Under the pieces are notes generated by a model that made no database searches, was not told the DNA's origin, and saw nothing but the letters and a program-made list of their open reading frames with translations. Shown here piece after piece: positions 1 to 52,251 of a stretch of 52,251 nt of DNA. Each line of letters starts with the position of its first letter. Within the stretch, counting starts at the first letter, position 1. This DNA is from an uncultured Schlesneria sp. (GTDB lineage: Bacteria; Planctomycetota; Planctomycetia; Planctomycetales; Planctomycetaceae), in the NCBI GenBank assembly GCA_903858935.1, contig CAIOKO010000135.1:1-52251 (forward strand), given 5' to 3'. A program made the position numbers and the translations under genes.

Positions 1-289
1 ACCTCACAAACTCTGCTCGCTGAACCATTATTGATGACTTCCAAGACATGACATCCCCCTTTCACAGGGGATCTTCTCACATCACCTACGTGTTACCCAT
101 GTCCCCGAACGCGCGCCACCTATGTGTCCAGTCTATACACTCAGGGGCCGGTGGAGAGTTTGTCTTAATGCGATTAGGTGCGAGTTAGCTTTTCAGTCGT
201 TGCTTCGACCGACGCGGGGTCGGTGGAGAGCATGAAGTTTGAGATTCGCAACCACTCTTTTTTCAAATGACCCCTGTTTTTCCAACGAA
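1..289. other. Non-coding left edge with possible IS-end motifs
   Basis: No convincing gene is visible. Around 85-140 two similar motifs recur, CACCTACGTGTTACCCATG and CACCTATGTGTCCAGTC, followed by GTCTATACAC. This layout resembles transposase-binding sites at the ends of IS481/IS3-type elements, but no transposase lies in the window. At 150-235 the phrase CGGTGGAGAG occurs twice, about 70 bp apart. An IS end or remnant is a guess. Confidence 0.3.
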
Positions 290-418
290 ACCCCACCGCC
301 TCCGCGGCGGTGGTCACCGGGCCTTTGCCCTAGCCCGAACCATCATTCACCGAGACGCAATATTTTTTAAATTCCTAGGGCAAAGGCCCGTTAACCACCG
401 CCGCGGGGGCGGTGGGGT
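290..418. repeat. Left copy of a ~130-bp palindromic element
   Basis: Arms at 290-333 and 375-418 are inverted repeats matching at 41 of 44 positions, with a 41-nt loop. The arms contain ACCCCACCGCC, GCGGCGGTGGT and GGGCCTTTGCCCTAG. A diverged second copy in the same orientation lies at 12030-12155 and keeps both the arm sequences and the loop motif CCATCATTCAC. The pair brackets the phage-like module. It resembles a MITE-like or REP-like mobile palindrome. It could also fold as a strong RNA hairpin and end transcription of the tail genes. Confidence 0.75.
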
Positions 419-472
419 GAGAATCCTTTGCGGCGTTGCTCGTTGTCTCAGCCACCTTTTAATTGTCACAGA

Positions 473-1213
473 TTATCCCCTTTCGTGAGGAAACCCGACG
501 AGCGGGACTATTGACCTGAATTTGTAAGACCAGTTCACCGTGTATTCGAGAGGAACACCGCGTTCCATTTTCGGGCTGGAGTACGTCACTTGATTGCAAT
601 CGGCGCTACCGGAAAACGCCGCTGGAAAGATCGGTGATTCCGGGAACGGATTGGGGGTTCGTTTGGTCAACGAACCCGTTTGAGTCGCATAGAAAAACGA
701 GTTGGTTGATACCGCTTGCTGGATTGGCATTCCGCTTAATGGCAACCGTTCGATCATGATGGGACCTCCGAAGTTGTCGCTGAACGAAAGTTGTTCGGAA
801 TAGGCCAGGATCGTGTCAGGCGAAGAGATGAATGAATCCATCTGCAGGCCAAACGTGTAATGCAGGTATGTCACAGTTTCGGCGCCACCCATTTCCCCAT
901 GTGAGACGGGGTTCGTGACGATGACGCCGCCGATTGCGTTGGCGTTGTTCAGCCAGAACGGAGTTTGGGATTCATTATTGTCGAGAAACCCTGCAGAGTA
1001 ACCGTTCACCGAATAGGCGTTTCGGATCGCCGCTAATGATGCGAGTACTAAGGACTGGCTGTTAGGTCCCTGCTGGACGATCTTGCCTTTCATCGACCAG
1101 GATTCGCGGAAGATGTTGGCGCGTTGAGTGGGCGAATATTGAATCATTCGCTGGATTCCAGCGAAGTTCACTTCCCCATTCGGATGAAAATAACCGCCGT
1201 AATAGAATTTCAT
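473..1213 (-). CDS. Putative distal tail structural protein
   Basis: A 246-aa protein that I do not recognise by sequence. It is rich in Ser, Thr, Asn, Gly and aromatic residues, with no signal peptide or membrane segment, as is usual for beta-rich virion proteins. It is the last gene of the minus-strand capsid/tail module and starts 7 bp after the tape measure gene ends. In siphophages this position normally holds a distal tail or tail-tip protein, so that role is inferred from position only. After its stop, 54 bp separate it from the left palindromic element. Tail fibre or host-specificity genes that would normally follow are not seen before the window edge. Confidence 0.75.
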   Translation of the reverse strand: MKFYYGGYFHPNGEVNFAGIQRMIQYSPTQRANIFRESWSMKGKIVQQGPNSQSLVLASLAAIRNAYSVNGYSAGFLDNNESQTPFWLNNANAIGGVIVTNPVSHGEMGGAETVTYLHYTFGLQMDSFISSPDTILAYSEQLSFSDNFGGPIMIERLPLSGMPIQQAVSTNSFFYATQTGSLTKRTPNPFPESPIFPAAFSGSADCNQVTYSSPKMERGVPLEYTVNWSYKFRSIVPLVGFPHERG

Positions 1214-1220
1214 TTGCTGC

Positions 1221-3377
1221 CTACTTGAACCAGAACGACATTGACTTAATGTTCTTCGCGAAGGCTTCCTGCTGCGACTTCAGCGTGGTTTCCAGTTGCG
1301 CAAAGAACTCGTCTGCGGCGAACGCTTTCTCCATTGCCTCGACAAGCTTCTTCACCGCCTCTTCGTTTTTCTGACCGAAGTCTTTGACGCGACGGAGAAG
1401 TTCAGGCTCTTCCTTGTCCTGATTTTTCTGGGCTTCGTCCGCTTTTTCCTGACTCTTTTTCAGTTCCGGCTTAATCGTCCACAGGCCAGGACCGTCGCCT
1501 CGTCGTTCGGCTTCCGCCTTGCCAAAGTCGTGTTCCTCAGTCCCTTGAGGCGCGTTGGCCAGCCCCTCCATGTCGAATTGCGTGATTGCCGATCGAGGTA
1601 GCTTTCCTGCTTTAACCGCTTGTACTTTGGCAGTTAATGCCCGAATGCGGGTTCGTTCGCCGGGGGTGGCGAACCCGACTGATCGTTTTATCCCTTTGAT
1701 TTGTTCCTTATCCGCTTCCGCATTCCGTCGTGTTTCCGCGGTGATCGCTCGCAACGAATTAAGTCTTTCTGCAGCGGCTTGTGCTTGCTGCTGTCCGACA
1801 GCGACGTTTTCCTTGTTAATTTTGACTTGCTCCTGCAGTTGCCTGGCAACTTCACCGGCGCGGCCCACCTCCATTTCTTTCAGGTCATTCTGAACCGACT
1901 GATGTTTCTGATCGCGCTGGGATTCCGTTTTGTTTCCGAGGATCGATTGACCGATGGCTTTACGGGTGCGGTGGAAGTCGCCAGCAAGATCACTCGTCGT
2001 ATCGACCAGAGACTTGCCGTACGACGTCCTTCCAAGCGTCTGTTTTGCATTTCGGTACAGCCACCCCGAGATCGTTGGTCCAGCGGGAACTGCTGGCGGG
2101 GCCGGTGGAGGAAGAAGTTCTTTCTTTTTTGCTGCGATCTTTCGCTGATAGGCTTCTTCAGATGTTTTCCTGTCTGAATCGAGCTTCGCCTGTGCGGCGG
2201 CGAGTTCCTTCGGCTTCTGGTTGACGTGTTCCATCACGTTTTTCGCAGCGTCAGCTCGTTCGAGCAGGTCCTGGTGCCTCTCGGCCCTTGATCTCACTTC
2301 CTGTTGCCTGCTGAAGTCATTTGGAGAATTCGCTTGCTCCTGTCGAATCTCCGCTTCGGTTGCTGATCGACGATGTCCGTTCAGGGAGACCTGACGAATC
2401 TCGCCGAAATTCGGTTTCGCGTGCATGAGCTGCATTGACTGATCAACGTGGCGACCGACGGCAGCATTTGCGGCAGTTTCTTCGATTGTTCGATATTTTG
2501 TCTGGTCAGCCCGTTGCTCTTCTTCGAGCTTTTGCGTCGAGATATTCAGATTTCGTAACGCGACGGCGGTGGCAACTGCCGCTGCTGCAACCGCCGTCCA
2601 GGGGTTGAGCAAAACCGAGGGGTTGAAATGTGGAATCGATGTTTCCGAAGGGCCGCCGCCGTGAGCTGTCGCAATCTGGTGTACGACGTTTCCAGCGCCA
2701 GTTCCGAGTACGTTGAGTGCCGGAAGCAGCTTTGCCAAAACGCTCGATGAATTAACAACCGATGTACCCGCTTGCGTGGCGATGTTCGCTGCCTGGGATG
2801 CCGACGTGGCCGCTATGGTGGCCGCAGTCGATGACCCACTGACGATATTGGCGATCTGTTTAAACAGCACACCAACCGTTGAAAAGGTCGTTCTAATACC
2901 GGACAAGATCGCGGATTGCGCCGACGACGCGACCGAGTTTGCAGACTGTGTTGCCAACAGCTGGTCGGGAGAAGCGGCGACAGGTTTTTGAAACGACGAG
3001 ATTGACGGAACTGCAGGAAGAGGCGCAGCGGGATTGGATTGAGCGACCTTGAGCTCCCTGATCGCCTGTAACATCGCCGCCATGTCTCCCCGCATCTCCG
3101 TAATCCCGGGATGTGAGGATGTCGGCGTCGGCGAGGCATTGCTGACAGGATTGGCCTTTTGGCCGGTTGAGGTCATGTTTGTAAGAAACCCATTAAGCAA
3201 CGAGGCTGATGCTAACGACGACACCCCCGCATTCGAGGATTGTGCCGGCAATAGTGACGGACCAGGGGTTGCCCGAAGCTTGTCAAGCTGGTTTTGCACC
3301 TGGTTGATCGCCGACGTAACCCCACTGACGCCGTTTAGCGCCAAGTTGATCACGACGTCCCTGACCGTGGCTGGCAT
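1221..3377 (-). CDS. Putative phage tail tape measure protein
   Basis: A 718-aa protein. The first ~250 residues are Ala/Ser/Gln-rich and predicted helical. One hydrophobic Ala-rich segment follows at about 260-275 (PWTAVAAAAVATAVALRN). A long charged coiled-coil region rich in Lys, Glu, Gln and Ala then spans about 280-690. The C-terminus is amphipathic (FAKNIKSMSFWFK). Length, helical composition and position after the tail tube and chaperone-position genes all fit a tape measure protein, which sets tail length and can assist DNA passage. It is short for a tape measure, implying a short tail of roughly 100 nm by the usual ~1.5 Å per residue rule. Its start overlaps the upstream gene by 28 bp, suggesting translational coupling. 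Confidence 0.75.
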   Translation of the reverse strand: MPATVRDVVINLALNGVSGVTSAINQVQNQLDKLRATPGPSLLPAQSSNAGVSSLASASLLNGFLTNMTSTGQKANPVSNASPTPTSSHPGITEMRGDMAAMLQAIRELKVAQSNPAAPLPAVPSISSFQKPVAASPDQLLATQSANSVASSAQSAILSGIRTTFSTVGVLFKQIANIVSGSSTAATIAATSASQAANIATQAGTSVVNSSSVLAKLLPALNVLGTGAGNVVHQIATAHGGGPSETSIPHFNPSVLLNPWTAVAAAAVATAVALRNLNISTQKLEEEQRADQTKYRTIEETAANAAVGRHVDQSMQLMHAKPNFGEIRQVSLNGHRRSATEAEIRQEQANSPNDFSRQQEVRSRAERHQDLLERADAAKNVMEHVNQKPKELAAAQAKLDSDRKTSEEAYQRKIAAKKKELLPPPAPPAVPAGPTISGWLYRNAKQTLGRTSYGKSLVDTTSDLAGDFHRTRKAIGQSILGNKTESQRDQKHQSVQNDLKEMEVGRAGEVARQLQEQVKINKENVAVGQQQAQAAAERLNSLRAITAETRRNAEADKEQIKGIKRSVGFATPGERTRIRALTAKVQAVKAGKLPRSAITQFDMEGLANAPQGTEEHDFGKAEAERRGDGPGLWTIKPELKKSQEKADEAQKNQDKEEPELLRRVKDFGQKNEEAVKKLVEAMEKAFAADEFFAQLETTLKSQQEAFAKNIKSMSFWFK

Positions 3378-3754
3378 TGGTTCTCAATCATCCTCAATAA
3401 AGTCGTTTGAAACTCGACAATCCTGGCTCTGTTCACCGATTCAATCACGCCACGAATAACCGCTGCGTTGCGTCTCACGACCGAATCGACAGGGAACTGA
3501 CCGACCGCTTCGCACTCCTGATAGTGCTCGTAGCAAAGTTCATTTTCGGGACTCAACGATTTCGGATTTTCCGGGGTTCCCTTCGGGCACCCTCTGTCAG
3601 GGTCTCGACATGGTGCGAGAAATGCCGGTCCGCAATTGAGCAATCGCAATTCTGGCCTGCCATCTCGACCTCGTTCGAATGCCCATGTGTCGTGATTGAC
3701 CACGTACTTTTGACAAAGGTTGCAGTCCATCTCAGCAATGCGGGGATGCCTCAT
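3350..3754 (-). CDS. Cys-rich phage-module protein, possible zinc binding
   Basis: About 134 aa from the ATG at 3754; a GTG at 3766 is the upstream alternative. The N-terminus has a CNLC pair. Further Cys follow in LNCGPAFLAPC, RGCPKG, LCYEHYQEC and near the C-terminus (NQC). The spacing suggests a small zinc-binding fold. The segment ECEAVGQFPVDSVVRRN matches a motif I recall from planctomycete prophage proteins, with no assigned function. It lies between the chaperone-position gene and the tape measure gene, where many siphophages express a tail assembly chaperone extension by frameshifting. No slippery heptamer was obvious at the boundary. The role is unknown. Confidence 0.7.
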   Translation of the reverse strand: MRHPRIAEMDCNLCQKYVVNHDTWAFERGRDGRPELRLLNCGPAFLAPCRDPDRGCPKGTPENPKSLSPENELCYEHYQECEAVGQFPVDSVVRRNAAVIRGVIESVNRARIVEFQTTLLRMIENQCQPRSGTS

Positions 3755-3774
3755 AAGAAGACGCACCCCGTCAG

Positions 3775-4191
3775 CTAGTTTTTTACTTGTTCCGCATCAG
3801 TTGGCCTTGCCTCTTCATTCGGCTTCACGTCACTCGCCAGCGTACCCCGAAGAATTCCGTACAGCCGAGTAAACAGGTACGGGTGAATCCGTTCGCATGC
3901 AGCCGCCGTGACGGGAACGTCATGAATGCCGACGTCTTTCAAGGTCCACGAGTCGATGCGGGATGCTACGAACTTACAGGCGATCTGTTCGGCTCGCTCG
4001 GCACATTTTGGGTCGAATTCTTTGTTCCGGACTGCGACCACAATTTCTGCATCAAGTCGAGTGACGTCCATGCGAGTGGCCGGTCGGTAAGTGAATTCCA
4101 GGTCGTCATACAATCGCTCGCCAGACTCTTCCGGTACTGCGGCTGCGATATAGCCCGTTCTTGTGTAACCATCCGAAATATACGATCCCAT
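3775..4191 (-). CDS. Small protein in the tail assembly chaperone position
   Basis: A 138-aa protein starting MGSYISDGYT. The ATG at 4191 has a good ribosome site (AAGGA, about 7 nt upstream). An in-frame TTG at 4233 would abut the preceding stop but lacks such a site. The protein is soluble, mixed alpha/beta, with FTYRPATRMDVTRLDAEIV near residues 35-52. Many chaperone-like tail proteins carry a similar 'Y-R-P...' segment early. It sits between the tail tube and tape measure genes, which is the usual place for the G/gpG-type tail assembly chaperone. The function is inferred from position and size only. Confidence 0.75.
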   Translation of the reverse strand: MGSYISDGYTRTGYIAAAVPEESGERLYDDLEFTYRPATRMDVTRLDAEIVVAVRNKEFDPKCAERAEQIACKFVASRIDSWTLKDVGIHDVPVTAAACERIHPYLFTRLYGILRGTLASDVKPNEEARPTDAEQVKN

Positions 4192-4233
4192 TTTCGATTC
4201 CTTTTTCAAAAAAGTGTTGAGAAATGACTTCAA

Positions 4234-5139
4234 TCAAGCAGGCAACGTGACGACCAGTTCTTCGGTCGAACCGCTTGCGTAGGCCTGGTACTCCACCGGC
4301 CAACGCAAATGTTGTCGACCCGGAACGACGACTGATTCCGACGGAGCGAGCAGTTTTGCGAACGTCATCGAGAAGGTGTTTGTGCCGTTTGTGAACGAGA
4401 GTGATCCCGTCGCTGGATTTCCCGACCGATTCGCGTTGAACAGTGTTTGTTCTGTTGACGTGTATTTTGTTTGCAGGCTGAGTTTGATCACTCGGTCGGT
4501 CGGCTCCAGATCTGTAGCGGTCTGTCCCTGCATGTAGGTCGGCTGGATCATATGGTCGATCGTCACTTCGAACTTATCGATCGAATACGCCGTTCCCGAG
4601 AGTGTTACTCCGCTCGCGAGGTCGTAAAACATGTACGGTCTGATTGTCGTATCGATCGCCGGAACTGTATTCGGGAATGATCCGGCGGCACCTTGTGACA
4701 TTGTTTTTCCAACACACGACAATGTCACCTTCAGTTTTTCGCCGGGAGCCGACTCGAACTTGGCCTGGTTAACTCGAAGCAGATACGTGTTGACCTCAGT
4801 AACATTGTCGAGCATGACATACAGGTCCGTGAGTGCGTCGGCTTGAGCATATGATCCACCGCTCGATGCCGTGCCGAGAATGAACGGCATGAAGACGGCC
4901 AGTTCTGCGGGTGTCGGAGTCAGCACCAGATCACCAGCGACCTTGATTTTGCCGAGCGCAACGCGGCTGATATCCCGCGACCGACTTCCCCGCAAGCCTT
5001 CGTCCGCCACGATTTCGATCGATTCCTTGATCGAGTGCGATTGGAGTTCGAACCGCACGGAAGAACTGTTAAACGTTGTTGTTCCACCTCCAAACGGATT
5101 CACTGCCGCCTGGCTTTTATAGCCCATTGCTTCTGTCAT
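4234..5139 (-). CDS. Phage major tail (tube) protein
   Basis: A 301-aa protein. The N-terminal half has alternating hydrophobic and polar beta-strand patterns (SVRFELQSHSIKESIEIV, DISRVALGKIKVAGDLVL, KLKVTLSCVGKT). These are typical of tail tube proteins, which stack as hexameric rings. The C-terminal part (LSGTAYSIDKFEVTIDH onward) repeats a similar layout with long polar loops. Starting residues are MTEAMGYKSQ, with AAAGG about 8 nt upstream of the ATG. It comes after the tail terminator-like gene and before the chaperone-position gene, as in lambda and HK97-like modules. The identity is inferred from fold-like pattern, size and order. Confidence 0.75.
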   Translation of the reverse strand: MTEAMGYKSQAAVNPFGGGTTTFNSSSVRFELQSHSIKESIEIVADEGLRGSRSRDISRVALGKIKVAGDLVLTPTPAELAVFMPFILGTASSGGSYAQADALTDLYVMLDNVTEVNTYLLRVNQAKFESAPGEKLKVTLSCVGKTMSQGAAGSFPNTVPAIDTTIRPYMFYDLASGVTLSGTAYSIDKFEVTIDHMIQPTYMQGQTATDLEPTDRVIKLSLQTKYTSTEQTLFNANRSGNPATGSLSFTNGTNTFSMTFAKLLAPSESVVVPGRQHLRWPVEYQAYASGSTEELVVTLPA

Positions 5140-5228
5140 GTTTCGGACCTTTCTATTTGTGCTGATGAGAAACTGGCGATTGTGATGCCTCGCCCTCTCG
5201 TCGGATTACGAGCAATGTTTGCGCTCGG

Positions 5229-5555
5229 TTACTTCGTGTTCCCAATGGGTTGAGACCCCTCCATCGTTGCCTCTTTCTGTTCGATAACCGGTGGGTTTTC
5301 AGCCGGCCTTTCAATCTGAATGGCGACGGAATCCGAGTACGTATCCACGACGACAGGTGCCTCGTTGTCGACATGCGAAAGGGGCGCGTTCAGCTTCGTT
5401 ATGAGTTCCTGGCTCCAGACATGTGCCGCTGTGATGGCTTCTACGATTGACGTGAACGGACCCCGAACCACTCCGTCTCGATAAACCGTTGTCAGAAATC
5501 CTTCATCAGTTGTTTTCGAAGGTTCTGGAACAACGTGACAGCCATTGATATCCAT
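5229..5555 (-). CDS. Hypothetical phage-module protein
   Basis: About 108 aa from the ATG at 5555 (MDINGCHVVPEP), chosen because AAGGA lies about 8 nt upstream. The longer reading frame to 5612 begins inside the spacer and lacks a ribosome site. It contains a compact predicted domain (TTVYRDGVVRGPFTSIVEAI, then a helix) and an acidic, Pro-rich tail ending QKEATMEGSQPIGNTK. No family is recognised. It lies between the tail terminator-like gene and the tail tube gene. Confidence 0.65.
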   Translation of the reverse strand: MDINGCHVVPEPSKTTDEGFLTTVYRDGVVRGPFTSIVEAITAAHVWSQELITKLNAPLSHVDNEAPVVVDTYSDSVAIQIERPAENPPVIEQKEATMEGSQPIGNTK

Positions 5556-5690
5556 GATGAGTATCCTTATCCAAAAAGCGTGTCGTGACTGATTTATTTG
5601 ATGCGACCCCAAATGAAGACAGTCTCCGTGATCATCGAAGCGGCTTCGCCAGAAATGTGGGTTTGAACGGAGTTTGTGACGAAACTGCCG

Positions 5691-6134
5691 TCATGTTCGC
5701 GGTTCCTGAAAAAAGGCTCGAACGACAAGTCCGCTGACGAACGCGTTGCGATCAAACCACGCTCTGGGTTCAACGACGTTGCCCGGTTCAACCGTGAGTT
5801 GATAGTTCTGGCCGAGTCCCGCGATCGAATGATTGTTCAATGTTCTTCGCAGGGCCTGCCTCCACCCGAGCCGCGTTTCGAGTGAAGTCACATCCGGTTT
5901 CGCGATGATTTCGACAAGCACCCCGTAATACGCTCCGTCACGGTCATTCAATTCGTCACCCAGCTTTTCTGGTCCATAGGGAGAGATCGAAACGAACGGC
6001 AATCTCTTTGTTCCGTCCAGGTAGGTTGAGACTTCCTGGATCAGTGTTCCGCCAGTCAGTCCCGGCAGGGAGAGTCCATCGATCAATGCTTTGATCGCGG
6101 TCAGCGTGTCGAAATGATTCGAGATTCCCGGCAT
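5691..6134 (-). CDS. Putative tail terminator/minor tail protein
   Basis: A 147-aa protein starting MPGISNHFDTLTAIKALIDG. The ATG at 6134 shares one base with the TGA of the upstream gene (TGATG) and has AAAGGAGA upstream, so the longer frame to 6161 is rejected. The N-terminal helix (ALIDGLSLPGL), the central VSISPYGPEKLGDELNDRDG and the strand YGVLVEIIAKPD fit the general layout of tail terminator or neck proteins, which cap the tail tube at the neck. About 150 aa is a usual length for that class. It directly follows the head completion-like gene, again the expected position. Confidence 0.7.
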   Translation of the reverse strand: MPGISNHFDTLTAIKALIDGLSLPGLTGGTLIQEVSTYLDGTKRLPFVSISPYGPEKLGDELNDRDGAYYGVLVEIIAKPDVTSLETRLGWRQALRRTLNNHSIAGLGQNYQLTVEPGNVVEPRAWFDRNAFVSGLVVRAFFQEPRT

Positions 6135-6481
6135 CAGGCGATCTCCTTTCGTACAACGCATTGCCAGACAGTCCTGAGGGACATCAGGCGAGCGGATACA
6201 ACACGGTAATTTGTCCCACCAATCGTGATCTGGTCCCGCGACCGGATTTCTCGTCCGTTGGTGGTGGGATTCAGTTCAGAGTCAGGAATCTTGACGACGG
6301 TCTCGTCACTTTGCAGATTCAGATTTCCGTATGCAGAAAGGTGTAGGTCCAGCGGTTTGAGCCAGGCGTTGGACACTTTGACAGTGATGGGCGAAGCACT
6401 GTCGGGAAGCAGTGTTAACACAGCGGCAAGTTTCCCCGGAACGAGGCTGATGAGGGCTTGCGCGATAGATTGATTGAGCAT
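6134..6481 (-). CDS. Putative head completion/head-tail joining protein
   Basis: A 115-aa protein. The second half, IRSRDQITIGGTNYRVVSAR, is a small beta-barrel-like signature resembling head completion proteins ('r.G..i.i.G..y.v..v'), which seal the connector beneath the portal. The start ATG at 6481 has AGGA about 6 nt upstream. The stop overlaps the next start by one base. The gene follows the gp6-like connector, as in HK97-type modules. Assignment is moderate, based on motif style, size and order. Confidence 0.7.
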   Translation of the reverse strand: MLNQSIAQALISLVPGKLAAVLTLLPDSASPITVKVSNAWLKPLDLHLSAYGNLNLQSDETVVKIPDSELNPTTNGREIRSRDQITIGGTNYRVVSARLMSLRTVWQCVVRKEIA

Positions 6482-6489
6482 TGTGGTTC

Positions 6490-7149
6490 CTACACGGGAA
6501 TGGATCGATAATTTGCCAAGATTGATTCGACGCTTCCTAACAGAGTGGCTGCGTCACGCGGGCTGAAAAAACTGACGTGTGCGTCTTCGTAACCCATTTG
6601 TGACGCGGTACCGCCAAGCGACGCCTGTGAGGCTTGCTTGAGGATCAAGGCGTTGACGGCCATGGTGATCGGCGGTGGTATGACCGGGTATCCCGCCGTA
6701 TATTGAACCTGGATATTTCCATTGGGAATTCCAGGCAGATTGCTGAGCACTCCGAAGGCTCGTGTCGGCGGCCGACGCCATATCGTGCCGATCCGCCGAA
6801 GAAAACCCGTTGATCCCTGCCCATTCGCGCCTGACATCAAGGCGAAATCGACTCCCTCAACAAGATTCAACGAGGGAGCAAAGCAACCTGGCGCTGTACC
6901 GAAGTAGCCCAGATCATCGACACAGACGAGCGACACCGCGGTGACAGGGTGTTGGCGCAGCAACAGGAGCGGCGTGCCATTACCCGAATGGTATTCGACG
7001 TAATTTGTCGATTCGAGGTCACGATTCAGATGTTGTTTAATGAGCGAGGTGATTCCATCAATCAGCGACCGAAGCTGGGCATCGCGGCTGGTGTCACCCG
7101 GCGCGATGCCTCCTTGAGTCTTCACGGAATTCAGTGTTGTCAAAGCCAT
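6490..7149 (-). CDS. Head-tail connector protein, gp6-like
   Basis: A 219-aa protein. It opens MALTTLNSVKTQGGIAPGDT, followed by RDAQLRSLIDGITSLIKQHL and NRDLES. This 'L..vK..L.i...D...D..L..lI..as..i...l.R.l' pattern is characteristic of gp6/gp15-like connectors, which form a ring below the portal. The later GNIQVQYTAGYPVIP is also typical, followed by a C-terminal helix (PPITMAVNALILKQA). The presence of a connector makes the absence of a portal gene from this module notable. It is slightly long for the family because of a loop around residues 80-130. Confidence 0.85.
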   Translation of the reverse strand: MALTTLNSVKTQGGIAPGDTSRDAQLRSLIDGITSLIKQHLNRDLESTNYVEYHSGNGTPLLLLRQHPVTAVSLVCVDDLGYFGTAPGCFAPSLNLVEGVDFALMSGANGQGSTGFLRRIGTIWRRPPTRAFGVLSNLPGIPNGNIQVQYTAGYPVIPPPITMAVNALILKQASQASLGGTASQMGYEDAHVSFFSPRDAATLLGSVESILANYRSIPV

Positions 7150-7179
7150 GGTGAACTCAAAAATAAGGTTAGCCAGTGT

Positions 7180-7362
7180 TCATTCGGGAGGGCGAAGCTC
7201 CCACCGAGCCGCGATGTCGATGGGCACACCAATTCTTCGCTCCACGTTCAATACATTTCCCATGCTGGGAATCAGGCGACTCAGCGGGAGCATCGCCCTC
7301 CCGACAGGCTTGACCAAAAAACTTATCGCAGAAGGTCTGTCGCGGACCTCAAATCGTTTCAT
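7180..7362 (-). CDS. Small hypothetical phage-module protein
   Basis: A 60-aa protein from the ATG at 7362 (MKRFEVRDRPSAISFL). The start overlaps the end of the preceding gene by 14 bp in another frame, consistent with translational coupling. A GTG 24 bp further upstream is possible. The end, NVERRIGVPIDIAARWELRP, has no charge bias suggestive of chance. It is retained because it fills the gap between two genes in the same direction. Function unknown. Confidence 0.5.
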   Translation of the reverse strand: MKRFEVRDRPSAISFLVKPVGRAMLPLSRLIPSMGNVLNVERRIGVPIDIAARWELRPPE

Positions 7363-7660
7363 CGACTTGAGGTGGCGCAGCAGCACTTAAGACTCCTGCG
7401 TCATCAATTGCCGCATCGCGTTGACCGCTGCCGACAACCGAGTCGTCGGCAAACTCATCGCGGTCCGCTTCATCATCCAGACCATCGAGTGGATCGGGAT
7501 TCAGGTATGCCGGCAGTACGGCAAGAGCCACTGCCTGAGCAGCAGCTTCCCAGGCCATACGGCCGACATGGGGCAGGGCGGTCCATCCGGGAAATGCGGG
7601 GCCACCCGATTCGGCGTGGATCCGAACATAAGATTCATAGGCAGTAAAACCGTAACTCAT
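7349..7660 (-). CDS. Hypothetical phage-module protein with acidic tail
   Basis: A 103-aa protein from the ATG at 7660 (MSYGFTAYESYVRIHAESGG), preceded by GAGGG. The longer frame to 7792 overlaps the upstream gene heavily and is rejected. Residues 1-52 form a compact region (PGWTALPHVGRMAWEAAAQ). Residues 53-95 are strongly acidic (DPLDGLDDEADRDEFADD). Such acidic small proteins are common between capsid and connector genes, but no family is recognised. Confidence 0.65.
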   Translation of the reverse strand: MSYGFTAYESYVRIHAESGGPAFPGWTALPHVGRMAWEAAAQAVALAVLPAYLNPDPLDGLDDEADRDEFADDSVVGSGQRDAAIDDAGVLSAAAPPQVDETI

Positions 7661-7667
7661 CGTACCC

Positions 7668-8096
7668 TCACTTTGCCGATGACAATTGTTTGGCGCGGCT
7701 GACGACAGCGGGAAACAAAGCCCGCGCCTGATTAATTTCGGGCTTTCCCCAACCATACGGTTCGTAGAACTCGGCACTCGGATGAGCGTCAAGATCGGCG
7801 AGTGCCGCCTGGACCTTCTGCAAGTTTCCCCACGCCCTGGACATCAAATTGATGGGGTGGGTCCGTTTGAGATTTGGTGCGCAGGCCAAATCCAACGGGT
7901 TCGTCTCTTCTTCGAAGAGATCTTTCTTTCCAGATTGCAAATCTTTTGCGGTGCTGATGAATACTGTCGCATCTCGAAAGCAGTCGATCGCCAGTTGACG
8001 CGGATTGACTCCCGATTGCGGCGAACGTCCCTTGAAGAGTTCCAGGGCGATGAAGGGAAGACTAAGTGTTTCCGTCGACTTTTCAGAACCTGTCAT
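7668..8096 (-). CDS. Hypothetical phage-module protein
   Basis: A 142-aa protein starting MTGSEKSTETLSLPFIALEL, with AAGG about 10 nt upstream of the ATG. It is mostly helical. It contains NPRQLAIDCFRDATVFI and ends with WGKPEINQARALFPAVVSRA. No family is recognised. It lies between the decoration-type gene and the small acidic protein gene, separated from the former by a 218-bp spacer with nested inverted repeats. A capsid-associated or assembly role is possible, without direct evidence. Confidence 0.65.
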   Translation of the reverse strand: MTGSEKSTETLSLPFIALELFKGRSPQSGVNPRQLAIDCFRDATVFISTAKDLQSGKKDLFEEETNPLDLACAPNLKRTHPINLMSRAWGNLQKVQAALADLDAHPSAEFYEPYGWGKPEINQARALFPAVVSRAKQLSSAK

Positions 8097-8148
8097 GAAG
8101 TAGCCTTTTTAATAATGGAAGCAGGAAGTGAACGATGTGGATTTCACG

Positions 8149-8276
8149 TCACCGTTCACGGGCCGGGGGCTGACGCATTTTCATGGCGAAAAACACCAAC
8201 CTCATTTGAGTCGCTCAAGTCTGATTTGTGCATTGCCCATAAGAAGGGGGCTGTCCCCCGGCATTGCCCGTGAACG
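8149..8276. repeat. Nested inverted repeats in a virion-module spacer
   Basis: CGTTCACGGGC near 8151 is answered by its exact reverse complement GCCCGTGAACG near 8263. Inside lie CCGGGGGCTGACG, a GGGGGCTGTCCCCC hairpin, and GCATTGCC paired with GGGCAATGC. The sequence CGGGGGCTGACG recurs in GC-rich hairpins at 16.4 kb. On the minus strand the inner hairpins could act as a terminator, attenuator or processing site between the decoration gene and the following genes. Confidence 0.5.
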
Positions 8277-8314
8277 ATGATTCATCGTCCGGTAAACGAA
8301 TTGTCGAATGTGGT

Positions 8315-8818
8315 TCAGATCAACTCATTGGGGGTCGTGCTTTGTGCGTACTTGATCCCATATGCGATGTAGAACGCTGCTCCGAGTTGTGGGTTGGCCC
8401 CCGTAATCGGGATCGAAAGCTGGACAAAGCTGAACCCGTTATTCATATCGAGATCGGTTGGCTGCACTTCAACCGCAATGACAGCGGGTGAGGCCGCGCT
8501 GACGGGCGTAAACGTATTCGCGGCCGCCTGTGTTGTAACCGTCCATTGTGGCGTTGTTGCGATCGCGCCGATTTTGGTACGAGCACGAGTGAACGTCAGC
8601 GATTTGGCACCTGCGCCGGTATTGCTTGTGGCCTGTTTCAATGTGATGACCGGATCATCACCGGCGGTCCCCGCTGCTTTGAATAACACGCACAGCAATC
8701 GGCCAATGTACTTCATATCGACCCATTGACCACCGTTGGCGGATGTATGCAGATCAGCAGGGACAAATGCTGGAACAATGTCGGCAATTTCGAGAAATTC
8801 GTGATTAAAGTCGGTCAT
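8315..8818 (-). CDS. Putative capsid decoration/structural protein
   Basis: A 167-aa protein from the ATG at 8818 (MTDFNHEFLEIADIVPAFVP), chosen for the GGAGA about 7 nt upstream. The longer frame to 8926 has no ribosome site. The protein is beta-rich and small-residue-rich (VIAVEVQPTDLDMNNGFSF, FVQLSIPITGANPQLGAAFY), a style common in capsid-surface proteins. It follows the major capsid gene after a 228-bp spacer, the usual place for a decoration or stabilisation protein. The role is inferred. Confidence 0.7.
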   Translation of the reverse strand: MTDFNHEFLEIADIVPAFVPADLHTSANGGQWVDMKYIGRLLCVLFKAAGTAGDDPVITLKQATSNTGAGAKSLTFTRARTKIGAIATTPQWTVTTQAAANTFTPVSAASPAVIAVEVQPTDLDMNNGFSFVQLSIPITGANPQLGAAFYIAYGIKYAQSTTPNELI

Positions 8819-9046
8819 AGAGATCTCCAGTTGTGAAAAAAGTTTGCAGGAAATGTGTGTCGTGGACGCAGCGTCTTCTCTTTTGTCGAGGCAATCGAAG
8901 AGCACAGGGTGACCGAAAACGGTCATCCCGTGGCACCCGAATTTTTTAGCTCTGGCATGGCATCAGGCGCGTACTTTCCACGCCATGGGTGCTCGTTGTC
9001 GATCACTCATGCTCGTCTAAAACGACCAGGGTTGATGGCAAACGGG

Positions 9047-10336
9047 TTATCGGGGTGCGATACAGACAAAGCTCGATTGAGTGTTCGTCCCTTTGAACGG
9101 AGTGATCGGACTGTTCTCCCAGGGCGCGGCGTTCATTCGCATCGTGAATCGCAGTGCGAGTTGGTCGGTCAGGAATTCAACATGCATTGAAATGGCCTGT
9201 GCGATACCCCCCTTACTGATCGACAGCACCTGACTCAAATCGGCCAGGACGATGTCCCCTTGCGATCCGAGAGTGCCGGCGAATTCGATCGGCTTCAGTG
9301 GGCGACCACCCAGCGTGCCGTATGGCGACGCTGACAGCCCTGTCGGTGGCATGTAGACCAGTTGTCCTGAATAGGTCCCTGTCGCCAGAGTCAACTGCAT
9401 CAGTTGCTGCATGCAATCCTGGTTGAGGTACCAGTTTGCGTTGCCGAAATAGGGAGCGAAAAACCGGTTCTGAGCTTTGATGATATTCGCCGCCACGATG
9501 GTCGCAGGCGACTGGCCTACTTCGGCCGCGATTGCCAGCAAGCTGGGCGCGTTCAGAATCCCGAGCGGCTTTCCAACCCCATCGCCGTTGAAGAGAGCAT
9601 CACCGATCATGAAGTTGAATTCTTCAGAGGCCTTGCGCGTCACGTACTGCTCGAGTGCTTGTGCGCTGTCCGAGATCAACTCATCGGTGAGATAAACGAC
9701 CACGGCCAGTTTCTGCAGCTTCATCTGGATTTCACGGACAGATGGCTTGCTGGCCGTAATCGTCTGGCCTTCACCAGTCCAATATCCCCGCAAACCACCG
9801 TGTCGACTGCCATTGGCCCGTGACGTTTCTGCATTTGCCAGAAACGTCATGTTGTTTCCACCGACCGTATAGTTGTCGGTCGAAGCAACCAGGTCATTCG
9901 AATAGACATGTTCAAAAATCTTATGATTGAACTCAGGCATGACGGTAAAGCCGCCATCCGAACCGATTGTCTCGGACATTCCCTGGATCGCCTTGAAGTG
10001 CGATTTACAGCGATCATGGAATGCCGCTCCCTGATGTCCGTCGAATCCGCTGCGAACAAAGTCGCTGAGCGATTTGAATTCGCCCCAGGGTCTGTATCCC
10101 TTTCGAATCAGTGATGACATGGCAGATTGAGACTTCAGCCGGCGGCCTGCTCGTGGTCCGTCAAGCTCATCGCGACCGGTGACGATGGTCACGGACTCAT
10201 CCGTTTCGGACCATTGTCCGGTGATTCTCCCTTCCGGATCACGGTGGATACCACTGAAGTCGGGTTTTTCGGACAGGCTTTTGACCGTTCCCGTCAATTC
10301 GGACACTTGTTTCGTCAATTCTTCAATCGTCGGCAT
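9047..10336 (-). CDS. HK97-fold major capsid protein
   Basis: A 429-aa protein. The N-terminal coiled-coil stretch (PTIEELTKQVSELTGTVKSL) resembles an HK97 scaffolding delta domain. The capsid domain begins near residue 115 with SETIGSDGGFTVMPEFNHKI, the typical 'gG.lvp..f...i' opening. It continues with the E-loop region, then QKLAVVVYLTDELISDSAQAL and FNGDGVGKPLGIL, all hallmark positions of the family. The C-terminus ends with FLTDQLALRFTMRMNAAPW. It follows the protease gene after 126 bp. The delta domain is presumably removed by that protease during capsid maturation. Confidence 0.92.
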   Translation of the reverse strand: MPTIEELTKQVSELTGTVKSLSEKPDFSGIHRDPEGRITGQWSETDESVTIVTGRDELDGPRAGRRLKSQSAMSSLIRKGYRPWGEFKSLSDFVRSGFDGHQGAAFHDRCKSHFKAIQGMSETIGSDGGFTVMPEFNHKIFEHVYSNDLVASTDNYTVGGNNMTFLANAETSRANGSRHGGLRGYWTGEGQTITASKPSVREIQMKLQKLAVVVYLTDELISDSAQALEQYVTRKASEEFNFMIGDALFNGDGVGKPLGILNAPSLLAIAAEVGQSPATIVAANIIKAQNRFFAPYFGNANWYLNQDCMQQLMQLTLATGTYSGQLVYMPPTGLSASPYGTLGGRPLKPIEFAGTLGSQGDIVLADLSQVLSISKGGIAQAISMHVEFLTDQLALRFTMRMNAAPWENSPITPFKGTNTQSSFVCIAPR

Positions 10337-10462
10337 GGAACATTCTTTCTAATAGCGAAATGCGATTCGAAAATAAAAACGTAAAATCCGTGGCGTGTAT
10401 TCGTGGCACGCTAAGAACAGGCGTATTAATCCCCGTTGCGAAAGGGGGTGGATTGTGGTGAG

Positions 10463-11053
10463 TCATTTTTTGATGCTACCGACCAATCCAGCCAGTTCGT
10501 GAATCGACTTTTCCAGCATGGCAAGCTTGGATTTGTCGATGTCGGCCTGATGAGACTTTGATTGCGACACCAATCGAGCCATTTGTCTCGCGACACCATT
10601 CAGAATGCGGCGTTGATCGGCCGTCAGGTTTCTTGCACCGACCATCCCCTTCAGTCGTGACCCCAGTCCAAGGACTTGAAGTGAGGCGATTCGACCGGAT
10701 GCGAGGAACGCCTTCATGGCATCGTCATCCTGACCACCCGTATCCTCATCCGCTTTAAGTGCAGGCTGATCTGGATAATTCGACGAGTGGATCCCCTCGA
10801 GTGCCGCCAGTTGTTCTTGAAGCGAGGCGAGGATGTCGCTTAACCCGTCTTTGACGGCAGGATTTTCGAGCGGTCCCATGGCGTCTTCGATGTTGTGGCA
10901 CGCGGCAATCAGCGATGCGTGGACCGACGACACAACCGTCGAACCATAAGGTTGGTTTCCCGTTCCGTCGTCGTTCTCATTCGATTCGACAGGGCTGTCA
11001 TCGATCTCGGAATCTGTGTCATCGTCGTCTACTGGCTGAATTGAGTCTGTCAT
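10463..11053 (-). CDS. Nested scaffold protein from an internal start in the protease gene
   Basis: An in-frame ATG at 11053 (MTDSIQPVDDDD, residue 233 of the protease) is preceded by GGAG with a 6-nt spacer (CGGAGAAAAGA). This is one of the best ribosome sites in the module. Initiation here would give a 196-aa acidic, helical protein without the catalytic domain. Lambda Nu3 is made in the same way inside gene C. The sequence shows the site; its use is inferred. Confidence 0.5.
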   Translation of the reverse strand: MTDSIQPVDDDDTDSEIDDSPVESNENDDGTGNQPYGSTVVSSVHASLIAACHNIEDAMGPLENPAVKDGLSDILASLQEQLAALEGIHSSNYPDQPALKADEDTGGQDDDAMKAFLASGRIASLQVLGLGSRLKGMVGARNLTADQRRILNGVARQMARLVSQSKSHQADIDKSKLAMLEKSIHELAGLVGSIKK

Positions 11054-11749
11054 TCTTTTCTCCGTTGAAATTCCAATACCAAAGCGTTTCAAAGGCGTAA
11101 CCACAGCGGTTAGAGACTTCATGATCGAGGGGGTAATTGGCTGGCCGCCGAGGCGATTTCGATGAAGCGTTTTTGCCACGGCATCGGGGTTAACGCCGAT
11201 TGCACACCATGACCATTCCTCCAGATCCCATTCTTCCACGATCAACACGTCACCCTCGATCGGGTCGTGCTTGAGGCGGGACTTGATCGGCGTCTCACGC
11301 ACCGATGTCGCCCTGACGATTCCCTCGTCGATCAGTTCGAAGATCTGAGCTGCTTCGAGTGACGTCTGAGAAAACCACGACGTCGCCTGAACGTCCTCGT
11401 CGGTAACCGTCACAGCCACTTGTCCATCCGCATCGCGCGAAGTCCCGATCGGCTGGCCGATTCCTTCCAACCCATGCGCCCACATGACGACGGGGTTTTT
11501 CGAGTAATTTTCCAAACGACAACCACGGGGAATCAGCAGGTCACCAACTCGGTCGATCGTGGCGGTCGAGATCACTGCCCGCGCCGACATCGCCTTGCGG
11601 TCGACGTAGGGTTGTCCAGAAAACTCGATCGCCAGTGATCGGCCCGTTGGTGCCAGTTGATAGTGGCTGCCGGGTCGACGGGGTGTGTTCCCAAGACGGT
11701 TAACCCCCTTCGCGTCACTGCGTCTGTTGTTTGTGTGTCGTGTTCTCAT
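10463..11749 (-). CDS. HK97-family prohead protease with C-terminal scaffold-like region
   Basis: About 428 aa from the ATG at 11749; a GTG 18 bp upstream is possible. Residues 38-215 match the prohead protease fold (U35/S78-type). They contain SARAVISTATIDRVGDLLIP, the His in MWAHG (about residue 92) and the Ser in VRATSVRETP (about residue 149), likely the catalytic pair. Prohead proteases are usually 150-250 aa. Here an acidic linker (about residues 240-270, DDDDTDSEIDD) leads to a helical C-terminal domain, which suggests a fused or nested scaffold. The start codon lies in an inverted repeat. No portal or terminase gene precedes it, unlike most HK97-type modules. Confidence 0.88.
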   Translation of the reverse strand: MRTRHTNNRRSDAKGVNRLGNTPRRPGSHYQLAPTGRSLAIEFSGQPYVDRKAMSARAVISTATIDRVGDLLIPRGCRLENYSKNPVVMWAHGLEGIGQPIGTSRDADGQVAVTVTDEDVQATSWFSQTSLEAAQIFELIDEGIVRATSVRETPIKSRLKHDPIEGDVLIVEEWDLEEWSWCAIGVNPDAVAKTLHRNRLGGQPITPSIMKSLTAVVTPLKRFGIGISTEKRMTDSIQPVDDDDTDSEIDDSPVESNENDDGTGNQPYGSTVVSSVHASLIAACHNIEDAMGPLENPAVKDGLSDILASLQEQLAALEGIHSSNYPDQPALKADEDTGGQDDDAMKAFLASGRIASLQVLGLGSRLKGMVGARNLTADQRRILNGVARQMARLVSQSKSHQADIDKSKLAMLEKSIHELAGLVGSIKK

Positions 11750-11796
11750 GGGGCTTATTAAACACACAGGACGACATAAATAAAATATGAGAACAC
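11740..11796 (-). promoter_or_regulatory. Inverted repeat enclosing the protease start codon
   Basis: On the transcript, GTGTTCTCAT (11796-11787) is exactly complementary to ATGAGAACAC (11749-11740), whose first three bases are the protease ATG. The loop is 37 nt and AT-rich. A TGTCGT/ACGACA pair overlaps the same region and would compete. The fold could hide the start codon, or the DNA could be an operator. No regulator gene is in the window. Confidence 0.4.
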
Positions 11797-11856
11797 ATGT
11801 TGTTTCTTAACGTTTAGAAGATGCTCATGAGAAATGGGAAAAAGCGAGTTTGTGGC

Positions 11857-11897
11857 TGCCGTCAAAAAACGGCAAACCCCTGTTCTGAACAGGGGTT
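11857..11897 (-). terminator. Likely Rho-independent terminator upstream of the virion module
   Basis: On the minus strand a perfect 11-bp stem (AACCCCTGTTC with GAACAGGGGTT, 1-nt centre) is followed directly by TGCCGTTTTTTGACGGCA. That sequence is itself a 6-bp hairpin with a T run. The pair would stop transcripts coming from the CehA-like gene before they reach the protease gene, so the virion module probably has its own promoter downstream of this point. Confidence 0.6.
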
Positions 11898-12029
11898 AGG
11901 TTGAGAGTCTCGCTGCGGGGGATTTTTCCCATTGGGGCAACGCGAGAATGTTTTTTCAATAAAACCGAGCTGAGTTGCCACGGTTTTGGTCCGGCTTGAT
12001 GAGCGAGGTATCGCAGACGAGCCTACGAA
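11898..12029. other. Spacer between terminator and right palindrome
   Basis: No gene or clear signal is seen. The stretch is part of the ~440-bp gap between the protease gene and the CehA-like gene; the rest of that gap is the palindromic element and the terminator. Confidence 0.6.
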
Positions 12030-12155
12030 ACCCCTCTGCTCCTGCGGCGCCGGTAAATGGGCCTTTGCACTCGTTCCAGCCATCATTCACGAATGAACAA
12101 TGTAACGCAAAATCCCAGGGCAAAGTCCCGTTAACCACCGCAGGGGCGGTGGGGT
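12030..12155. repeat. Right copy of the ~130-bp palindromic element
   Basis: A diverged copy of the element at 290-418, in the same orientation. Shared parts are ACGAAACCCC at the left, GGGCCTTTGC, the loop motif CCATCATTCAC, AGGGCAAAG, CCCGTTAACCACCGC and GGGGCGGTGGGGT at the right. Its left arm has drifted more than its right arm. It lies just upstream of the virion module, about 11.7 kb from the first copy. Confidence 0.7.
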
Positions 12156-12172
12156 GGGCTCTTTATGAACCT

Positions 12173-12191
12173 TGAACGGTATTGCCGTTCA
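12173..12191 (-). terminator. Weak hairpin at the end of the CehA-like gene
   Basis: TGAACGG and CCGTTCA form a 7-bp stem with a 5-nt loop, overlapping the stop codon of the CehA-like gene. No clear T run follows on the minus strand. The stronger terminator is at 11857-11897. Confidence 0.3.
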
Positions 12192-14693
12192 GGGGTTCAC
12201 TGCTTCTGTGGCGATGTTGTTATAGATCTCGCGGGCTTTGTCGTATGCCGTTTTTGCGGCAGGACGCTCGGTTGCGCGGATGGCTCGTTGTTTTGAATTC
12301 CAGCAAACATCAACGGCTTTTGCACACCATTCGGCGCTTTGTCGACTTGCTCGAATCGGTTTTCCAGCCACTTCAATAAAGATGGGGTTCGTATGGCAAG
12401 AGGGGAGGATTCGCAGGGCAACCCAGCTGGACTGCTTGATGTCGATTTCAAATTCCAACGGTTGCAGCGAGCCATCAGCGGTAATCATTCTGGTTGCTGC
12501 CACCTGGCCATTAACGATCAACTCGACGGGTACCGTTCGAGTATCACCGACCCGACATCGTTCGAGATGCCAGTAAGGTTTTTCGTCGAGTCGCTTCGAT
12601 CGGATTGCTTCAGTCTCTGGCGTCGGCTTCTCCGCGAGCAACGCGGCTGCATCACAAGTGAAACGAACCTTTCCCGGCGCATTAAGATCGAGCTGACTCG
12701 CCCGCCCATTCGCACCTGTTTCCCCTAACTCACAACGCGAAGACGACTCACCTGTTTTAGACCCATCATCCGACGCGCGTGAACCGGCTGTGCCGGCGGC
12801 GAACGAAAAAAAGTGGCTCAGGCCGTCACCGCAGTAGCTGCGACCGTCTTTGAGGCCTTGGACCCAGTCGTCGTAGTTAAGTGGCTTGTCGGTGGGAAGC
12901 TTCACATAGATTCGACCGAGTCCGACTTTGTCTCCATAAATACAGGGGAAATCGGTTTCCCCGCTGATACGGGTTCTCATGCCGCAGTTCAACGTGTGGT
13001 ACCAGATGTTAAGTTCCCAGATGGCCGGGGTATCAACCGCAGAGATAAAATCGCAGGCACCGTGCGCCGTTGTGACGATGAACTCGTTTGCTCCGATCCC
13101 ATCGAAGCGGGGCATCGCGAGATCGGGCAGTTTGTCGGCGGCACGGCCCTGCCAGCCGGTGGCAGCCCCACCCCAGGGTCGGTCGGCAAATTTGCGAGAA
13201 CCATCAGGCATCAGGTCGGGCAGGGCGAGTCCCCAGCCACTATGACTGTATCCGACAACACCCCCTTGTTTCTGACCCCATTCCAGAACTGGCTGAGTCC
13301 ACGTCGGCCATTCTTCGAGCAACGTTGTCCCTGGATAGTCATCTTCAATCAACTTGAGCAGGCACAGATGCCCCGCGTGTGATGAGGGGAATCCAGAGAC
13401 TTCCACGTCGTAACGCATCAGGTAATTCGGGCGCGATAACGCGGACGTTTTTCCTTCAAAATATCGCTTCTGTGTGTACCAGCAGGGACCCCACGAAAGG
13501 ACACAGCCGACATTCAAATCTTCACCCAGAATATGTCGCATCATGTCACCGGGCGTGACACCTTCGGTCGGACTGTCGTAGTGAGCACAGCCTGCTGCAT
13601 GTACATGATGATCACCTGAAAACCAGCCTCGCCTGGCGGCATGGATCCATCGACGGAGTTGAAAATCGAGGCGCTGGCTGACTCCGTCGATCGCCACGTT
13701 GAACTTGTGGGTATCGACGTGATACTCGGGCCCACGCTGAACGACGGCAGTGTATTGACCGGGTGGAAGCATGACCGATTCGCCGTCAGCTCGATAGATT
13801 TGTTCATGAAAAAAGAAATCAGGAGCCAGGCGGCGTGCCGGGTTGGGATAAACTCGACCGTACGCGTCACGAATCGTCAGGGCGGCAAACGTCGGCGTTC
13901 CATCGAAATCTTTGATGCCGAGTGCGACTTCGATTGCCGGAACACAATCGAACAGGACAGGAACTGAATTTCGAAAGCCGAGATCCTGAGTCCCCTGGCC
14001 GACGTGAAATCCAATTTGTGCTTCTCGTTTTCCCACGTCGCGGCTGAAAAGCTGGATCACTCGGTACTCGAGTTCCAATCCTGATAAACCAGGTTTTAGC
14101 GGTTGCTTGTCGAACATCTGAGCGTCGAGAAACCGGTTCGGAACATCCGAGGGCTGGACCAGTTTTTCGTCGGTCATCGGCTTTTCTCGGGAGTTTTTCG
14201 TACCTCGCTGGAAAACGGGGAGCAGATTTGCACTTTCCGGAACGAGTGGCGCGGTGACTCCTGCTTCGTTTTGAATCTTGACGAGAAACGTTCGCCAACC
14301 CTGCTGCACCAACTGTTTCTGAGTCGGCCCTTCAATCACAGATACGCGGCTTTCGGCGTTAATGCTCACCGCAACCAGGGATCGTGGATCAAGTACGCGT
14401 TGAACGGCCGTTGTGGCATCCGCATCATCAGTCAGCGCCAGTGCGTCATCCAGTTTTTTCCGAGTCTCGGCATCCAGCGGAGAACCAACAAATTCGAGTG
14501 CCTGCACCAGGCGTTCCGTCGCGGCGGTTAACGGTTGGCGTTCCACGCGACCGACCATCGGCCACTTGCCGTCAGCGGCAAGTACTACCGTCGCGTGACA
14601 GGCACACAACATGAGACCAAACAACAAGGAAAACGGTGTCACGATCCTGTTTCGCACAGAAACACGAACCAGATTCCAGATTACGTTGCGCAT
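12189..14693 (-). CDS. CehA/McbA-type periplasmic metallohydrolase
   Basis: About 834 aa from the ATG at 14693 (MRNVIWNLVR), which has GGAGA upstream; a TTG 39 bp earlier is less likely. A signal sequence ends near VVLAADGKW. The first 340 residues look like beta-sandwich and linker. The PHP-like metal site opens with WFSGDHHVHAAGC (about residues 357-369), and later His residues occur in GYSHSGWG and TTAHGACDF. The family hydrolyses phosphoesters or related bonds with divalent metals, but this substrate is unknown. Planctomycetes have many such secreted paralogues. At 12767-12796 (about residues 633-643) a 30-bp dispersed repeat lies inside the gene, in a low-complexity Ser/Gly linker. Confidence 0.8.
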   Translation of the reverse strand: MRNVIWNLVRVSVRNRIVTPFSLLFGLMLCACHATVVLAADGKWPMVGRVERQPLTAATERLVQALEFVGSPLDAETRKKLDDALALTDDADATTAVQRVLDPRSLVAVSINAESRVSVIEGPTQKQLVQQGWRTFLVKIQNEAGVTAPLVPESANLLPVFQRGTKNSREKPMTDEKLVQPSDVPNRFLDAQMFDKQPLKPGLSGLELEYRVIQLFSRDVGKREAQIGFHVGQGTQDLGFRNSVPVLFDCVPAIEVALGIKDFDGTPTFAALTIRDAYGRVYPNPARRLAPDFFFHEQIYRADGESVMLPPGQYTAVVQRGPEYHVDTHKFNVAIDGVSQRLDFQLRRWIHAARRGWFSGDHHVHAAGCAHYDSPTEGVTPGDMMRHILGEDLNVGCVLSWGPCWYTQKRYFEGKTSALSRPNYLMRYDVEVSGFPSSHAGHLCLLKLIEDDYPGTTLLEEWPTWTQPVLEWGQKQGGVVGYSHSGWGLALPDLMPDGSRKFADRPWGGAATGWQGRAADKLPDLAMPRFDGIGANEFIVTTAHGACDFISAVDTPAIWELNIWYHTLNCGMRTRISGETDFPCIYGDKVGLGRIYVKLPTDKPLNYDDWVQGLKDGRSYCGDGLSHFFSFAAGTAGSRASDDGSKTGESSSRCELGETGANGRASQLDLNAPGKVRFTCDAAALLAEKPTPETEAIRSKRLDEKPYWHLERCRVGDTRTVPVELIVNGQVAATRMITADGSLQPLEFEIDIKQSSWVALRILPSCHTNPIFIEVAGKPIRASRQSAEWCAKAVDVCWNSKQRAIRATERPAAKTAYDKAREIYNNIATEAVNP
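12767..12796. repeat. Dispersed GC-rich repeat within the CehA-like gene
   Basis: This 30-bp stretch contains GACGCGCGTGAACC and GGCTGTGCCGG. It matches the reverse complement of 16247-16276 at about 26 of 30 positions. Its first 19 bp match 36619-36637 in lpxK at 17 of 19. It encodes part of a low-complexity linker, which suggests an inserted palindromic element tolerated in frame. Confidence 0.55.
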
Positions 14694-15224
14694 GAATGCT
14701 CTCCGAATCGATGATTTGATCGCAGCAATCAAAGAAAGATCATCGAATTCACAGCGAGAAGAGTCAATCAGCGACAGAAGAAAAGTGTCGGCATCGAAAT
14801 TCGCATCATGAATTTAAGATGTGGCCACCGAGAGTTATTAAGTGTTACCTCGGGTGAGATTTCGATCTCGGTCAATGTCATCTCAAAAACAAATCTCCGA
14901 CACATCTTCCAAACGTTAAGAAGCAACTTGCATTTTCGTATTTACAAGCGATAATATATGTTGTACGAAATATGTCGTTCGTGTATGATATGCAGGTAAC
15001 GTCGAAAAAAGTCAGGAAGGATCTGCGGACTAACATTCCTCAGCTCGGCTGGAATTCGTGGAATCTGTGGCTTGGCGGCGACAATTGATCTTTGACAGTT
15101 GGGAAATCATTGAAACCGGATCATTCCCGCAGCCGCCAACAGGTGGGGGCTGATCCGTGGGAGGCTCGTTGCTTGCCTTACGGGTGCGAGGTCGACTCCC
15201 TGCGGGGTGCGGGAGATAATCGCA
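14694..15224. other. Spacer upstream of the CehA-like gene
   Basis: No gene is seen. The region is AT-rich at 14920-14995, where plus-strand promoter-like sequences lie. 15060-15200 has no recognisable coding or structural signal apart from GC-rich stretches near 15120-15210. Confidence 0.6.
14928..14989 (+). promoter_or_regulatory. Tandem promoter-like elements facing the repeat array
   Basis: TTGTAC (14961-14966), a 17-bp spacer and TATGAT (14984-14989) form a near-consensus sigma-70 promoter on the plus strand. A second candidate just upstream is TTGCAT (14928), an 18-bp spacer and TAATAT (14952). Transcription would start near 14996 and run into the repeat array, where no convincing gene lies. 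Planctomycete promoters are poorly characterised, so this is tentative. Confidence 0.4.
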
Positions 15225-16050
15225 CAGCATGAACCGAGAAATTCGAACTGCGTCGAACTCGAACAAACTCGAACAAACTCGAACAACAGGGGAAACAATC
15301 GCTTAAACCCTATGAATTACGAGGAATGGTCGAAGTCGAACAAACTCGAACAAACTTTGACACCAGATTTCGAGGCAAAATTACCACGGAACTTAAAAGC
15401 AGATTGTTGAACAGAAGGATGCGAAGTTAACGAAGTGAAGAAAATCGCATGAGACGCTCGGCCGGTTCCCTATGCGTCATTGGGAGACCACCCGCACAAC
15501 AGGGGAATCGGACAGACCTCTGTCGAACTCAGGTGAAGTCGCGCGAACTCGGGTGAAGTCTGGTGAACTTTTTAACGACAGAAACCGAGAAGACGATCGT
15601 CAAAAGCCTATGAATTACGAAGAATGGTCGAAGTCGCGCGAAGTCGTGCGAAGTCGTGCGAAGTCGTGCGAACTTTTTCATTGGATTTCGCGGCGGATTA
15701 ATTTCGGCGGAATACGGGAAAAGATTCCTGAACAGAAGGAAGCGAAGTTAGCGAAGAGAAGAAAATTAGATGAGACCTTCGGTCGCAACGGTACGAGGTC
15801 AGAAGACAGTCGCATCGCAGGATCGGAGAAATTCGAACTTCGTCGAAGTCGAACAAACTCGAACAAACTCGAACAACGAGGAAATAATTGCTAAATCCCT
15901 ATGAATTACGAGGAATGGTCGAAGTCGAACAAACTGTGACACCAAATTTCTCGGGGGCCGGATTATCGCAGAGCGTTAGAGAAGATTTTTGAACAGAAGG
16001 ACTTGAAGTTAACGAAGTAAGGACAAGAAAGACGGCTCGTGCCGCCGCGG
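15225..16050. repeat. Tandem array of ~295-bp units with embedded 10-bp repeats
   Basis: The block TATGAATTACGA(G/A)GAATGG followed by TCGAAGTCG starts at 15311, 15609 and 15900, spacings of 298 and 291 bp. Each unit also has TGAACAGAAGGA with GCGAAGTTA about 100-120 bp further on. Short 10-bp repeats sit beside these blocks. CGAACAAACT recurs around 15252-15290, 15335-15355 and 15855-15880. Unit 2 instead has CGAAGTCGTG/C repeated four times (15628-15675). The 10-bp period equals one helical turn. The plus strand has long open frames through unit 2, but their amino-acid content is an echo of the repeats. Origin and function are unknown. Confidence 0.7.
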
Positions 16051-16222
16051 CGGCGGGATTCCGAAAACGGAGAAAAGAAAGATTCAAACACCAATCAGCA
16101 CTGATTTTCGCTCATCAGATAATTCAAATTGTTTTTAAATTCCGCTGGTTCTTATCCGTGACCAACTGTAGTACTAACGTTTGATTTCGTCGCGCGCCGC
16201 GAAGAATTTGAAGAAAAAAAGA
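16051..16222. other. Spacer after the repeat array
   Basis: No gene is seen. It contains a short GC palindrome (GCCGCCGCGGCGGC near 16040-16055) and AT-rich sequence. Confidence 0.5.
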
Positions 16223-16276
16223 GTCCGGGGTCTGACGCACCCCGGACCGGCACAGCCGGTTGATGCGCGTTGGACG
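16223..16276. repeat. Double-hairpin GC-rich repeat
   Basis: GTCCGGGG (16223-16230) and CCCCGGAC (16240-16247) form a perfect 8-bp stem with a 9-nt loop. A second hairpin, CCGGC-aca-GCCGG, follows at 16247-16259. The part 16247-16276 is repeated, in reverse orientation, inside the CehA-like gene. A related hairpin (GAGTCCGGGGGC, TGACG, CCCGGCTCGCC) is at 16415-16443, and another is at 36050-36080. This is a small family of dispersed palindromes. Confidence 0.6.
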
Positions 16277-16719
16277 ATAAATTCAGAATAGGATCGTCGT
16301 TTGCGCGTTGTCCAGCCCTCGGACTCTTCGTCCGTCACGTTCGACGACGGAATGAACTACGCAAACGCTGGGTCGGTTACGTCAAACCACAGGCAGCCTG
16401 TATTCGCCGAAAAGGAGTCCGGGGGCTGACGACCCGGCTCGCCTCGACTGTTTTTTTCGTGTGTTTCGTGTGTTTCGTGGTTCAGATTTTTATTGTGATT
16501 GGGTTGTGGGCCAGGCCCGCGCCAGGTAATCCGTGGTTAAAAATCCTTTATTCGAAAGTCTTACGTTGGTTTTGGTGGGCCTCGAAGACTCGACCGCACC
16601 CTACAGTTCACTCGACTTTCCAATTCGGTTCGTCCATAGTTGCTCAAACGGTCCGATAGTCGCGCAATCTCGGCCATCGTTGCGCATCACCACAAAAAAA
16701 TGCCAGGAATTCTGTCTCT
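16277..16719. other. Spacer before the oligopeptidase gene
   Basis: No gene is seen. It holds the hairpin repeat at 16415-16443 and a low-complexity TTTCGTGTG tandem near 16455-16480. Frames here are short and lack ribosome sites. Confidence 0.5.
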
Positions 16720-18558
16720 ATGACCACATCGGTTTTTCCGCAAACTTGGGATCTTGCTTCACTCGCACCGGCTCCGTTAACGGCTTTGTTTCGTGAGCAA
16801 CTGGATCAATTCAAACAACGGTTGAAGAACCTGGCGGTGGCTACAAACTCGTTGCCACCGGTGGACGCCCGAGCTGAAAATGTTGCGCGTTGGGTGACAT
16901 TAATTGCTGAGTATGAGCTCGTTGATGCGACGGGGGCTGACTACCGGGCACTGGCAGACTGTTATGCCGCCGCTGACGCCGAAAATAAGTCCTATAGGCA
17001 GTTGCAGGCGGAACTCGCGGCGATCACTCCTGATCGAGAGCAGATTGCAACGAATGTCGAGTTTGCATTACGCGACGCGACAGAGTCTGATTTTCTGGCA
17101 TTTGTTGAAGCTGATCCCGTTTTGAAACGGAATCGGTATTTTCTGGTCACGCGGAGACGTAACGCGGAATTGCGGTTGCCGAAATCTCAGGAACTTTTGG
17201 CGTCAGATCTGGCTGTCGACGGCCTGTTTGGCTGGGGGCGTCTCTACGATCGGATTTCGTCATCGCTCAAAGTGCAGGTTCAAGAGAAAGGGGCGTTGGT
17301 TACTCGGTCGCCGGGTCAGGTTCAGTTCGATTCCCCTCAACGGACCGTGCGAGAAAACAACTTTTATGCTCTTGATGGAGCGTGGGCGACCATCTCCGAC
17401 ACGTGTGCCGATGCCATCAATCACATTGCGGGAACTCGGCTGACAACCTATCGGCACGTTGGTTTGAGGGATCATCTGGAAGCGCCGCTGCGAGCCAATC
17501 GGATGACTCGTGAAACGCTCGACACGATGTGGTCGACGATTTCGACAAATAAGAGCGTGCTGAATGAATACCTTGCCAAGAAAGCTCAACTGATTGGTGT
17601 TGATCGGCTCGCCTGGTTCGATCAGTGGGCACCACTCCCTCAGTTGCCGGGTGCTGGGAATGTCGATGACATTTCTTACGATCAGGCGTGCGAATGGATT
17701 GTGGATGCGTTTCAGACGTTTAGTCCTGAACTGGGTGAATTCGCCAGGATGTCGCTTTCCGACCGCTGGGTTGAGGCTGAAAACCGTTCGGGCAAACAGC
17801 AGGGGGGATTCTGCACAGGATTTCCGACGGCTCGACAGTCGCGGATTTTCATGACTTATACGAACAGTGCGGACAGCATGAGCACTTTGGCTCATGAGCT
17901 TGGGCATGCGTACCATTCGTGGGTCTTGCGGAATGAACCAGTGTTCCTGCAGGACTATCCGATGAATCTTGCCGAAACAGCTTCGACATTTGCCGAGGCG
18001 GTGCTCGGTGAGCAACGATTGAAACGGGTGACGTCGGATTACGAGCGTCTGCAGATTCTCGACGGAATGCTTGGTGATGCCGTTGCGTTCTTGATGAATA
18101 TTCACGCTCGGTTTCTGTTCGAGGATGAATTCCACAAGCAGAGAAGCGCGGGTGAACTGACTGCGGATCAGTTAAACAAGATCATGGAAGAAGCTCAGCG
18201 AAAGGCCTATTTGAATGTTCTGGCCGAGGGTGGCTGGAACCCGCGATTCTGGGTTTCGAAGTTGCATTTCTATATTACGTCAGTGCCGTTTTATAACTTC
18301 CCCTACACGTTTGGTTATTTGCTGTCGCTGGGTGTGTATGCGATTGGGAAAGAATCTGGCAAGAATTTTCCTGATTCATACCGAAAACTTCTGTTAGCAA
18401 CAGGGTGTCAGGATGCCGAAGATGCAGTCCAGTCGACGATGGGCTTTGATCTGCGAAAGCCCGATTTCTGGCAGAAGAGCCTGACCATTGTTGCCGATCG
18501 TGTGAAACAGTTCGTCGATTTAGCGGACCAGATCCTGGCCAAGACAAAAACGGTGTGA
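16720..18558 (+). CDS. pepF: M3 family oligoendopeptidase (PepF-like)
   Basis: A 612-aa cytoplasmic zinc metallopeptidase that degrades short peptides. The active-site motif is LAHELGHAYHSW (HEXXH near residue 391), with the third ligand Glu in NLAETASTFAEAVL about 25 residues later, as in M3B enzymes. FPTARQSRIFMTY just before and the C-terminal FYNFPYTFGYLLSLGVY are also typical of oligoendopeptidase F. The length matches the family (about 600 aa). There is no signal peptide. The start ATG has AGGAAT about 9 nt upstream. The gene stands alone and converges with dsbD across a hairpin. Confidence 0.9.
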   Translation: MTTSVFPQTWDLASLAPAPLTALFREQLDQFKQRLKNLAVATNSLPPVDARAENVARWVTLIAEYELVDATGADYRALADCYAAADAENKSYRQLQAELAAITPDREQIATNVEFALRDATESDFLAFVEADPVLKRNRYFLVTRRRNAELRLPKSQELLASDLAVDGLFGWGRLYDRISSSLKVQVQEKGALVTRSPGQVQFDSPQRTVRENNFYALDGAWATISDTCADAINHIAGTRLTTYRHVGLRDHLEAPLRANRMTRETLDTMWSTISTNKSVLNEYLAKKAQLIGVDRLAWFDQWAPLPQLPGAGNVDDISYDQACEWIVDAFQTFSPELGEFARMSLSDRWVEAENRSGKQQGGFCTGFPTARQSRIFMTYTNSADSMSTLAHELGHAYHSWVLRNEPVFLQDYPMNLAETASTFAEAVLGEQRLKRVTSDYERLQILDGMLGDAVAFLMNIHARFLFEDEFHKQRSAGELTADQLNKIMEEAQRKAYLNVLAEGGWNPRFWVSKLHFYITSVPFYNFPYTFGYLLSLGVYAIGKESGKNFPDSYRKLLLATGCQDAEDAVQSTMGFDLRKPDFWQKSLTIVADRVKQFVDLADQILAKTKTV

Positions 18559-18689
18559 CCGACTTTTCAATTGTAAAGCAGACTGGGTACGGAAGCGCCG
18601 AGATTCGTTTTTGTTTAAAAAGGGTAAGCGAAAAAAGCCTGGTGACTTTTGTGGGAATCGATTTGAAAAATCTTCACCCTGTTGAGGGA

Positions 18690-18716
18690 ACGGGCCGAAG
18701 TTCTTTTTTCGGCCGA
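18690..18716. terminator. Hairpin between convergent pepF and dsbD
   Basis: GGCCGAA and TTCGGCC form a 7-bp stem with an 8-nt T-rich loop, ending at the dsbD stop. It could serve both strands, although neither side has a long T run directly after the stem. Confidence 0.45.
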
Positions 18717-18717
18717 A

Positions 18718-21198
18718 TTATTTCAGGGCCTGCCATTTGATCCAGCCTTCGTCAAGAAATTTGGCAAAATCTCCGTCCCGTTTTTCGAGTCCGAAAAAGC
18801 TTGAGAGGACCGTTTTTCCATCGGGTGTCACAACGGCATAGGCGGGAAGAGTGACGTCGCCAAACCAGTTCTCTTGCAGCGAGACATTACGAGCCAGCAG
18901 CCGAGCCGCTTCCACTTTGTCGTCGATATTGGGAACCCGATCTGTGTAGATCTGCGCCTGGACGAACTTTTCAAGCCGACTGTGGTTCTTGGGCCTCGCC
19001 ATACGGATTTCCATCAATCGGCAGTTCGTGCAAAAGACTCCGGTAAAGTCGATAAACAGGGGTCGATTCTGAGCTGTTGCGGTGATGACGGCCTTGTCGA
19101 AATCCTTCTCGTACTCGATTTTATCAACTCGAGCGGGTGCGAAGGCAATTAATTGATTGACGAACCAGGTTTCGCGATCCGGCTGAGTCAGTCCGATTCC
19201 AAACAGTCCGCTGAGCAAGAGGAAGCCAATCGCCAACAAGACTCGGATGGGTGACAATCCTTGAACAGGACTATCGTGTGACAATCGAAATTGCCCGAGC
19301 AGATACAGTCCCGTACAGAATGCGATTACGGCCCAGAGAGTCATCACGTTTGTGAAATCAAATAGCCAAGGCACCGAGTTCCATTGCTGATCGACGATAC
19401 TGATGTATTTGACTGCGACTCCCAATTCGACAAAGCCCATGACGACCTTGACTGCATTCAGCCAGCCACCGCTTTTCGGCAGTGACTTTAATGTCCCTGG
19501 CATTAACGCCAGCACAAAGAACGGAGCGGCGAACGTAGTTCCAAAGGCGAGCATACCGAGTACCGGCCAGTAATATTCTCCTTGGGCTGCTGCCGCGAGT
19601 AGTGACCCGACAAACGCAAATGTACAACTGAACGAAGTCAGCACAAAGGTAAGAGCCATGAAGATCACACCAATGTAGCCGCCGGTTTGTTCGCCGGTTG
19701 CTGTGAAGTTTACGAGCCAGGACGGGACTTGAATTTCGAACAGTCCTAGCATGTTGAGGGCAAATATAAAAAAGATCGAAGCAAGGAACAGGTTCAAAAT
19801 CCAGTTATTGGCAAGTTCATTTGGCTTTGTCGCTCCGAAGATTGCCGCGATACCGACGCCGATGAGTACGAATGAAATGACGATGGCAGCGGAGAAAACT
19901 GTGGCCAGGACGATTGGTCGTCCACCTTGACGTTCATTCTGTTTCAAGAAGAAACTGACCGTGATCGGTACCATGGGAAAGACGCAGGGCGTGAGCAATG
20001 CCACGAGTGCAGCTCCGACTGCGGTGATCAGGAAGACGAAAAGACCTTTGTCTTGCGGTCGGGCACCGTGATTTGGTTCAACCTCGACAGCCGATGGTTC
20101 CTGAAAGAAGTCGATGTGGGCGGGAGGTTCAATGTCATCGCTGGTGACGCCCAGGGTAAACGATTCCTTGCGCGGGGGAAGGCAACTGTCCTTGCACGTC
20201 TGATAAGTGATCGATCCTTCGACACCGAACGCACGTGGACGGGTACCGGGTAAGACTTCGAATTCCTGAACCCAACTTACTTCTTTATGGTAGACCTCTT
20301 GCCGAAGCTTCAGTTCTCCTTCGTCGACTTCTTTGATTTCAGGTGGCCGATCAGGAACGAAACCTTTGCCAATTGGTTTCAGTCCATAAATCGTGTCTAA
20401 AACAATTTCTGTTGCCGTTCCCCCTTCGCCTTCGAAGGTGGTCGAAAAGGTATGCCACTCGGGATCGAGAGCCACGGTGATCCGTAACTTCACCGTTTTG
20501 CCACCTGAAGGCTTTGTGGGTGCTAATTGAAAACACAATTCGACCGGGTTCGTTTTTCCTTTCTTAGGACGTTTCGTAAATTGGTAGGGAACAGTCGGCT
20601 GCTCTGCCTCGTCCGTTACGGAACCGTTTGCAACAAGAGCCGCATGCAGCCTTGCAGCGGGCTTGATCAAATGGCATTCGCCGCCTGGACCCTCGGAACA
20701 ATATTGCCCTTCAAGTTCAAGATCGATCGCAACCTTTTCAATCTCAGCGCTCGGCTGAATACGAAACTTCTTTGACCATTTTACATCGCCGTGAAATTTG
20801 GAAACTTTTTGATTGAAATCCGGGTCATGTTTGGTTTCAGGTGGTCGATCGGACTGAAATTCAGTATCAACCGCTTCAAGACCCACTGATTTCACTGTCG
20901 CGATTTGAGTTCGCCCGCCGAAGTCACCTGTGGTTGCATAGATATAGGTATCAGGTGGTAACTTCGCAGTGATTGTCAGGACGACTTCGTCGCCTGGCTT
21001 TGCGTCTGGCGGCGTTAACGACGCGTTGAAGACCGGCTTCGCAGATGACTTTGGAGAGACTGAGCCACCCAATAGATCTTCGAACTTTGTTGGCTGTGCA
21101 TCGGCAGAACCGATCAGTCCCCAAGTAACGATCAACAGCGACGCCAGCCAACTTACGGAGTTGTACCGAAAGTGGAAATCCTTCGACGAACAGACCAT
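18718..21198 (-). CDS. dsbD: DsbD-type thiol:disulfide interchange protein with two N-terminal alpha-like domains
   Basis: About 826 aa from the ATG at 21198 (an ATG 9 bp upstream is also possible). A signal peptide ends near GSADAQ. Two periplasmic alpha-like domains follow. The first has Cys in GQYCSEGPGGECHL (about residue 165). The second has ITYQTCKDSCLPPRK (about residue 340), like the Cys pair of E. coli DsbD-alpha. A membrane domain of about eight segments (390-660) carries the paired Cys in LLTPCVFPMVPI and SFSCTFAFVG. A C-terminal thioredoxin-like domain has FCTNC. The protein moves electrons from cytoplasmic thioredoxin to periplasmic substrates. One alpha domain is usual, so two is uncommon. 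Confidence 0.9.
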   Translation of the reverse strand: MVCSSKDFHFRYNSVSWLASLLIVTWGLIGSADAQPTKFEDLLGGSVSPKSSAKPVFNASLTPPDAKPGDEVVLTITAKLPPDTYIYATTGDFGGRTQIATVKSVGLEAVDTEFQSDRPPETKHDPDFNQKVSKFHGDVKWSKKFRIQPSAEIEKVAIDLELEGQYCSEGPGGECHLIKPAARLHAALVANGSVTDEAEQPTVPYQFTKRPKKGKTNPVELCFQLAPTKPSGGKTVKLRITVALDPEWHTFSTTFEGEGGTATEIVLDTIYGLKPIGKGFVPDRPPEIKEVDEGELKLRQEVYHKEVSWVQEFEVLPGTRPRAFGVEGSITYQTCKDSCLPPRKESFTLGVTSDDIEPPAHIDFFQEPSAVEVEPNHGARPQDKGLFVFLITAVGAALVALLTPCVFPMVPITVSFFLKQNERQGGRPIVLATVFSAAIVISFVLIGVGIAAIFGATKPNELANNWILNLFLASIFFIFALNMLGLFEIQVPSWLVNFTATGEQTGGYIGVIFMALTFVLTSFSCTFAFVGSLLAAAAQGEYYWPVLGMLAFGTTFAAPFFVLALMPGTLKSLPKSGGWLNAVKVVMGFVELGVAVKYISIVDQQWNSVPWLFDFTNVMTLWAVIAFCTGLYLLGQFRLSHDSPVQGLSPIRVLLAIGFLLLSGLFGIGLTQPDRETWFVNQLIAFAPARVDKIEYEKDFDKAVITATAQNRPLFIDFTGVFCTNCRLMEIRMARPKNHSRLEKFVQAQIYTDRVPNIDDKVEAARLLARNVSLQENWFGDVTLPAYAVVTPDGKTVLSSFFGLEKRDGDFAKFLDEGWIKWQALK

Positions 21199-21428
21199 CG
21201 TTTGCATCCTGCCTAACTTCGTAAGCAGCCACCGTCGGCCGCGATCTCGGTAGAGACATTACGAATAAATGCCTGCAACCGCTGGTTCGCATCTTAACGG
21301 CAGGGCGTTCTTTGCCCAACGCGAGTTTGGTAGTTGGTGGCCAAAATTCAAAAAATGGAAAAATCCAACATAAGGTACGCGGCTTGCGAGAGTTAGCGAA
21401 AGTCGAAAGTATAAATTGCTTTTGGCTT

Positions 21429-24400
21429 TCAAATCCCCGCGACAGGCTTCTTCCAAGCCGTAACCATCGCACTGATCAGAAAAAGAACAAAGCTGGCTGC
21501 ATTCAAGGGACTCGGCAATATGCAAAACCCAAGAACTCCGAGCAGAGCTATGGCGATTGGCAAATGGTGAATCAGCTTACGAATTCCTGAAGGTTGCCGA
21601 AGCGTAACCAGGATCGTCGCTCCGACCGAGAGCCACACCGCTGTCCAGGCGAGACCCATCGCCCAGCGAATCGACTTTCGTGGTCGAATGTCGAGTGCGA
21701 GTTTCGGGTCGCCTCCTGCTTTTGTGAAGACAAGCTTACGGCCGGAAACCGGCAGATTGATCCCAAGTGATAAGCCGCCCGGCTGTTTCGATGTTGGATG
21801 AGCGTTGGCGCCAGGAATGCCGTTTTCCATTTGACGTCTCTGAGCGATAACTTGTTCACCACTCTGGCGATTGTTTTGAGCAAGTTGTCCAACGGGCATA
21901 CCGGGTGGCGTGTTCGGAATAACTTGAAGGTTATAATTGTGGGAAAAGGTAATCGGGTCAGGTAATGAATCGGCTGGTGGTTGATTCAAGGTCCCTAAAT
22001 TGTCTCGGATATTTCGATACCCACTACCAATCCCGGATCCAGGCATAGCTGCGCCGCCCATTCCGCCTCCACCGATGCCTCCCGGGTTTCCGAAAGAACC
22101 ATTTTGAAAGCCGAGTGCAGGATTCGATGATTGTGGTACATCCGGCGGGCTCTCACGATTCCAGAGCGTTCCGACTCCGTCGTTCCCATTCACCGTTATG
22201 GAGTTTGGGTTAATCGTGTTTAAATCGCTGTTGTTCTGAAGTTGAAATCCCGATTGATCTTGTTGCGGCTGCTGGGTAACTGCTCGATATTGTCGGTTAA
22301 AGTTGTTGTTAGTTACGGTCGTATTCAGTTCATCGATATTGATGCCGTTGGACATACGAAGTTTGGCTCGGTTTGCTTTATTGTTACCGGATTCATTAGA
22401 AGGCTTAGGCTGTCCGTTTTCCGCTTGCCCTGCGTCTTTTCCTTGATCAGTCTTCGAGTTACCTTCCTTTCTCGATTCAGAAACCGATTCGCCGTTCTGA
22501 ATACCCAAGCCAAAATTGAAGTTTCCGTCCGACAACAAATCGTCGGCTATGAAAATGCCAGTGCCACCGTTGGAATCAAACACCGCCTTCTGTTGGTCGT
22601 TCACGATCGCGGTACCTTCCACTAGACCCTCGGTCTGAATGAAGTTCAAACCTTGTGCTACTGCGGGGTTATTCGTTTTCGACAGATATTCGTTTGTCTT
22701 CTGACTTTCTTCTCGGGCAAGCTTCTCAACTTCTGACAGCCGCTTTATCACCTGAGCTTTGTTCTTAGCAAAATCTGCACTACCCGAACTGTCATTATAG
22801 TTTTGAAGAGCTTTGCTTAACTCATTCAAGTTGTCCGCAGCAACTCCAATTTGCTTCAGGTTAATCCGCGTTTGAACTCGACGATTGTTTTCGCGGATTT
22901 GCTCGAAGAATCCCAGAAGTTCACCCGCCTCTTGAATCACAGCATTGCCATACAGACTGTCTGATCCATCCGACAGAGACAAATTGTGTTTGGTGGTCGA
23001 CCGGGCTGCCTGTGCTTCGAGGTCCTCGGGGAGATAAACCGTCCAGCGAGTCCTCGCGACGGGAATACCATGGTCGGCATCTTCTTGTTGGCTGATAATC
23101 TGAGGTGCAGGAACAGAAAATTCCTCGCGGGTCAGTTGTGTTGATTTGGCTAGAGGGCCAGAAAGTCTGCCACGCCAGACGATTTTGACGGGAAACGACA
23201 GGCTGGCAGCGCTTGCCTTGGGAAGTGCGATCAACTGCGCGGACGCTCCATTCAGCGAAGGAAGCTTGGCTGTGACGGCTCTTGACGGCAGGCCGGCGAC
23301 AAACACCGACAGCAATTCTGTCCCTTCCGGCATCTTCAATGCCAGAAACTGTCGAGATCGATTTTTTATCGTGTAAAGAGCTTGGGCTCGGTATGTCCCA
23401 TCGCGACTGAGAACCGTGGTCAGATCGGCGATGTTGACCGACGCCGGGGCAGTCGCCTGTTGAGCAAATGTACGTAACGACCACTTTGGTGCGGTGAGCA
23501 GCGATTTGACTCGAACCAGTTCTGTGGCCTGATCAACAAACTCTTGCCCGATAATCACAGGAAGGTCCTCACGCTGGACTGATTCAACCAGCGTGGGATC
23601 GACTATCGAAAGTTGGCCAAGTGATGAATTGATCAGAAGAACGTACTGACGCTGTAATTCAACCGTTTTTTGTTCATGTTCAAATACGAGTGCCGGCGCG
23701 AGGACTTCGGTTGTGGCGGGAGGAAGTGTGGCAGTTGCCGTTGCGAAGTACTTGCCGTTGACAGGCGATCGCAGATGTATTGTCCAGCGAGTTCGGTCGT
23801 TTCCCGCGTTAACATGAGTTGCTTCTCGGATGCCTGTCCCCTGAAATTCGAGCTTTCCAGCGAGCCAATCGGGGGTCGTAAAAGTTAACGTGTCCGTCTT
23901 TGCCACATCGATCTGCCACTGTAGTGCCAGCATATAAATAACTGCAACATCGGTCGCGGTGACCATTGACAAACTGTTTGCTGAAAGCTCCGGGGATGCC
24001 TGCGTCAGATTTAGCGAGATCACTGAAGGAGTCATGATATTGGACGAGAATGAAAGTTGTGCCGATTGAGAAGGCCGAATTGCCCGAAGTTCGCCACTGA
24101 CGTGCGTCGCATCTTCTTGACGCCATCCCTCGTATGAATCAAGCGTTGATGTAAAGCCCTCCTCTAACCAGACCGCTGCTTCGGAATCAAGTCGGGTCGC
24201 ATCCCGTGGTTGTGGAAACTCGATTGATGCTTTCGCATTATTGCGTTTCGTAAATCCAGTTAGGACGACTTCCGTCAATCCCAGTCGTGGCCCCTTCAGA
24301 TCAATCGTTAAGATCGTGCCATCGTCTGTTTTGGAAACATAATAGTCGCGTAACCCCGTTGCCTGACAATCCAGTAGCACGAAGTTCTCTGGCAAAGCGA

Positions 24401-27400
24401 AAGTGAGTGACGAGCGCGGTGCTCCCGTCAAATTGTAACGAAAACGAGTCGTCAATTGTTGTTTGCGAAACGAGATGAATGCTGCATGTTGCGAGGTGAC
24501 GTGTGCTTGTGACTCCAGCCGAGTCGCTTGCAGGCTCAACGTGAATGGTCGCTTTGAAAATCGATAGGCCAACTGAGGTGGCACATTGGGAAGGCTGACC
24601 GGAATTTGCGTCGCAAATTTATCACCGTCGATTTGTGATAGTAACTCGACCTGTTCCGCCCGGATTGAGAATTGATTCCCGGCGAAGATTGCGACCTGAC
24701 CGATTTCATTGGTTATTTCCTGCGGTACGATCTGTGGTACAGCGATCACCTGCGGATCGGTGCCAACTTTGACGTCAAGAAATGTTTCGATTGTCAGTCG
24801 TGTCTGGTCGGTGACATTGCGTCGGAAGATCACGCGTAACTTACGCGCCGCCCCGACTTCCAGTAATTCCCAGCCACCGACATCCGGTCCGTTGACCGTC
24901 TGTAACCGCAGGGTATCGGGAAGCGTCAAAGACGTATCCGCGATTCCACCCTGGCGGACTCGGTATGAGAATCCGTGACTGACTGCTGTGCCCGCGTCAC
25001 TTAATGTGATCGCTTCCACCGAATCGACATGAACGACGGCAGTCGCCGCGCCCTGTGCCAGCTGTGGTTGCCAGGCGACAGTCACGTCGCCCCCTTTGTC
25101 GATTGGGAATTCCACCGACTTCAATTCGTTCTGACTCACACGACGGAAAATTGTTGATGAACCATTCACGCGTACCAAAAAATCCTTGCCCGGAAGTTCA
25201 AACGCCATCTTACCTGCAGGTACAGGTAACAGTGGTAAAGTGAATGAACCCGTTGTTCCAGATAGTTTGGCGGGAATGCCGAAAGCGAAATCGATGACAT
25301 GCAAACCCGGCTTGGAAATCGCGACCTTGAAACAACCCATGTTAGTGATCAGTGCTGCCGTCTGGCCATTCAGCTTGGCTTCACGTGCGGCAACCTGGCC
25401 AACAGGTAAGTCGACTAGCAATTGACCATCTACAAAGCTTTTGACGGCAAAACGAGCGGTGACCTCGATCATCGCTTCGTCAGGATGATTTTCGTTCGCA
25501 ACAAGTTTCGCCACATAAAGTGCTTCAAAAATTCCCCCTACTTGTGGTGCCGGCCGTTTTGAAAATTTGTCAGGGTTAGCGAGCCGATAGAGCTGAAGAA
25601 ATTGCTCATGTGAGAGGAGCACCCGTTCCGACGCGAGCGGTTCGGTTCCAGCGTCAAACGGTACGATCAGTGTCGTCGACGGTTTCAGTTCGACAGCCTG
25701 TTGTCTATTTGGATTGGATTTTTCCGCATTTGGTTTTTCTCCTTGGGCGTATGTGGAATGCGAGACGAGAAACGTCATCGCCAATGCCGCCGTCATTTTT
25801 GGGAGTTTTAGCCCGACAAGACGGGGACCGCAGCAAGTGCAGAATATTACACAGCTACAAACTAGCCAGAAACCGATTGAAATCAGAGTTCCAACGAACA
25901 CCCCGTCCAGGATCGGCAGCCAGCCCGTCGGTGCCAAGGGCAACAGAGCGAGCGGAATGATAAGCCCCGATGTCGCACATCCCATTTTGGTCGAAGTCGA
26001 AGCTGATCGAACAAACCAGCCGATCATGGCAATCAGTGCGATGACAAAGAGTCGCAGTGCCCCCCCGGAATTCCGATCGATATAATCGACGACCAGAGGG
26101 ATGCCGTTTGTCGATGTGTCGGCTCCAACATAATGAAAATTCTTGACTCGACTTCCCGCAGGCGGAACGAAATCGATCGCCAGTGAAAGCAGACCGAGGT
26201 CTCGGGCATTACTCGTTTCTCCCATTTCCTGGTTTTGCCGGATGTTGAGACTTAGTTGCCGTTCAGAATGAGGTATATCACCGTCGGCTGCTTCCGGTGC
26301 TTCAGCACCAAGCTGTCCCAGCATCGCGTCGCCGTGTTTCCCGTTCATTGAAGGATTCATCACACCAGGTCCAGGTCCGTCAATCATCGGTCCAGGCCGA
26401 TTCATCATCGCTGCAGATGGAGGCATTATCGATCCGAATGGTGCTGGTGCCATCGGTGTTTCTGGAGCCATAAAGCGATTTCGAACCGTGTGCGATTTCA
26501 GTGCAACATTATTCTTGAATTCATCCAGCTTCCTCAATTCACCAGCCTCAGGGGCGGCAAGGGTTTTTGAAGGCGCTGGCATCGTTTTCATTTTCTGTAT
26601 GTTCACTTTTTCATCGCGGTCCAAGATCGGGGTTTTGTCGTACCGATCCACGACAGAATTATCATCAGTATAATAGTGCGACGGAAGACCTTCGCTTGTT
26701 TTCGAATAATTCTGCGCCGCCAATCCGAGTTGCATCATTTCGTTTTTCAGCTGAGCTCGACGCGAAGCTTCGCGATTTTGTTGCACTGCTGGAAGCAGTA
26801 GCGGAACGATTCCTGCGACGATCAGGGTCATGACGAACAGAGTCAACACCATTTGCTTTTTACGATAACTATGCGTCACCAGTGTGATCACACCGATCGT
26901 CACGAACACCGCCAATAACTGCCAACCAAGATCGACAAGCGTTGGAATGCGCAGATCCGAATTCCAGGTTGTCAATAGGCTTGTGCCATCAAGTGGCTGT
27001 CGCGGTTCCAACGGACTGTGGTTGTCAATTAGCCGTGTTTCTTCTGGGTAATGGAGATCCCATTTTTGTTCAAGGACTTCGACTGGCAAAGCCGTTCGCT
27101 GACCCGATTCAACTGTCAGTGAGGGCGGGGTCTGCCTGACCGTACCAAGCTGGGAAGAAGTCGCGACTTCGGAACGGTAGAACAACTGCAATGTTCGTAA
27201 GCCACCGAAAGTCTGCGGCGAAGGTGTATTTGTCGCGGTCAAGGGGACGAGGTAGACATCGCCGCTTCGCCGAATTTCCACCGGGTGACCGTCAACCAGA
27301 GTCGCCCAGAGCGTTGAGCCGTTTGGTAACGTCACGTCCAATCCCTGAACGCCAACAACGCTAAACTGAAACGTTGCGCGATGTTGAAGTTCGCCGGTCC

Positions 27401-29783
27401 CGCCAAGGATCGTCGAGATTTCCAGCAGTGCGCAGATCGCTGTCGGTACGGGAAGCTTTTCGAATTTCTGTTCACTGAGAGTCAATACTGCGCCAGGTGC
27501 GGGGGTTCGGTAGACTGCGACGATTCGTTCTTTTGGCTGGTAAAAGACATTGGGAAGGTCGAGCGGGTCAACTTCCGGAAGTGCAGTACCACCCGCATCC
27601 ATCGCAGCAATCGTTATACGTTGCTCGCCCCCGGCCTCGACCGCAAAATATCCATTCTGACGATCCGCATCGATAAACCGACATTGAGGTACGATGAAAT
27701 CATTCGATTCGCTTCGCGGTAATTCAATATCGCAGAAGACCAACGCCTGGCCTCGCAATCGCTGTTCAAACTGCAACGTCCAGACCCGTTCACCATTCTG
27801 TGGGGCTGCCGCTTTCTGTTCGATGATCCGCAGACTGGGGCATTCGAATCGCAGTGCTGTTCCTGCTGATTCGGGCAGCGCGACGTTGATTGTTCGGATT
27901 CCGCCACCCTGAACTTCGATCACGCTTTGAATGAACGCGTGAAACGTCTGTGGGTCCATTCGACCAAACGTCACGGTTTGTGCCGCAATTCTTGACGGCT
28001 TGCGAGTGATCTTCAGCTTGCCCGAAAACCTTGTGTCCTGTGATTGAAACCGTAAACGCTCGAACGCTGCCTTCAATGGAAGTGGGTCGAGACTCGTCAG
28101 ATCGAAGGCTTCAAGGTCGAGATCGTCGTCGCCACGTATAACAAACGCTCCTTCCGAAAGGCTCGACTGCGGCAGGAACAATTCGGGCAAGTTGACGGTG
28201 ATCGGTTCCGCTTCTACGGGCCAGCCATCGACGTCACGGCGCAAGCCGAGACGGATCTGGCCGCTGGTCTCTGCTGCTAATGGAGGGTCCAGCAGAATGC
28301 GTAATTGATTTGTACCCGGCTGATCCAGGGTGACCGTCTGCCACTTCAACGGTTGATTGTTCCGCTGAATTGTCAGTACCTGCCACTCAGCGGGCAAGTG
28401 GACGTCGAGTTCAAACAGTGAAGCGAAATGAGTCTCAATCGTGAGGGCAGCCTGCAGTTCCAGTCCAGTCGTGTTGACGTCCAGCACTGCAGCGACCGCC
28501 GCTTGAACTTCTCTCTCTTTAGGTTGAGTTGTCAATCGCAAGAAGAAGTCCGATTTCCAGACGTCAAACCTTAGTGATTCGGAAATATTCATCTGGGACA
28601 GGCTGTCCGGCATATCTGCAGCTTGAGTTTGTTCATGGGTGGTCCGACGTAACCCAGCTGACTCATCGACCTGCACGCGAACTCCCGCCGGATACTGGAT
28701 GACAACCTGCCCGATATGTGAAGTCACTCCTACGATCTGCAACGGCGGGACCGTCCAGGCTGTGCCGCTTTCGACGGCCATGACCCCTTTGAAGGAAATT
28801 TTCCTCGCCCCATCGAACGCCTGCCCGTACGTGAGCGAGATATTTGTTCGTTGGGTATCATTCGGGTCATCAGTTAATTCCCAACTTTCAAGCCCGGTCG
28901 ATTCAACGTCGGCAATTTCAAGGTATCGTGGTATCGCAAATGACAACCGGTCGACCGGTTTGCCGAAGATTTGTAAGGTCGTCAGCGCATGCCAGGTCGC
29001 TTCATCAGGAGCGACGTGCAATCCGTATCCGGTCGATGCAAACGTCAGCGAATCTCCCGCATTTTCGGCGGCTCGGTCTGTAATTCTTAATTGAATCCCG
29101 CCAGTCCCACCGACAGCAATTTTGTAATCGGCCACTTGGTCGAGTGAAGCAGGGCGTTCCAGTTGCACATTACCAATTAACAACCGCTTGCCTGCGGGCA
29201 ACGTCAACGTCAGTGTGCCGCTTGGCGCTCGAAGTAGCGAGAAGGTGGCAAGCTGATCGCTTCCCAATGCGTTAAGTTCGGTCGAAAGCTGCAGCTTAAG
29301 AGAATGCTTGCCTCGAGTGTCCGTAAACAGAGATACCGATCCATCGTTATGACGCCCGATGAGTGCCGGTGCGTCGTCGATCAGGACCTGTTCCAGTGAC
29401 AGTCGCTGCAAGGGAAATCGCGACTCACGCCAATCGTCTTCAAACTGAGTTAACTCGGCAGATACCGAAAGTAGCAACTGATCGCCAACGATTTGTGCGG
29501 CGTAATCGGCACTTGTTAAGACGACGGGAATCCCCGCAGGGACCGCATTCCTTTCGGCATTTGCCTTCGCTTGTGTCAGCAGCACATCAAACTTGGCACG
29601 GGGTAGCAACACTCCTTGCTTGTCCCGTTCGACGATCACATCGAGATCTTCAACTGGAACAAAAACCCGCCGAGCTTCGGCCAGTTCAGTTACCGGATCA
29701 CGTGATTGAGCTTGGGCGAATACGGGCAATGCGGCCACCGTCAGCAGTGTGGCAAACAACCATTGAGAAGATTGTGTGTTCAT
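21429..29783 (-). CDS. Giant secreted membrane-anchored protein, apparent two-part fusion
   Basis: A 2784-aa protein with a signal peptide (residues 1-25, ending FAQAQS). Half 1 is a long beta-rich periplasmic region. Two membrane segments follow (about 952-969 and 975-995), the second leading into LLLPAVQQNREASRR, a close match to the DUF1559 pilin-like helix. A Met/Pro-rich stretch (about 1104-1155) and more membrane segments (1238-1310) come next. At 1330-1348, MTAALAMTFLVSHSTYAQG looks like a second signal peptide, and half 2 repeats the domain plan. A Gly-rich stretch (about 2558-2592) precedes C-terminal membrane segments (2702-2782). The 1115-aa neighbour is a paralogue, 46 bp upstream. 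I know no function; a cell-envelope scaffold is plausible. Confidence 0.8.
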   Translation of the reverse strand: MNTQSSQWLFATLLTVAALPVFAQAQSRDPVTELAEARRVFVPVEDLDVIVERDKQGVLLPRAKFDVLLTQAKANAERNAVPAGIPVVLTSADYAAQIVGDQLLLSVSAELTQFEDDWRESRFPLQRLSLEQVLIDDAPALIGRHNDGSVSLFTDTRGKHSLKLQLSTELNALGSDQLATFSLLRAPSGTLTLTLPAGKRLLIGNVQLERPASLDQVADYKIAVGGTGGIQLRITDRAAENAGDSLTFASTGYGLHVAPDEATWHALTTLQIFGKPVDRLSFAIPRYLEIADVESTGLESWELTDDPNDTQRTNISLTYGQAFDGARKISFKGVMAVESGTAWTVPPLQIVGVTSHIGQVVIQYPAGVRVQVDESAGLRRTTHEQTQAADMPDSLSQMNISESLRFDVWKSDFFLRLTTQPKEREVQAAVAAVLDVNTTGLELQAALTIETHFASLFELDVHLPAEWQVLTIQRNNQPLKWQTVTLDQPGTNQLRILLDPPLAAETSGQIRLGLRRDVDGWPVEAEPITVNLPELFLPQSSLSEGAFVIRGDDDLDLEAFDLTSLDPLPLKAAFERLRFQSQDTRFSGKLKITRKPSRIAAQTVTFGRMDPQTFHAFIQSVIEVQGGGIRTINVALPESAGTALRFECPSLRIIEQKAAAPQNGERVWTLQFEQRLRGQALVFCDIELPRSESNDFIVPQCRFIDADRQNGYFAVEAGGEQRITIAAMDAGGTALPEVDPLDLPNVFYQPKERIVAVYRTPAPGAVLTLSEQKFEKLPVPTAICALLEISTILGGTGELQHRATFQFSVVGVQGLDVTLPNGSTLWATLVDGHPVEIRRSGDVYLVPLTATNTPSPQTFGGLRTLQLFYRSEVATSSQLGTVRQTPPSLTVESGQRTALPVEVLEQKWDLHYPEETRLIDNHSPLEPRQPLDGTSLLTTWNSDLRIPTLVDLGWQLLAVFVTIGVITLVTHSYRKKQMVLTLFVMTLIVAGIVPLLLPAVQQNREASRRAQLKNEMMQLGLAAQNYSKTSEGLPSHYYTDDNSVVDRYDKTPILDRDEKVNIQKMKTMPAPSKTLAAPEAGELRKLDEFKNNVALKSHTVRNRFMAPETPMAPAPFGSIMPPSAAMMNRPGPMIDGPGPGVMNPSMNGKHGDAMLGQLGAEAPEAADGDIPHSERQLSLNIRQNQEMGETSNARDLGLLSLAIDFVPPAGSRVKNFHYVGADTSTNGIPLVVDYIDRNSGGALRLFVIALIAMIGWFVRSASTSTKMGCATSGLIIPLALLPLAPTGWLPILDGVFVGTLISIGFWLVCSCVIFCTCCGPRLVGLKLPKMTAALAMTFLVSHSTYAQGEKPNAEKSNPNRQQAVELKPSTTLIVPFDAGTEPLASERVLLSHEQFLQLYRLANPDKFSKRPAPQVGGIFEALYVAKLVANENHPDEAMIEVTARFAVKSFVDGQLLVDLPVGQVAAREAKLNGQTAALITNMGCFKVAISKPGLHVIDFAFGIPAKLSGTTGSFTLPLLPVPAGKMAFELPGKDFLVRVNGSSTIFRRVSQNELKSVEFPIDKGGDVTVAWQPQLAQGAATAVVHVDSVEAITLSDAGTAVSHGFSYRVRQGGIADTSLTLPDTLRLQTVNGPDVGGWELLEVGAARKLRVIFRRNVTDQTRLTIETFLDVKVGTDPQVIAVPQIVPQEITNEIGQVAIFAGNQFSIRAEQVELLSQIDGDKFATQIPVSLPNVPPQLAYRFSKRPFTLSLQATRLESQAHVTSQHAAFISFRKQQLTTRFRYNLTGAPRSSLTFALPENFVLLDCQATGLRDYYVSKTDDGTILTIDLKGPRLGLTEVVLTGFTKRNNAKASIEFPQPRDATRLDSEAAVWLEEGFTSTLDSYEGWRQEDATHVSGELRAIRPSQSAQLSFSSNIMTPSVISLNLTQASPELSANSLSMVTATDVAVIYMLALQWQIDVAKTDTLTFTTPDWLAGKLEFQGTGIREATHVNAGNDRTRWTIHLRSPVNGKYFATATATLPPATTEVLAPALVFEHEQKTVELQRQYVLLINSSLGQLSIVDPTLVESVQREDLPVIIGQEFVDQATELVRVKSLLTAPKWSLRTFAQQATAPASVNIADLTTVLSRDGTYRAQALYTIKNRSRQFLALKMPEGTELLSVFVAGLPSRAVTAKLPSLNGASAQLIALPKASAASLSFPVKIVWRGRLSGPLAKSTQLTREEFSVPAPQIISQQEDADHGIPVARTRWTVYLPEDLEAQAARSTTKHNLSLSDGSDSLYGNAVIQEAGELLGFFEQIRENNRRVQTRINLKQIGVAADNLNELSKALQNYNDSSGSADFAKNKAQVIKRLSEVEKLAREESQKTNEYLSKTNNPAVAQGLNFIQTEGLVEGTAIVNDQQKAVFDSNGGTGIFIADDLLSDGNFNFGLGIQNGESVSESRKEGNSKTDQGKDAGQAENGQPKPSNESGNNKANRAKLRMSNGINIDELNTTVTNNNFNRQYRAVTQQPQQDQSGFQLQNNSDLNTINPNSITVNGNDGVGTLWNRESPPDVPQSSNPALGFQNGSFGNPGGIGGGGMGGAAMPGSGIGSGYRNIRDNLGTLNQPPADSLPDPITFSHNYNLQVIPNTPPGMPVGQLAQNNRQSGEQVIAQRRQMENGIPGANAHPTSKQPGGLSLGINLPVSGRKLVFTKAGGDPKLALDIRPRKSIRWAMGLAWTAVWLSVGATILVTLRQPSGIRKLIHHLPIAIALLGVLGFCILPSPLNAASFVLFLISAMVTAWKKPVAGI

Positions 29784-29829
29784 AAGAAACCTCGTAGCCG
29801 AGGAGCGGTGTTCGTAGGGATGATCGATA

Positions 29830-32800
29830 TTACGATGGATTGGCGACCGCCGCAGTTGGATCGTCTGGCGGCAGTGTTGTCGGCGGTGGTTCGACCGTCG
29901 AAATGAGCGATGGCTTCAAACTCAACAAGCCATGGATTAACCAGATCGCCACGAGTGCTGCCAGTCCGTATGAGGCGACTTGCAGACCATTAAGAATCAG
30001 GTCGTGATCCTTCAGGGCGTAGGCGCAGGAGGCGAAAAGCGCCAGGACTAACAGCGTCAATTTGTTGTCCCATGACGTGTTTCGAAGAATCAGGGCAATC
30101 AAAACCAGAGCCCCACTGACGATCCACGTATAAAACGGCAGATGCCACCAGCCGACTTCGATCTGTTTACTTCCACCAAGGTTCATAAACTGAAACCATT
30201 TTCCTTCTGTCGGAAAATCGAAGATTCCCCCGGTGTCATGCCCGATCCATTCGTCGAGATTCTGTTCGCCAAACGTGGAACTTGTGCGACCAAGAATTGA
30301 TTCACGCAGGCGTGTTTTGGTCTGGACACTGAAATTCTGTTGAATCCGGTTGCCTTCCTTAATTGTCGGAGTGCCGATCAGCGAATATTCAGGTGGAACC
30401 CAGATCTTGGTATAGAGCTGTTGGACAGCGACCCCCACGTTTCCGTCGCCACCAATCACAGGCAGGCGGGCCAGTAACCTTCCGCCTGCTTCGGCGAAGG
30501 GAGCGGGGTTGAATGAATGGCGGAAGACCAGTGACAGCGTAAATGGTTCGTCCGACGACTTCGTGCGAGCGACGCTGATGAAGTACGAGGTCCAGCCCTT
30601 ATCCCCTTTCAAATCGGCTTTTTCGAGAGCCGTTTGTTTGCGATCAACAAACACACCAAGCACATCGACGTTCTCTGGCAGATCGATTCGAAGCCGCTGC
30701 CGTTCACTGGACTTCAGCACATACCTGCAGCGGTAAATGCCGACACCCGCGCGATCCAGGACCATTTCAACAAGGGCCTTGCTGACGACGGTCTCGATCA
30801 CCCCTTGGATATCGTACTTACTTGATGCCAGTTCAAGTTTCACCGGCTGCTTGAAGTAACGGTATGCGACGAATCCGTCCTGCGCAATATTTTGCAATTC
30901 CCGCACATCAATCGGTTCCACATCGCCACCGCTGGCAGTCGCCGAGACGGATAACGCCCGATCCTTGAGCACCGTCATTTCGCCAATTGTCCGAGATAAC
31001 CTGATGTCTCGTTTTCCCTGAGGGCCGTCGGACTTGTCATACGGGTCGATGGCCTGGATCACTTCAATCGCTGCCGACTCTTTATTGGCCCCCTCGCCCG
31101 CAGTCGGCACTATGTCATATTTGATCTCAAACTGCTGTGTTCCAAGCACATCGCGGGGTGTTACGACCGTACATGTCACCCAGCCATCAACCGGAGGACT
31201 CTTTTTGATCGGAAGCGACGACCCGTCAGAGGTTGATGTAATCTGCAGTCGATCAGCGACCGCTTCAGGAGCAAGAAATCGAAATGTGTCGATTCCAGCA
31301 TATTCGATAATATAGGTCAGACGAGTCGTGACCTGAACTTGCCCTTGTTTGACATTCGCGCGGGTTCCGACAATCGCGGTCAGACGAGTCGATTTGCGAA
31401 CGGTTCGAACCGGGATCTCGATCGGCCGTCGGTTAAACAACCATGAGGAAACCAGTCGGGCATTCGCGACGACTTCAGGTTGAGGTGCCGGATCACGCTG
31501 AACTGACACCAACTTCTCGTCATCCGTGTTCACCTCAATCGCTTCCGGGGCGTAGATCTGGACTTTGCCATTTTCAAGCTCGGTTCCCAATGGTTCCAAT
31601 AGTGGCAAAACCTGGTCTGTCTTCTCCGCAGTTGGGTCAAGTGTCCGGATCGAAGTGACCATCAACGGCAGAGTTCCTAACGTCTTTTCCCGCAGGCTGA
31701 CTGTCAGCCAGGTTTTGTCAGGCGAAACAAAAAATTGCTTCATGTTGTCGCAAATGACGTTCTCGATCGTCAGGTCATCCGGCAGTTTAAACTTCAGTTC
31801 GAACACGCCAGCCCGGTCGATCGTGTAATTCAAAACCGACCTCAGTCGAAGCTGATCGTCCCGAAAGACAAGTTGAGAAGCGTGGTCGACAATCAGCCGT
31901 GGCTCTACCGGCTTCGAGAGCAGTTTCAGACGAAGCATGGGATTGTAGTAGTTGTAATACACGGCGCCAGGACGTCTGATTTTCGAATCGACATCACCTT
32001 CCGCTACGCGTAAAAGTCCACGTTGTTCTTCAACGGTCAATGTCAGTTCGTTGCCCGACTTCACCGCGATTTGGCCGCTTTCGCGAATGACATCGATCGC
32101 ATGTATGCCAAATGCAGTCGTCCCGTCCTGGCCGGCAACATCAAATGCTTCAACCGGAGTGGCACGTTCGGTGTGAACTCCCAGTTGAACTTTTCCATCG
32201 GCGCGACTGAGTAACTCGACTGTGACAACTTGGCGGTTATCTTCGTCAACTGCTTTCCATTCTTTGATTTTCGCATCCGAGGTGATGTCGAGAATGCGAT
32301 GTCCTTTCGGAACGGCGAATTTGAATTTTTCCAATTGACCTCGAAGGATTTCGTATGTCAACCAGGCATCCGTGTGAATCAGCCCATCTTCCACCGTCAC
32401 CAAAGTGTGATTCGTGACACTGGCGAGCAATTCCATATCGGGCTTTGTTCCGACTCGGGGATGCCAGCGGACTGAGATTTTTTCGGTCGAACCGATTGTT
32501 GCTTTGATCTTCGATTCTTTTGCAGCAACTTCTACTGGCTGAGTCGTCAGTTTTGGCTTCAACTCCATCGACTGGTCGGCTTCCGGGACCAGCAGTTCAA
32601 AGTCAGTGATTCCGACGGCGGGAACATCCAGTTCGAGACTTTTTCCGTCCGGAGCGGTTCGGACGCGGGCAGTCAATTCGAGCGAAATTCTGTGCTCGCC
32701 CGCAGTTGGCAACAGTAACGAATAAGTTCCGTTTCCCGTACCACGGAGCAGGACTTTTCCGGTATCGGATGTCAGCTTCCCGATCGCTGCTTCGCCGAAT

Positions 32801-33177
32801 TTGACCGGAATCTCGGCCCATCCCTTTTCCAGAACCTGAACAACAAGCGTCGCCGAAATCTGAGCGATATCTTTTTCCACCTTTGCCGAGTAACTGGCTG
32901 AAGTAATCACCCCGGAAACGGGTGGGTGATCCGGTTTTCGCATCCCGTCTCCAAACGCCTTTTCCCAGAGCTTGATGTAATCCGCATAAGGGACAAGTAC
33001 CGATCCATCCGGCTTCTCGAAAACCGCCTTTAAGTTCTTGAACGGCATATAGATCAACCGCTCAGGCGGCTTTTCCTTTTCCGCGTTTCCCCCATTTTGG
33101 GACCATGCTGTACCGATAAGAAGACAGAATGTGACACACAGTTTTGCCACAAGTCCGAAATAGCGTGTTGTTTGCAT
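29830..33177 (-). CDS. Large secreted membrane-anchored protein, paralogue of the giant protein
   Basis: A 1115-aa protein. A signal peptide ends near LIGTAWSQ. The N-terminal motif LIYMPFKNLKAVFEK followed by VLVPYADYIKLWEKA is echoed in the giant protein (RRVFVPVEDLDVIVER, VLLPRAKFD). It is echoed again in that protein's second half (RVLLSHEQFLQLYRLA). Most of the chain is predicted beta-strand. Later segments such as YRCRYVLKSSERQRLRIDLP also have counterparts in half 2. Three membrane segments lie at about 1015-1035, 1040-1058 and 1065-1090, and a Pro-rich tail ends the chain. It lies 46 bp upstream of the giant gene, so the two are probably co-transcribed and may form one complex. Function unknown. 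Confidence 0.8.
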   Translation of the reverse strand: MQTTRYFGLVAKLCVTFCLLIGTAWSQNGGNAEKEKPPERLIYMPFKNLKAVFEKPDGSVLVPYADYIKLWEKAFGDGMRKPDHPPVSGVITSASYSAKVEKDIAQISATLVVQVLEKGWAEIPVKFGEAAIGKLTSDTGKVLLRGTGNGTYSLLLPTAGEHRISLELTARVRTAPDGKSLELDVPAVGITDFELLVPEADQSMELKPKLTTQPVEVAAKESKIKATIGSTEKISVRWHPRVGTKPDMELLASVTNHTLVTVEDGLIHTDAWLTYEILRGQLEKFKFAVPKGHRILDITSDAKIKEWKAVDEDNRQVVTVELLSRADGKVQLGVHTERATPVEAFDVAGQDGTTAFGIHAIDVIRESGQIAVKSGNELTLTVEEQRGLLRVAEGDVDSKIRRPGAVYYNYYNPMLRLKLLSKPVEPRLIVDHASQLVFRDDQLRLRSVLNYTIDRAGVFELKFKLPDDLTIENVICDNMKQFFVSPDKTWLTVSLREKTLGTLPLMVTSIRTLDPTAEKTDQVLPLLEPLGTELENGKVQIYAPEAIEVNTDDEKLVSVQRDPAPQPEVVANARLVSSWLFNRRPIEIPVRTVRKSTRLTAIVGTRANVKQGQVQVTTRLTYIIEYAGIDTFRFLAPEAVADRLQITSTSDGSSLPIKKSPPVDGWVTCTVVTPRDVLGTQQFEIKYDIVPTAGEGANKESAAIEVIQAIDPYDKSDGPQGKRDIRLSRTIGEMTVLKDRALSVSATASGGDVEPIDVRELQNIAQDGFVAYRYFKQPVKLELASSKYDIQGVIETVVSKALVEMVLDRAGVGIYRCRYVLKSSERQRLRIDLPENVDVLGVFVDRKQTALEKADLKGDKGWTSYFISVARTKSSDEPFTLSLVFRHSFNPAPFAEAGGRLLARLPVIGGDGNVGVAVQQLYTKIWVPPEYSLIGTPTIKEGNRIQQNFSVQTKTRLRESILGRTSSTFGEQNLDEWIGHDTGGIFDFPTEGKWFQFMNLGGSKQIEVGWWHLPFYTWIVSGALVLIALILRNTSWDNKLTLLVLALFASCAYALKDHDLILNGLQVASYGLAALVAIWLIHGLLSLKPSLISTVEPPPTTLPPDDPTAAVANPS

Positions 33178-33641
33178 AGGCCAGTCCTACTTTTCCTGGT
33201 GCTGAGAGTCGCTACGCAGCGCCATAATACGGGAGGTTCCCGTTAACAGGGTAACTTCAGCAGATAGGGAAGTTGATGTCGAGTCTGACGATTCGGAAAA
33301 CCGGTCAAAATCGGCGAGAGAACGGGATTACACGCATCAGCCAAACTGAGTACACGATTCGACGCAGGAAATGACGGGAAAACTCCCGATTTTGTCTGAA
33401 TTGTCTGAAAAATTGAGCTCAACGTTCAATTAGAACCAAAAAGTAGCAGAGTACTTGGAGTTCAGACAATGCGTCAGCGGTTTCGCATGCGTCGTTTTTC
33501 GGTTGATTTTCCTATGGGTTTTCGCCTTTCGAAACGTAAAGTTCTTTTTATGTGCCGGCCGTTGAAAAGCCAAATGTGACGGGCGGAACCGAAGCTGTAA
33601 CGCCGTATTTGTTCCCGTCAAAAATCCTTCCGGCCTGAGTC
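33178..33641. other. Intergenic spacer
   Basis: About 460 bp between the 1115-aa gene and the serine protease gene, both on the minus strand. It must hold the promoter for the giant-protein operon, but no convincing -35/-10 pair was picked out. TTGTCTGAA occurs twice in tandem near 33394-33411. No gene is supported. Confidence 0.5.
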
Positions 33642-34442
33642 TTATTTATTCATCATCAATTCAATTGTTTCGCGCAGAAAAGCGGCCTGACCAACGATCG
33701 AAAGGCCCATGGGGGTATGCATGGTCTTCTCTTCAAATGGCAGCGACGATCGGTCTGTCTGTCGGTGCATTCCTAGAACAATTCCTACGACAAATGGTTG
33801 CTCATTGACGATCGTCGCAACAGGGGCTCCGCTGTCTCCACCGAAGGCCCGATAGTCGATGAGCATTGTTTTTGTTGATTTTAGCGGAGTCAACGGGTGC
33901 GAAGCGATGGAGCCTTTCCTCAGAACTGGCCATCCCGCTTCGTTGGCTTCGAGCTTTGCAGGGTAGCAGGGGGTCCATGTTTCACGACCCACCCGAACAG
34001 TTTTGTTGATGACGTGAGCTTCATCAGCCAGTTGATCGAGCAAAAGTGGTTTTGCAGCAGTATTTTCCGGTAAATCGACAAAGATTGTGGCGATATCAAT
34101 ATCAGGATGACGGGTCCACAGCGGTTTTCCTTCGTTTCTAACCACGATTGTCAGTGGCTGACGGGAAAAAACCTGGCCTTCGTTTTCCGAGCGTAAGATC
34201 AATTCACATTCATTTCCCGACATTTGTTCCATAACGTGCGCAGCGGTCGCAAGGATCACTCGACGAGGATTTAACGCGTCCGTTTCTTTTGTCGCGATCA
34301 AAAAACAGGTGCCCGAATGCTCTCGATCAGCGATACGAAACGTCGCCTGAAGTAATTCTTCGACAGGATTGTCCGCAAAGGTTTCCCGAGTCACAAGAAT
34401 CAAAACGAGTAGAATCAGCTTCTGAGTGATTCGTACAGCCAT
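33642..34442 (-). CDS. Secreted trypsin-like serine protease
   Basis: A 266-aa protein from the ATG at 34442 (MAVRITQKLILLVLIL), with AGAGG about 8 nt upstream; the longer frame lacks this. A signal peptide ends near RETFADN. The catalytic triad is visible: His in LATAAHVME, Asp in HPDIDIATIF and Ser in FGGDSGAPVA. This is the S1 trypsin/DegP-like order without a PDZ domain. It should act in the periplasm on proteins. It is short and apparently a single domain. The gene stands alone, divergent from the isocitrate dehydrogenase gene. Confidence 0.85.
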   Translation of the reverse strand: MAVRITQKLILLVLILVTRETFADNPVEELLQATFRIADREHSGTCFLIATKETDALNPRRVILATAAHVMEQMSGNECELILRSENEGQVFSRQPLTIVVRNEGKPLWTRHPDIDIATIFVDLPENTAAKPLLLDQLADEAHVINKTVRVGRETWTPCYPAKLEANEAGWPVLRKGSIASHPLTPLKSTKTMLIDYRAFGGDSGAPVATIVNEQPFVVGIVLGMHRQTDRSSLPFEEKTMHTPMGLSIVGQAAFLRETIELMMNK

Positions 34443-34860
34443 GAGACTAGCCTCTGTGCGTTGAAGGGGTAATTGCAATTGCCACTGAACATTACGTTCT
34501 CATTCCCGAAACAGACAAGAGGGATTTCCTCCTTGAACCCCTTCCTGGAGTCGGTCATTTCGATGTTTTTACAGCTGAATTGTTCAAACTCTGTTGGCTC
34601 AACTGCTGCGCCTATATGAAATGTCGGATTTGCGTCAGATGGTATCCCTTGCAACGTTGCAGCGGGTTGTGTTAGGGTCGAAGTTTGTGCATCGTATGCC
34701 AATCCTGATGCAGTCGAGTCGGTCGGCGTCAGCCCCTCGATTCTTCTTCCTTGTTCAGAGTGAATCTGGCAACTGGACGTAAAAGAATCCCAGGGCTAAC
34801 GCCGTGGCACTCGCGTGTTTCGGTACGTTTGTCCTTCTGATGAAAGAGTCACCAGTCAAT
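34443..34860. promoter_or_regulatory. Divergent intergenic region with a palindrome
   Basis: About 420 bp between the protease and icd genes. GGTAATTGCAATTGCC (34468-34483) is a near-perfect 16-bp palindrome about 25 bp upstream of the protease start and could be an operator. No clear sigma-70 promoter was identified for either gene. The open frames in this gap lack ribosome sites and are not supported. Confidence 0.3.
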
Positions 34861-36033
34861 ATGTATAATGTTACTCTTATTCCAGGCGATGGTGTCGGTC
34901 CTGAGATTGCCGAAGCAACCCGAAGATGCGTCGAAGCCACCGGCGTTAAAATCAGTTGGGATGTCCAGGAATGTGGTATCGAAGTAATCGAGAAGGTCGG
35001 CAAAGTTCCTGATTCTGTCCTTGCCTCGATTCGTAAAAATAAGGTCGCTCTGAAGGCCCCGATTACTACCCCGATCGGTAAAGGATTTCGTTCGGTCAAC
35101 GTGTTTCTGCGCCAAGAACTCGGTTTGTATGCCTGTATTCGTCCGTGCAAAAGTTTCCCAGGGGTCCGTACCTATTTCAGCGAATCTAACGTCAACCTTG
35201 TAGTCGTTCGCGAAAACACCGAAGACCTGTACGCAGGGGTCGAATTCCAGGCGGGACTCCCGGCAACTTCGGAACTGATCCAGGCGATCAACAAGGCTGC
35301 GACGGGAAAGAAAATCACGACGGGTCTGGATACGACCGGAATCAGTATCAAGCCAATCTCGACGGAAGGGACTCGAAATATTGCTAATTTTGCGTTCGAT
35401 TACGCCGTTAAACATGGTCGAAAGTCGGTAACCTCCGTCTGTAAGGCGAACATCATGAAGTTCACCGATGGCCTGTGGTACGACGAATCACGTGCTGTCG
35501 CTGCGTCATATAAAGCGAAATTCGAACAGCCAGAACTGAAAACGAAATCAGATCCGGCTCTCGACGGTAAAGTGCCGGATGGAAGCAAGGTAACGTACAT
35601 GGAACGTCTGATCGACAACATGTGCATGCAACTCGTTCAGAAACCCGAGTTGTACGACGTGATCCTGCTTCCAAACCTCTATGGCGACATTCTGAGCGAC
35701 CTGTGTGCCGGTCTGGTTGGGGGCCTTGGTGTTGCTCCAGGCGCCAACTATGGTGCTGATTCCGCGATCTTCGAAGCGACTCACGGCAGTGCTCCAAAGT
35801 ACAAGGGTCAGAACAAGGTTAATCCGACAGCACTTATCCTGTCTGCAAAACTGATGCTCGAACATCTCGGTGAGCAGAAAGCCGCCGATCGACTCGAAGC
35901 TGCAGTCGCGAGTGTTATCTCGGAAGGGAAAGACGTCACCTACGATCTCAAGCCACACCGCACCGATCCGACAGCAGTTGGTACCAGCCAGATGGCAGAT
36001 GCCATTTGCAAGAAGGTTGCTGAACTCGCATGA
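34861..36033 (+). CDS. icd: Isocitrate dehydrogenase
   Basis: About 390 aa from the ATG at 34861 ([19 protein letters not shown]), the start that matches family length; an ATG at 34840 and a GTG at 34804 are in frame. It oxidatively decarboxylates isocitrate to 2-oxoglutarate in the TCA cycle. Substrate-site segments are [20 protein letters not shown] (with the Ser corresponding to E. coli Ser113), [11 protein letters not shown] and [14 protein letters not shown]. The cofactor segment is [15 protein letters not shown]. Lys-Tyr here and Tyr in VTYD are as in NADP enzymes, but the following Arg (E. coli 395) is replaced by Pro, so cofactor preference is uncertain. A terminator-like hairpin follows the stop. 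Confidence 0.92.
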
Positions 36034-36049
36034 CTTAACTAAAGGTTCT

Positions 36050-36080
36050 GGTGAGCCGGGCGGCGCAGGCCCCCGGACTC
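36050..36080. repeat. GC-rich hairpin repeat copy
   Basis: The reverse complement reads GAGTCCGGGGGC, then CTGCGCCGC, then CCGGCTCACC. It closely matches the hairpin repeat at 16415-16443. It sits just after icd. Confidence 0.45.
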
Positions 36081-36092
36081 GTCGGTTTTGAA

Positions 36093-36143
36093 GAGGGGTC
36101 GAGCGTTCAAATTTCAAAATTGGCCGCTCGACCTCTGTTTTTT
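36093..36143 (+). terminator. Rho-independent terminator of icd
   Basis: GGTCGAGCG (36097-36105) and CGCTCGACC (36125-36133) form a perfect 9-bp stem. The sequence TCTGTTTTTTC follows directly. The 19-nt loop carries most of one arm of a second, longer inverted repeat (36105-36126 with 36160-36181). Confidence 0.65.
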
Positions 36144-36181
36144 CAGACGAATTTTTGATCGGCCAATTTTGAAGTTTGAAC
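36105..36181. repeat. 22-bp inverted repeat overlapping the icd terminator
   Basis: Arms at 36105-36126 and 36160-36181 match at 21 of 22 positions (CGGCCAATTTTGAA is shared). The left arm lies mostly in the loop of the terminator hairpin and touches both of its stem strands, so the two folds compete. The right arm ends 28 bp before the lpxK start. Confidence 0.6.
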
Positions 36182-36209
36182 ACCCGATCCCGGGAAACTG
36201 AGTCGCTGA

Positions 36210-37433
36210 ATGGACGAAGCCGCTCTGTACGAATTGCTCTCGGGACGACGTCGCGATGTCGCTGCGAAACTGCTCCGATGCGGTCTTCAAGTTGCCTCAT
36301 GGGGTTACGCCTCGGTAATGAGCTTACGGAATCTGGCCTATGCCAGGGAATGGTTTCAGGTTCATCAAGTCTCTGTTCCTGTTATCAGCCTCGGTAACAT
36401 CACCACGGGTGGGACCGGCAAAACCCCGATGGCGGCATGGTTAGCGAACTGGCTGGTCGCTCAAGGCCATAAGCCCGGACTACTGAGCCGTGGCTATCGA
36501 ACTCTCAATCAGGGATCTCATTCTCAGTCAGTCGGCAAGCTCAATCAAACATCCCTCGACAAACCCCTACCCGATAAAATCTCTCAACGCGCGAATGACT
36601 TTTCTATTCTAAACCCGTCATGCGACGCGCATGAACCACCCGCGGCGGAGGGAAATGATGAGAAGTTGGTTCTGGATCGGCTTTGTCCAGGAGTTCCACA
36701 TCTTCAGCAGCGGGACCGAGTGAACTCCGCTCGCCGGGCGATTGCTGAGTTTGGTTGTCATGTATTGTTGCTGGATGATGGGTTTCAACATCGCAGATTG
36801 CATCGAAATCTTGATCTGGTGCTCGTTGATGCGTTAAAGCCCTGGGGTTATGGCTATGTTTTACCTCGAGGTCTGTTGCGGGAATCGATGAATGGTTTAC
36901 GCCGTGCGGATTTGATTGTGATTACGCGAGCCGATCAGTGTTCGGCGGATCAGCTTCAAAAGTTGCGAGACGAGTTACGTCGAATTCGAGGGAACGATGA
37001 TTGCGTTGAGGTTGCGTTTAAACCGACTCGACTGGTCGATGCAAACTGGCAGCAGCACGCGTTAAGTTCTGTCGCTGGAATGAAAGCATTTGCGTTTTGT
37101 GGGATCGGCAATCCAGACGGTTTTCGTAAAACGGTGAATTCACTCGGGGTGACTTGCAATCTGGTTCAAGGATTTCCCGATCACTATCACTATCAGGTCG
37201 ATGACCTGGAAAAACTGGCAAAGACGGCCCGAGAGCAAGCGGTTGATGTCGTTTTCATAACACAGAAGGACATCGTGAAGATTTCGGCAGACGCCTGGCA
37301 CGGACCTCCATTATTCGCGGTCGAGATCGGCGTCGAATTTATCCGTGGGCGCGAGTTGCTGGAAACAAGCTTAAGGAGAACGCTGAATTCGCAGGCCTTC
37401 CGGGACGTACCATTTTTCAATTCGGTCGAATAA
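36210..37433 (+). CDS. lpxK: Tetraacyldisaccharide 4'-kinase (LpxK) with an insert
   Basis: A 407-aa enzyme that phosphorylates the lipid A precursor at the inner membrane. The N-terminal helix is followed by SLGNITTGGTGKTP (P-loop, about residues 61-73), then LLSRGYRTL, GNDEKLVLDRLCPGVPH, VLLLDDGFQHRRLHRNLDLV (typical family motif) and LPRGLLRESM. Between LSRGY and GNDE, about 45 extra residues (101-147) are low-complexity and unlike usual LpxK. They include SCDAHEP, encoded by a dispersed DNA repeat at 36619-36637. Its end overlaps the convergent transporter gene by 63 bp. The presence of lpxK implies a lipid A-bearing outer membrane. Confidence 0.9.
   Translation: MDEAALYELLSGRRRDVAAKLLRCGLQVASWGYASVMSLRNLAYAREWFQVHQVSVPVISLGNITTGGTGKTPMAAWLANWLVAQGHKPGLLSRGYRTLNQGSHSQSVGKLNQTSLDKPLPDKISQRANDFSILNPSCDAHEPPAAEGNDEKLVLDRLCPGVPHLQQRDRVNSARRAIAEFGCHVLLLDDGFQHRRLHRNLDLVLVDALKPWGYGYVLPRGLLRESMNGLRRADLIVITRADQCSADQLQKLRDELRRIRGNDDCVEVAFKPTRLVDANWQQHALSSVAGMKAFAFCGIGNPDGFRKTVNSLGVTCNLVQGFPDHYHYQVDDLEKLAKTAREQAVDVVFITQKDIVKISADAWHGPPLFAVEIGVEFIRGRELLETSLRRTLNSQAFRDVPFFNSVE
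36619..36637. repeat. Dispersed repeat core inside lpxK
   Basis: GACGCGC(A/G)TGAACC and flanks match 12767-12785 at 17 of 19 positions, and match the reverse complement of the intergenic repeat at 16247-16276. It lies in the LpxK insert absent from usual family members. Confidence 0.5.
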
Positions 37434-38903
37434 CCCCTGCATCACGATGGCCAGCACGGCAGCGGGAATTGCCCCTTGCAGGATCATGCTGTGGTTATTG
37501 AGTCTGACGCCATTGAGGATTGGTTCGCCGTAACCGCCCGCACCGATCAGCACCCCAATCGTGGCGGTTCCGACATTGATCACAGCTGCTGTTTTGATTC
37601 CCGCCAGAATCATCGGCGAGGCGAGAGGCAGTTCAAGTAATCGAAGTCGTGCAAACGGTTCCAGACCCAGTACTGCGGCAGATTCTTGCAGGGAATGAGG
37701 GATAATTGTCAGGCCCTGATATGTGTTACGCACGATTGGCAATAGACTGTAGAGGAATAAAGCCGCGATCGCAGGCCAGAAGCCGATTCCTAAAAGCGGT
37801 ATCATGAAGACAAGAATCGCCATCGATGGGATCGTCTGCATTACCCCGATCACTCCGAGGATGATCTGACCGAACCTGGGCAGCTTGGCTGCCGCGATTC
37901 CCAGTGGGATCGCCACGATGACTGCGGCCACGAGTGACAACGTGACCAGTTGCAGATGGTCACGCGTGTTTCTCAGTAGATCCCAAAACAGGCGGTGACT
38001 CGTCGTTTCAGGCGCGATCGAGATTTGCAGTCGATCTCTTAACGCGGTCGAGGCAACCTGACGTTCCGATTGACGGTCGAGTTTCACTCGGGAATTCAAT
38101 TCAACCATCGACGCATCATCAAAGTGGCCTTCCAGCAGCTTCCATGCATTGATGACATCAGGTTGCTGTTCTTCCATGGCCAATCGATAGAGTATCACAC
38201 ACTGATACGCAGGAAAAAAACTTCGATCGTCTTTGAGGACCCGCAGTTTATAGAAACGAATGTCAGCGTCGGTGGAATTCAAATCGGTGACTTGAATTGT
38301 TCCGGATTCCAGGCCTCGATAGGCAATGTCGTGGTCCATTCCGAGGGGTTCTTGCGGCAGCTGATAAGTCCGTTTCAGGCCAAGCCAACCATCCTCGCGG
38401 CCTTTGAATTCGTTGCTGAATCCGTAAGCCAGTTTCGGATGCCGGGCTAAATCGGAAATCGTTCGAATCGAAAGCTTTTCTGCCAGATCCTCTTTCATTC
38501 CGAGCGCGTACGTATTGTTAAATCCCAGCTTATTCGTCATTCCAATCCCACGCATGGCGAGAGCATCCCGCATACCTTGCTCATCGCGAATTCGTTCCGA
38601 TTTGAGAATCTCTTGTGTCAGTGTGCCGGTGTAATCGGCGTACGCGTCAATCGATCCATTTTCAAGAGCCTGATAGACAATCTGTGTTCCTCCCATCGCA
38701 GCAAGATGCCTGGCCTTGTATCCCGCATGCTCGGCAATTAACGTCAGCATTTCACCCAGAATGACCCCTTCGGTCAGCGCTTTGGATCCGATCTGGATCG
38801 ACTTCGACTTGGGTCCCTCGGCTGTAACGGAGCCCGTGAGTAACGTCCCCAGGATCGTCAGCGTCACAGCGAAACGACTTTTCAGATTGTCCTGAATGTT
38901 CAT
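37371..38903 (-). CDS. ABC transporter fused binding protein and permease (OpuC/ProX-ProW-type)
   Basis: A 510-aa protein. A signal peptide ends near GSVTAEG. A periplasmic binding domain (about 35-300) follows, with IQIGSKALTEGVILGEM, DAYADYTGTLTQEIL and ALGMKEDLAEKL, the usual features of osmoprotectant (glycine betaine, choline, carnitine) binding proteins. A permease domain (about 320-500) has VMQTIPSMAILVFMIPLLG, IVRNTYQGL and NVGTATIGVLIGAGGYG. The order, binding protein first and permease second, is opposite to the common OpuB/EgtU-type fusions I know of. It works with the ATPase encoded just upstream, whose stop overlaps its start. The substrate is inferred, not shown. Confidence 0.88.
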   Translation of the reverse strand: MNIQDNLKSRFAVTLTILGTLLTGSVTAEGPKSKSIQIGSKALTEGVILGEMLTLIAEHAGYKARHLAAMGGTQIVYQALENGSIDAYADYTGTLTQEILKSERIRDEQGMRDALAMRGIGMTNKLGFNNTYALGMKEDLAEKLSIRTISDLARHPKLAYGFSNEFKGREDGWLGLKRTYQLPQEPLGMDHDIAYRGLESGTIQVTDLNSTDADIRFYKLRVLKDDRSFFPAYQCVILYRLAMEEQQPDVINAWKLLEGHFDDASMVELNSRVKLDRQSERQVASTALRDRLQISIAPETTSHRLFWDLLRNTRDHLQLVTLSLVAAVIVAIPLGIAAAKLPRFGQIILGVIGVMQTIPSMAILVFMIPLLGIGFWPAIAALFLYSLLPIVRNTYQGLTIIPHSLQESAAVLGLEPFARLRLLELPLASPMILAGIKTAAVINVGTATIGVLIGAGGYGEPILNGVRLNNHSMILQGAIPAAVLAIVMQGLFDRIEKWYVPEGLRIQRSP

Positions 38904-39643
38904 TGATTCGATCCAAGATTGGGGATGCGCTGTGCTCGGATAAAGTCAGTGACGAATGGGTCTGCGGGACGGTTCGCAAAGTCTTCCAGCGTTCCCTTTT
39001 GCACGATCCGACCATCTTTAAGCAGTATGACATTGTCGCCCAGGAAGTCCGCTTCACCGAGATCATGCGTGACCAGCAGCACAGTTTTCTGCAGCGAACA
39101 AAAAATCTCTTTCAAATCGTTTTGAAGATCGTATCGGACGAGTGGGTCAAGTGCTCCCATCGGTTCATCGAGCAGCATCAAATCCGGTTCCAGCATCAAG
39201 GCGCGCATGATGCCGACGCGTTGACGTTGACCTCCTGACATCTGATGCGGATAACGATTCAAGACGTCGTGGGGAAGTCGCGTCAGATCCGCCAGTTCTT
39301 CGACGCGCGCGTTCACACGCGACACCTCCCAGCCCAGGTGTCTGGCAAGCAGCCCTGCGTTTCCTTGCGCCGTTAAGTGCGGAAACAAGCCCCCGTCCTG
39401 AAGCACAAACCCCATCCTCTGTCTCAATTTCTGAACGCTCTGTGAAGTCACGATTTCGTCGTTGAAGAATACTTGTCCCTGGTCCGGGGGAATTAAGCCC
39501 GCCACGACTCGCAACAACGTGCTTTTTCCACAACCGCTCGGTCCAAGAAGCACAGTCGTTCTCCCGACGGGAATTTCCATCGACATCGGATGCAGGACCA
39601 TCCTGGTTCCGAATGTCTTGGCAATATCGACCAGTCTCAACAT
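38900..39643 (-). CDS. ABC transporter ATPase, OpuCA/ProV-type
   Basis: A 247-aa cytoplasmic ATPase. Walker A is GPSGCGKST, the Q-loop lies in GFVLQDGGLFPHLT, the signature is MSGGQRQRVGIMRAL, Walker B is LMLLDEPMGALD and the switch His is in LLVTHDLGEADFLGD. It lacks the C-terminal CBS domains that many OpuCA/ProV ATPases have. Its stop overlaps the start of the fused binding protein/permease by 4 bp, so the two are coupled. Its own start overlaps the end of the acyltransferase gene by 7 bp. Confidence 0.92.
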   Translation of the reverse strand: MLRLVDIAKTFGTRMVLHPMSMEIPVGRTTVLLGPSGCGKSTLLRVVAGLIPPDQGQVFFNDEIVTSQSVQKLRQRMGFVLQDGGLFPHLTAQGNAGLLARHLGWEVSRVNARVEELADLTRLPHDVLNRYPHQMSGGQRQRVGIMRALMLEPDLMLLDEPMGALDPLVRYDLQNDLKEIFCSLQKTVLLVTHDLGEADFLGDNVILLKDGRIVQKGTLEDFANRPADPFVTDFIRAQRIPNLGSNQ

Positions 39644-40839
39644 CCGGCTTCCTTTTGTGAGGCGTTAATGACATCGAGACCTGCCTGGACCTCATTTTCA
39701 ATTCGTCGCGTCCACTCGGCGATCGCTCCTCGGCCTCCCCGTTCTTTCGGAATTTCGAGAGGCATTCCGAACCGTACCACAACTCGTCTCGGTCCACGAA
39801 CGCCGGGATAATCGGCTTTGAGGACATCCTCTTCAAACTTATCAAGCGTTTCTGCGACACGCTCGATCACCGGCTTTTCCGAGACATAGTCACCCGGATA
39901 ACTATAAAGCTGAATCACGAAGAACAGATCTTCCATGTCCGCGTTCAGGGTTTCCGTCTGCTCGTCATTCAAGTCGGATTCATCCATCTGCTGGATGATG
40001 GAGCGTCGTGCGTCGCGAACTCGTTCAGGGATCGACTCGATACCACGTGGCCGACCTTGTTTGTCTTCCAGTCGGTCAAGGACATAGTTGGCGAGTCCCC
40101 CAATCCGTTCGACAAGTCCGCCACGATGCGACTGTCCCATGTATTCCATTTCTTTCAAAGTCAGTAGCCCCTCGGCAATCCGGTAAACGCGGGCATCCAA
40201 AGGCAAATTCGGTCGCGGACGCCAGTGAAGCGACTGCTCCAGCCGGTTCAGGGTTTCGTTGAGTGATGGCGTTGGATCGTTGAGATAAAAGCATTTCAGC
40301 GAGCATGGGATGACAACGACTTTACGCGACGCCCGTTTCGACGCGGACAAGGCAATCGCTGCCGCACCATCGCGGAAGGGGCTGACGCGATCGCTATGAT
40401 GATAAATATCCCCTTCGGGAAAGATCACCAGCGGATGGCGGCTTTCGCTTAGAATCTCGATCGAACGTTTCAGTGCCCTTGTGTCACTCGATTCACGGTC
40501 CACGCTGAAGCAGCCATGTCGCTGAAGCATCCAGCGCTGAAAGGGTGTGCTCAACTGGAACACCTGCCAGGCCGTCATGAAATGAAACGGCAAATGAACG
40601 CGATGCGAGGTCTCGATCAGGACGTACGAATCGTAATGAAACGAATGGTTCGGCGTAATCAGAATTCCCACACCGTCGTCAATGGCACCGCGCAGGTGAT
40701 CGAGACCCTGGATGTCAAGATGGTCGATCCGCTGTCGCTTCAGATCCCGCTGGATCAATGGTCGCATCCAGCGAACCAGCCATGGTGTCATCCGGGGTTC
40801 CCAGGTTCGTGGCGGGGTCTGATATGGCTGACGGTTCAT
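39637..40839 (-). CDS. PlsC-type 1-acyl-glycerol-3-phosphate acyltransferase family protein
   Basis: A 400-aa protein from the ATG at 40839 (MNRQPYQTPPR). The acyltransferase motif I is TPNHSFHYDSY (NHX4D), and motif III is VIFPEGDIYHHSDRVSP. Motif II-like FSVDRES lies between them. The family transfers acyl chains to lysophosphatidic acid or related lipids at the membrane. The domain covers about residues 35-215. The C-terminal 180 residues (to NASQKEAGC) are helical, charged and extra compared with standard PlsC. Its gene ends inside the ATPase start, so the acyltransferase and transporter are probably one operon. Confidence 0.85.
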   Translation of the reverse strand: MNRQPYQTPPRTWEPRMTPWLVRWMRPLIQRDLKRQRIDHLDIQGLDHLRGAIDDGVGILITPNHSFHYDSYVLIETSHRVHLPFHFMTAWQVFQLSTPFQRWMLQRHGCFSVDRESSDTRALKRSIEILSESRHPLVIFPEGDIYHHSDRVSPFRDGAAAIALSASKRASRKVVVIPCSLKCFYLNDPTPSLNETLNRLEQSLHWRPRPNLPLDARVYRIAEGLLTLKEMEYMGQSHRGGLVERIGGLANYVLDRLEDKQGRPRGIESIPERVRDARRSIIQQMDESDLNDEQTETLNADMEDLFFVIQLYSYPGDYVSEKPVIERVAETLDKFEEDVLKADYPGVRGPRRVVVRFGMPLEIPKERGGRGAIAEWTRRIENEVQAGLDVINASQKEAGC

Positions 40840-40950
40840 TTCAAGCAACCAAGGACGAGGCTGAAAACAAAGTGAATTTCGCTAGCGTATCACGTTACAA
40901 AATTAACAGCGATCACGCTGAATATCCGATCGACATCGATTGATCTTATC

Positions 40951-40962
40951 CAGGCATGCCTG
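40951..40962. promoter_or_regulatory. 12-bp perfect palindrome between acyltransferase and sulfatase genes
   Basis: CAGGCATGCCTG lies in the 180-bp divergent spacer, about 58 bp upstream of the sulfatase ATG. It is the size and symmetry of a repressor half-site pair, but no regulator is known. Confidence 0.3.
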
Positions 40963-41019
40963 AATCCTTTCGTTGGAAGTTCTTTGAGCTTTTTTCAGCC
41001 CAACGCTAACATTCGTAAC

Positions 41020-42564
41020 ATGAACACTTTTCTAAAAGTCATGACCGTGTGCGTGTTTGCAAACGCGTTCAACTCGTCTGCAGTCGCCCAGCCTTCACGT
41101 CCAAACATTGTTTATATCCTGGCGGATGATCTCGGCTACGGAGACGTGCAGGCGTTCAACCCGAAGAACGGGAAAATCAAAACGCCGAATCTTGATCGTT
41201 TGGCGACTCAGGGGATGATGTTCCGCGATGCCCACAGTGGTTCATCTGTCTGTTCACCAACCCGCTATGGTCTTCTGACCGGCCGGTACTCGTGGCGAAC
41301 GAGAATGCAATCGGGGGTTCTTAACGGATTTTCCCCTCCATTGATTCCTCGCGATCGACTGACCGTTCCCGCATTGCTGAAACAACACGGTTACGCGACA
41401 GCCTGTGTTGGAAAATGGCATCTGGGAATGGACTGGCCAAAATCGCCCGGGTCATCATTCGATCCTTCTGGAAAGGTTGTTCCTGCTCTCTCAGACATCG
41501 ACTGGAAAAGCACGATTTCTAATGGACCGACGTCGCTAGGGTTCGACTATTATTTCGGGATCAGCGCATCGCTCGACATGCCCCCCTACGTTTTCATTGA
41601 AAATGATAAGGTCACTTCCCTTCCGACGACCGAGAAGAAATGGATTCGCTCCGGTCCCGCCGCTGTAGACTTTGAAGCGATCGACGTCTTGCCCGCCTTG
41701 ACAAACAGGTCCATCGAACTGATCGATCGCTTCAGCAAAGACGCTCATTCCGGTAAACCGTTCTTTCTGTATCTCGCCCTTGCCTCGCCACATACTCCTG
41801 TATTACCCACAAAAGAGTGGCAAGGGAAAAGCGGTCTGAGTGATTATGCCGATTTCGTGATGCAGACGGACGCCGCAATCGGTGATGTATTGGCCCGATT
41901 GGATAAAAATCAATTGACGGAAAACACGCTCGTGATCGTGACCAGCGACAACGGTTTTGCACCCCCCGGTGATCCGCAAAACGAGCTGCGTAAATCGGGC
42001 CATTTGCCGAGCGGCCCATTTCGCGGCAGTAAGGCCGATATTTTCGAAGGGGGCCACCGAGTCCCTTTCATCGTACGCTGGCCTTCAAAAATTCCTTCAG
42101 GAACAATCAGCGATCGAACAATCTGCCATACGGATTTGATGGCAACTTGCTCGGAATTGCTTAACTCACCCGTTCCCGACAACGCCGGTGAAGACAGTGT
42201 CAGTTTTCTGCCAGCACTGCTGGGGAAGTTCGATGCCGCAAATCGCCCCACGATTGTCAACCACAGCTCCATCGGACGCTTCGCCGTCCGGGAAGGGGTC
42301 TGGAAGCTGTCGCTTTGTCCCGGCTCAGGCGGTTGGGCCTCTCCAAAGGACGAAGAAGCGATTCGGCTGGGTCTTCCTCAACTGCAATTATATGATCTTG
42401 CGAAAGACCCCGCTGAAGTCACAAATTTACAGGCAACACACCCCGAAATTGTCAGCCGATTGAAAGCTCGTCTTCGAACAGAAATTGCTAACGGTCGATC
42501 CACCCCGGGGACAAAACAGTTCAACGACGTCCCTGTTCATATCGAGGCTCTTGCTTCTGAATAA
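41020..42564 (+). CDS. Secreted sulfatase (arylsulfatase A-like)
   Basis: About 514 aa from the ATG at 41020 (MNTFLKVMTVCVFANAF); an upstream TTG at 40984 is possible. A signal peptide ends near SSAVAQP. The metal site begins with NIVYILADDLGYGDV. The active-site Cys is in SVCSPTRYGLLTGRY (C-x-P-x-R), which must be converted to formylglycine by a sulfatase-maturating enzyme not seen here. VGKWHLGM, SPHTPVLPT and VTSDNG are further catalytic motifs. It removes sulfate esters from organic substrates, probably polysaccharides, in the periplasm or outside. Planctomycetes have large sulfatase sets. It stands alone. Confidence 0.92.
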   Translation: MNTFLKVMTVCVFANAFNSSAVAQPSRPNIVYILADDLGYGDVQAFNPKNGKIKTPNLDRLATQGMMFRDAHSGSSVCSPTRYGLLTGRYSWRTRMQSGVLNGFSPPLIPRDRLTVPALLKQHGYATACVGKWHLGMDWPKSPGSSFDPSGKVVPALSDIDWKSTISNGPTSLGFDYYFGISASLDMPPYVFIENDKVTSLPTTEKKWIRSGPAAVDFEAIDVLPALTNRSIELIDRFSKDAHSGKPFFLYLALASPHTPVLPTKEWQGKSGLSDYADFVMQTDAAIGDVLARLDKNQLTENTLVIVTSDNGFAPPGDPQNELRKSGHLPSGPFRGSKADIFEGGHRVPFIVRWPSKIPSGTISDRTICHTDLMATCSELLNSPVPDNAGEDSVSFLPALLGKFDAANRPTIVNHSSIGRFAVREGVWKLSLCPGSGGWASPKDEEAIRLGLPQLQLYDLAKDPAEVTNLQATHPEIVSRLKARLRTEIANGRSTPGTKQFNDVPVHIEALASE

Positions 42565-42620
42565 TCACGATTTGTTTTGGCTCGAAGGCTCAAATTTCCA
42601 GCATGGCAATTCGTCGAAAC

Positions 42621-42806
42621 TTATTCAGAATGACGTGAATCGCCGTGATCAATGATCGTCGACGGTCGTCGTTCCTCTTCAATGAACACTCCAGGGGGAG
42701 CGATCACTCGACAGCGCTTCCCCTTTCCGTAAAGGTGCTTGATGACAATCCGCTTGTCGTCGACAACGATCGTGAAGACGGATCCTTTCACGGTGCGTAA
42801 TCTCAT
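42621..42806 (-). CDS. Small CsrA-like protein
   Basis: A 61-aa protein. FTIVVDDKRIVIKHLYGKGK, then CRVIAPPGVFIEEERR, follows the CsrA pattern of short strands ending in 'AP..V.i.R.E', although key positions are altered and the N-terminus differs. CsrA proteins bind RNA and control translation. The start ATG has AGAAGA upstream. The next gene on this strand starts 428 bp upstream. The similarity is by eye and could be chance in so short a protein. Confidence 0.5.
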   Translation of the reverse strand: MRLRTVKGSVFTIVVDDKRIVIKHLYGKGKRCRVIAPPGVFIEEERRPSTIIDHGDSRHSE

Positions 42807-42898
42807 GTCTTCTTTTCTTTCATTTCCATGTTTTCAAAAACATTCACCAACAAAGTGATGGGGATCGAGGGTCGATAAAATCGTGACAGAATTTGCAA

Positions 42899-43234
42899 TC
42901 AAATTTCTTTCACGTCGTAACAAGTCGAAACGAGCGTCAGGCAGTATCGTTTTCCATTCACGATGGTCCTGATGGTGCACGGCACGAACGGCTCGCCACC
43001 CAATGCGGCGTCGACTCGGGGCTCGACGATCGTTCCGTTGTCGTTCGTAGCTTCATCCACGAGCCACTCGGCCAGATCGTGTTTGTGGCGTTGTAACCGC
43101 TGCCATTCTCTCGCGTCCGATTCCCAGACCTCACATTGCCTGGCCATCAGCTCGCTTAACTGCTGAACACGCTCGCGGATCTCTCCCAATCTCTGGTAAA
43201 GCTGATCTCGTTCGGTTGAAGTCGAAAACCCCAT
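42899..43234 (-). CDS. Small coiled-coil protein
   Basis: A 111-aa protein from the ATG at 43234 (MGFSTSTERDQLYQRLGEIR); the longer frame reaches into the divergent promoter. Residues 8-60 are a charged helical region (LGEIRERVQQLSELMARQCE) followed by WQRLQRHKHDLAEWLVDEA. The C-terminal 45 residues are strand-like with PFVPCTIRTIVNGKRYCLTL. No family is recognised. It is divergent from the small-ORF/AT-hook pair. Confidence 0.6.
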   Translation of the reverse strand: MGFSTSTERDQLYQRLGEIRERVQQLSELMARQCEVWESDAREWQRLQRHKHDLAEWLVDEATNDNGTIVEPRVDAALGGEPFVPCTIRTIVNGKRYCLTLVSTCYDVKEI

Positions 43235-43303
43235 GGTTATTTCAAGCGAAAAATACAGGTGTATCAGTACGAGGGATACGTAAGAGATGCGACAAGGATA
43301 GTG

Positions 43304-43309
43304 TATAAT
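43304..43309 (+). promoter_or_regulatory. Perfect -10 box before the 37-aa ORF
   Basis: TATAAT at 43304-43309 would place the transcript start near 43316, only about 8 nt before the ATG at 43324, so the first message would be nearly leaderless. No -35 match is seen 17 bp upstream. Confidence 0.4.
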
Positions 43310-43323
43310 ATGGTCAAAAAAAC

Positions 43324-43437
43324 ATGTCGTCAAGTCCAATTAAGGAAAATCTTTTTCCGGAAGAGAGAAAATCGCCTGTACGGATGACAAAACGTGTGAA
43401 CGTCACTAGCTTTAAGCGGGTGGTTCAACTTTTTTGA
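43324..43437 (+). CDS. 37-aa leader ORF before the AT-hook gene
   Basis: MSSSPIKENLFPEERKSPVR continues to TKRVNVTSFKRVVQLF and stops within TTTTTTGAGGAGG. Its stop is thus one base before or within the ribosome site of the next gene, so ribosomes ending here would be placed to restart. It is basic and has no known relative. It begins just after a TATAAT box. It is not certain to be translated. Confidence 0.4.
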   Translation: MSSSPIKENLFPEERKSPVRMTKRVNVTSFKRVVQLF

Positions 43438-43449
43438 GGAGGAATTTGC

Positions 43450-43812
43450 GTGCCAGTAAAATATGAAGTGAAGGGTGTCGACGTCGTAACCAGTACAGCC
43501 GAGTCGCTGAAGAAGGCGACCGAACAGCTGACTCAGGTGGCCTATGAGATGCAACAGCATGATTTGAAGCAGGCACTCTTCCCTTGGACGCAGCGCCAGT
43601 GGGATTGTCTCGACGTGATCATCACTTTGGCAAACCAGTGTGTCGCGGTGCTCCCAGCCCAGATTATCGCGAAGTCGCAGAATCGCCCTTCGCAATACGA
43701 AATCATGCAGAAACGTTCGAAACGAGACGTCGCTGCGAGAAAAGCACGAAATGCCGGAATCGCCGATGGGCCTCCAAAAAAACGAGGACGACCTCGTAAA
43801 AAATCCGACTGA
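43450..43812 (+). CDS. AT-hook DNA-binding protein
   Basis: A 120-aa protein starting at GTG (MPVKYEVKGVDVVTSTAESL), preceded by GAGGAGG at optimal spacing, which decides the start. Residues 10-80 are helical. The C-terminus, PKKRGRPRKKSD, is a textbook AT-hook (core GRP flanked by Lys/Arg) that binds the minor groove of AT-rich DNA. A single hook on a small helical protein suggests a nucleoid-associated or regulatory role. It follows the 37-aa ORF by 12 bp and is probably coupled to it. Confidence 0.75.
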   Translation: MPVKYEVKGVDVVTSTAESLKKATEQLTQVAYEMQQHDLKQALFPWTQRQWDCLDVIITLANQCVAVLPAQIIAKSQNRPSQYEIMQKRSKRDVAARKARNAGIADGPPKKRGRPRKKSD

Positions 43813-43893
43813 TAACCCACGAATGCGAATCAAGATTTTCGCTTTGTGATTCGCTCTACCAGGACGATTCGGGCTGAACAGATTTGCGGAGCA

Positions 43894-43918
43894 GTGGGAC
43901 ACGATGGCGTGTCCCCAC
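43894..43918 (+). terminator. Hairpin after the AT-hook gene
   Basis: GTGGGACACG and CGTGTCCCCAC form a stem of about 10 bp with one bulge and a 4-nt loop, followed by TCTGTCTCCCT. It is likely the terminator of the AT-hook gene, though the T run is weak. Confidence 0.45.
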
Positions 43919-44036
43919 TCTGTCTCCCTAAGATGCACGTAACCCGATGTTTCCAGAATCGCTTTGCCGATTTGGAGGCAATTCCGTTACCATGGCGACA
44001 TGGTCGCGGACCAGACGTTCTAATAGCGAGGGTATC

Positions 44037-44504
44037 ATGAGCACAGTGCCAGCCGCACTTAGCACTCCGATCGATGGCGAGTTGGTCATCGACCAGCGAG
44101 AGACTGAAGGAGCGCGCATCGTACTCTTCTTTGATGGAGTCTGCGGTTTGTGCAGTCGGTCGATCGATTTCGTGCTGAAACACGATACTGACGAAAAGTT
44201 TCAGTTTGCACCGCTGCAAGGGACCACGGCTCAAACACTGTTAACGCCAGCGGATACCGAAGACTTGAACACGATGGTGCTGTGGATTGCGGGCCGCACC
44301 TACCGTAAATCGGCGGCTGCTGTGCGAGTCCTCTGGCAACTTGGACCGGGCTGGCAAATGCTTGGCACATTGCTTTGGCTGATCCCGCTGCCACTAAGAA
44401 ACCTGGGATATTCTCTGGTTGCAAAGAACCGCTATCGGCTTTTTGGCAAAAGTGAAACATGCCGTATGCCAACCCCTCACGAACGACTCCGGTTTCTTCC
44501 ATGA
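44037..44504 (+). CDS. DCC family thioredoxin-like protein
   Basis: A 155-aa protein from the ATG at 44037 (MSTVPAALSTPID), with GAGGG about 6 nt upstream; the longer frame to 43947 lacks this. The family motif is VLFFDGVCGLCSRSIDFVLK, with CGLC as the redox pair. The C-terminal RYRLFGKSETCRMPTPHER is also typical of DUF393. The domain is about 125 aa, with a hydrophobic segment (MLGTLLWLIPLPLRNLGY) near residue 115 that may touch the membrane. The role is presumed thiol redox. Its stop overlaps the next start (ATGA). Confidence 0.88.
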   Translation: MSTVPAALSTPIDGELVIDQRETEGARIVLFFDGVCGLCSRSIDFVLKHDTDEKFQFAPLQGTTAQTLLTPADTEDLNTMVLWIAGRTYRKSAAAVRVLWQLGPGWQMLGTLLWLIPLPLRNLGYSLVAKNRYRLFGKSETCRMPTPHERLRFLP

Positions 44505-45811
44505 AAAATTCTCTTCTGGTCTGTGTGATCTTCTCCCTGAACTGCTGCGGACCGATACTTGCCGCAGATGCAATCGATCGACTCACTGCCGGACGGCTTG
44601 AAGCGGTCCACCAGGCGGTCATAAAGCTGAAGAGTGATCGTCGACCGCTTTCTCGATCTGATAAATTGATCGACGTTCGCGCCAACTTGCACGTCCATTC
44701 TGCATTCTCTCATGATAGTCGAGGGAAAATCGACGACATCGTCACCGCAGCCAAAGCTGCGGGAACTCAAGTCCTGTTGTTCACGGAACATCCCGCCGAC
44801 CATTACGACATCTTCCGCGATGGACATCAGGGGCTGCGCGATGGCGTGCTGTTGATCCCCGGTGCTGAAACGAGCGGAATGCTGATCTATCCTCGTCAAA
44901 GCATCAAAGAATTCCTGAAAGCCACGCCTCAGGAACTATCGGAAATCGTACGTGGACGCGACGGACTGACTTTTCTTTCTCACCTTGAAGAGCGAATGGA
45001 CTGGGAACTTCGCGGATTGACAGGCGTGGAAATTTATAACACACATGCCGATGCCAAGGATGAAAAACGACTCCTCTCGTCAGTCAAGAATCCACTCTGG
45101 CTGATGCAGGCCGCTGACCTTTACCAACGCTATCCGCAAGAAGCATTTTCGTCGTTACAGGACTATCCAAAAGACTATCTCAAACGCTGGGATGAATTGT
45201 GCCAGTCGACTCCGCACACAGGAGTTTCGGCCAACGACGCTCATCAAAATATCGGCATTTCCGTCATTATGGCCGACGAGGGCAAAGTTCGTGTCGAAGA
45301 TCCTCTGGGCGAACTGCTTCTGATGCTTGATGCTGTTGTCTTTAATACGATCAAACCAATCCCCAAAGACGCAAAAGTTGGTGATTCATTGTTCCAGCTT
45401 CGTCTTGATCCTTACGAAAACAGTCTTCGCCATGTCGGTACGCATCTGCTGGTGACCGAACTGTCACAACCCGCAGTCTGGCAAGCGTTGAACAATGGTC
45501 TGGCATTTGTCGCATTCGACTGGATGGCCGATGCGACAGGATTCGATTTTGTCGCCCAGTCTGGGGGTGTTCGGCACGAGCAGGGAAGTCAATTCAAGTA
45601 CTCGCAAGAAACGAAATTGACCGGTCAATCGCCTCTTCCCGCAAAGTGGAAACTTATTCGAAACGGTGAGCTCATCAGTCAGTCAGACGGAAGGACGTTC
45701 GAGACCTCTGTCAAAGCGGCTGGAAACTATCGAGTCGAGCTCTGGCTGGACCTCGCCGGCGAAGACCGCGTCTGGATTATGTCCAATCCGATCTACATCA
45801 GCGAAAACTGA
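44501..45811 (+). CDS. Secreted PHP-domain metallohydrolase
   Basis: A 436-aa protein from the ATG at 44501, overlapping the DCC gene stop by 4 bp. A signal peptide ends near GPILAADA. PHP-type metal ligands are visible in ANLHVHSAFSHDSRG, FTEHPADHYD, IPGAETSG, LSHLEER and GVSANDAHQNIG. PHP enzymes hydrolyse phosphoesters using two or three metal ions. A C-terminal domain of about 130 residues is beta-rich (KLIRNGELISQSDGRTFET) and resembles the substrate or structural domain seen in other secreted planctomycete PHP/CehA proteins. It is co-expressed with the DCC protein, with no clear functional link. Confidence 0.85.
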   Translation: MKNSLLVCVIFSLNCCGPILAADAIDRLTAGRLEAVHQAVIKLKSDRRPLSRSDKLIDVRANLHVHSAFSHDSRGKIDDIVTAAKAAGTQVLLFTEHPADHYDIFRDGHQGLRDGVLLIPGAETSGMLIYPRQSIKEFLKATPQELSEIVRGRDGLTFLSHLEERMDWELRGLTGVEIYNTHADAKDEKRLLSSVKNPLWLMQAADLYQRYPQEAFSSLQDYPKDYLKRWDELCQSTPHTGVSANDAHQNIGISVIMADEGKVRVEDPLGELLLMLDAVVFNTIKPIPKDAKVGDSLFQLRLDPYENSLRHVGTHLLVTELSQPAVWQALNNGLAFVAFDWMADATGFDFVAQSGGVRHEQGSQFKYSQETKLTGQSPLPAKWKLIRNGELISQSDGRTFETSVKAAGNYRVELWLDLAGEDRVWIMSNPIYISEN

Positions 45812-45965
45812 AAATTCATAAGTGTGCGCTTTTCGGGCCTTTCGGTTTCGCAATCAACATACCTGCGTCACTATTTTCTCAGGTATCTCTGGCATTTGGA
45901 TAATCGTCGAGGTAATCCAGCGATCCACGACTTGTTCGGCGTTTCACGCCTCGGATGGCGGTCTC

Positions 45966-48752
45966 TCACGTCATTCGTCCTCGCCAGGGCCACCAGAGAC
46001 TGAAATCGATTCTTCGCAGAGCCACGTCGATTACGAACAAGAGGCACGCAGCCGCGAGAAGGTAGGGCCAGAGCGAAGTCGTCCGTTGGGCTGTACGTGG
46101 AGCGGAGTCCAGCTGGCCGAGACTTTTTTGGTCATTGGAGATTGAGTCCGTACGGAAGATCTCTGCAGGGGGGGGATCGAACCGGCCTCCCGTGGCGGTT
46201 GCCAGCGTCTTCAAAAGCTCAATGTTGGTCGGAAACAGACGGAGCTCATCGGGGTAGCCGACGATCAGTCCTCTGGTCTGCTGGTGAAGCAAAGTTCCGC
46301 CGGACGTTTTCTGTGTCATGTTCAAGTGGTATGCCCCGGAAAGAGGAGTCTCGAATTCCGCGACGTAGCGACCGGGGCTGGTTTGTTTCATCTCCAGTTT
46401 CCGTTGACCGAGTTGAGGGTCGATGACCGTTAATTCGGTATCGGCACGATTCAGAAATTTTCCTGACGGGTCGATTGCATCAAGCGTGACGGTCGCTTTT
46501 CGGCGTTCTTGTTTTGCGTCGACGATCACACCTTTGACGTCATTCTTCCGCATTGACTGCCGTACGACCTGTGCCCAGAACTTGCTGAAGCCCGGCCAGG
46601 TCAACCATTCAGTCCCCCAGCGGCTTTTGGCATCTGACGTGAAGGCAACCGTAGTCCCCAGTCCGTATCGCCACCAGGCCAGAAGCGGGTCGCCCGATTC
46701 TGTCGCCAGGATGAATTCGCAGGTCGCTTTCGGTCGAGTCACGACATATCCCAGTAGAAACGGGGCCGTCTCGAAATCGATGTCAGCGAGTACCTGCGTG
46801 GGTCGTACGACCTGAGGGACAAACGGTTGTTCGTTAATGGCGGACTTGCTGGCCGTCATCGTTTCCTTGGCGAAAATCTGCGGCAGCGTGCTTGCTTCCA
46901 TCGCTTCAAAATAACGGCCCTGTCCGATCCGAGCGATCTCTTCAAGTAACTTCCCGTCGCAGCCTTCACCCACGGCAACCGTTGAACATGTGATTCGAGC
47001 GGAGGCCATACTTTGAGCAATCCCTTCGAAGTCACCGGGCGAGGAAATTCCGTCCGTTAACACGATGACATGCTTCAGTTTGGCCGTGGCGCCGAGCAGT
47101 GAGTTGTAAGCTTCTTCCATCGCGGGATACATCACCGTTCCGCCACCCGCTTCAATGCGGCTGATATCGTCGATGATGCGTGCCTTATTGCTCGCGGACT
47201 GCAGGTCACTCACCCAATAGAAGTTCCCTTCGAATGCGATGACACCCAGTTGGTCACGCGGCCCTAATAGCTCTGCAGCGCTCTTTGCGGCCTCTTTGGC
47301 CATTTCAATTTTCTCGCCCCCCATGGAACCCGATTTGTCGATGACGAGAACCATCCCGAGCGACGGCTTTTCTTTTTCTTTTTCAAAGTCAGAACGAACC
47401 GGCAGGATCTCTTCCAGAACGGTCTTGTAATAGCCCCCCAGTCCGAATGACTGGTCCCCACCCAGCATCATAAACCCGCCACCGAGATCCTGAACGTAGG
47501 TGCGAGCCAGTTCCATCTGTCGTTGCGAGAGACTTGTGGCGGGGACATTTGACAGGACCAGCAACTCATAATTCTGCAGGTCTGACAGCGATTCGGGCAT
47601 CCCTTCCACCGGACGAACATCGCATTCAATCTCTTCCTGCTGCAACGCCCAGACCAGTTGTTGAGCCAGCTTGGGTTCACTTTCAATCAGCAGAACACGC
47701 GGTTTGCCTGTGGTGAAGACCAGGCCCGATTCAGAATTGTTGTCGAGCAACGTATCCTGCTTCAGGCCGCTGACTTTGACGGTGTATTGTGCCAGTCGCT
47801 CGCCCGTGATCGATTGCTGGAAACGAAACCGATTCTCGCCGGACTTGAGTTTGCGCAGTTCGCTCAGCACTTTATGAGCTCCACGAAAAACCTCGACCTG
47901 TCCTTCGTCTTCGTGGTTCGAGTTGATCACGACTTCAACGTAAAATGGTTCCCCCTCGCGCACTTGTGCCGGGACTTCGACGGCGGCGACCTGAACTTCG
48001 TTATCATCTCGAACCTTGAGCGGCACGGTGTCAATCGGGATCAGGTTCGAGGCCGCTGCTTTGGATCGATCAGCCGATCGCTGTTGTCGACCGGAATCAG
48101 CGGAAATCAAAGACGCGGTACCAAGCGCCGCCTGAAGAGCATCACCCGACGTCTGATTTCCGTCCGTCAGTAAGATGATTCTCGGGACGTAGTCTGGAGG
48201 CATGGCGCCCGCAGCCGAACGAATCGCGGCTGCGATGTCCGTTGAATTGCGGTCGATTGAATCAGACTCCGTTGCTGAAGGGTTCGTGGTCCCGTTATTC
48301 CCTTCGTACCGAGCTTTTGGTTTGTCTTTTGTTAACGAACCCGCCTGTAAGGCAAAGGGCAAGAACATGACTTTGTGTTCGTTCAGTCCCTCTGCTGCAA
48401 GCGCGCGATCAAGAAAGTCGTCGACTTGAGATGGCTTTGGCGAAGTCCGACTTTCACCGGCTGCTGGCTGAGAATCTGTGTCACCTGAGTCGACGCTTAA
48501 GCTCTGGTCAATTGCGAAGATCACAAACTGCTGCTGTGTGCTGCTGAGAAGTGCCAAACCGGCAAGTGAAAGTGCGATAAGAGTGACGACAGCAGTTCGA
48601 ATCAGAAGTGACAAAAATAACTGTTGCTTTGGGAAATCAGAAAGCGATCTCCAGAAGAAGTAGGCCAGCAGGGGAATGACAAACGCCAGCGTGATCAGCC
48701 ACGACGGGTGAGTCAGTTCTAATGAGTATGAGTCGAACATGAGGAGTCTCAT
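45966..48752 (-). CDS. VWA-domain membrane protein with a glutamine amidotransferase-like domain
   Basis: A 928-aa protein. Two N-terminal membrane segments (about 17-35 and 44-70) flank a short cytoplasmic turn. A first Asp/Ser-rich von Willebrand A-like region follows (VIFAIDQSLSVDSGD, ILLTDGNQTSGD). A GATase1-like domain (about 350-440) has PRVLLIESEPKLAQQLVWAL and GGGFMMLGGDQSFGLGGY. A second, complete VWA domain (about 465-640) has the MIDAS motif VLVIDKSGSMGG. A C-terminal membrane segment (about 900-918) ends the chain. It is the second gene of a pair with the BatA-like gene, which ends 11 bp upstream. These proteins are thought to scaffold envelope complexes; the exact role is unknown. 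Confidence 0.85.
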   Translation of the reverse strand: MRLLMFDSYSLELTHPSWLITLAFVIPLLAYFFWRSLSDFPKQQLFLSLLIRTAVVTLIALSLAGLALLSSTQQQFVIFAIDQSLSVDSGDTDSQPAAGESRTSPKPSQVDDFLDRALAAEGLNEHKVMFLPFALQAGSLTKDKPKARYEGNNGTTNPSATESDSIDRNSTDIAAAIRSAAGAMPPDYVPRIILLTDGNQTSGDALQAALGTASLISADSGRQQRSADRSKAAASNLIPIDTVPLKVRDDNEVQVAAVEVPAQVREGEPFYVEVVINSNHEDEGQVEVFRGAHKVLSELRKLKSGENRFRFQQSITGERLAQYTVKVSGLKQDTLLDNNSESGLVFTTGKPRVLLIESEPKLAQQLVWALQQEEIECDVRPVEGMPESLSDLQNYELLVLSNVPATSLSQRQMELARTYVQDLGGGFMMLGGDQSFGLGGYYKTVLEEILPVRSDFEKEKEKPSLGMVLVIDKSGSMGGEKIEMAKEAAKSAAELLGPRDQLGVIAFEGNFYWVSDLQSASNKARIIDDISRIEAGGGTVMYPAMEEAYNSLLGATAKLKHVIVLTDGISSPGDFEGIAQSMASARITCSTVAVGEGCDGKLLEEIARIGQGRYFEAMEASTLPQIFAKETMTASKSAINEQPFVPQVVRPTQVLADIDFETAPFLLGYVVTRPKATCEFILATESGDPLLAWWRYGLGTTVAFTSDAKSRWGTEWLTWPGFSKFWAQVVRQSMRKNDVKGVIVDAKQERRKATVTLDAIDPSGKFLNRADTELTVIDPQLGQRKLEMKQTSPGRYVAEFETPLSGAYHLNMTQKTSGGTLLHQQTRGLIVGYPDELRLFPTNIELLKTLATATGGRFDPPPAEIFRTDSISNDQKSLGQLDSAPRTAQRTTSLWPYLLAAACLLFVIDVALRRIDFSLWWPWRGRMT

Positions 48753-48763
48753 TAAAAATTCAT

Positions 48764-50848
48764 TCAGCTAATCACACGGCGCTGATACAGCCACCATTCG
48801 ATTGATGTCAGGCCAAGAGCCAATAATGACAGCCAGAACCAGATCGGACGTGAGCCGAAGCCTGATAACATCGGAGACGGCGTTGTTTTTTCGGAAAGCA
48901 GTTCATTCGGCGGGCGAAGATCCGATTCCGCCGAACTGGACAAATTGCAGGCAATCTCCAGCAACGGACCGGACGGGGAACGGCTTTCCTTTGCGCTCGG
49001 GCCTGTCAATGAGATTGTTTGTTCTTCTTCGACTTTCCAGATGCCACACTGGTCAAGTGGCCCCAATGTCGTCTTGTCCATGATCATCGGCAAAGGCTTC
49101 CTCAAGCCAGATGGATCTGTGAGGACGATCTGATTCCCTCGCATTTGCGATGCAAAATCACTCGACGTCACTGTCGTGACCGAACCCGTGGCGAGCGATT
49201 CTCGAAGATCACTTTTGTTTCCTGCGAACCAGTGAAGTGCGTTGCCGACAAAAATCGGAAATGCGGTACGAAGCGGTAAGTCACCCTTGTCGAGATTCAC
49301 CGTCATCACCAGGACTTTCCCTTCCGGGCGGTTCACCGCAAAAAAGAGAGGATCGGTTGAAACGGCGGCTGCTAACACCTGCGTCAGTTCGGGTTGAGCG
49401 GGGGCGAGCTTGCGCGCTTCGGGCATCACAACGTTGTCGAGGCGTACATGTGACATCAGCGGTGAATCTTTATCCTGTTTCGTCACGATCGCGCTCTCGA
49501 GTGGTTCTCCTACGGAATATTGGTCACTGGAATTGGCAGGGTCGATGACGAACATGCTTCCTTTTGGAAGTTCGGCCGGCGCGGTTCGGTGAAAGACAAC
49601 GACTGTTCCCGCAGGGATCGTTTCGGGGGGATGTTCGACGACCGTCAGCTTCACCAGCGGATTCACTTCGAAAACCTTTTGCAGAAACAGGTTTCCTGAT
49701 GTCACGAGGATTACAGGCTGGATTTCACGGCGAGGTAATACCGCCCAGGCGCTATTGTCCGCTTCAAGTGCGTCCTGGTGAGACCGATCAAGTGACGCAT
49801 TCTTCGGCGTCTGGCCGACGTTGTTGTTCGTCGATTGGAAATTCAGATGTGCGAGAAGGTGGCCCCCCTCGGCAGATGTTTTCTCGAAGACATGACTCCA
49901 TTTGCCATTGGCTTCAAGCTTCAGCGGTACGACATCGATCGGTTCCACCGCTTCTCGCGAGGCGGATTTGAAATCGACCTCAAAACGACAGTCCAGGGGT
50001 GTTTCGGATAAGTTTGTGACTTCGGCAAGGATCTCGTACCCGAGTGGATCAACAAGGCTACGTCTCACCTGGAACTGCGTGATACCAACATTGGACGATC
50101 GTTCGCCAATGACATGGATTGAGACCGTTATATTCGACTGATTTGACGTACCTGTGGTCGGTTCCGACGTTATCGCGGATGAAGAATCGGGCCGGGCTTC
50201 ATCGGATTTATTATTCAGAGCTTCTTTTTTTGCGAGAAAACGTTCAATCCCGGAAAAGCAGCCATCCGTTAAAACGTACACTTCCGACTGCTTACCGTCG
50301 TTCCGCTCGCCGAGTAATCGTTGTCCAAGTGCGATGGCTTCGGCAACGTACGACGGCCCATCAGTGGAAGTCACCGCTTTCAACGCGGCGCTCAACGTTC
50401 GCTGTCGCGATGTGAATCCAACGACGACCTGCGGCTGCGTTGAAGCTGTAATCAGTGCAATCTCATCGCGGGGCCTCATGCCGGCAATGAGCTGACCTGC
50501 CTGGAGCTTTGCTTCCGCCAGTCGTGTCGGCTTTACATCTGTTGCATTCATACTCGCCGACGTATCAACAACAAGCACGATTCGTCGAGCAGATCGAATC
50601 TCCCAGAAAAAGTAGGGATCGGCGAGGGATAACGCCAAGAGTGATAACATCGCCAGTTGTAACAAGAGTGAAACCAAGTGTCGCAAACGCTGCCAGATCG
50701 AACGAGGGTTTTTCTCGTCAAGCACCTGCTTCCAGAAGATTACCGTCGACACCGGCTTCCGTCGCAATCGGATCTTCAAGATGTAGAAGATCACAATGGG
50801 GACAGCCAGTCCGAACCAATATAACGAGCTTGGCGAATCAAACGTCAT
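48764..50848 (-). CDS. BatA-like VWA-domain membrane protein
   Basis: About 694 aa from the ATG at 50848 (MTFDSPSSLYWFGLAVPIVI); the longer frame to 50932 is unlikely. The N-terminus is the BatA-type double membrane region (WFGLAVPIVIFYILKIRLRR and a second segment ending ALSLADP). A VWA domain (about 90-215) with the MIDAS motif LVVDTSASMNATD follows, and a beta-rich periplasmic region fills the rest. A C-terminal membrane segment (PIWFWLSLLALGLTSIEWWL) ends before QRRVIS. It heads the two-gene operon with the GATase/VWA protein. MoxR ATPase and DUF58 genes, usual partners of such operons, are not in the window. Confidence 0.85.
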   Translation of the reverse strand: MTFDSPSSLYWFGLAVPIVIFYILKIRLRRKPVSTVIFWKQVLDEKNPRSIWQRLRHLVSLLLQLAMLSLLALSLADPYFFWEIRSARRIVLVVDTSASMNATDVKPTRLAEAKLQAGQLIAGMRPRDEIALITASTQPQVVVGFTSRQRTLSAALKAVTSTDGPSYVAEAIALGQRLLGERNDGKQSEVYVLTDGCFSGIERFLAKKEALNNKSDEARPDSSSAITSEPTTGTSNQSNITVSIHVIGERSSNVGITQFQVRRSLVDPLGYEILAEVTNLSETPLDCRFEVDFKSASREAVEPIDVVPLKLEANGKWSHVFEKTSAEGGHLLAHLNFQSTNNNVGQTPKNASLDRSHQDALEADNSAWAVLPRREIQPVILVTSGNLFLQKVFEVNPLVKLTVVEHPPETIPAGTVVVFHRTAPAELPKGSMFVIDPANSSDQYSVGEPLESAIVTKQDKDSPLMSHVRLDNVVMPEARKLAPAQPELTQVLAAAVSTDPLFFAVNRPEGKVLVMTVNLDKGDLPLRTAFPIFVGNALHWFAGNKSDLRESLATGSVTTVTSSDFASQMRGNQIVLTDPSGLRKPLPMIMDKTTLGPLDQCGIWKVEEEQTISLTGPSAKESRSPSGPLLEIACNLSSSAESDLRPPNELLSEKTTPSPMLSGFGSRPIWFWLSLLALGLTSIEWWLYQRRVIS

Positions 50849-51121
50849 TGTAATGTGACACCTGGTACGAAGAGCGATCGAAATCGGTCGATGATCGGTG
50901 GTCGATTTGGGAACCGGGCCAATCCTAACCATCCTCGTCAGACAAAACCAGACAGCATGTCATTGTTCTGGTTGTGGTGAGCTCACTCGGGAACTCGATA
51001 GAATCAGTCAGCAGAACAAGCCGGCTCGATTTGTACGCAAGTCCGCAAAATTTCGGGAACCGAGGACGTTTACCCGTTCATTTTGTGCTCGCTGAGCACC
51101 GCGGATGTTTGCGTGCACAAT

Positions 51122-51967
51122 TCACTTGGTGAATGTGGCAGACGGCTGGCCTGAATTAACAACGCGAACAATGAGCACCCGTTGTTTTTTCATCCCATTG
51201 TCGTCGTGACAAAAAAACTTGTCTCCGAGCGTTTCTTCTGAATCCGGGGTGCATGTAATCAGCGCCCTTTCGCCGACATTCATCGTTAAGCTGAAACGCT
51301 GTGCGATTCGTACGTCGACTTGCTGGCTCATCCGCAGCGAAAAGTCACCCTCAGCAGCCACGCGCCGCATCCGCTTTTCTCCATGATGAATTTCGGGTTG
51401 AAAGTCAACGCGAACCCAACCTTCCTGTAAGCGGTTAGCCTTCATTCTCAAAACACAACCGGCTTGATCGTAAACGACCTTCTTGACCTGATTCTTTTCG
51501 CGAATCTGAAACTCAGCCTGGTCGTGGACAATTCCTGAAGGAATCTCGGTTTCAACGCCTGGCGGCACGAATCGACGGAAACCCATCAGCGGTTTCGTGC
51601 TTTCCGCAGAATCAACCGGGATTTCAGAAACCATTCCGAGCAGCTTCTGCACCGCAGGAGGAGGATTGGAGCTGACGTTTCCCACGCGAAATCCATTGCT
51701 GCTCAGAATTTCTTGCGTTTCGGCTGGCAGCGAACCAAGCTGGTCAACTTCTTTCCAAATCGCAGAATTCAACAAGTGATCTTCCGCAGGGCGTTCGATA
51801 AAAAACACCTCAAGTTGAATGGAGTCGGGGGACGCTTGAATCGGCGGCAACACCGGACGGCCCACGGTATTCAGTGTTTGCTTCTCTGTTGTAGGAAACA
51901 GCGAGCATCCCAAAACGGCAAAGAGGCACATCGCGACCGCTAAAGTTAGTGGCCGACCAGTCCGCAC
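51122..51967 (-). CDS. Hypothetical lipoprotein
   Basis: About 281 aa from a GTG at 51967, giving MRTGRPLTLAVAMCLFAVLG followed by Cys. This is a compact lipoprotein signal with the lipobox LFAVLGC. An upstream ATG at 52066 would give a 33-aa longer N-terminus, but the signal would then be far inside. The mature protein has an alpha/beta region (IQLEVFFIERPAEDHLLNSA) and ends in a strand-rich domain (IVRVVNSGQPSATFTK). No family is recognised. It is on the same strand as the VWA operon, 273 bp away. Confidence 0.7.
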   Translation of the reverse strand: MRTGRPLTLAVAMCLFAVLGCSLFPTTEKQTLNTVGRPVLPPIQASPDSIQLEVFFIERPAEDHLLNSAIWKEVDQLGSLPAETQEILSSNGFRVGNVSSNPPPAVQKLLGMVSEIPVDSAESTKPLMGFRRFVPPGVETEIPSGIVHDQAEFQIREKNQVKKVVYDQAGCVLRMKANRLQEGWVRVDFQPEIHHGEKRMRRVAAEGDFSLRMSQQVDVRIAQRFSLTMNVGERALITCTPDSEETLGDKFFCHDDNGMKKQRVLIVRVVNSGQPSATFTK

Positions 51968-52251
51968 AAATTGACATGCGTGCGAGAACAAGTGCGTGTC
52001 CGCAAAGGGGAATTTCGAATTGGATTTTAAATAGGCAGGGGGGAGAGGCGGGGAATCTATCCTCATTGGGTGATTTGTGTCAATTTGAGTTCTCCAGGAA
52101 ACGAGTATTGGGGTGCATAACAGCAATTCCGTCGGAGTTTCTTGGCCATATTGAACTTTGCAAAGGGCGTCAAGATCCAGTTTTTGTGAACTTGCGAGAG
52201 ATGAATATGACGACGTAGGAGAAATTCCTCGGTATTGAGAGATCGGATAGT
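51968..52251. other. Right edge, mostly non-coding
   Basis: Holds the alternative start region of the lipoprotein gene and no supported gene on either strand before the window ends. Confidence 0.5.

Follow-up and report, generated by a model that had tools for sequence, protein, structure and literature searches.

The 52,251-nucleotide stretch of Schlesneria DNA analysed here, hereafter the window, carries a set of HK97-type head and tail genes that is probably one half of a domesticated phage, mostly vertically inherited and most likely a gene transfer agent (GTA), with the packaging half located at a second locus. Among the possibilities raised by a preliminary description of the same DNA, such a domesticated, GTA-like module is the best supported. 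The domestication reading draws on the parts encoded, their division between two loci, the joint occurrence of module and terminase (TerL), the intact TerL motifs, signs of purifying selection and vertical inheritance, and the lack of a nearby tyrosine integrase, all read from sequence. On this interpretation, both loci would be induced under host control, procapsids would assemble on the portal, TerL would fill the heads with whatever chromosomal DNA is present, and cell lysis would be followed by DNA delivery through the tailed particle. According to PMC11841831, known GTAs come from few groups and their prevalence is considered open because they resemble remnant phages; none was found described for Planctomycetota in the literature searched. 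A candidate carried by each of the nine members sampled from one clade, with phage relatives, one closed genome and a named type strain for the genus, makes repeated GTA origin testable within one bacterial family.

The module comprises 14 minus-strand ORFs between positions 473 and 11767 (Table 1), as originally described, and the HK97-type identities then proposed hold in part: capsid, tail tube and adaptor match known families, whereas the head-closure match is weak, the protease assignment is indirect and the proposed tail terminator, w7, matches no Pfam or PHROG family at E<=1; it has homologues of 73-94% identity in all eight other module genomes. In a profile search of the PDB, the capsid best matched 6tba/6tb9 (capsid protein Rcc01687, which we take to be that of the Rhodobacter capsulatus GTA, RcGTA; E 6e-8), but other phage-type heads make up six of the eight PDB sequences retrieved, and the match therefore indicates fold family rather than kinship. 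The w14 product is putatively the head protease: phrog_11321 is itself of unknown function, a Gimesia homologue weakly matches phrog_80 (head maturation protease; E 0.004), and the predicted structure has a mean pLDDT of only 39.5. No family match was obtained for w1 in the Pfam and PHROG searches, and in the two module genomes where its synteny is not seen the contig ends before the gene. The two types of w2 are 45% identical, with dS of 1.9-2.9. Homologues of w3 (39-48% identity) occur in 9/10 Gimesia clusters, and those of w12 in 9/10 clusters and several viral contigs. Between w6 and w7 lies a neck-gene remnant absent from the preliminary description; the gene encodes 153-185 aa in four relatives, has a Gimesia homologue matching phrog_26 (E 1.9e-20), and has lost most of its middle in the window's genome (G000). 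Rfam gave no matches in the window or in L017.

Table 1. Features of the head-tail module and its surroundings in the window
Feature	Position	Strand	Basis or remark
Palindromic dispersed repeat, left copy	282..417	.	~136 nt; not a module boundary
w1, distal-tail-position protein, 246 aa	473..1213	-	synteny in 7/9 module genomes, including its own
w2, tape-measure-position protein, 718 aa	1221..3377	-	two divergent types among close relatives
w3, tail-assembly-position protein	3350..3766	-	synteny
w4, tail-assembly-position protein	3775..4233	-	synteny
w5, tail tube	4234..5139	-	PF18906 E 2.4e-19; phrog_290 E 1.4e-18
w6, small protein without assigned role	5229..5612	-	dN/dS 0.23-0.34, five pairs of close relatives
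Tail-completion/Neck1-like gene remnant	5570..5686	-	153-185 aa in four relatives
w7, proposed tail terminator position, 156 aa	5691..6161	-	position
w8, head-closure-like	6134..6481	-	PF05354 E 6e-4, weak, below cut-off
w9, head-tail adaptor	6490..7149	-	phrog_442 E 1.5e-20
w10, no role assigned	7349..7792	-	synteny
w11, no role assigned	7668..8096	-	synteny
w12, downstream-of-capsid protein	8315..8926	-	phrog_28483 E 2e-4
w13, HK97-type major capsid protein	9047..10336	-	PF05065 E 1.3e-37; phrog_10
w14, putative prohead protease	10463..11767	-	phrog_11321 E 1.4e-10; position before capsid
Palindromic dispersed repeat, second copy	12022..12157	.	~136 nt
CehA-like gene	12189..14732	-	position between module and PepF-like gene

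Family searches of the 14 module proteins matched no terminase or portal, so the earlier statement that both are missing is correct for this locus. It is not correct for the genome: a search of the remaining contigs, as had been suggested, found both at a second locus on C137 and C77, in the order lysis-like block, fibre, TerL, portal. This is a separate locus and not a continuation of the same operon directly beyond the window, the arrangement named in advance as evidence against a distinct module. Nor need the module borrow a foreign portal and terminase, as had been proposed, one type of TerL and portal being found together with it. The TerL matches phrog_979 (E 9e-141) and PF03237+PF17289, and what we take to be its Walker and nuclease-region motifs are intact in 8/8 cases. 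A second terminase and portal pair, on the 4.1-kb contig C48, was not preferred as the module's partner: that contig encodes a separate ClpP-type head protease, and its TerL belongs to a different family, phrog_9; PF03354-type TerLs were found in only 3/15 genomes. No small terminase was recognised in family searches of the module, second-locus, distal and neighbouring proteins or the Gimesia homologues.

The portal (PF04860) bears an extension of ~500 aa. A search for viral relatives of this extension, seeded by exact peptide patterns and hence liable to miss remote ones, yielded none; the one match in a profile search of the PDB (E 0.38) was not usable. A 341-aa protein of the lysis-like block had no match in a profile search of the PDB and a predicted structure with a mean pLDDT of only 31. 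A GNAT-like motif in the former and a papain-like motif in the latter, both noted by eye, were unconfirmed and dropped. The fibre gene differs from genome to genome and contains internal repeats. Such variation, like the portal extension, would also suit a killing particle, the role of PBSX in Bacillus subtilis, which packages host DNA as a by-product and kills rivals with no gene transfer; its anatomy and inheritance would look alike. This seems unlikely for Schlesneria: the sequences do not speak for killing rather than delivery, and no toxin family was detected by Pfam in 20 second-locus, distal and neighbouring proteins. The likeness to PBSX is one of description, that of a particle of phage origin which takes up chromosomal pieces of ~13 kb (PMC12946183).

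The capsid gene is present in 9/15 Schlesneria genomes, and the second-locus type of TerL in 8/9 of these carriers and 0/6 non-carriers; p4691, a protein of the lysis-like block, occurs in the same nine genomes, one copy being only 29% alike. The carriers form a single rpoB clade (support 1.000), outside which fall the five non-carriers with rpoB. With this single gene as the host reference, module distances correlate well with those of the host (r 0.87, 8 genomes), while the fit is weaker for TerL-portal distances (r 0.56) and the branching orders differ; tape-measure types also cut across close relatives. These patterns suggest mostly vertical inheritance and co-diversification with the host, less clearly so for TerL-portal and the tape measure. 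Tape-measure exchange and the weaker TerL-portal fit, together with viral contigs having split loci, were counted against the GTA reading. In G000, G010 and G012, a search of the contigs that bear the two loci found no tyrosine integrase (PF00589, the only recombinase family searched). In the closed genome G014, none lies less than ~220 kb from the module, and two other capsid loci have one within ~5 kb. The two loci thus do not resemble an intact temperate prophage, which would be contiguous with its own integrase.

Alternatively, a living phage or phage-satellite lineage might integrate its two structural blocks separately and be re-acquired by each species. Related metagenomic viral contigs, including some whose TerL-portal lies away from the capsid, the exchanged tape-measure types and the differing trees of the two loci would all accord with this. 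It is nevertheless very improbable: no tyrosine integrase was found near either locus in the genomes searched, host flanks are common to several genomes, the hosts are one clade, and the Schlesneria capsids separate from most viral capsids with support of 1.000.

The module, TerL and portal genes appear to be under purifying selection. Among four close relatives (G000, G008, G011 and G012), dN/dS of the genes tested was 0.016-0.336, with five pairs giving 0.017-0.029 for the capsid, 0.115-0.142 for TerL and 0.114-0.193 for the portal. Values of dS, mostly 0.4-1.2, are host-like when set against rpoB (0.38-0.75) and the CehA-like gene (0.58-0.69). Lesions do occur: besides the deletion of most of the neck gene in G000, a transposase-like gene lies inside the protease gene of G014, and gene d417 is missing in G011 and G012. 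These, and gene losses or missing capsid matches in Gimesia, were counted against the GTA reading. The first two, the losses in Gimesia G045, G048 and G052, and the unrecognised small terminase could also reflect an old prophage broken up by rearrangement, functionless and decaying. We regard this as decidedly unlikely, as a remnant would be expected to show relaxed selection with dN/dS near 1; instead dN/dS is far below 1 with host-like dS, the capsid is retained in 9/9 and TerL in 8/9 clade members, and the TerL motifs are intact throughout. Single lesions are present in G000 and G014.

GTA viriforms are described in PMC9662315 as having tailed-phage (caudoviricete) particle proteins, being endogenised, often at several loci, mostly vertically inherited and co-diversifying with the host, not fully self-packageable, containing mostly random host DNA and delivering it to other cells. 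The Schlesneria genes correspond to the first two by sequence, through the family matches of capsid, tube, adaptor, portal and TerL and through the separate loci with no tyrosine integrase found nearby; they also agree with mostly vertical inheritance, more weakly for TerL-portal and the tape measure. As for self-packaging, the capsid and TerL genes are ~165 kb apart in G014, whereas both loci lie within ~36 kb in G010, and whether the element would fit its own particle depends on the head size. A close likeness by description is to the Brachyspira GTA (BhGTA/VSH-1, Brachygtaviriformidae), which also has a conserved single TerL outside its structural cluster and co-diversifies with its host; its particles and transfer are experimentally established and the role of its TerL is not (PMC9662315), whereas the Schlesneria system is known from genes alone. 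RcGTA (Rhodogtaviriformidae) is likewise phage-derived, vertically inherited and spread over several loci (PMC9662315), but its packaging genes lie inside the 17-gene head-tail cluster. The Faecalibacterium FpGTA reported in 2026 is, like the candidate in Schlesneria, found outside Alphaproteobacteria and divided in a closed genome, with two operons ~125 kb apart; by contrast, it is podovirus-like, with its packaged DNA sequenced (PMC12946183), and Schlesneria has a tail tube gene.

Related gene sets are also found in phages and Gimesia. Each of the 10 Gimesia clusters read has host-type genes separating portal from protease, most head-tail genes have been lost in G045, and G043 and G044 have rpoB with no capsid match. 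Two viral contigs (IMGVR 3300031251_000022 and 3300050505_000036) encode homologues of TerL, portal, protease, capsid and tail proteins, with 56-57% identity in the capsid, and differ from Schlesneria in that these genes are contiguous, in the order just given. Since TerL-portal is also separated from the capsid in some other viral contigs, a split arrangement by itself is no proof of domestication. It is tentatively proposed, at somewhat less than even odds, that Planctomycetota host a new GTA lineage of independent origin and a second, separately captured in Gimesia; in Schlesneria, the uncoupled halves, the unrecognised small terminase and a portal extension absent from the phage portals compared could together render packaging non-selective and place it under host control. 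Compared with phage homologues, carbon per residue was reduced (mean -0.035, 13 genes, Wilcoxon p 0.02), a difference given no weight because only 1-8 phages were available per gene.

The two palindromic elements are present as initially described and are 72% alike, but they do not bracket the module. The element has 88 matches in its own genome, corresponding to ~43 places since a palindrome matches both strands, and the left copy lies inside the module in G011 and G012, with w1 on one side and another module gene, of ~630 aa, on the other; element ends were accordingly ruled out in favour of a dispersed repeat. As the window is the whole of contig C135, the assembly stops at its left edge. 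Relatives continue there with more module genes and then a glycosyltransferase, which ruled out a junction with TerL and portal at that side. On the other side, the CehA-like gene, so named in the preliminary description and without a Pfam match at E<=1, is taken as a host gene outside the module. It stands between the module and a gene that we term PepF-like in G000, G011 and G012, while in G014 the module adjoins the PepF-like gene directly; host neighbours of the module are thus kept in four genomes.

Family matches to the fourteen minus-strand ORFs that make up an HK97-type head-tail module in the window, itself one entire contig (C135) of a 7.93 Mb, 280-contig assembly (G000), comprise a tail tube, a head-tail adaptor and a capsid, along with a weak head-closure match and a putative protease; the nine further genes are syntenic in relatives and have a role assignable at most from position. 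As had been described from the sequence alone, terminase and portal are lacking, with family scans of the fourteen ORFs returning no match to either. HK97 portals were nevertheless located in two places in G000, the contigs C48 and C77. The former, considered as the missing partner but not preferred, is a 4.1 kb contig encoding an HK97 portal, and is probably a piece of some other phage within the assembly, because its TerL belongs to another family (phrog_9) and it carries a ClpP-type head protease. C77 encodes a TerL and a 988 aa portal, and it also carries the end of a fibre gene. As C77 and a further contig, C137, both end in fibre sequence (93% alike), we infer that the two would together constitute a second locus. 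In the relative G012 this locus is whole on a single contig, encoding membrane-protein-like and lipoprotein-like products (names assigned by eye), a conserved protein of a 341 aa type, a ~460 aa protein, two more, the fibre, TerL and portal.

Positions of the features discussed, in the window or in extracted loci
Feature	Sequence	Position	Strand
Palindromic element (136 nt), first copy	window	282-417	
Head and tail module	window	473-11767	minus
Tape-measure gene	window	1221-3377	
Palindromic element, second copy	window	12022-12157	
CehA-like gene, taken as a host gene	window	12189-14732	minus
Portal of the second locus	L043 (G000, C77)	3094-6060	
341 aa protein	L027	4691-5716	
Contig C48	L018	1-4141	
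Transposase-like gene (our naming)	L017 (G014)	2351-3760	

The second-locus TerL matches phrog_979 (E = 9e-141) as well as PF03237 and PF17289, and the motifs we take to be Walker A, Walker B and the nuclease region are intact in all eight Schlesneria TerLs. The fibre gene lies immediately upstream of TerL, and the scans of module and second-locus proteins, which cover small ORFs in part, recognised no small terminase. Among the relatives scanned, the gene before TerL is a small terminase in the loci L277, L279 and L091 (the last from G022, a genome of another genus) and a phrog_645 match in L145, L143 and L285; in L271 and L273 the scan gave no match for this gene. The portal has a ~500 aa C-terminal extension that is present in seven Schlesneria genomes, one copy (in G006) being cut by a contig end, and missing in the closed genome G014, a Gimesia portal (L088) and the phage portals compared; it had no Pfam or PHROG match and no usable PDB or viral match. 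Likewise, the strongly conserved 341 aa protein has no family match and one viral relative (66%).

The two loci co-occur. The module capsid was found in nine of 15 Schlesneria genomes, TerL in eight, every one a capsid carrier, and this portal type in those same eight; the 341 aa protein is present in all nine, the G014 copy being just 29% alike. Neither TerL nor the 341 aa protein was found in any of the six capsid-less genomes, one of which (G005) has a portal of ordinary length. The carrier without TerL and portal, G003, is an assembly of 390 contigs, 94% complete, in which the module contig is cut. Across the 170 genomes of the family, the capsid search gave matches in 28 (E ≤ 0.001, some weak) and the TerL search in 12, four of these outside Schlesneria. 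In an rpoB tree, for which the gene was recovered from 28 of 30 genomes (partial in G006), the nine carriers form one clade (support 1.000) and the five non-carriers with rpoB fall outside it; the sixth, G002, yielded no rpoB. G022 groups beside the carriers (support 0.910), so the one-gene tree breaks up the genus.

In five pairs among G000, G008, G011 and G012, dN/dS across the module genes was 0.016-0.336, with the capsid at 0.017-0.029; TerL gave 0.115-0.142 and the portal 0.114-0.193, set beside 0.006-0.015 for rpoB and 0.074-0.084 for CehA. In these pairs dS was mostly 0.4-1.2 (rpoB 0.38-0.75, CehA 0.58-0.69), and in more distant pairs it was saturated or nearly so for most genes. The exception is the tape-measure gene, with values up to 2.85; its two divergent types, G000/G012 versus G008/G011, cross close relatives and represent exchange between lineages. 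Across eight genomes, distances correlate with those of rpoB for the module (r = 0.87) and TerL-portal (r = 0.56), values that are descriptive as pairwise distances are non-independent; branching orders differ among the four closest genomes.

Of the six features that PMC9662315 lists for GTAs, the Schlesneria system shows three: descent from tailed phages, a spread over several loci, and inheritance that is mostly vertical. That paper also describes the Brachyspira GTA as a structural cluster without TerL, a conserved TerL lying elsewhere, which makes it anatomically near the Schlesneria system; so too is the Faecalibacterium GTA in its two separated operons, ~125 kb apart according to PMC12946183. 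On these features and this anatomical nearness, judged from sequence, we call the Schlesneria system GTA-like rather than a GTA. No planctomycete GTA was found in the titles and abstract openings searched (including PMC7947584), most subscription papers being outside this coverage.

The spacing of the loci varies: in G014 ~165 kb separate the capsid from TerL, and in G010 the two are divergent on a single contig at a distance of ~14 kb, where the interval holds a stress-protein-like gene (named by eye) and others. The right flank of the module is common to G000, G011, G012 and G014, a PepF-like gene (our naming) adjoining the protease in G014 and the CehA-like gene intervening in the other three; G010 and G001 have different neighbours on this side. 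Genes past the portal are common to G000, G008, G011 and G012. In G000, G010 and G012 the contigs that carry the two loci have no PF00589 integrase; G014 has its nearest copy ~244 kb away from the module capsid, whereas each of its two other capsid-bearing loci has one within ~5 kb. The palindromes, which the preliminary description took to bracket the module, do not mark a boundary, as the element is dispersed, with at least 88 matches in G000 (~43 places by our count, both window copies included, with 40 of 130 first-look candidates scored), and the module runs past it in relatives. There it extends beyond the window's left end through a 417 aa gene (present in G008, G014, G010 and G001, missing in G011 and G012), a ~600-640 aa gene and a ~200 aa gene, with a glycosyltransferase farther out. 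The element sits inside the gene set in both G011 and G012, between w1, the gene in distal-tail position, and the next, ~630 aa gene.

The system is probably broken in some members, perhaps including G000 itself, given that in G000 the tail-completion gene, whose counterparts in G008, G010, G011 and G012 encode 153-185 aa, is a remnant, and that in G014 the putative prohead protease gene contains a transposase-like gene.

A related system with capsids ~50% alike occurs in Gimesia, another genus of the family, where clusters were examined in ten of the 12 genomes with a capsid match. Two further Gimesia genomes, G043 and G044, gave no capsid match. All ten examined have, in order, a portal (at least part), an aminotransferase, a YkgJ-like gene, the protease and the capsid (at least part), with a symporter gene in the gap in nine; TerL, present in nine, best matches a different TerL family. 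Most head-tail genes are lost in G045, G052 lacks TerL and has a short portal, and w1 and w3 are missing from G048. From 95 capsid relatives on viral contigs 80 were kept, 37 of which (L135-L171) were compared with the system's parts. L145 and L143 encode TerL, portal, protease, capsid and tail in a single run; in L140 replication-type genes (named from their translations) precede the protease instead, and in a 99.9 kb viral contig the portal is ~17 kb ahead of it. In the capsid tree viral branches separate Schlesneria from Gimesia, which suggests two separate captures. Also placed among the Schlesneria capsids are three viral contigs, one of them (L142) on a long branch and the other two (L135 and L136) perhaps chromosomal copies. 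A 4.2 kb contig of G008 (C45, L024) carries a second capsid, 70% alike, and three further module homologues, and is probably a related phage. A record titled Emcibacter sp. (L105) contains a Gimesia-type cluster (TerL 61%, portal 44%, capsid 48%) and is possibly a mis-binned planctomycete contig.
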